From a virus: a stretch of DNA of 25,596 nt. The stretch is from IMG/VR virus record IMGVR_UViG_3300044629_000188, positions 1 through 25,596 of that record; one strand, written 5' to 3'. Positions 1-25,596 of the stretch are shown in pieces (positions within the stretch are counted from its first letter, which is position 1; every line of letters starts with the position of its first letter). Below the pieces are notes generated by a model. The model searched no databases, was not told the DNA's origin, and saw only the letters and a list, made by a program, of their open reading frames with translations. The translations under genes and the position numbers were made by a program.

Positions 1-3000
1 GATTTATCCGCTCCATCGCTAAATATGACGACGAACTGTTTTTCCATTGCGCACCAAACGCAGCCTTCCGCAGCCGTGCAACCTCTACCTCCTGCTCCTG
101 CAACTCAGCATCCAGCCGCTTGTACTCGGCCGACTCCTCACCGAGCATCACGTCCCTGACGCGCACGCCGTTGCTCGCCAGCCAGTCCTGTATCTGCGCG
201 CCCGTCACGCTGCGTTGCGTCGCCAGCCAGTCCAGTACGCCGGACCATTGCAGTTCGTCTTTCTTGACACCGAGCTTGCTGGCATTGCTCTGCAGCCACA
301 GCGCCGCTTCCTTGCCTGTGCGCACCTTGGCCGGCAAGCCACCGACCGCTTCGGACAGTTGCGAGCGATACCATTCCTTGCGGGCCTCAGACTTACGGGC
401 TTCGGCGCTGGCACGGCGCTGCGAGAATAGCGGCATACCGGCAGCGGCCGACTCACGGAGCTTGTCGGTAATCTCGAAGCCTTGCTGAGTACCAATCTCT
501 ATGGCAGCCTTGCTGGTTGTGAGCGATTCGACGTTTAGTTCTGCACGTTCCTTCGTCGGATGCGACACAAGTTCCTTGCCGTCCTGCTGCACGATCCAGC
601 GACCGGCCGTGTCAGGATCAGGTGCGACACTGTACTGCCGCACCTTATGCACCTCAATGTCCTTCACCCGCACGTCCTTGTCGAACTTTTTAAGTATGTC
701 GTTTGCAATGTTCGGCAGCATCCGATCATAGAAGCCGGCCATGCCGGTATCGGATATGGTAATGTCATCGCCGGTAATCTCGCCCGACTGGTTCGGATCG
801 GCGATGATCTGCTTCGCCATCTGTTTGCCGATCGCATCGGACAGTGCCGTCTCGCTGACGCGGGTGTCTGTACGCTGCCTGCCGTTCTGGCTGGCGACAA
901 TATGAATGCCGTCAGGTGTTTTCTCCCATGCGATCGTATCGACCTGTTTGCGCAGGCTGTGACGCCACCGCTCGACCTGTTGGGCACCGCTCGTCCAGAC
1001 CACTTTGTCAAAGCCGTACTCGACAGCATGAGCGATCATGCGCTTGAGCACCAGACCAGCCCATTGCGGCGTCTTCTCGATGAATGGTGCGGCGTCGGGT
1101 AGGTCGCGACTGAGCGCGTCATACTCGCGTTGCAGTTCGCGCCGGTTTGTCTCTAGCTTGGCAATCTTGTCGGCCGCAACCTTGGCGTCGGACGATACGT
1201 CGTTAGATAGTGCACGTGATCCCATCGACCTGACGTTATTCCAGTCAGAACTTGTCCATGCGTCTTCAGCTTCCGGCAAGACTTGCTTCAGCGCGAATAT
1301 CGCGTGAACGCCTTCGTCACCTAGCTCATCAATCTGCTTGATCAGTACCGCAGCCCGCTCTGCCGCCTCCAGCCCCTCACGCCGCTGCTGACCCCAATCA
1401 CCCTGCACTTCCTGCAAGACCATGACGCGCTTGCCGTCGCTGTCGGTATGCTCGTCCCATCGGGCATGGCCGACGACGTTTGCTTCCTGCCAGTGTGTCG
1501 TGTAGTAATAGTCTTTGACAGGCGTGCGTTCGGTACGCAATTCGTCGGGCCTATATTCCCATCGACCGCCGATGCGTTCAGCCTCTCGCTTGGCAGATTC
1601 TTCCGATACCGTACCGAGCGTCGCGTTGCCGTCCGCATCAAACACGGTGTATGAATCGCGCTTCAGCGTCTCAGTTACCGGCATACCAAACGCACCGACC
1701 GGCAGCGTCAGTTGTACCTCACGATACGACCCCGGCACCGCACGTCTAGTATCTAAGTTGTAGTCTTTGCTTTCCCATTTAACGCTATGGAAGTCACCAC
1801 CGGAGCTACCGGAAACCAGACCTTCCTCCATGACGAGCTGACGGATCACACCTTCTACATCAGCGTCGTCAGCACGGCGCGGCAGCGGTATGTCGCGCCC
1901 GTCAAAATACACCCGACGCTCACCATACGACGTACTGTCATAGAACGTACCATCCACACCATCGACCGTGATAGCGCGCGTCTGCGGAGATTCATAATCG
2001 TCGTAATACCACGTGCGTTCCTGCTCCGTCAGTTCTTCCAACAGCTCGTCGTCGTCAATCTCGGCACGGGCGCGACGACGGGCTTCCTCTTCCAGTGCTT
2101 CAATGTCACCGGACAGCACGGCAAACGCGCGATCGACCGCTTCGGCCTGCACCGCTTCGTCGGTCATGTCGTTGCTGTCGTCTGTGTATTCCTGCCACGT
2201 ATCGCCGGCTACCTGTGCCGCCGCAATACTACGAGCGGCTTGTTCAACCAGCGTTTCATCGACCGGGAACATGTCACCCATCTGACGCTGCACGTCGGCC
2301 GCAATGTCAGGCAGATTGACCTCTATCCGTGTGCGGGCTTCGTGCTCTATGTCGTCGTAAATGTCTTCCCACGACTGCTCGACGCGATCATCAACAACCT
2401 CATCGAACCGATTATTCGCACGCTCGGCCAGCCAGTCCTCGTCAGGATCGTCCATCTCCCACTCACCGACGTTCAGTTCAATGTCACTGTCTTCCGCATC
2501 GACCTCTTGCGTGCTGTCAGTTACCGGGCTGCGCTCACCTCGCAGTATGGTTTCGATCTTTACGCCAAACTCAGACAGATACGCCTGCACCTGCTCGCGT
2601 GTGACCTGCGCCTCGCCCTGCGCGTCGAGCCACTCTTCAATACCGGACCACTTGATTTCATCCGGCTTGACACCCTTGGCCGCCAGCGACTTGAGCCACG
2701 ACTTCCAGCCCGATGCCGGCGCTTTCTTCATCTGTGCAGTATCAGCCTGACGGGCGAGCGGGGAGTACCACCATGTAGCGGGACGACTCTCAGAGAGACG
2801 TGCAACCGGTTCTGCAAGTGCGGCTTGTGCCGCAGCGAGCTTGTCTGTATTTGAGAACGATTCCGGTATTGGCCGCAACGTGCCGTCCTGCGTCACTGCG
2901 TATCGGTTGTAGCCGCTAGCGCCATAAACGACACCCGTGCCGCCGTTGTCTTTGTATAGATCGTAGGTGCGCTCGTCAGGATACTCGGAGCGCATACTTT

Positions 3001-6000
3001 CGGCTTCTCTCCACAGCGACCGGAACGTGTTGTATCCGTAATCGCCGTCCATCGTGAGTTTGCCGTTCTCGATCTCTTGCAACGCCGCAAGCATAGGACG
3101 AGTCTCGCTCATGCGTGCCGGCTCTGCACGAGGTACCAACTCATCACGACGGTACATCTTGTCATTGTCGAGCCAGCGCGGATCAAGTTCAGGCATCTCA
3201 CGCAGCAGAGCGCGCTTCCATTCCAGACCGGTCATCTTGCCAGCAGGCAACGCGCGGTTTGCCATCAGCTTGCGACGCAGCACCTGCTCGTCGCTAAACT
3301 TCGGTGCCGGCATATTCGGTACATCCGGTCGTGCCCGCTCGCCCTCATACTGCACCGGCACACTGTGAGCGCCGAGCAGCACGACAGCACCGCCCTTGCC
3401 GAACTCACGTGTCATGTAGCCGTCGAAGCCGGCGTCAATGACGCCCGCCTCGAAGTCGTTCATCAGGTTGTCGGGTGACTGGTACGGATCGCCTTCAGCG
3501 AGACGCTTGTATAGACGCTTTGGATCAACGTCCATGTCATAGACGTTGTTGAGCGTGACGCTATGTGCGTGGTGCCCGACATCCGACTCGGGCGCGATGC
3601 CCTTGCCGGTGTTGGCATAGAAGTACAACCGTTTCTTTATGCGTGAGTCTTTGGCCTCGGCAATACGGAACCGTTCTTGGGCCTTCATGCCCGTGCCGAA
3701 GAACCCGCTACTTAGGGTGTCTCGCTGCTGTCGGGAGTAGTGGACTCCGACGACTGTTTCGCCGCTTCCTTCGCCGTAGCTAGGGCGCTGTTCGCTCTTG
3801 CGCGCAACGCCTGCTCGATCTGATCGATCGCCGGCTGCATCGGATCGGCCTCGGAGCTTGCGGGCTTCATCACGCCACTGATTAACGTCCCGCGCTTGAG
3901 CGCGCAGTCTGGCGGAAGACCCCTGATCACTTTGCATACCATAATCGTTCTCTCCTATCATTGCGCCGAAGCCTTCGTCGAAATAGACGGTAGCGACGCC
4001 TGCCTTGTCCAGAATGGACACGACTTGTTGCTCCAACTGATTCATGCGTTCGACAGGCAGACCGATATACATCTCGTTGTCCAGTGTCGAATGCCCTGAT
4101 ATTGCATCGCTGTCCAGCGCCCTGATCTGTGTGTAAATCTTATGCACCAGCGCACGGTCAGACGAATCAATATTGAAATGGATTATGCCGGTCTTTTCAC
4201 CACCTGTAAAGGGCTTTAATCCGAGCGCATATACCGCTTCCTGATCAAGCACATAGCCGACAGCGCGGGCAGCAACGGCAGGATCGCCACGTGTTACAAC
4301 CAGCGCGAACGACGGATTCGTATCTTCCATCCAGCCACCAAGCTGCGGTCGGATAGTTCCGGTAACTCCAAGGTCTTTCAGCAGACCCGGTATCACGCGA
4401 GACTTTATATCCTCGCTGACAGCACGTTGCTGCTTGTCGCTGAGTTTGTTCCACGCGGCAGCTTCATTCGGTTTCGGTGCGACCTCAAAGAACAGGCGCT
4501 GGTCACGTTTGACACGCGCAGGCGACAGCGCAGCAAGCTCACGGGCCCGAGCGTCTGACAATTCGTCATCTGTCTCTAGCACAGCGGGCTCACCCTCACC
4601 GGCCTGCGATCGACTGTGCGTCCGCGACGTATTGATCCGATGCTCCGTGGTGTGCTCACCTTGATCCGGCTCGACAGTACGTTCGCCACGGATGAACGCA
4701 GCATACGCGCTGCTGATTGCATCACGGGTCGCTTCGATCTGCTCGGGCGAGATGGTCGCGTAGTCGCCTTGTTTCTGCGCACGGACGACAGCGAGAAACT
4801 TGCCGAGCGTCTCGCGTATCGCCATTACCATCCGTTCGATGATGCCGCGAGCTTTATCGCCCTCCTGCTTCTCGATCTTTGCAAACACGTCAAGCCAGAA
4901 CTTTTCATCCGACCAGTGCTGACCGCCAAGGTCGGACACCATCTCGTCCAGCAGGAACGCTTCGACGGTGTTCTCGCTGGTGTGGAACAACTCTTTCTGC
5001 TCGGGCGTGAGCGCGGACGACCAGTCAGGCATGGCGCGTGCGGCTTCGAGCTTTGCGGCATTCTCAGCGTTGCCGCCCCAATAGTCAGAGGCGAATGCGT
5101 CCAGCGCCTTGCGCTTGTCCGGCATCGTGGCAACCAGCGCATCACGCACCGCAGCCCACGCCTTTGCGTGCCGATCGCGCAGAACGTGCGTGACCTCATG
5201 GCCCATGACCTGCATCGGATTGATCTGTGCGGCCGTGTTGATATGAACCGTGTTCTCCGATCGATTCGGTACGGCACCATCGCTGCTGCCCGGTGCGAAC
5301 TCGAATACCACCTTCGTACCGGTGATCCGGCCCATCTGCACAAGCACCTTGCGCATGTTGCGTGTGACCTTCTCACCCTTGATGTCCGGTCCGGTTTCGC
5401 TACGTAGCTGACTCTGCGGTCCGAAGATCGGTCGCGGCTGGCTAGAACGCTCTGCATCGGCCGCCATGCGGTTAAGCTCTATCTGCTCTGCGGTGAGCGG
5501 CGCGGCCGGCACAGCGGGGCGCGCAACAGGTGCGGCGGGCATTGCCGTAGCAGGTGATTCTTCGTCAGCGAGACGTTGCTGCTCGGTTACGGCCGGCTGC
5601 GTCGAGAATACCCCACGGGCCGGGCCTGCTGCGCTGATAACAGGCACCACCTCGAAGCGACCAGCAACCTCGCGGTGCGGACGCATCTCCTGCGACGGGT
5701 CTTTGCTGACGATTTCCTGTGCAGCACGTTGCGTGTAGGCCGGCACGTTCGTCACGGCGGTACCAGTGATAGGTTGCACGCTGCTGGCGGCTACCGTGGC
5801 TTCATTGGTGATACGCGCCGCTTCACCCTGACCGGGCTGCACACCAGCGTCAGGCGTGACGATACCGGACGGAACGGCGGGATCGAGCGCACGCATCGTC
5901 TGTACGACGCGCTGGCGCATGTCGGCATCGAGACGCATCAACGCCTTGGTCTGTTCCCCGGCCGGAAGGATCGCAAGCTGTTCAGCCAGTGCGATCAGTG

Positions 6001-7198
6001 CGGGACCAGCAGGGCGATCTGGTGTGACGATCTGTTGCGCGACAGGTACGCCGTCAGTCGGTAGTGCGATGGTGGGCTGTGCGGCAGTCGGCTGCTCGGG
6101 CATGCCGACCATCGGTATCGCGCTGTCTGCAGGCACACGTGCAGCTTCGGCAGCGGCAGACCATTCGCTCTTAAACGCATCTATTGCCGGTGCGAGCGTA
6201 TCGATCGGTGCAGCAAGCGCGGCATCGGCGGCAGCGATAGCGTCTGGTAGCGTTGGTGCTTTAGCGATGTCGTCGACGGTGGGTGCGGGACGTGCGAGCG
6301 ATCCGAGCAGATTGCCACCGCCGCCCATTGCTGCGCCGACGAGCATGCCTTGCGCCGCAGCCTTATCAACACCTTCCATCAGCGGTTTGCCGAGCGCTGC
6401 GTTCTGCCACACCTGTTCTTGCGCAGACTGCGGCAATTCTTCAAAGACACCTTCGCTCAATCCACCTTCAAGGATGCGACGGACGATACCTTTCTTGACA
6501 GTCGCAACGGCCGCGTCCTCGCTTGCATCAGCGGCGATGCCTTTGACCAGCATCGTATCAACGTCATCAACGCCGAGCCGTTTTGCCAGACGACCGCCGA
6601 TCGCACCGAGCGCACCTGTACCGATACCGGATGCAATGGACATAGCGGACTGCGCAGCGGTCAGATCGCCGGTTGTCTGGCGAGTGCTCTCAGCCATTGA
6701 GCCTGCCGTGATCGAACCTTCGCCGATCGCAGCCGCAATCCACGGAGCGACCTTCGGCGCAGCAGCAACAACACCACGACCGACGACGCCGCCTGCGCCC
6801 ATCGAGCCGAGCGATTCGATTGCACCGTGAGCAATGACGCTAGGGTTTGCAAGCAGCGCACCGATCGTCGGGAAGAAACCGTCAGCTTGATCGACTCGAC
6901 GATTTGCGGCTTGCTGTGCCGGCGAGAGTTCTTCGTCGAGGATGCGCTTGGCTTCTTTGAATCTGACTCCCGCGCTTTCGACTAGATTGCCGACCGCACC
7001 GCCCGTTGGAATGTCAGCAAGACCGACCGCTGCTTCCGGCACTGAGATTGCAGACTTGAGCGCGGATATACCGATGTCTTTTACGGTTCCGCCGAAGGTG
7101 CGTTCTGCAGGTTTGTCGGGTGCAAACAGTTCGTCGGTAGTGTAGATACGATCAGACGAACCGAACAGTTCGTCGGTAGTGTAAATCTTGTCAGCCAT
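1..7198 (-). CDS. Giant phage polyvalent protein, 3' end beyond window
   Basis: One reading frame stays open from the ATG at 7198 to the left edge, at least 2,399 codons without a stop; the C-terminus is outside the window. The start follows a GGGAGAGG ribosome site and lies 32 nt after the previous stop. Visible order: a duplicated IYTTDELF motif (residues 5-25); an Ala/Gly-rich conserved region to about 300; a Pro/Ala linker to about 570; an HEVTH zinc-peptidase-like domain (about 600-770); an unassigned alpha/beta domain (900-1090); an HYS/GTG/DGY domain (1149-1288); an LPD5-like module (1490-1556); a very acidic stretch (about 1560-1760); a domain with E-x-Q-x-D-W and W-x-x-G-x-Q-Q motifs (1860-2262); and a second LPD5-like module (2287-2352). 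This layout is typical of polyvalent proteins that phages package and inject with their DNA. Its place directly after the internal virion genes fits an ejected cargo protein with anti-host or genome-protecting activity, which is inferred. No polymerase, helicase or transglycosylase motif was recognised in the visible part. Confidence 0.9.
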   Translation of the reverse strand, partial: MADKIYTTDELFGSSDRIYTTDELFAPDKPAERTFGGTVKDIGISALKSAISVPEAAVGLADIPTGGAVGNLVESAGVRFKEAKRILDEELSPAQQAANRRVDQADGFFPTIGALLANPSVIAHGAIESLGSMGAGGVVGRGVVAAAPKVAPWIAAAIGEGSITAGSMAESTRQTTGDLTAAQSAMSIASGIGTGALGAIGGRLAKRLGVDDVDTMLVKGIAADASEDAAVATVKKGIVRRILEGGLSEGVFEELPQSAQEQVWQNAALGKPLMEGVDKAAAQGMLVGAAMGGGGNLLGSLARPAPTVDDIAKAPTLPDAIAAADAALAAPIDTLAPAIDAFKSEWSAAAEAARVPADSAIPMVGMPEQPTAAQPTIALPTDGVPVAQQIVTPDRPAGPALIALAEQLAILPAGEQTKALMRLDADMRQRVVQTMRALDPAVPSGIVTPDAGVQPGQGEAARITNEATVAASSVQPITGTAVTNVPAYTQRAAQEIVSKDPSQEMRPHREVAGRFEVVPVISAAGPARGVFSTQPAVTEQQRLADEESPATAMPAAPVARPAVPAAPLTAEQIELNRMAADAERSSQPRPIFGPQSQLRSETGPDIKGEKVTRNMRKVLVQMGRITGTKVVFEFAPGSSDGAVPNRSENTVHINTAAQINPMQVMGHEVTHVLRDRHAKAWAAVRDALVATMPDKRKALDAFASDYWGGNAENAAKLEAARAMPDWSSALTPEQKELFHTSENTVEAFLLDEMVSDLGGQHWSDEKFWLDVFAKIEKQEGDKARGIIERMVMAIRETLGKFLAVVRAQKQGDYATISPEQIEATRDAISSAYAAFIRGERTVEPDQGEHTTEHRINTSRTHSRSQAGEGEPAVLETDDELSDARARELAALSPARVKRDQRLFFEVAPKPNEAAAWNKLSDKQQRAVSEDIKSRVIPGLLKDLGVTGTIRPQLGGWMEDTNPSFALVVTRGDPAVAARAVGYVLDQEAVYALGLKPFTGGEKTGIIHFNIDSSDRALVHKIYTQIRALDSDAISGHSTLDNEMYIGLPVERMNQLEQQVVSILDKAGVATVYFDEGFGAMIGENDYGMQSDQGSSARLRAQARDVNQWRDEARKLRGRSDAAGDRSDRAGVARKSEQRPSYGEGSGETVVGVHYSRQQRDTLSSGFFGTGMKAQERFRIAEAKDSRIKKRLYFYANTGKGIAPESDVGHHAHSVTLNNVYDMDVDPKRLYKRLAEGDPYQSPDNLMNDFEAGVIDAGFDGYMTREFGKGGAVVLLGAHSVPVQYEGERARPDVPNMPAPKFSDEQVLRRKLMANRALPAGKMTGLEWKRALLREMPELDPRWLDNDKMYRRDELVPRAEPARMSETRPMLAALQEIENGKLTMDGDYGYNTFRSLWREAESMRSEYPDERTYDLYKDNGGTGVVYGASGYNRYAVTQDGTLRPIPESFSNTDKLAAAQAALAEPVARLSESRPATWWYSPLARQADTAQMKKAPASGWKSWLKSLAAKGVKPDEIKWSGIEEWLDAQGEAQVTREQVQAYLSEFGVKIETILRGERSPVTDSTQEVDAEDSDIELNVGEWEMDDPDEDWLAERANNRFDEVVDDRVEQSWEDIYDDIEHEARTRIEVNLPDIAADVQRQMGDMFPVDETLVEQAARSIAAAQVAGDTWQEYTDDSNDMTDEAVQAEAVDRAFAVLSGDIEALEEEARRRARAEIDDDELLEELTEQERTWYYDDYESPQTRAITVDGVDGTFYDSTSYGERRVYFDGRDIPLPRRADDADVEGVIRQLVMEEGLVSGSSGGDFHSVKWESKDYNLDTRRAVPGSYREVQLTLPVGAFGMPVTETLKRDSYTVFDADGNATLGTVSEESAKREAERIGGRWEYRPDELRTERTPVKDYYYTTHWQEANVVGHARWDEHTDSDGKRVMVLQEVQGDWGQQRREGLEAAERAAVLIKQIDELGDEGVHAIFALKQVLPEAEDAWTSSDWNNVRSMGSRALSNDVSSDAKVAADKIAKLETNRRELQREYDALSRDLPDAAPFIEKTPQWAGLVLKRMIAHAVEYGFDKVVWTSGAQQVERWRHSLRKQVDTIAWEKTPDGIHIVASQNGRQRTDTRVSETALSDAIGKQMAKQIIADPNQSGEITGDDITISDTGMAGFYDRMLPNIANDILKKFDKDVRVKDIEVHKVRQYSVAPDPDTAGRWIVQQDGKELVSHPTKERAELNVESLTTSKAAIEIGTQQGFEITDKLRESAAAGMPLFSQRRASAEARKSEARKEWYRSQLSEAVGGLPAKVRTGKEAALWLQSNASKLGVKKDELQWSGVLDWLATQRSVTGAQIQDWLASNGVRVRDVMLGEESAEYKRLDAELQEQEVEVARLRKAAFGAQWKNSSSSYLAMERIN
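143..340 (-). repeat. LPD5-like helical module, copy 2
   Basis: Residues about 2287-2352 of the giant protein. It has LGVKKDELQWSGVLDWL, then T-x-x-Q-I-x-D-W-L, then NGVRVRDVML and G-E, aligned with copy 1 without large gaps. The central Trp of the WSG motif is residue 2318 here and 1517 in copy 1, so the modules lie 801 residues apart. They are clearly diverged at the DNA level, which points to an old duplication or repeated acquisition. Confidence 0.6.
413..1621 (-). other. E-x-Q-x-D-W / W-x-x-G-x-Q-Q domain of the giant protein
   Basis: Residues about 1860-2262. It contains NVVGHARWDEH (about 1903-1913), VLQEVQGDWGQQ (Glu1930, Gln1932, Asp1934, Trp1935), KRMIAHAVEYGFDKVVW (to Trp2068) with SGAQQVERW (Gly2071, Gln2073, Gln2074, Arg2077), GMAGFYDRMLP (about 2150) and ESAAAGMPLFSQRR (about 2248-2261). 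This series of motifs is widespread in giant phage and conjugative-element proteins. The conserved polar and aromatic residues suggest an active or binding site, but I know of no established reaction for it. Confidence 0.55.
2531..2731 (-). repeat. LPD5-like helical module, copy 1
   Basis: Residues about 1490-1556 of the giant protein. The pattern is W-x-x-x-L, then KGVKPDEIKWSGIEEWL, then T-x-x-Q-V-x-x-Y-L, then FGVKIETIL and R-G-E. It closely matches a second module at residues 2287-2352. I believe this is the LPD5 type of large polyvalent protein-associated domain, a small helical module of unknown role, but the family name is from memory. Confidence 0.6.
3335..3754 (-). other. Possible ADP-ribosyltransferase-like domain of the giant protein
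   Basis: Residues about 1149-1288. The order of motifs is VGVHYS (His1153, Tyr1154), FFGTGMKAQERF (about 1164-1175), KRLYFYANTGKG (about 1188), a VYDMDVDP segment, and AGFDGYM (about 1256) followed by AVVLLGAHSVPVQYEG. An N-terminal His, an aromatic strand and a closing 'DGY ... VVL ... V' pattern recur in ART-like and nuclease-like toxin domains of phage polyvalent proteins. A catalytic Glu cannot be placed with confidence, so enzyme activity is a hypothesis. Confidence 0.4.
3929..4507 (-). other. Unassigned alpha/beta domain of the giant protein
   Basis: Residues about 900-1090. It opens with LFFEVAPKPNEAAAW, continues through a GGWMEDTNPSFALVV segment and ends near AGVATVYFDEGFG. Similar segments occur in other phage polyvalent proteins as far as I recall, but I cannot assign a named family or a reaction. 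The strands around FALVVTRGD and TGIIHFNID suggest a folded alpha/beta domain, unlike the Pro/Ala-rich linker nearer the N-terminus. Confidence 0.4.
4889..5401 (-). other. Zinc metallopeptidase-like domain of the giant protein
   Basis: Residues about 600-770 of the giant protein. The HEVTH motif is at residues 667-671 (bases 5186-5200), inside the context QVMGHEVTHVLRD, where the two His and the Glu are the expected zinc-binding and catalytic residues. A downstream LLDEMVSDLGG segment contains Glu752, a plausible third zinc ligand as in gluzincin-type peptidases, although the 81-residue spacing is long. MPTase-type domains of this kind are known in polyvalent proteins. Possible roles are self-processing of the giant protein or cleavage of a host target after injection; nothing here decides between them. 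Confidence 0.65.
7125..7183 (-). repeat. 20-nt direct repeat encoding duplicated IYTTDELF
   Basis: Two identical 20-base copies lie at 7125-7144 and 7164-7183, with a 39-base (13-codon) period, right behind the start codon of the giant gene. Both encode the same peptide, IYTTDELF, within the first 25 residues. Being at the extreme N-terminus and in frame, the repeat could act as a short docking or packaging peptide; this is inference. Confidence 0.85.
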
Positions 7199-7230
7199 TT
7201 GGCCTCTCCCGATAGGAGGTTAAGGGGGTG

Positions 7231-8280
7231 TTACTTCAGCGTGGTGCGAGTTTGGATCATACCGTCTTTGCCGTATTCTTTGTCGAGCAGATTGGCTTCA
7301 ATGCCGTTGAATGCAGGTTGCGGTTTGCCACCAGCCGCTGCAGCCTTCGCTGCTCGCCACTTGTTGTCGCCGAGATACTCCATGTCGCCTTTACCGGGCA
7401 CAGGTACAACTTGACCGACAGTATACTTCTCGCCACCACCACCACCACCACCCGGCGTACCTGCACCCTTGCCACCAGTCGCCGCTGTCATTTGCGTCAG
7501 CACGTTATCGCGGGCAGCTTTTGCCTTTTCGATCGTACCAGCGTCTGTCATCGGATCGGCGATCGTCTTGTTCAGCTTTTCCAGAGTGGCCGACAGGTTC
7601 AGGTGCTTCGCGAACTCGGACGTATCGTTGCCTACATCCACACGGAACTGCTTGAGCTTCAGCGCGTCTTTTTCCATCTGCTGTTTCGCGGCGGCGATCA
7701 GATCAGGATCGTCCTTGAGCGCGACCAACCGTTCGTACTCGCTCTTGTTCGTGACGTAGGAATCCGACGTAGCGGCAAAGTCTTTCGCTTCCTGCGCCTT
7801 CAGACCAAGCTGTGCCGCCTGCTGACGAATCGTGGCGTCATGGAACCGTTTCGTCTCTTCGTGCGTCGCCTTCCACTTCTCATCAGCAGACTTCTGCGCA
7901 GCGGCCTGTGTGGTACGCAATTCGTGCTTGTCGTCAGATCGATCAGCAGCAGCATATTCCCGCTCGCTGTGGTCAATCATGCCGACCTTACTCAGCGCAT
8001 CACCACGATCACGACGATATTCGCCTTCGGTCTTTGCCCGTTCCGTCACACCGAGCGACGAACCGTCTTCGGTCGGACCGGCAATCTCGACAGTCTTGTT
8101 GCGCGATACACCAGCAAGCACCGCAGCAATACGTGCCTGCTTGTCCTGTTCGACCTTGGACTTTAGCGCCTCAAGATTCGTCGCGTCCTCAAGGTTTCGC
8201 TCACGCTTGATCGAGTCGCTGATAAGACCGGCACCTGCGCCGGCCGCTGCTGCTACACCTGCTCCAAAGTCCCAAGGCAT
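7231..8280 (-). CDS. Internal virion protein, coiled-coil (putative)
   Basis: 349 aa. The ATG follows GGAG at about 6 nt, immediately after the previous gene's stop. The N-terminus MPWDFGAGVAAAAGAGAG is a glycine/alanine-rich hydrophobic segment (1-20). Residues about 22-250 are highly charged and helical, rich in Lys, Glu, Asp and Ala, and probably form a coiled coil. A run of seven glycines near residue 280 links to a C-terminal part with YTVGQVVPVPGKGDMEYLGD, which looks like a small beta fold. No enzyme motif was recognised. Length, composition and position directly before the giant gene suggest an internal core or ejected protein comparable in role, not in sequence, to T7 gp15. The family is not recognised. 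Confidence 0.8.
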   Translation of the reverse strand: MPWDFGAGVAAAAGAGAGLISDSIKRERNLEDATNLEALKSKVEQDKQARIAAVLAGVSRNKTVEIAGPTEDGSSLGVTERAKTEGEYRRDRGDALSKVGMIDHSEREYAAADRSDDKHELRTTQAAAQKSADEKWKATHEETKRFHDATIRQQAAQLGLKAQEAKDFAATSDSYVTNKSEYERLVALKDDPDLIAAAKQQMEKDALKLKQFRVDVGNDTSEFAKHLNLSATLEKLNKTIADPMTDAGTIEKAKAARDNVLTQMTAATGGKGAGTPGGGGGGGEKYTVGQVVPVPGKGDMEYLGDNKWRAAKAAAAGGKPQPAFNGIEANLLDKEYGKDGMIQTRTTLK

Positions 8281-8281
8281 G

Positions 8282-8800
8282 TTATGCTCCTTGCATGTGT
8301 TGTTGCATCTTCGCGGCGATCGCGGGGTCTTTCATCGCCTCAGAGGTCTTGCTGAGAATCTGGTCGAAGTTGCCGCCAGACCCCTTCATCACAGTTTCCG
8401 ACATGGCACGTGTTGCCGTTTCCAGATCAGCCGCCGTACCTTCGATACGACCGGTCTGCTTCATGTAGTCAAGAATCTCGGTGAGCAAGACACCGGTTGC
8501 CGGCCCGATCAGCGCCTTCGGTAACGTGCCGCGACTCTCGCGCATGAGCACACTCAACAGTTCAGCAGCGCCAGCACCTGCGGCTGCTGCAGGATTGTCG
8601 GACGATTGCAACCGCTTCTCGACTGCGCTGTTGGTTGTCTTGTCATACAGAATTTTCTGTCCAGCAAGAATGATCCGCTGCAGCGAGGCTTGCTGGTCGG
8701 CTGGCACCTTCTGCTCGAAAGCCGCACGGGTCTTTGCAATTACGTCACCGCCGTCAGTGGCGGGTGCGGGTGCAGCGGTACTGTCGTCGATAAGTCCCAT
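8282..8800 (-). CDS. Small helical virion-associated protein (putative)
   Basis: 172 aa from the ATG at 8800, 2 nt after the upstream stop and preceded by GAGGG; a TTG at 8806 could add two residues. After a Pro/Ala-rich N-terminus (to about residue 18) the protein is mostly predicted helix, with GLIDDS at the start and a Met/Gln-rich tail. No motif gives a reaction. It sits between two internal-virion-like genes and the spacing shows it is translated with them, so a structural or core role is likely. Family not recognised. Confidence 0.75.
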   Translation of the reverse strand: MGLIDDSTAAPAPATDGGDVIAKTRAAFEQKVPADQQASLQRIILAGQKILYDKTTNSAVEKRLQSSDNPAAAAGAGAAELLSVLMRESRGTLPKALIGPATGVLLTEILDYMKQTGRIEGTAADLETATRAMSETVMKGSGGNFDQILSKTSEAMKDPAIAAKMQQHMQGA

Positions 8801-8802
8801 GA

Positions 8803-9849
8803 TCAAGCCCTCGTTTGAATAAAACCAGCCGGTCGAACGCCCGCTGCTGTAACCGGCGTCTTGTTGTAGATCGGTGCGTTGCGATTTACGGAGAAACCAC
8901 CGACAGTCGGTATCGCATTAGCATTAGCCGCCTGCGTCTGCATTTCGGCAGTACGTGCATCGTAGAGATTGGCCGTCGAATTGCTGGCCCGTGCTTGTGC
9001 GTCCAGTGCTGCCGCTTTTTCAGACGATTGGTACATGCCGGCTATGCCGGTAAGTGCAACCTGCGAAAGTTCTTTGTTCTCCTTGCCGAACTTCAGAATC
9101 TTGTCGAACAGACTTGGGCCTGTGTTGATACCATCTGCTGCAGCTTTAACGGCGGCGGCTGTTTTTTCAGGCGACGCGACACGGCTCATCAGCGAGGGTT
9201 CGCCAGATGCAGTTGCTGCAGTGTCAAGCGCAGGATTGGTCGCAGCGACAGCATCGGCAGACGCACCGGGTGTAGCGCCGGCCGCTGTACCGTCCACAAG
9301 CTGCATGGTCGGCTCGCTGACCAGACCAGTCGGTGACGCCTCGACGCCCGGTGCAAGCATACCTGACGTGTCTGCTGCACTGGTAGCGTGTGCGAGGTTC
9401 AGATCGCCGGTAGCGATCGGCGCGCTGCTGGCGCTCACGTCAGCAACCTGACTGGATGTCATACCATCAACCATTGTGGCACTGTCGGCCGTCGTCGCAG
9501 CAGAACTGATGTTGCTTGCGGTAGATGACGCAAAGGACTGATTGATCTCACCTGCCCACGATTTCATTCCCTCACCAAACATGCCGCCCTGCGCCATCGT
9601 GCCGAAACCACCGACGAGGCCCATGACGCCACCGATCTTGGCGAGGTCGGAATTACCCGTCACCATGCCGACGACGCTGACGACAGCACCGATAGCCGCG
9701 ATCGTCTCGAAGGCTGTCGCCACCGCAAAGAATGCGGTTACCGGTTCGTTACGCTCACCAAACGCAGGACCGCCGAACGGATCGCCGATCGGCGCGTCAA
9801 GTGACCATGCTCGCGTCATTGCGCGCGACAGGTAAGTTTTCTTAAACAT
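8803..9849 (-). CDS. Internal virion protein with hydrophobic N-terminus (putative)
   Basis: 348 aa, starting inside the last 8 bases of the upstream gene after a GAAAGGA site. Residues about 38-90 (FFAVATAFETIAAIGAVVSVVGMV onwards, alternating hydrophobic and glycine residues) could form one or two membrane-active helices. Residues about 105-240 are a low-complexity Ala/Ser/Thr linker. The C-terminal KFGKENKELSQVALTGIAG and SEKAAALDAQARA segments are helical and resemble podophage internal proteins. A hydrophobic segment followed by a helical tail fits a protein ejected to build a conduit through the host envelope; this is an inference from context. No catalytic motif seen. Confidence 0.8.
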   Translation of the reverse strand: MFKKTYLSRAMTRAWSLDAPIGDPFGGPAFGERNEPVTAFFAVATAFETIAAIGAVVSVVGMVTGNSDLAKIGGVMGLVGGFGTMAQGGMFGEGMKSWAGEINQSFASSTASNISSAATTADSATMVDGMTSSQVADVSASSAPIATGDLNLAHATSAADTSGMLAPGVEASPTGLVSEPTMQLVDGTAAGATPGASADAVAATNPALDTAATASGEPSLMSRVASPEKTAAAVKAAADGINTGPSLFDKILKFGKENKELSQVALTGIAGMYQSSEKAAALDAQARASNSTANLYDARTAEMQTQAANANAIPTVGGFSVNRNAPIYNKTPVTAAGVRPAGFIQTRA

Positions 9850-10198
9850 GGTTCATCCTTTCGATCCGATAATAAATGTCGTTGGCGTCACGATGCGACT
9901 CAACGAAACCCAACCGTGCAACAAACTCCTGACTTGCCGTTCGCCATACGGGAACCCGTGTAACCGCATGCCCGTACCTAGCTATAACTCCACCGAGGTG
10001 CTGCCGCAACATACTGCGCGTGCCTTGCTCGCCGTGCTTCCATGCTACGTGAATCTCGTCATCTCGCGTGAGCACGACTCCAATCAACAGCCCGTCGTGA
10101 AAAACTGGATGTCGCGTGAAACTTGACAGCGCCTGCAGATACTCTTCCTTCGTGCAAAACAAAAAGCCCGACACCTGCAACCACAGCAGGTCGTCCAT
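9842..10198 (-). CDS. GNAT-like acetyltransferase-fold protein
   Basis: 118 aa from the ATG at 10198, whose A is the last base of the upstream TGA; a GTG at 10201 is an alternative start. The region EIHVAWKHGEQGTRSMLRQH, then a helix, then VPVWRTASQEFVARLGFVES and DIYYRIERM follows the order of the second half of a GNAT fold: strand, glycine-containing turn, helix, strand, 'N/S-x-x-F-x-x-x-x-G-F' region and final strand. At about 118 aa it is short for a GNAT enzyme and the acetyl-CoA loop is atypical, so it may be non-catalytic. T7 gp13, in the equivalent place before the core genes, is as I recall also related to this fold. Confidence 0.7.
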   Translation of the reverse strand: MDDLLWLQVSGFLFCTKEEYLQALSSFTRHPVFHDGLLIGVVLTRDDEIHVAWKHGEQGTRSMLRQHLGGVIARYGHAVTRVPVWRTASQEFVARLGFVESHRDANDIYYRIERMNHV

Positions 10199-10944
10199 CA
10201 CACAACAGCCGGTGCCGCACTGAAGTTAAGCAGCTCACCGAGATTCATGTTGCCGATCGCGCCGGCAATCTCGAAGCCCTGCTTCATCAGGTAGAACTGG
10301 TTATCGACCGCAGCCTGCTTTGCTGCCAGTGTCATATCCTTGTTCGCCTGAATATCCGAGATGTTCTTGACGGTCTGCTTATACATCTCGCTGGCCGTTG
10401 CCGAGTTCTGCATGGTCGTCTTGTAGTCAGCTTCGATTGTGGCAAGCTGCGTCTTCATTGCCGCGTCCATGTTTGACTTCATCGCATCGACGGTTGCAGA
10501 CAAGTTGCGACCGGACATATCGTTGATGCCGGCCGTGTTGGTCTTGAGTGCCTCGTTCTGGTAAGCGAGGTTCTGCTTTGCATTCGTGTCATAGACCGAC
10601 GCGTCAGCCTGTGCGATTGGCAGCGCAGCCGCGTATGCTGCTTGGTCGCTGGCCGTCACCGCGAGGGACGAATTGAACAGGCCGCGCGAGTTCATCTGCT
10701 GGTTCGCGCTGGTCCGTGCCATCTGCATGTGGGGCGAGTCGGTTTCGATCAGACCTCTCATCTGACCGGCGACAGTCTCTTGCGTCGGATCGACGGTGCG
10801 CTGTGCCGAGTTGTACGTAGCGGCCTGACCGACAGGCGGGGTGACGGCAGGAAACGTCGTGCCGTCCGTATTGGCGACCGTGCCGGGCACTGCCGTTGCG
10901 GGAGGTACGAGCGGTGTGTCAATCAAACCGTTTTGGATACTCAT
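10198..10944 (-). CDS. Podophage internal virion protein family (putative)
   Basis: 248 aa, ATGA-coupled to the upstream membrane protein, with GGAGG about 9 nt before the ATG. The N-terminal 50 residues are Pro/Thr-rich. Residues about 58-115 carry VAGQMRGLIETDSPHMQMAR, NSRGLFNSSLAVTASDQAA and PIAQADASVY, a signature I recognise from virion proteins of many podophages ('SPL...A...A...RGL.NSS'). Residues about 120-210 are helical and rich in Ala, Asn and Gln; the C-terminus is hydrophobic. Probable role is a core or tail-interior protein released during DNA ejection. The signature is fairly convincing, the mechanism is not established from sequence. Confidence 0.8.
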   Translation of the reverse strand: MSIQNGLIDTPLVPPATAVPGTVANTDGTTFPAVTPPVGQAATYNSAQRTVDPTQETVAGQMRGLIETDSPHMQMARTSANQQMNSRGLFNSSLAVTASDQAAYAAALPIAQADASVYDTNAKQNLAYQNEALKTNTAGINDMSGRNLSATVDAMKSNMDAAMKTQLATIEADYKTTMQNSATASEMYKQTVKNISDIQANKDMTLAAKQAAVDNQFYLMKQGFEIAGAIGNMNLGELLNFSAAPAVV

Positions 10945-11255
10945 TTACAATGACCTCCGTTTTCAAATGGATCGAGCCAGTTGCTGCAAAAGTAATACGC
11001 AACATCGGCTCGCCAGTTATCGACACGTTTCAGTCTGCCGCATTTCTGGCTGAACGTCCATTCCTGCGGCGCGTCGACCATGAGCAGCGAGGCAAGCAGA
11101 TTGAGCAGGATGTCGACGAGCCAGCCGATCGTGACGACGACCGCACCGACAATCTTGACCTCGATGCGTAGCGTTTTCCAGTTCGCCTTGAGTGCGGTGT
11201 AGGCGAGGAAAAACACCCACACCACGAAGGGGAGGGATAGAGCAAGCCAGATCAT
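10941..11255 (-). CDS. Two-helix phage inner-membrane protein
   Basis: 104 aa, ATGA overlap with the upstream gene and a GGGAGG site. Residues about 1-22 (IWLALSLPFVVWVFFLAYTAL) and 34-60 (VKIVGAVVVTIGWLVDILLN onward) are two clear membrane segments. The soluble C-terminus has EWTFSQKCGRLKR and ends in WLDPFENGGHCK. Proteins with this layout and a closing D-P-F-x-x-x-G-H-C motif occur in many proteobacterial phages near tail and lysis genes; I know no proven function. Size and topology would allow a holin, but no endolysin or spanin is visible nearby, so this is only one possibility. Confidence 0.75.
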   Translation of the reverse strand: MIWLALSLPFVVWVFFLAYTALKANWKTLRIEVKIVGAVVVTIGWLVDILLNLLASLLMVDAPQEWTFSQKCGRLKRVDNWRADVAYYFCSNWLDPFENGGHCK

Positions 11256-11707
11256 TCGTTGATCCTCCCGGTGCGTTTGGTGATCGTCAGATCGTTGAAC
11301 GCCTTGAACTTGGCGTAAGCGTGGGAGTAATTTGGATGCTGCGGATCAAGCATGTCGACCTCTGAGATGCCTACCGTCTGAGCGAGAAGCTTCTGTACCC
11401 CAAGCATGAACTCTCTCTGAGTGCGGTGGGTAATTGGCGTGCTGGACTCCATCGCAAGGATTTCATCGTTGATCACCTTGTTGTGATCCCGTGTTGCACC
11501 GTTGGCGAAGTGGGCGAGGATGACAGGCTCGACTAAGTTCTCCGGCTCCTCGTATTCCTTCTGGCCTGTTCCGACATAGTTGGAATAGAACACCACACTA
11601 TTTCCAGCGGTGTCGATGTGCCAGCCATCCGGCCCAATTGCTGCAACAAGTTCCTGCCGCAGGATTTCGGCGTCGAAGGACTGACCTTCTTGTAGTATAT
11701 AAATCAT
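11252..11707 (-). CDS. Hypothetical protein downstream of the tail fiber
   Basis: 151 aa from the ATG at 11707, chosen because an AGGAG sits about 7 nt upstream and the start is 1 nt after the tail-fiber stop; an ATG at 11743 would add 12 residues but has no better site. The N-terminus MIYILQEGQSFDAEILRQEL is followed by GWHIDTAGNSVVFYSNYVGTG, a REFMLGVQKLL helix and HAYAKFKAFNDLTITKR. No signal peptide or membrane segment. Its place after the fiber gene suggests a fiber assembly helper or a tail-associated protein, but I do not recognise the family. Confidence 0.7.
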   Translation of the reverse strand: MIYILQEGQSFDAEILRQELVAAIGPDGWHIDTAGNSVVFYSNYVGTGQKEYEEPENLVEPVILAHFANGATRDHNKVINDEILAMESSTPITHRTQREFMLGVQKLLAQTVGISEVDMLDPQHPNYSHAYAKFKAFNDLTITKRTGRINE

Positions 11708-11708
11708 A

Positions 11709-14339
11709 TTAACTCCTTGCTTCCACGGTGAGGTTGCGTGCATAGCTAATTGCTGTCACTGAAGTTGATGCAGGGGAGCCATACAGACCCTCAACTTTAT
11801 GCAAGCCTGTTTTAAATGTTTGCGTCACTGATGGTGATATGACCATTACGCCATTAGCCGTTGGCGCAGTTGCGTACAGCATGGCAGGGGTTGTCGCATT
11901 TGATGGTGTAATAATTACACCATCAACACGCAATCCACAACTGCTGTTATTTCCAGAGGTTGCATTATTTAGACTTGAGTACATCTGAGCATCCAAGTCA
12001 CTTCCAATTAGATATAACTCCATATCTGGAAGCAGCACAGCACTCGGGCTAGAGGTAGAAGGATTCGTAGTCACCCCTCTCCGAACCTCTCGCTGCACCA
12101 CCTGTTCAAACTGATAATTCCTCGGCACACCGCACAGTTGCTTCACGCTAACCGGAGTACCGGAATTCCACAGACTCGGGAACAGTGCAGACTTATCACC
12201 TGACCAATGTGCGAACTCGGAGCAGGTGTTGCTGCCTGCGGTGGGGAGAAGCATTCCGCCTTGGTAGTATTTGACGTATGACCAGATGGCGTCGGCATTA
12301 CCGCTTGCCGCTGAAGAACCATCACCAAAGTACACCGCAGCAGAACCGCCACTACCGGCAGCTTTCCCTGTTCCATCCACAATCAATTTGCCGTTGCAGA
12401 ACAGGTAGTAATCCGATCCCTTGGCTTGAAGCACAAACACATTTTCTTGCGACTTGAAGTCACCTTGGTATGTGAATTGAACCGCACCACCGGCATCGGT
12501 TGTCAGGAAATACTCTGCAATGTTGATGCGGAAGCTGTTCGTGTTATCCGTAACCTGAAACACTACAGATTGATCGCCAGTGTTAGGCGAATAAGGAACA
12601 CGAACCTTGAATGCGACAGCCCATCCGGTTGCGCTTACAAGCGACATTCCGGTTTTTGCGTAATACCTAGAGTCAGTAGAAGCAAACCCTGCAAAGCTCT
12701 GGTACAACTTGTTGTTCTGGATGCTGAAGTAGGTAGATTCCGTACCGCCTCCAGTGAATGTCCACCCCTGCGCTGACGGCAGACTCGTCATCTGCATGTC
12801 CTGCGTCCAAGTCGGAGCAAGGCCGAAGCCATCACCGAGTCGGCAATTACCCAACTTAGCAAAGTTCACGTCCATCGTGAATGTCTGCGCCGTCAGCGGA
12901 GTTCCTACAGACACACCATCGACATAGAGTGTGGCGTAGTCGGCACCATCGCCCACAGTACGAACACGAATGCCAACATCGTGATTGCCACTTGCGACAC
13001 TGCCCGTACCCGTGACAGTAGCGACGGTGCGATCTGCTTCATAGATCGTTAGAACAGGGTAGCCACTGGCATTGATGGTGAGCGTGATCCGGTCATGGTC
13101 AAGACCGTAGGTAAAGTCCCATACGTTCGTGGATACTGCAAAGGTTCCGCGATAGAGAACGCTGCACGTCTTTCCATCGTAGAAGTTGACAAGAGGCTGC
13201 GCCACGCTGCGCGACTGATTGACCGGAGTACCGGGATTGAAGCAGAGCTTGTAATCGAACATACCACCGGATTGAATCAGGGAGTTTGCGGAGAGGTTTT
13301 GGATGAGGAAGCAGAGCGCAATCGTTGTGGTAGGCGTCCATACGGGGGCAGACGTACCCGCATTGTAATAGCCGTGCGGATACTTTTTTGCTGATGTGTA
13401 TTTCCAGACGAAGTAGTTAGATGCGTCTGTAGTTCCCATCGTCCCTAGCAAATGGTATTGCGTATTGGCGTTTATGGTTCCAGTAAATTGAATCGGATAC
13501 CATTCGCCATCCGTCTTGCTTGTAACTAACCTCCCCCCGATTGTTCCACTGATTAAATCTGCACCAGTTGGTGAGCCGCCTGAGTTAGCTCTAAACGACA
13601 ATGTTAGTGCCGCAGGGGGATTACCTACCTTGTATAACTTTACCCAGACAACTGGATTTGTCAGGTTTTCAGAAACAATGAACCCTTGAGTGAGATAGTA
13701 GACGCTTGCGGCAGAGCTAATCTGAGCAGCAGCGTTGTCCTCAATATTCCCAGTCGCCACGCTTCCAAAGCTACCATCCGGCAACGTACCCCACTGCGCT
13801 CCACCCCACTGCTGATTGAACCAGCTAGGGAGCCAGCCTGAACGGTACATGTCTTGGAAGGCTGAACCTGCGGCGGGATAGTAGTAGCCGGTGAGGGATT
13901 GTTCTGTATTTATTGGGTTGCTCAGAGATGCGTACAGCGTGTCGAAGTACACCTTAAGTGTTGCCTTCAGATTCGCCCATGTGACTTTTCGTAACAGACC
14001 TGACACACTATCCCATATACCAACTTCGTCAGCGTCGACCGGCGTTGCTTTATTTGTTGCCGCGTGTATGGTTGCTGCGATATCAACAAGATAATCAGTA
14101 CCAGCTATCGCAATAGTAGGGATACCGGTCGTGCTTATCTTCAATAGCCCGTCACCGCCAGTCGCAACCATTGCTGAGCCACTTGCGTTGATGTATACGA
14201 TCTTGTACCCATTACCAGTAAGTGCCGGCATCTTGTCGAAGCCGGCTGCAATGGCCGCAAACTCGGCCCTCATATTTGGCGTAACAACTTGACTGCCTTG
14301 CGCCGGAGTCCCGCTCGCATTAAAGAAATCGTTTGACAT
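11709..14339 (-). CDS. Tail fiber protein with lectin-like modules
   Basis: 876 aa, starting in the TAATG overlap with the hub gene. Residues 1-145 are the virion-proximal part, including NKATPVDADEVGIWDS and a LLRKVTWANLKATL segment typical of phage fibers. Residues about 200-350 (VVWVKLYKVGNPPAALTLSF, GSPTG, ANTQYHLLG) resemble a choice-of-anchor or carbohydrate-binding jelly roll. Residues about 380-510 (LVNFYDGKTCSVLYRGTF, DHDRITLTI, ATLYVDGVSVG) and about 530-695 (YFSIQNNKLYQSF, YYLFCNGKLIVDG) look like two laminin-G/concanavalin-like sandwiches. Residues 700-876 are a unique C-terminal head, probably receptor binding. No catalytic depolymerase motif is evident. Base composition is lower in GC than the neighbours (22 of 60 G+C at 13621-13680), which suggests exchange between phages. 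Confidence 0.85.
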   Translation of the reverse strand: MSNDFFNASGTPAQGSQVVTPNMRAEFAAIAAGFDKMPALTGNGYKIVYINASGSAMVATGGDGLLKISTTGIPTIAIAGTDYLVDIAATIHAATNKATPVDADEVGIWDSVSGLLRKVTWANLKATLKVYFDTLYASLSNPINTEQSLTGYYYPAAGSAFQDMYRSGWLPSWFNQQWGGAQWGTLPDGSFGSVATGNIEDNAAAQISSAASVYYLTQGFIVSENLTNPVVWVKLYKVGNPPAALTLSFRANSGGSPTGADLISGTIGGRLVTSKTDGEWYPIQFTGTINANTQYHLLGTMGTTDASNYFVWKYTSAKKYPHGYYNAGTSAPVWTPTTTIALCFLIQNLSANSLIQSGGMFDYKLCFNPGTPVNQSRSVAQPLVNFYDGKTCSVLYRGTFAVSTNVWDFTYGLDHDRITLTINASGYPVLTIYEADRTVATVTGTGSVASGNHDVGIRVRTVGDGADYATLYVDGVSVGTPLTAQTFTMDVNFAKLGNCRLGDGFGLAPTWTQDMQMTSLPSAQGWTFTGGGTESTYFSIQNNKLYQSFAGFASTDSRYYAKTGMSLVSATGWAVAFKVRVPYSPNTGDQSVVFQVTDNTNSFRINIAEYFLTTDAGGAVQFTYQGDFKSQENVFVLQAKGSDYYLFCNGKLIVDGTGKAAGSGGSAAVYFGDGSSAASGNADAIWSYVKYYQGGMLLPTAGSNTCSEFAHWSGDKSALFPSLWNSGTPVSVKQLCGVPRNYQFEQVVQREVRRGVTTNPSTSSPSAVLLPDMELYLIGSDLDAQMYSSLNNATSGNNSSCGLRVDGVIITPSNATTPAMLYATAPTANGVMVISPSVTQTFKTGLHKVEGLYGSPASTSVTAISYARNLTVEARS

Positions 14340-16393
14340 TATCGTAGGCCTCGTCTCGGGGTGTAGTGAATGATCAGACTGTTGATCGTGAATTGCCCGG
14401 TGTAATCGGTATTGTTTGCAAACGTCATTGCGATGTTTTCGGCAGACCCCATCAATTCAATCTCGCTTGGCATTAACGTCTGTCCGTCCCACACCAAACC
14501 GCTATCCCAAAACAAACCGCTGTCCCAATTACTGACTGTGAAGTTCGAGGCGTAGCTGACCTGCGCCTGCGGAGCGATGTCGGTCTTTCCGTACCCGAGC
14601 GAATAGCTGACGGTGAGCGGCGCATACGTCGAGCCGGTGATTTCCGCCGACGCCTTGCGGAACCGCTTGATGAGGCGCGGCCCACGGATCGCGTCATAAT
14701 TGAGCGTGATGTACGAATTGATCGCCACTCCATCGAAGCTGGTACCTACATCAAGCTGATGCACATAGCCGTCGTTCGATCCGAAGTACGTGACCTCATT
14801 GCCGCTGCTGTCTTCACCTTCCCACACGCAGAACACGGGATCGGGGAAATAAATAGGAAGCGAACCGATAAACTTGTCGTTTATGATTGTGGCATACAGC
14901 CCGTAACCGTTGGAGAAGAACAGTCTGTACTGGCTGCGCTCACGATTGGCGCAGCACGCCTGCCCGAACTGACGGTTACTGACAATGAACGGGCGAATAT
15001 TTGCAGAAAGCGACGCCTGATCGAAGTTGCCGTATGCCAACGTTGCGTTGAGCCCCATAATGCCGCGATCGTCCAGCGAATAGATACCGGCCATGTTCGC
15101 AGCGGTGTAATCGATAGCGCCGACGCCATTGTTGTACGTGACAAGGTTGAAGTCGGCGGTCGATGAGCCGTACAGGATAAGCGTATTGTTGCGGGTCTGT
15201 ACCAGCAGTGCGCCGCCGCTCTGCGAGCCGGGTAGAAGGATTAGATTTGTGATGCGCTCGCCGGCTGATATTTCTGCCGCGCCAAGGATTGCAGTCCATC
15301 CGAACGGATCGCCGATGCCGCTGACTTGCAAGCTGGCAACGAATGACAGGATCAGATGGTTCTTGAACACCGCGATATGCTTTGGCGTATCGGTCGGCAT
15401 TCCTGTAGCGATCGGTGCCAGTACATCGCCATCAAACTCGAAGGCTTTGTTGACGTTATCGCATCCGTAGATGCGAGTCGCACCGGTCGTTCCGCCGAAG
15501 TTGCCGGACACAAACTCGAAGTGCCCGCCCGGCGCAAGGGTGATAGATGTCTGCACGCCCGACAGAGTGACCGTGGCACCACCAGACAGCGTTGCAGCGC
15601 CTGCCGCAAAGTTTCCACTACCACCGCTCGGCGTCGTGATAACAAACGCGCCAGCGGCAGTTCCTGACCACGCGCCAGACTGTTTGCACACACGCTTGAC
15701 TGTTGCGGTCACCGCGCCCTGCGTGAGCGTCTCGCCATCGACAGGTGCAGCTGTACCACCGACTGTAAAGCTGACCGTCTTGTAGAGCGGTACAGCGGCC
15801 CATCCTGCCGCGCTCGACTTCCACACATCTACAGCTGTACCGCCAGTGTTGTTGCGGAAGGCATAGACGTTGCTGCCGTACTGCACGACGCCACGCACCG
15901 GACCGGAGCCTGTAGGTCGGGAGATAGCTGCGCGATAGCTATTGGCAGCCAGTGCGCTATAGGCGGCCGACAGTGATGCCGTTCCGCTCTGGCCGATCGT
16001 GCTGTTACACACAGCAACTACAGATACACCAACACGCAGGTTCTCACCGTCCGTGAAACCGCCAGTCGTTGCAGTCAGTACGAGTTGTCCTGTCGGCGTT
16101 GCGAGGAGCACGCCGGTCGTTCCAGAGGTCTGCCCGTTGATCGTGTCACCGAGGCTGACACTACCACCCATCGTTACACCAAGGATGGTATAGATTGCAG
16201 CTGACGGCGATGCATGCCCATCAAAACGCTCGTAACCAGCAATACGTGTGTAACCACCTGTGACATTGCACTCGTAGTTGATTGCATCACGAGCGACACC
16301 GGGTTTCAGAGACAGCGTAGGCGTGACAAGATCAAGACCGCCCTTTAGAGCTATCATCTCGTACATCACGCGAGGCATGTCCATCGGCTTCAT
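14339..16393 (-). CDS. Tail hub/nozzle-like structural protein (putative)
   Basis: 684 aa, ATGA overlap with the adaptor gene and GGGAGG about 10 nt before the ATG. After KGGLDLVTPTLSLKPGVARD and YECNVTGGYTRIAGYERFDG (about 16-60), which is a common opening of podophage tail-hub proteins, the chain is almost wholly beta-rich. It includes a Gly/Thr/Ser-rich insert with VGGTAAPVDGETLTQGAVTA (about 210-300) and propeller-like segments such as IYSLDDRGIMGLN, SQYRLFFSNGYGLYATI and VTYFGSNDGYVHQLDVG (about 440-560). The C-terminus holds a short repeat, WDSGLFWDSGLVWDG. Size and place between adaptor and fiber match the nozzle or stabilisation proteins (T7 gp12, P22 gp10) by role. Confidence 0.75.
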   Translation of the reverse strand: MKPMDMPRVMYEMIALKGGLDLVTPTLSLKPGVARDAINYECNVTGGYTRIAGYERFDGHASPSAAIYTILGVTMGGSVSLGDTINGQTSGTTGVLLATPTGQLVLTATTGGFTDGENLRVGVSVVAVCNSTIGQSGTASLSAAYSALAANSYRAAISRPTGSGPVRGVVQYGSNVYAFRNNTGGTAVDVWKSSAAGWAAVPLYKTVSFTVGGTAAPVDGETLTQGAVTATVKRVCKQSGAWSGTAAGAFVITTPSGGSGNFAAGAATLSGGATVTLSGVQTSITLAPGGHFEFVSGNFGGTTGATRIYGCDNVNKAFEFDGDVLAPIATGMPTDTPKHIAVFKNHLILSFVASLQVSGIGDPFGWTAILGAAEISAGERITNLILLPGSQSGGALLVQTRNNTLILYGSSTADFNLVTYNNGVGAIDYTAANMAGIYSLDDRGIMGLNATLAYGNFDQASLSANIRPFIVSNRQFGQACCANRERSQYRLFFSNGYGLYATIINDKFIGSLPIYFPDPVFCVWEGEDSSGNEVTYFGSNDGYVHQLDVGTSFDGVAINSYITLNYDAIRGPRLIKRFRKASAEITGSTYAPLTVSYSLGYGKTDIAPQAQVSYASNFTVSNWDSGLFWDSGLVWDGQTLMPSEIELMGSAENIAMTFANNTDYTGQFTINSLIIHYTPRRGLR

Positions 16394-17061
16394 GCCAACG
16401 GTCCTCCCATCTGGATCATCGGCAACTGATTGACTTCGAGCTTGTCGAGGGCAATACCGTATTCGTTCATACCACGGTTATACGCCTCGCCAGCCGCCTC
16501 GTAACCGCCGTAGAACATAAGTGCCCGCCACACGATACCCATGTGGAACGTCGCGGGCATGTCAGGCTCTGCGCTATCACCGGATAACTCGGCAGGTTTT
16601 TTGTAGTAGTCGTTCGTCACGGTATGGTCGCCGTTCGGTACAGGTCCGAAAGACAAGGTGTTGTCTGGATTTATCGTGAAGACCAGCGGGCGGGACTGTG
16701 CGTACCGGAGCGCACCGTACAGGTAGGAATTGCGAAAGTCGTCGTACTCGACGAAGTTCATAAATATCTCTGTGATAAGACCCTGCGATGTCACGTAGTT
16801 ACGACACGTATCGAGTGTCCATGTTGCAACGTCAGTTGCCACTGCCGTGTAAGTACCGGATTGGCCGGCGACAGTGACGATGGTTGCCGACTTGCGCATC
16901 CACCGCCACGTCGTATGGGCCGACTGGATGTCGAGCCACGCCTGCTGAATCCAGTTGACAACCCGCCCCAACTCGCCCGTTTGATTGACGGTCGTTGTCA
17001 TAGGCTGTGCCGTGATACCAGCTTCAGCAATAAGCCTATTGCATAATTGGAGCAGAGTCAT
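16390..17061 (-). CDS. Head-tail adaptor protein, SU10-type
   Basis: 223 aa, starting 4 nt after the previous stop. The N-terminus LLQLCNRLIAEAGIT, then GELGRVVNWIQQAWLDIQ and WRWMRKSATI (about residues 28-60), is the typical opening of the phage adaptor family that joins the portal ring to the tail. RPLVFTINPDNTLSFGPVPN (about 124-143) and a helical C-terminus with FHMGIVWRALMFYGGYEAAG complete the pattern. Length agrees with SU10-like adaptors. It is ATGA-coupled to the hub gene downstream, as expected for stoichiometric tail parts. The SU10 family name is from memory, the adaptor role is well supported. Confidence 0.8.
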   Translation of the reverse strand: MTLLQLCNRLIAEAGITAQPMTTTVNQTGELGRVVNWIQQAWLDIQSAHTTWRWMRKSATIVTVAGQSGTYTAVATDVATWTLDTCRNYVTSQGLITEIFMNFVEYDDFRNSYLYGALRYAQSRPLVFTINPDNTLSFGPVPNGDHTVTNDYYKKPAELSGDSAEPDMPATFHMGIVWRALMFYGGYEAAGEAYNRGMNEYGIALDKLEVNQLPMIQMGGPLA

Positions 17062-17065
17062 GGTC

Positions 17066-17536
17066 TTAGCCCTCGGCCATCAATCGATTGAGCCACTCGA
17101 TGCCACGCGGCGTGTCTTCCAGAACGGAGAACGGAAACTGCGAAGAGGTCGTGCGGATCACTTCGTTCTGCGGGTTGAGCGACTCTTCGGCCGACTCGTG
17201 CTTGGTCTGTACGCTCATCGGTTTCGAGCGGGCCAGCACCTCGACGTACTTGCGGCGCATGATCCACGGCCGACCGACGGGCACCCACTCGGCCTTGCCA
17301 TTGACATAGAGGTCGATCATCTTGCGCGGATTCTTTTCGTTCAGCGGCTCGACGCGAATCTTGACCAGTTCTTCCATGAACATCATTTCGGCAAAGTCGT
17401 TCTTGGTCAGCGACGATACGACAGGCTCGATCGCAATCGATTCACGATCGATCTGCACGTCAAGCGGCGGAAGAATGAAATTACCAGCGGTTTGCTGGCC
17501 GACTTCCATGTCGGCGGTATGAGCAAGTTCTTGCAT
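17066..17536 (-). CDS. Virion structural protein between capsid and adaptor genes
   Basis: 156 aa with AGGAG about 8 nt before the ATG. No membrane segment or signal peptide. Conserved-looking stretches are LPPLDVQIDRESIAIEPV, AEMMFMEELVKIRVEPLNE, EWVPVGRPWIMRRKYVEVLA and VIRTTSSQFPFSVLEDTP. Proteins of this kind occur near N4-gp56-type capsid genes, but I cannot assign a role; a head-completion or portal-contacting protein would fit the place. No catalytic motif seen. Confidence 0.75.
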   Translation of the reverse strand: MQELAHTADMEVGQQTAGNFILPPLDVQIDRESIAIEPVVSSLTKNDFAEMMFMEELVKIRVEPLNEKNPRKMIDLYVNGKAEWVPVGRPWIMRRKYVEVLARSKPMSVQTKHESAEESLNPQNEVIRTTSSQFPFSVLEDTPRGIEWLNRLMAEG

Positions 17537-17594
17537 GTGATACTCCTTGTGTGGTTGGTACAGGACAACCCCCTGTTGCCAAGGGGCTGTGGTG

Positions 17595-18080
17595 TTAGGC
17601 CACTTGCGGACGGTCAGGCAGAGTCATGCAATCCACCAGAACCTTCGTGATGCCGGTCTGCGAGGCTTGATTGCTGACACCCATCGTCCATGCCGAGCCG
17701 GTCGAGATGACCTTCGTCAGCTGATAGCCGATCGGACAGAGCGTGTCGGGAATGCCGGGGAATTGCGGAGCGTTGGCAAAGACACCAGCGTCCGAGTAAT
17801 CCACGATCTGACCCTGCACGACCTTGAGTGCTGCGCTGGTATCGAGGCACCAGACGAACACACCGGCCTTGTTGACAGCGATCGGCAGGAACGCGGCACC
17901 AGTCACTGCGTCAGTCGTCGGCGTCGCGCCGTTGCTGGCACCCGTGAAGGTGTACATCTTGCCCTTGATGCTGTAGTACATGACGAGCGCATTGGTAGTC
18001 GTGGTAGTCGTAGTGGTACCGACAGCCAGACCTGCCTTGGTGAGCATCGCAGTCAGCGGAGTTTGCTGAAGATTATCCAT
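17595..18080 (-). CDS. Putative capsid-decoration or head-fiber protein, paralog 2
   Basis: 161 aa. Residues about 22-29 are a run of eight threonines, written with mixed ACC, ACT and ACG codons, which probably forms a flexible linker between a short N-terminal anchor and the main domain. That domain runs from VMYYSIKGKMYTFTG through GVFVWCLDTSAALKVVQGQI, PQFPGIPDTLCPIGYQLTKV and SAWTMGVSNQASQTGIT. The order matches the 167-aa protein encoded just upstream, so the two look like diverged tandem paralogs. Location right behind the major capsid gene suggests decoration or head fibers; this is inference. Confidence 0.8.
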   Translation of the reverse strand: MDNLQQTPLTAMLTKAGLAVGTTTTTTTTNALVMYYSIKGKMYTFTGASNGATPTTDAVTGAAFLPIAVNKAGVFVWCLDTSAALKVVQGQIVDYSDAGVFANAPQFPGIPDTLCPIGYQLTKVISTGSAWTMGVSNQASQTGITKVLVDCMTLPDRPQVA

Positions 18081-18107
18081 GGTGCTTGTTCCTTTCGTTG
18101 TGTAGAG

Positions 18108-18611
18108 TTAGCCGAGCGAAATGCTCGGATCGAATGCGCCTACCGGACTGACATAAATCGTCGTTGCGGTATCAAGCGCCGTCGAGTTGCCTGTGAATGC
18201 TGAAGCATAGGTAATCATCAGATAACCGATGATGGCCTTACCCTCGGGTGTTTGCGGAAACTTGACCGCAGCCGCCGTAGCGCCCTCCGTGCCGAAGCCA
18301 ACGGTCTTGGTGCCCGCCGAATCGACATAGAAAACAGCAACGTTGAACTTGCCTGCGCCGATCGAAAGACCGGTAAGTGCGGGCATGTCCGTCGAGGCAG
18401 CGATCGTGACATGCTTGCCATTGGCGACGGCTTGAAAATCGGTAGCACCGACTTTGGCAAGCACACCGCCACCGGCCTTGATGACAAGGCCGGCAGTAGC
18501 AAGCGCCTGACTCGACATTCGATCAGCCAGCGCGTTGAGCAAGGGGCGAAGAGCCTCCCGGTCACCGCTGGCCGCAACGGCGGCGAGTTGTTGTGCAACT
18601 GTGTTTTGCAT
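18108..18611 (-). CDS. Putative capsid-decoration or head-fiber protein, paralog 1
   Basis: 167 aa with AGGAG before the ATG, 46 nt after the capsid stop. Residues 1-35 form an Ala-rich helix (MQNTVAQQLAAVAASGDREA), then ATAGLVIKAGGGVLAKVGAT, AGKFNVAVFYVDSAGTKTVG, KFPQTPEGKAIIGYLMITYA and NSTALDTATTIYVSP. The 'P-x-x-P-(D/E)-x-x-x-x-I-G-Y' core is shared with the next gene. Likely an abundant external head protein, given its own strong ribosome site and its place, but no family name can be assigned with certainty. Confidence 0.8.
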   Translation of the reverse strand: MQNTVAQQLAAVAASGDREALRPLLNALADRMSSQALATAGLVIKAGGGVLAKVGATDFQAVANGKHVTIAASTDMPALTGLSIGAGKFNVAVFYVDSAGTKTVGFGTEGATAAAVKFPQTPEGKAIIGYLMITYASAFTGNSTALDTATTIYVSPVGAFDPSISLG

Positions 18612-18627
18612 AATGATCTCCTTGAAC

Positions 18628-18651
18628 GGAGCCGCTGAACTAGCCGGCCCC
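18628..18651 (-). terminator. Stem-loop after the major capsid gene, no U-tract
   Basis: The arms at 18645-18651 and 18628-18634 form a 7-bp stem (GGGGCCG with CGGCTCC, one G-T pair) around a 10-nt loop, 6 nt after the capsid stop. It is not followed by a T-run, so it is not a classic intrinsic terminator. It may act as a weak attenuator or RNA-stabilising or processing site that lowers expression of the genes behind the capsid gene. Confidence 0.4.
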
Positions 18652-18657
18652 TATGGC

Positions 18658-19719
18658 TTACAGGTTGGTCACGCCAACGTTGGCGACAGCCAGCCAGCCG
18701 TAGTTCTCGACCATCGCTGCCTTCCACCAGATCGTGCCGGCGTAGCCACGCTGACCGAAGGGATCGCTCTTCGACTTCTGGCCGGGCGGCAGGAAGGTCG
18801 GATCGAGAGACTCCTTGCCGCGCACCGCGACTTGCGACCATGCATCTTCGGCAGCCACGATCAGCGGATACACGTCGATGCTGGTGCCGGTCGTCGAGTA
18901 CAGGCCGAGCGTGCCGATTGCCGCACCAGCGTCCTGATAGGACGGCAGGTCAGGCGAGGTGACAAAGCGGAAGCGTTCGCACTTGCCGACTTCGTTTGCC
19001 ATCGGCGTGCCGCTGGAATATTTCTCGATAGGGGTGAAGCCGGGCAGATCGCGAATGTCCGGTTCCAGATCGGTATGGCAATACACGATGAAGCCGGAGG
19101 CCACAGCGTCGGTGCCGTACTGGTTGGAAGCCGACAGCACGCGCGTCACGCTCTTGCCGTGGTTCGCCTGCAGGGACTTGACGATCTTGCGGATCAGCGG
19201 CAGCGTGAGCTTGCCGTTGACGGTCGCGCGGCTGGTGCCGGTGCCGCCGTACCACTGATTGGTACTGGCCTTGACGATGCCATAAACGATCATCTCGTTC
19301 ACCAGTGCAACGCGCTCGCCGATCTGCTCCTGCATGGCCTGCGGAATGTCATCCTCGTACAGGTCGTAGGTCTTGTCGCTGAAGCCATACAGGCAGGAAT
19401 ACTGCTGCATGACGACAGAGATGTCCATCGGAGTGATGGACTCGGGCAGCACGGTCACGCCTTCCTGCGTCAGGTGCGCATTGACCAGCGTGTTTGCACG
19501 GTCGCCGGTTGCATTCTGGAAGAACTGGTTCGGGTTGGTCGTAGTCGCACCGTAGGGCACCCAACGACGGGCAACATACGTGTCCGAGTTGTTCTTCGGG
19601 AACTTGACCTGACGGCCACCTTTGGCGAGAACTTCCACCGGTACAGCGTGCTTCAGAATCTGACCCTTGAACTTATTGATTCGGCCGGGGGTCAAGCCGA
19701 AAGTTTGCATCTGGCCCAT
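18658..19719 (-). CDS. Major capsid protein, N4-gp56-like
   Basis: 353 aa, strong AGGAG site 6 nt before the ATG. The order LTPGRINKFKGQILKHAVPV, then GRQVKFPKNNSDTYVARRWV, LPESITPMDISVVMQQYSCL, FSDKTYDLYEDDIPQAMQEQ, ERVALVNEMIVYGIVKA, then a NGKLTLPLIRKIVKSLQANH helix, VYCHTDLEPDIRDLPGF-like strand and ATSPD-like FRFVTSPDL region is that of the N4-gp56 family of HK97-fold capsid proteins. The C-terminal 'W-S-Q-V-A-V-R-G' region is followed by the usual closing strands. It forms the icosahedral shell on the scaffold encoded just upstream. No delta-domain or protease gene is visible. Confidence 0.9.
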   Translation of the reverse strand: MGQMQTFGLTPGRINKFKGQILKHAVPVEVLAKGGRQVKFPKNNSDTYVARRWVPYGATTTNPNQFFQNATGDRANTLVNAHLTQEGVTVLPESITPMDISVVMQQYSCLYGFSDKTYDLYEDDIPQAMQEQIGERVALVNEMIVYGIVKASTNQWYGGTGTSRATVNGKLTLPLIRKIVKSLQANHGKSVTRVLSASNQYGTDAVASGFIVYCHTDLEPDIRDLPGFTPIEKYSSGTPMANEVGKCERFRFVTSPDLPSYQDAGAAIGTLGLYSTTGTSIDVYPLIVAAEDAWSQVAVRGKESLDPTFLPPGQKSKSDPFGQRGYAGTIWWKAAMVENYGWLAVANVGVTNL

Positions 19720-19750
19720 GAGAGGCTCCTATAAAAGAATGACGATATGA

Positions 19751-20551
19751 CTACGACTTAAATCCTGCATCGAATTCGTCGTTGTCGGTTGAGCCAGCAT
19801 TGGGCGCTTGCCCTCCGCTACCCGTTACTTCAACTGCGGCGTCGAGAACTTCCCTTCGCCCTTGCGCCTTCGTCTGCGCTGCCCTGAACTTGGTCAGCGC
19901 GTCCGTAAGGACCGTGGCGCTATACGTTGATCGGACGCGTGTCTGGTATTCCTTCGGCTGTTTGACAAGCCATTGCCTGAATGGTGTATCGGGAATTACC
20001 CCTTTGTCATCAGGCAGACCGATGGTTTCCTTCCACTTCTCGTCGAATTCGTTCAACGTCTCTTCAGTGATCGCACGACGGACTCGGCGCTCGATGGCCT
20101 CCTCGTCAATGACAGGCGCTGAAGGTTGGGCGGCATCTTGCGGTGCCGGGGTGATGGTGCTGGTGTTGATCGTATCGACCAGTTTCTGCAAGGTCTTGAA
20201 CTGCAGCTTCGCCATCTCGGGGAACTCAGCAGCCAGATCGGCGACGACCTCCTCGGACAACTCGATCTTTCCACCAGCAGGAGCAGAGGACTTGAGCTGG
20301 TCAATCACACGCTCGATGCCGCCGATCTTGCCGAAGGCTGTACCGAACTGCTTCTCCAACGAGGCCTCGATCCCTTCGATCCGTGCCACGCCATCGAGCA
20401 ACTTACGATACTCATCCTCGGGTACCTGCATCATCTTCGGTTCGTCAGCCGGTGTGGCACCTGTAACTACCTCATCACCAAACCCGCCATTGAACTCAGC
20501 AGCTTCCTGCTCTGCTGTCGGTGCATCAACCACTACGTCATCATCTTCCAT
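19751..20551 (-). CDS. Capsid scaffold protein
   Basis: 266 aa, AGGAG site, 31 nt before the capsid gene's start. The N-terminus is very acidic (MEDDDVVVDAPTAEQEAAEF), the middle is charged and helical (about 60-190, including VPEDEYRKLLDGVARIEGIE and ERRVRRAITEETLNEFDEKW), and the C-terminus ends DNDEFDAGFKS, a closing motif common in podophage scaffolds. It directs procapsid assembly from the neighbouring capsid protein and leaves before DNA packaging. No protease motif is present, so it is probably not a protease-scaffold fusion. Confidence 0.85.
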   Translation of the reverse strand: MEDDDVVVDAPTAEQEAAEFNGGFGDEVVTGATPADEPKMMQVPEDEYRKLLDGVARIEGIEASLEKQFGTAFGKIGGIERVIDQLKSSAPAGGKIELSEEVVADLAAEFPEMAKLQFKTLQKLVDTINTSTITPAPQDAAQPSAPVIDEEAIERRVRRAITEETLNEFDEKWKETIGLPDDKGVIPDTPFRQWLVKQPKEYQTRVRSTYSATVLTDALTKFRAAQTKAQGRREVLDAAVEVTGSGGQAPNAGSTDNDEFDAGFKS

Positions 20552-20627
20552 GTCATGCTCCTAGTTATCAACGACCGGCGTTTCCGTGGGTCGTCATCCT
20601 TGCCGTGGACCTCTCGGTCGGCGGCAC

Positions 20628-20840
20628 CTACATTCCCTGAACCGTAATTGCTTCCGGCTCGGGTGAATCCATATCCAATATCGCGCGGCACTCAGCGATG
20701 CGACCGCGCAGCACAGCAGTCTCCTTCTCGCTCAGTGCGGTATTGTCGTTGTCCATGCGAAGCTGCGCGAGACGTGTCGTGTAGTGAGCACGCAGCGCCT
20801 GCCACAAGGGGTTGGTCGATTGGGCTTCGGTTATCTTCAT
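20628..20840 (-). CDS. Small helical phage protein of unknown function
   Basis: 70 aa, ATGA overlap with the gene upstream and a GAGG site. It reads NPLWQALRAHYTTRLAQLRM, then NDNTALSEKETAVLRGRIAE, then CRAILDMD: two amphipathic helices and a short Glu/Pro/Gln tail. Similar small proteins with an 'ET-A-x-L-R-G-R-I-x-E' core lie between portal and scaffold genes in several phages, as I recall. Role unknown; head assembly is suggested by position. Confidence 0.75.
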   Translation of the reverse strand: MKITEAQSTNPLWQALRAHYTTRLAQLRMDNDNTALSEKETAVLRGRIAECRAILDMDSPEPEAITVQGM

Positions 20841-21193
20841 ACCAGCCTCTTCAGCTTGTAGAGCGTCTTCTGATACAGCGCCACAACATCATCCAGTAGC
20901 GCGAGCAGCGACGGGTCTTCCTGACAGGTATCGTCACGAGTGGCCTGCAGCCAGTCGATGTCGTCCTGCATTTGCACATCAATGTCATACTTGCCGCTCG
21001 GCAGCGTCACGTCGAAGTCACCGACCAGATCGAACATGCCTTGGTACGCTTCGACCAGCGCATCAACCGCACCGGGCAGTGCCTCGTAGAACGCACCGAG
21101 CGCCATGTGCCGAGCGTAGCTGTCCGTGCGGAAGTGCTCGCGGTGAGCAGCGTCACGCATGGCGAAGGTGCGGGAAACCAGTTCATCGATCAT
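20837..21193 (-). CDS. DUF5856/ferritin-like small protein (putative)
   Basis: 118 aa from the ATG at 21193, chosen because it makes an ATGA overlap with the HNH gene and has GGAG upstream; an ATG at 21217 would add eight residues. The core SRTFAMRDAAHREHFRTDSY, then ARHMALGAFYEALPGAVDAL and VEAYQGMFDLVG, reads as two long helices with conserved His, Glu and Asp. This looks like the DUF5856 group, whose helices recall Dps/ferritin-like bundles. A metal site is possible (His, Glu on neighbouring turns) but unproven. Possibly head-associated or involved in protecting DNA. Confidence 0.75.
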   Translation of the reverse strand: MIDELVSRTFAMRDAAHREHFRTDSYARHMALGAFYEALPGAVDALVEAYQGMFDLVGDFDVTLPSGKYDIDVQMQDDIDWLQATRDDTCQEDPSLLALLDDVVALYQKTLYKLKRLV

Positions 21194-21897
21194 TTGCGCC
21201 ACTCCATCTGCGTCCACGGAACATCAATCCGCTTGTTTGCCTTTTTGAGATTCAACGCTGCCGGGATTACAGCGAGATTGAACGCATTGTGAAGACCAGA
21301 TACGGTACTGCCGTGCAACGGCTCAATATGATCGACATGCCATTTGATGCCAGTCATAGTTGTGCGGCACCGACGTAAAATTGCAGCTTCCTCAAGCACC
21401 AAGACATCGAGTTCTGTTTTCCTACCGCTGCGAAGGACACCCGTGTGTCGTTTGCGCAACGAGGCATACAGTCTCTCTGGATATTTCGCACGATATGCAC
21501 GCTGACGGTTGTTGACTTTGTCTCTATTGGCCTTTGCATAAACACTGGCGCGAGCTTTGTTTGTTGTAGCATCCGCCGCGTATAGCTTCTTGCGATATTC
21601 AGGATCAGCCGCAACAAAAGCCGCAGTACGCGCACGTTGGTAAGCGACCAGTGCATCACGATTTGCCAACCACCTAGCATTGAAATAATCAGGATTCTTT
21701 GCGAGCCATTCAGCGCGATAGGTTGGTCGTTTTGCAAACCACTCTTTTTGATATTGTGAGATACGCTCGGCGTTATCCTTTTTCCATTGCGCCATATACA
21801 ACTTCTTGCACGGCTTGCACCGTGACGCATTTTTTGGGAACGCAGTAACAGCCAGAACCGCACCACAATTACTGCAGGTTTTAGTTAGTGTGTTCAT
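21190..21897 (-). CDS. HNH endonuclease with N-terminal zinc ribbon
   Basis: 235 aa, ATGA-coupled to the portal gene with little ribosome-site sequence. Cys8, Cys11, Cys27 and Cys30 form a C-x2-C...C-x2-C zinc ribbon. Residues about 35-150 are a basic, Tyr/Arg/Ala-rich helical region with irregular repeats, probably for DNA contact. The nuclease centre is WHVDHIEPL (His187, His190) followed by GLHNAFNLAVIPAALNLKKA (Asn207, Asn216) and Asn221, a standard HNH pattern. It is either a homing-type mobile gene or a packaging nuclease; the insertion between portal and head genes and its lower GC (52 of 120 at 21661-21780) favour the mobile reading. Without a zinc-ribbon-targeted site known, the target is unknown. 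Confidence 0.88.
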   Translation of the reverse strand: MNTLTKTCSNCGAVLAVTAFPKNASRCKPCKKLYMAQWKKDNAERISQYQKEWFAKRPTYRAEWLAKNPDYFNARWLANRDALVAYQRARTAAFVAADPEYRKKLYAADATTNKARASVYAKANRDKVNNRQRAYRAKYPERLYASLRKRHTGVLRSGRKTELDVLVLEEAAILRRCRTTMTGIKWHVDHIEPLHGSTVSGLHNAFNLAVIPAALNLKKANKRIDVPWTQMEWRK

Positions 21898-24269
21898 TGC
21901 GCAAAACTCTGACCGGCGGGAGCACGCCCTGCTGGCTCTATTGACGGTGCAATCGGTGGGGGTGGATTTCTGTGCTTGTGCAGATCGATCGTTGCAGACC
22001 CGAGCGCAAGTTCTTTGGTAGTGCGCAACTTCATTACAGTCTCAGCCAACTTGCCCTTGATCTGCTCAAGCGTCTGCTGATGCTTGTTGGCGTAATCGAG
22101 CAGTGCCAATTCGCGACGCACCGCCAGTTCCTCACGACGTGATGTGAATTCAACCTGCGTCCGCTGCGTCTCGGCCTGCACATACACGGCGTCACGATCC
22201 GTGTCTTTCTTGATGCGCAACTGAGCAGTCTGCTCACGCAACTTGTCGCTCTGCATCTGCGCCTGCGCTCTGATCTGTGCGGCCTGTACGGCTGGCGCTG
22301 GCGGCGGCTGACGCTTCGCCATCTCAGCCTTCTCTTCGTCGGTCAGCTTCAGGCTGCGGTAGTCGATGCGCTTGCTCTTCAGGTACTCTTCCATCACGCG
22401 CGCCGGGCTCAACTCGAAGGCCGGATTCAGGCTCGGCTCGACCAGTTGCTGGATGACCTGATCCTGAATCGCGCGCTCAACCAGAGCGGACGATCCGTGG
22501 GCGTTGATGTTGAAGTCACCCTTCTCTTCATTCGGTACATCAGGATCGAGCAGCAACCACTCGTAGTAGTCGCGGATCAACGGCTCGGTGATGCAGTCGT
22601 CGCACGTCGTGGCGATGCTGCGCAGCAACTGGTTCGCGTTGTTATTCTGCAACGCGGCCGCACCGTATGTGTCGGGCGTACTCGCTCCGCTCTGGCCCTG
22701 AGAGATAAGGGGTATGTTTGTGCTCTCTTCGGCAATACGGAACGAGTACTCGATGATGTTCATCAACGACTGCTGCCGATCGGGAATCTCGACGGCAGTA
22801 AACGCCTTCGTCATGTCATCGATCGTTGCGTCGGATTTCTTGACCCACACCTTGTTCGGCGTGATGATCCACTTGCCGTCAACAGGAACGATCGACGTGC
22901 GGTCAATGATCAACTGCACACCGGCAGACTGACCGGCATTCGTCAGCATGGCGCGCGTGGCACCGTTGCACATCACCTGTGCCGGCGAGCACTGCTCGCC
23001 AATACCGACGCCAGTCCAATGACCGGAGCGACGACGCCACGGGAACACACGGTACGGCATGCGGCCGGTATCGAGCGGATTGAGCACGACGCGCACGACG
23101 CGCTCGTTGATCAACGTGGCAGTGACGTGATACGTCTCGCGCTTGGCAACCTTGCTGGCGAGGTTCTCGTTCGCTACCATCAAATCTTCGGCACTGATCT
23201 CACCGTAGAAATGGTAAAGCTCAAATCGTTTCGCCCTGATCTTCGGATCATCGACCGCGCTCGGATTGCGCTGCCCGTCTTCAGTCAGATAGCATTTCGA
23301 CGGGCCTTCATCGAGAACCAATTCGATCTGATCCGGCAGGTAGCTACCGACAGCAGGCAGCTTCTTGACTTGTGCCGGCGACATGTAGTCGCGCTCGAAG
23401 CAGTACGACCCCTTCGTTACATCCTCGCCACACGCCGGATCGGGAAAGAAATTCCATGGATCAACCTGACGCTCGCCGGGCTTGCGTTCCTTCTTTATCT
23501 CGATCGCGACGTTGCCCTGCTCGTCCTTTGTCAGCGCAGTGGAGGTACGCGCCTCAACGAACGGTCCCTTCAGGATGCCGACGCCGATACGCGCCGAATC
23601 GAACAGCACCTTACGCATCTCGACTGCATGCTTCGCTTCGACGATCCAGTCGTAGATGCGTTTCTCTGCCGCCTTGGCCGAAGTCGTGGCACGGGCTACA
23701 GCGTCCTTGGCAGCGGCAAACGCATCCTGTGGGGTCTGCGGTACCGGCTGCATTGATGCGGCCGGCTGCTGCGTCATCAGGCTATCTGGCGCGACAGCCT
23801 GTGCCATCGGCTGCGGTTGCTGCGGCGGTAACTCGCCACCGTTCTGCATGACCTGCTTGAGCATGTCCCGAGCGGCGATCAACTCAGGTACTGGCGTCGG
23901 ATCGAAGGCGAAGGGTTTGTCATCCATCGGCAGCAGAAGCTCAGACACCTTTGCATGACCGGCATCGACGTAACGTGCGGTCAGCGGGATGAACACCGTG
24001 CTGCGGTTGTCCGTACCGTCACCGGCCGTTGCGCGAGTCAGCGGCCCCTGCATTGAGGTCGGCTTCGCCCACTGCGCTTTTTCCCACTGCGCGCGATTGA
24101 CATCATCAATGCCAAGGTACGCTTCCTCGGCAGACTTCCAGACATCCTCGATACCGGACGACTTGCGGCCCTCGACGGCTTCCTTGCGAAGATCGACGAG
24201 ACGCCCTGCCAGCGCGGCTAGGCGCTTGTTCTTTTCCTCATCGGCAGGTAGCTGTTGCTGGTCGTCCAT
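21894..24269 (-). CDS. Portal protein
   Basis: 791 aa, behind a near-consensus promoter and a GGAG site. The 12-subunit portal ring is the DNA entry and exit gate. Residues about 30-140 contain SGIEDVWKSAEEAYLGIDDV; about 150-190 is a Gln/Pro-rich insert; residues about 200-460 hold the fold, with AKHAVEMRKVLFDSARIGVG, DPWNFFPDPACGEDVTKGSY and YRVFPWRRRSGHWTGVGIGE, which are typical of podophage and P22-like portals. After NIPLISQGQSGASTPDTYGA, residues about 640-770 are a long charged helix rich in Gln, Arg and Lys (the barrel or core-contacting part). The last 20 residues are Pro/Ala-rich. Length suits the long-portal class. Confidence 0.88.
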   Translation of the reverse strand: MDDQQQLPADEEKNKRLAALAGRLVDLRKEAVEGRKSSGIEDVWKSAEEAYLGIDDVNRAQWEKAQWAKPTSMQGPLTRATAGDGTDNRSTVFIPLTARYVDAGHAKVSELLLPMDDKPFAFDPTPVPELIAARDMLKQVMQNGGELPPQQPQPMAQAVAPDSLMTQQPAASMQPVPQTPQDAFAAAKDAVARATTSAKAAEKRIYDWIVEAKHAVEMRKVLFDSARIGVGILKGPFVEARTSTALTKDEQGNVAIEIKKERKPGERQVDPWNFFPDPACGEDVTKGSYCFERDYMSPAQVKKLPAVGSYLPDQIELVLDEGPSKCYLTEDGQRNPSAVDDPKIRAKRFELYHFYGEISAEDLMVANENLASKVAKRETYHVTATLINERVVRVVLNPLDTGRMPYRVFPWRRRSGHWTGVGIGEQCSPAQVMCNGATRAMLTNAGQSAGVQLIIDRTSIVPVDGKWIITPNKVWVKKSDATIDDMTKAFTAVEIPDRQQSLMNIIEYSFRIAEESTNIPLISQGQSGASTPDTYGAAALQNNNANQLLRSIATTCDDCITEPLIRDYYEWLLLDPDVPNEEKGDFNINAHGSSALVERAIQDQVIQQLVEPSLNPAFELSPARVMEEYLKSKRIDYRSLKLTDEEKAEMAKRQPPPAPAVQAAQIRAQAQMQSDKLREQTAQLRIKKDTDRDAVYVQAETQRTQVEFTSRREELAVRRELALLDYANKHQQTLEQIKGKLAETVMKLRTTKELALGSATIDLHKHRNPPPPIAPSIEPAGRAPAGQSFAQ

Positions 24270-24294
24270 CAGGGGCGCTCCAAAACTGTTGATA

Positions 24295-24323
24295 GTTATA
24301 AACTATTGCTGTCTTACGGTCAA
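24295..24323 (-). promoter_or_regulatory. Near-consensus sigma70 promoter of the portal/head operon
   Basis: On the minus strand TTGACC (24318-24323) and TATAAC (24295-24300) are separated by exactly 17 bases; each hexamer matches consensus at 5 of 6 positions. The predicted start near 24288 leaves a leader of about 19 nt with GGAG before the portal ATG at 24269. It lies in an AT-rich island within GC-rich DNA, in the gap between genes. Host RNA polymerase could use it directly. Confidence 0.7.
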
Positions 24324-24333
24324 TAGGTAACGG

Positions 24334-24462
24334 CTATCGCCTGCCAAGACGGCGGGCACGGACGATATAGTCCTGCATTGCTTCAACAAAGCCGCGCTCC
24401 CCGGCCAGCGCGATGAAATGCCGAGCGCCGAAGTGCAGAGCAGCAAAGTGACTAAGTGCCAT
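24334..24462 (-). CDS. Small aromatic/His-rich phage protein
   Basis: 42 aa from an ATG at 24462 that lies inside the last 11 bases of the 291-aa gene. The sequence begins MALSHFAALHFGARHFIALA and ends with a basic tail (VRARRLGRR). Such short 'H-F-x-x-x-H-F-x-x-R-H-F' proteins follow minor structural genes in several phages, as I recall. Function unknown; it could be a small virion component or regulator. A longer reading from 24555 overlaps the previous gene too deeply to be likely. Confidence 0.6.
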   Translation of the reverse strand: MALSHFAALHFGARHFIALAGERGFVEAMQDYIVRARRLGRR

Positions 24463-25327
24463 CAACAACCACCGACGATCGGTTACCGCTGGCATCAACC
24501 GTGCTGACGATGCGGTTCGTCGTGCCGTCAAGACCGACGAAGGTTTCTGTACCACTGCCAGCGCCGCTCACTTTGCCAGCAAGTGCGGCAGCGACGATGC
24601 GCAGAATTTCTTCAGCCGTCAGCCCGCTCTCGATGATTGCCGACCACGGGTTTCCGCCCGCACCAGCATTCGTCAGCGCAAGCCCTGCTGTGCCGGTATC
24701 CGGGTAGTTCGCCAGCACAGCAGTCCATACCGCATCGCGCAGACCTTCCGGCGTCAGGTCGCCGTAGCCACGGATGGTTGCCGCTATGTCCATCAGTGCG
24801 GTGTTGCCGGCAACGACAACGCCAGCGCCCGTGAGAGCCGCGCCAAGGTCTGCAAGGCCCGCCGCCGCTGCTGCAATGTCACCCGAGCCGGTAATGGTTG
24901 CTACCATTGTCGCCAGTGCCGTTGCGTCTGCCGAACTGATGTCACCGCTGGCTGTAAGCACCGCCGCGATAGATACGATCAGGCCGATGTCGCAACCGGG
25001 AATGTCACCAGCGCCAGATATTCCCGCTGCGATGTTGTAGCCGGACTGCATAGTGGCGCTGGATACACCACCACTACCGATGGCCGTATTGCGAGCGGCC
25101 AGTAACCCCGGCTTCTGCGGCATCATCCATGCAGCCGGGTGCCTATAACCAGAAGGAATGCCCACCAGTTCGCTAGTGATTCCCTCCCCCGCCGTAATGT
25201 TCCTGATCCGACCTGTCTGCGAGAAGTTCCCCTGTAGCGCAGATGGATAAGCACTCAACACAGCAGTCGCCCCGGCGTAGTACATACCGCAGGATGCAAA
25301 CTGGTTACCATTGCAGCACAGAGCCAT
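24452..25327 (-). CDS. Virion-associated protein with Gly/Asp repeats (putative)
   Basis: 291 aa, TGATG overlap with the upstream gene. Residues 1-95 hold a Cys-rich start (MALCCNGNQFASCGMYYAGA) and a Gly/Ser-rich part. Residues about 100-191 carry five repeats of about 20-21 residues whose cores are ISGAGDI, LTASGDI, ITGSGDI, LTGAGVV and IRGYGDL. The C-terminal third has DAVWTAVLANYPDTGTAG, SGLTAEEILRIVAAALAGKV and FVGLDGTTNRIVSTVDASGN. This last pattern is common in minor structural proteins of many unrelated phages. I cannot name a function; a repeat-built spacer or fiber segment is plausible. Confidence 0.75.
   Translation of the reverse strand: MALCCNGNQFASCGMYYAGATAVLSAYPSALQGNFSQTGRIRNITAGEGITSELVGIPSGYRHPAAWMMPQKPGLLAARNTAIGSGGVSSATMQSGYNIAAGISGAGDIPGCDIGLIVSIAAVLTASGDISSADATALATMVATITGSGDIAAAAAGLADLGAALTGAGVVVAGNTALMDIAATIRGYGDLTPEGLRDAVWTAVLANYPDTGTAGLALTNAGAGGNPWSAIIESGLTAEEILRIVAAALAGKVSGAGSGTETFVGLDGTTNRIVSTVDASGNRSSVVVDGT
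24750..25033 (-). repeat. Five-copy imperfect protein repeat, about 20-21 residues
   Basis: Within the 291-aa protein, residues about 100-191. The cores fall at regular spacing (the GDI-type motif near residues 107, 128, 149, 169 and 189) and share the pattern 'A-A-x-(I/L)-x-(G/A)-(S/A)-G-D-(I/L)'. The first four are the closest to each other. Copies have diverged at the DNA level, so this is an established repeat and not a recent expansion. Confidence 0.7.
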
Positions 25328-25479
25328 CAGAGCGCCTCCGCAGCCTCGGGAAATCCGGCGTCAATCAGCTTCTGCCGGTCCAGTTCTTTCTGCGCCTCAA
25401 CGATCAGATTGGCAAGGGTGAACGTGTTGCCCTGCCACTGTGCGAAGTCCTTGACCAAATCCAGTATCTGCCTATCCAC
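25327..25479 (-). CDS. Small phage protein, GTG start
   Basis: 50 aa. The start is GTG at 25479, with GGAGG about 6 nt upstream, inside the preceding gene's end; there is no ATG in frame. The stop overlaps the next ATG by one base (TGATG). Sequence motifs are VDRQILDLVKDFAQWQGNTF and a helical LIVEAQKELDRQKLIDAGFP tail. Short helical proteins with this 'AQKELDRxKLIDAGF' end occur before structural genes of some phages. Function unknown. Confidence 0.65.
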   Translation of the reverse strand: MDRQILDLVKDFAQWQGNTFTLANLIVEAQKELDRQKLIDAGFPEAAEAL

Positions 25480-25481
25480 AA

Positions 25482-25596
25482 TCAGCCTCCGTAGCCGTAG
25501 TCGAAGTCGACATTGACCGTACCTGCCGAAGTCGTCGCGCCCGTCTGGAACAGCAGGAATTGGATGTTCGCTCCGTCCTTGATCTGACGCATCGAC
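25482..25596 (-). CDS. C-terminal end of an unidentified phage gene (5' end beyond window)
   Basis: The last 37 codons before the TGA at 25482-25484 are in frame to the right edge. They read MRQIKDGANIQFLLFQTGAT and end TVNVDFDYGYGG. A Met near the edge could be the start of a very short protein, but no ribosome site can be checked there, so a truncated longer gene is more likely. The beta-type end resembles phage structural proteins; family unknown. Confidence 0.5.
   Translation of the reverse strand, partial: SMRQIKDGANIQFLLFQTGATTSAGTVNVDFDYGYGG

Follow-up and report, generated by a model that had tools for sequence, protein, structure and literature searches.

A putative ejection-protein cassette of a short-tailed phage ahead of a giant polyvalent gene, and the terminal peptides recurring in it

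Introduction

How the proteins ejected before the DNA are chosen, stored and ordered is an open question for phages; T4 has a capsid targeting sequence, and in P22 the scaffold is needed. According to the available parts of the respective accounts, one and the same protein set makes the conduit and delivers the cargo in T7, N4 and DEV (PMC8954989, PMC12633501, PMC10925440), and about 16 N-terminal residues of N4 gp52, in 12 copies, occupy the adaptor lumen and are gone after ejection (PMC12633501). In the Kuravirus SU10 five ejection proteins, gp20-24, lie in a row (available part of PMC9509320), and packaging and injection are presumed for polyvalent proteins of phages (available part of PMC5512222).

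In the present study a stretch of 25,596 nucleotides (IMG/VR virus record IMGVR_UViG_3300044629_000188, positions 1 to 25,596; hereafter the window) was analyzed, in which an earlier note had described five small genes before a giant gene as a divergent and perhaps undescribed ejection-core module.

Results

Locus layout

All five open reading frames (ORFs) were found at the place given in the earlier note, on the minus strand before the giant gene (Table 1). The positions of the 119/118-aa, 348-aa and 349-aa proteins are referred to as slots A, B and C, respectively. Successive genes overlap by 4, 8 and 4 bases, followed by a 1-base gap between p174 and the 349-aa gene, and 32 bases separate the latter from the giant. 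Because non-identical relatives of each of the five ORFs occur in other contigs (24-96% identity) and in the same order, they are genes and not chance frames. Upstream of the module the window holds an 876-aa spike-like gene, so called by its place only, and two small genes; portal and adaptor are of the SU10 type (Pfam). Sigma-70-like promoters were looked for in positions 7000-11800 and none were found. The 248-, 348-, 174- and 349-aa proteins gave no significant match in Pfam or PHROG, and hence the 248-aa protein, the one member that had been credited with a recognisable family, did not retain that distinction.

Table 1. Coordinates of genes and sequence features of the module in the window.
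Feature	Position	Strand	Remarks
Giant, first 2399 aa	2..7198	-	polyvalent protein, start 7198
Giant tandem N-terminal peptide, IYTTDELF twice	7124..7186	-	tested on identical L007 N-terminus
Slot C gene	7231..8280	-	349 aa
349-aa C-terminal tag GMIQ (DGMIQTRTTLK)	7252..7263	-	motif test
p174 gene	8282..8806	-	174 aa from TTG, 172 aa from ATG
p174 N-terminal tag GLID	8786..8797	-	motif test
Slot B gene	8803..9849	-	348 aa, Ala/Gly-rich
348-aa C-terminal tag GFIQ (AGFIQTRA)	8815..8826	-	motif test
348-aa hydrophobic segment, residues 36-68	9646..9744	-	Kyte-Doolittle
Slot A gene	9842..10201	-	119 aa from GTG, 118 aa from next ATG
p248 gene	10198..10944	-	248 aa; ORF calling and profile relatives (63 ORFs)
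p248 conserved stretch SPHMQ...RGLFNSS (part)	10666..10737	-	alignment of relatives
p248 N-terminal tag GLID	10918..10929	-	motif test

Conservation of the module

Profile searches yielded 63 ORFs of the p248 family, and the p174 family comprises 52 ORFs from 52 sequences, with a single one per sequence. p174 lies downstream of p248 on the same strand in all 51 sequences with both (window excluded, near-copies included). Usually two small genes stand between them, and a gene of about 300 aa and the giant come after; in 42 of the 51 another ORF abuts p174, and in 37 one of 500 aa or more is found within 3 kb downstream. A similar layout is present in the cultivated phages Y3, Slicky01, Vibrio 219E41 and E. 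coli PTXU04, slot A or the GNAT not being present in all of them. Adaptor and hub genes precede the module in many contigs; the portal gene stands directly before it in L056 and L057, and with one small ORF between in L032 and L035.

We assign a probability of about three in four to the reading that the module encodes the ejection proteins (internal virion proteins) of a short-tailed phage, and infer that its products are present in the virion and ejected. The spike-like gene and the two small genes ahead of the module in the window, together with the likewise modular and diverse nature of tail fibres, would also suit tail-exterior or tail-assembly parts such as fibre adaptors or chaperones; this is most unlikely, however, in view of the polyvalent giant after the module, the strongly hydrophobic slot B, the portal gene directly preceding the module in two contigs, and the search of Pfam and PHROG, in which no tail-fibre family matched the five proteins at E 1 or better.

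The giant polyvalent protein

In the matching contig G002 the giant has a full length of 4379 aa and contains the Pfam domains LPD38 (E 4e-42, 144.9 bits, cut-off 27) and ART-PolyVal (E 1e-13, 52.5 bits, cut-off 31.2), both located beyond the part present in the window. The giant is a polyvalent protein. By Pfam, a transglycosylase was found neither in the five proteins nor in the 4379-aa giant, and no polymerase domain was found in the latter. A tandem, phage-specific N-terminal peptide was detected at p<=0.005 in 15 of 32 giants, three of which belong to the window clade (L007, L010, L011); 16 of the 32 do not reach p 0.05, which rules out a tandem peptide in all giants, and the test was negative in the near-duplicate hold-outs L134 and L137.

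Since the giant carries effector domains, and polyvalent proteins are presumed to enter the virion and to be injected (PMC5512222, as above), the set might deliver the effector only, with the DNA conduit formed by other proteins. This is decidedly unlikely, as no other candidate conduit genes were seen in the window and one set does both in T7, N4 and DEV in the accounts cited above.

Slot A and the GNAT question

Slot-A relatives directly precede the 'putative internal protein A' of phage PBR31 and its counterpart in MW202520. The Pfam cut-off for GNAT was passed by four of ten slot-A relatives, which had been picked by eye, most of them for their GNAT-like look, from a list that includes wrong-frame ORFs; the slot-A protein of Y3 also matches GNAT. 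The 119-aa protein of the window itself reached no GNAT family in Pfam, and the matches of its family profile (p119) to solved structures include GNATs with a top E of 0.005, this profile containing the GNAT of Y3. The internal virion protein family phrog_308 was matched by one of seven slot-A relatives (E 0.043). Compared with 18 proteins, the p119 profile matched T7 gp13 best (E 0.00072; hhalign probability 8.7, the rest at most 0.3), for which the Pfam name is probable scaffold protein. In our own reading of its sequence T7 gp13 is GNAT-like. Slot A is not always occupied by a GNAT: judged by eye, the protein there is short and hydrophobic in L028, L043, L046, Vibrio 219E41 and PTXU04, it is larger in L025, L045, L052 and L058, and Slicky01 has no gene at this place.

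Considering its T7 gp13-like place and its GNAT relatives, a function in assembly is more likely for the 119-aa protein than one in the conduit; being thus of a recognisable kind, the protein does not fit the former statement that no family could be recognised apart from the 248-aa protein. The GNAT relatives in the same slot could also speak for an effector that is injected and active as an acetyltransferase, which is unlikely considering the shortness of the window protein and its lack of a match to any GNAT family, and considering that gp13 at the same place in T7 bears the scaffold name, and that other phages possess a non-GNAT protein at slot A.

Slots B and C

The Kyte-Doolittle maximum of the 348-aa protein amounts to 1.97 over 19 residues, with windows of at least 1.4 beginning at residues 36-50, and the other four module proteins reach 0.79-1.18, the peak of the 349-aa protein being N-terminal; hydrophobic Ala/Gly segments, formerly ascribed to the module at large, are hence strong in the 348-aa protein only. 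Across loci, slot B shows a hydrophobicity of 1.6 or more in 23 of 37, and by sequence 20 of 34 slot-B proteins are linked into one group. The first approximately 36 residues of PBR31 internal protein A match the N-terminus of the 348-aa protein. The p348 and p119 profiles include members from PBR31 and MW202520, and their profile matches there are given by construction; the independent link to these phages comes from direct sequence comparisons. A profile search of solved structures with the 348-aa family returned nothing. In the 349-aa protein a Gly/Ala N-terminal segment is followed by a charged region, and its place is kept while its sequence has diverged: slot C could not be shown to be a single sequence family, only small linked groups being found (largest 7 of 31).

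p248 and p174

The 'SPHMQ...RGLFNSS' signature reported earlier was confirmed within the 248-aa protein, and an alignment of 40 relatives shows the strongest conservation at residues in and after it (including A76, R87, G88, L89, N91, S92, S93, A107, P109, I110 and A111; core pattern A..RGLxNSS...A..PIA..DA). The helical character ascribed to the module agrees with prediction for the two modelled proteins, with an 86-residue helix of low confidence in p248 (pLDDT 70, pTM 0.39) and a helical bundle in p174 (pLDDT 84, pTM 0.70). Claims on the fold of p248 were dropped because the model is too weak, and a solved-structure profile match to phiX174 protein H (E 0.12) was not counted as evidence.

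A Foldseek search of the PDB with the p174 model gave no match at E 0.001 or better. VIA-align matched helical bundles only, which was taken as a common arrangement (Z 7.2 with rmsd 2.7 and 96 aligned for the best, a spidroin C-terminal domain; Z 6.4 for a designed repeat; Z of at most about 4.9 for Bcl-2 types), and profile matches to designed helical proteins (best E 2.6e-9) were read as composition. In a viral structure library two uncharacterised phage proteins were matched (E 3.9e-5 and 8.6e-4).

Terminal peptides

Four of the five window proteins carry a terminal G-hydrophobic-hydrophobic peptide (Table 1). Such tags were counted in 39 of the 52 p174 sequences, leaving out the window, near-copies and incomplete or doubtful sequences (L003-L006, L008, L009, L032, L038, L054, L056, L063, L067), and were found at the N-terminus of p248 in 15, the C-terminus of slot B in 14, and the N- and C-termini of p174 in 13 and 11 of the 39 loci; at each of these four main termini none of 500 shuffles reached the observed count. 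At 11 of the 39 loci none of the four bears a tag; Vibrio 219E41, Slicky01 and PTXU04 show no clear tag, and that of Y3 is on p174. No enrichment was seen on slot A, giant, portal, adaptor, hub, capsid or scaffold. The motif was defined after part of the data had been seen, the independent hold-outs being five loci only, in which tags occur at 6 of 20 termini versus 0.59 expected (0 of 2000); these five derive from seven contigs examined among 11 new ones, the other two (L134, L137) being near copies of earlier ones.

Within a phage the tag letters co-vary across proteins, as observed values were reached in 0 of 2000 permutations at position 3 and 6 of 2000 at position 2 (0 and 3, respectively, without the window clade); co-variation is absent at position 4, and at position 2 for the N-terminal copy in slot C. 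For this set L002 and L007 were also dropped and L114 and L121 added, the p174 of L114 being assigned by position with no profile match, and one of the 38 pairs comes from a single protein (L042), whose two termini are paired with each other.

We read the terminal tags and the tandem peptides of the giant as docking tags of ejection cargo for a putative common partner. More specifically, and tentatively, G-hydrophobic-hydrophobic-x could be a phage-specific address code common to the unrelated ejection proteins of one phage, the giant having its own tandem peptide; each would be read near the portal, ordering the loading and release of cargo, and the code would drift between phages together with its reader. 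It is also conceivable, if somewhat doubtful, that the tags serve for membrane contact or protease cleavage, or that they simply arise from a composition rich in Gly/Ala: the motif is hydrophobic as well as short, the Gly/Ala-rich start of slot C raises the chance rate (shuffle mean 4.6 of 36), and a shared protease would fit the co-variation as well. However, at the four main termini the counts are not reached by shuffles of the same residues, co-variation of two positions across different proteins of a phage is not expected from composition alone, and the lack of enrichment on the seven other proteins listed above does not favour a non-docking role.

Discussion

The ejection-core module proposed in the earlier note is real and conserved, stands at the internal-protein site of T7, P22, N4 and SU10, includes one protein of membrane type and has a polyvalent giant after it; what has to be taken from the proposal is the 118-aa protein, which with its GNAT-like relatives and T7 gp13 slot is probably not part of the conduit. 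In the mechanism envisaged, the 348-aa protein would be the membrane component, in the role of T7 gp14 or N4 gp52, and the 248-, 174- and 349-aa proteins may be kept near the portal and then form or line the envelope channel. The 119-aa GNAT-like protein would aid assembly, judging from where it lies and from the name given to T7 gp13 in Pfam, and the giant would be the polyvalent effector passing through the channel. Terminal and tandem peptides might keep the cargo attached to one shared partner, i.e., the portal/adaptor lumen or the scaffold, until ejection.

A motif on several unrelated cargo proteins, co-varying per phage, would make their sorting accessible from the sequence. The module is directly testable in PTXU04, an E. 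coli phage with most of the module and no GNAT, and in cultivated marine phages; the tag can be tested on p174 of Y3, whereas PTXU04 and Vibrio 219E41 are suited to tests of the giant's tandem peptide. Furthermore, two widespread families are named and placed, for neither of which a relevant Pfam or PHROG family was found.

Comparison with known ejection systems

In profile comparisons with T7 gp13-16, SU10 gp20-24, N4 gp50-53 and P22 gp7/14/16/20 no convincing direct homology was found, the best value being that of the 119-aa protein to T7 gp13 among 18 proteins (E 0.00072). As in T7 gp13-gp16, a small gene comes first, followed by a small membrane protein, larger ones and a very large one last, and this run stands right after tail genes, in synteny with T7; no profile match to gp14, gp15 or gp16 was better than E 0.06. 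Unlike in T7, p248 lies ahead of the gp13 place, three proteins and not two separate that place from the giant, no transglycosylase domain was found (Pfam), and the giant is polyvalent. An APIVAA motif near the C-termini of T7 gp14 and gp15 (p 0.002, one of 48 comparisons), partly kept in T3 and absent in SP6 and phiKMV, was not built on.

With SU10 the locus shares the type of portal and adaptor (Pfam) and a run, gp20-gp24 in SU10, ending in the largest protein. SU10 gp20 is described as a transglycosylase, whereas Pfam revealed none here, in any of the five proteins or in the giant, and profiles revealed no homology to gp20-24 (best E 0.023, p174 to gp20, among 31 proteins). A set of five ejection proteins is not new as a kind, going by the available part of PMC9509320, and the suggestion of an undescribed set was not upheld in this respect. 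In the P22-like Xanthomonas phage PBR31 a p119 relative likewise lies directly before internal protein A, but three internal proteins A-C are annotated (largest 581 aa) and no p174 was found by profile. With the polyvalent proteins of PMC5512222 the giant shares ART-PolyVal and LPD38; companion small genes of this sort and N-terminal tandem peptides are not mentioned in the available part of that source, and the word 'ejection' is absent from its text.

The Schitoviridae N4 (gp52-gp51-gp50) and DEV (gp73-gp72-gp71) resemble the locus in a small membrane protein, a helical tunnel protein and a giant multidomain protein. They differ in that no polymerase domain was found in the giant here and more small genes are present; homology to N4 was not found by profile (best E 0.058, p248 to gp52), and the first 16 residues of gp52 are without the G-hydrophobic-hydrophobic motif. 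Its lumen peptide may nevertheless, by analogy, serve as a precedent for terminal docking peptides. What is new here is a variant of the known podoviral ejection cassette, with terminal peptides that recur and co-vary.

Gene arrangement and relatives

On the minus strand of the window (25.6 kb, virus), a scaffold-like gene, the major capsid protein, the hub, a spike-like protein and two small genes are followed by the five genes of the module and the start of the giant gene (Table). The five ORFs are tightly packed (overlaps of 4, 8 and 4 bases, a gap of 1 base, then 32 bases before the giant), and a consensus scan revealed no sigma-70-like promoter in 7000-11800.

Table. Features of the window and module layouts of cultivated phages.
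Feature	Sequence	Coordinates	Strand	Size (aa)	Basis or remark
SU10-type portal	window	21894-24269	minus		Pfam/PHROG scans
235-aa ORF	window	21190-21897		235	between portal and scaffold region; CxxC...CxxC start
SU10-type adaptor	window	16390-17061	minus		Pfam/PHROG scans
Hub	window		minus	684	its relatives in Y3 and MW202426 are annotated 'stabilization protein'
Spike-like protein	window		minus	876	spike by place only
Small gene	window	11252-11743	minus	163	precedes module
Small gene	window	10941-11255	minus	104	precedes module; start hydrophobic
Module	Pseudoalteromonas Y3			519-150-317-216-318-3421
p174 member	Y3 (L015)	22472-23122
Module	Slicky01			620-321-173-494-1222	slot A gene absent
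Gene near tail genes	Slicky01 (L129)	767-2392
Module	Vibrio 219E41			190-102-338-217-325-706
Module	E. coli PTXU04			377-100-318-185-228-284-2197	one extra gene

The two small genes gave no useful Pfam/PHROG family match, and of the compared loci only L002-L004 have full-length copies. The 235-aa ORF is possibly an HNH-type or zinc-binding insertion.

Ten loci were found by a search with the 248-aa protein and 60 by a search with an alignment of relatives. Iterated profile searches on 65 sequences (6465 ORFs) assigned 63 ORFs to the family of the 248-aa protein (p248), 52 to that of the 174-aa protein (p174), and 25, 16 and 11 to those of the 348-, 119- and 349-aa proteins, which occupy slots B, A and C, respectively. 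p174 was matched once per sequence in all 52, each of which also has p248 (52/52); the p174 match in L054 (E 0.00017) is doubtful. With the window excluded and near-copies counted, p174 stands on the strand of p248 and downstream of it in 51/51 sequences, at a median distance of 1378 bases; p174 is abutted by an ORF in 42/51, 37/51 have an ORF of at least 500 aa within the next 3 kb, and 34/51 have both. Of the 14 without a giant, at least 10 are contigs or loci that, judged by length, end there. p248 and p174 also occur together in bacterial contigs, among them records of Hahella, Acidovorax, Phenylobacterium and Curvibacter.

Among cultivated phages, profile matches were obtained in Vibrio 219E41 (p248 E 1.4e-20, p174 E 1.1e-13; this p174 is matched by 28 Vibrio records in all), PTXU04 (p248 E 9e-14, p174 E 8.5e-8) and Slicky01 (p248 E 6.6e-18; p174 by place only, E 0.06), and gp25 of HMO-2011 is a p248 relative (E 5e-16). 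In public records the p174 member of Y3 is named 'nuclear receptor coactivator 2' and the Slicky01 gene near the tail genes 'dimodular nonribosomal peptide synthetase', both likely misannotations.

The five window proteins are without significant Pfam or PHROG matches, the best E being 0.0097 and the rest weaker, far under curated cut-offs or function-less. Of ten proteins from the modules of HMO-2011, Y3 and MW202426, eight had no PHROG match and two matched PHROGs of unknown function weakly, and 0/36 p174 proteins matched PHROGs at E 0.001. A Pfam scan of 40 p248 proteins detected DUF4214 in two and two other families in one each, with no family more widely common to these 40.

Terminal tags and their co-variation

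In the window, p248 starts with MSIQNGLIDTP and p174 with (M)GLIDDS, and the 348- and 349-aa proteins end in AGFIQTRA and DGMIQTRTTLK. The corresponding tag pattern, G-[LIVMF]-[LIVM]-not-G/P within the 16 terminal residues, was defined after part of the relatives had been seen. In 39 loci, which include four of the window clade (L002, L007, L010, L011), the counts are 15 for the p248 N-terminus (mean of shuffles 1.2), 14 for the slot B C-terminus (1.8), 13 for the p174 N-terminus (1.1) and 11 for the p174 C-terminus (1.7), each with 0/500 shuffles; at least one of these four main termini is tagged in 28/39 loci and none in 11/39. Slot C bears it at the N-terminus in 11/36 (4.6, 0/500) and at the C-terminus in 7/36 (1.7, 2/500). 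No enrichment was detected in slot A, giant, hub, adaptor, capsid, portal or scaffold. Three further scans with p174 sub-alignments provided 11 new contigs, seven of which were inspected as hold-outs; five of the seven are independent, with p174 identities of 44-56% to the nearest previously found p174. Under the unchanged pattern, 6/20 main termini of these five are tagged vs 0.59 expected (0/2000 shuffles).

A common docking site would yield a peptide repeated on unrelated cargo and drifting in step within a phage. Co-variation was analyzed in 38 pairs from 17 loci with a slightly wider pattern (18 residues, C-termini of slots A and C added; L010 and L011 kept of the window clade). Tag position 3 is identical within a phage in 81.6% vs 35.4% when permuted across loci (0/2000), and position 2 in 60.5% vs 38.4% (6/2000); position 4 does not differ from the permutation in these pairs. 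After removal of the window clade (29 pairs) the values are 75.9% vs 36.8% for position 3 (0/2000) and 69% vs 38.3% for position 2 (3/2000). The N-terminal copy of slot C agrees at position 3 (76.9% vs 41.3%, 5/2000) and not at position 2. Like-lettered tags stand within one locus in L026 (GIIS/GIVN/GIVA) and L025 (GLIS/GLIN/GLIN), and in L114 two different proteins start with MGILNSMS and MGILDSMA.

The repeated, co-varying peptide is also compatible with a protease site in common. For N4, a segment of about 16 residues at the N-terminus of gp52, the small membrane protein, is reported to lie inside the adaptor lumen in 12 copies and to be missing from emptied particles (PMC12633501); entry of P22 ejection proteins into the procapsid requires scaffold, and T4 possesses a capsid targeting sequence (PMC8402733).

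A variant tag was seen in L035, L121 and L122 (the latter two Acidovorax), where p174 starts with MNLNE[LM]AQ, with NLAQMAQ close to the C-terminus; the giants of L035 and L121 carry MNLxxLAxxG at or near the start, and therefore tag sharing there may extend to the giant. In T7 (L073), gp14 and gp15 have APIVAA near the C-terminus in common (p 0.002, one of 48 comparisons); SP6 and phiKMV do not retain it.

Tandem start of the giant

When internal repeats in the first 60 residues were compared with shuffles, 15/32 giants had one at p<=0.005 and 16/32 at 0.05. At p<=0.005 repeats were found in 0/35 hubs, 0/16 portals, 0/17 capsid proteins, 0/36 adaptors, 0/34 p174 and 2/45 p248; at 0.05 in 3/35 hubs, 1/34 p174 and 4/45 p248. 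The repeated peptide is phage-specific (window KIYTTDELF...RIYTTDELF; L060 RFNPGLFDDE...IFSPGLFDDD). Three of the five independent hold-out giants have it at p<=0.005, the two near-duplicates do not. It is also present in PTXU04 and in the 706-aa protein at the giant's place in Vibrio 219E41 (0/200 shuffles each), and absent from the Y3 giant (139/200). Longer repeats of about 20 residues (like ARxAGYSDDEIADFLA), vs the short ones elsewhere, were observed in the giants of L026, L042 and L148 and are perhaps a separate class.

Individual proteins

The giant measures 4379 aa in contig G002, which matches the window in every protein that was compared at locus L003; this copy contains ART-PolyVal and LPD38, and hence the giant is regarded as a polyvalent protein.

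Slot A relatives directly precede the PBR31 internal protein A and its MW202520 counterpart. The GNAT cut-off of Pfam was passed by 4/10 slot A proteins picked by eye, and Y3 slot A also matches. Judged by eye, non-GNAT occupants are a short hydrophobic protein in L028, L043, L046, Vibrio 219E41 and PTXU04 and a larger protein in L025, L045, L052 and L058. Those of L047 and L152 have the appearance of another enzyme-type fold (by eye perhaps cupin-like in L047), and the GNAT place may thus be open to exchangeable small proteins. Among 18 known proteins the p119 profile matched T7 gp13 best, though not decisively; Pfam names the latter a probable scaffold protein. Slot A is therefore read as a gp13-like assembly factor.

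In the window, slot B has a strongly hydrophobic stretch near its N-terminus, and 23/37 relatives reach a hydrophobicity of at least 1.6. Iterated search links 20/34 slot B proteins. By tblastn, residues 1-36 of the window protein matched MW202520 (E 1e-4) and, in PBR31, 'putative internal protein A' (E 3e-2). Structure prediction suggests a helical bundle for p174 and, at low confidence, a long helix for p248. Slot C has a Gly/Ala N-terminus followed by a charged region, and its sequence links are confined to small groups.

Comparison with known systems

In short-tailed phages a few head-stored proteins are ejected first and form a channel (T7, PMC8954989; DEV, PMC10925440; SU10, PMC9509320), and the module here likely works in this way. 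Among the papers listed by searches on ejection-protein targeting and motifs and on podoviral or ejection polyvalent proteins, no title or abstract opening describes these families, module, tags or tandem start; literature also consulted comprises work on phage GT1 (PMC10386132), on phage Peru-2 of Vibrio (PMC13320782) and the crassvirus atlas (PMC10172136). The kind of system is already known; new, as far as libraries and searches show, are the p248 and p174 families, a module with a polyvalent end, tags that co-vary, and the tandem peptide at the start of the giant.
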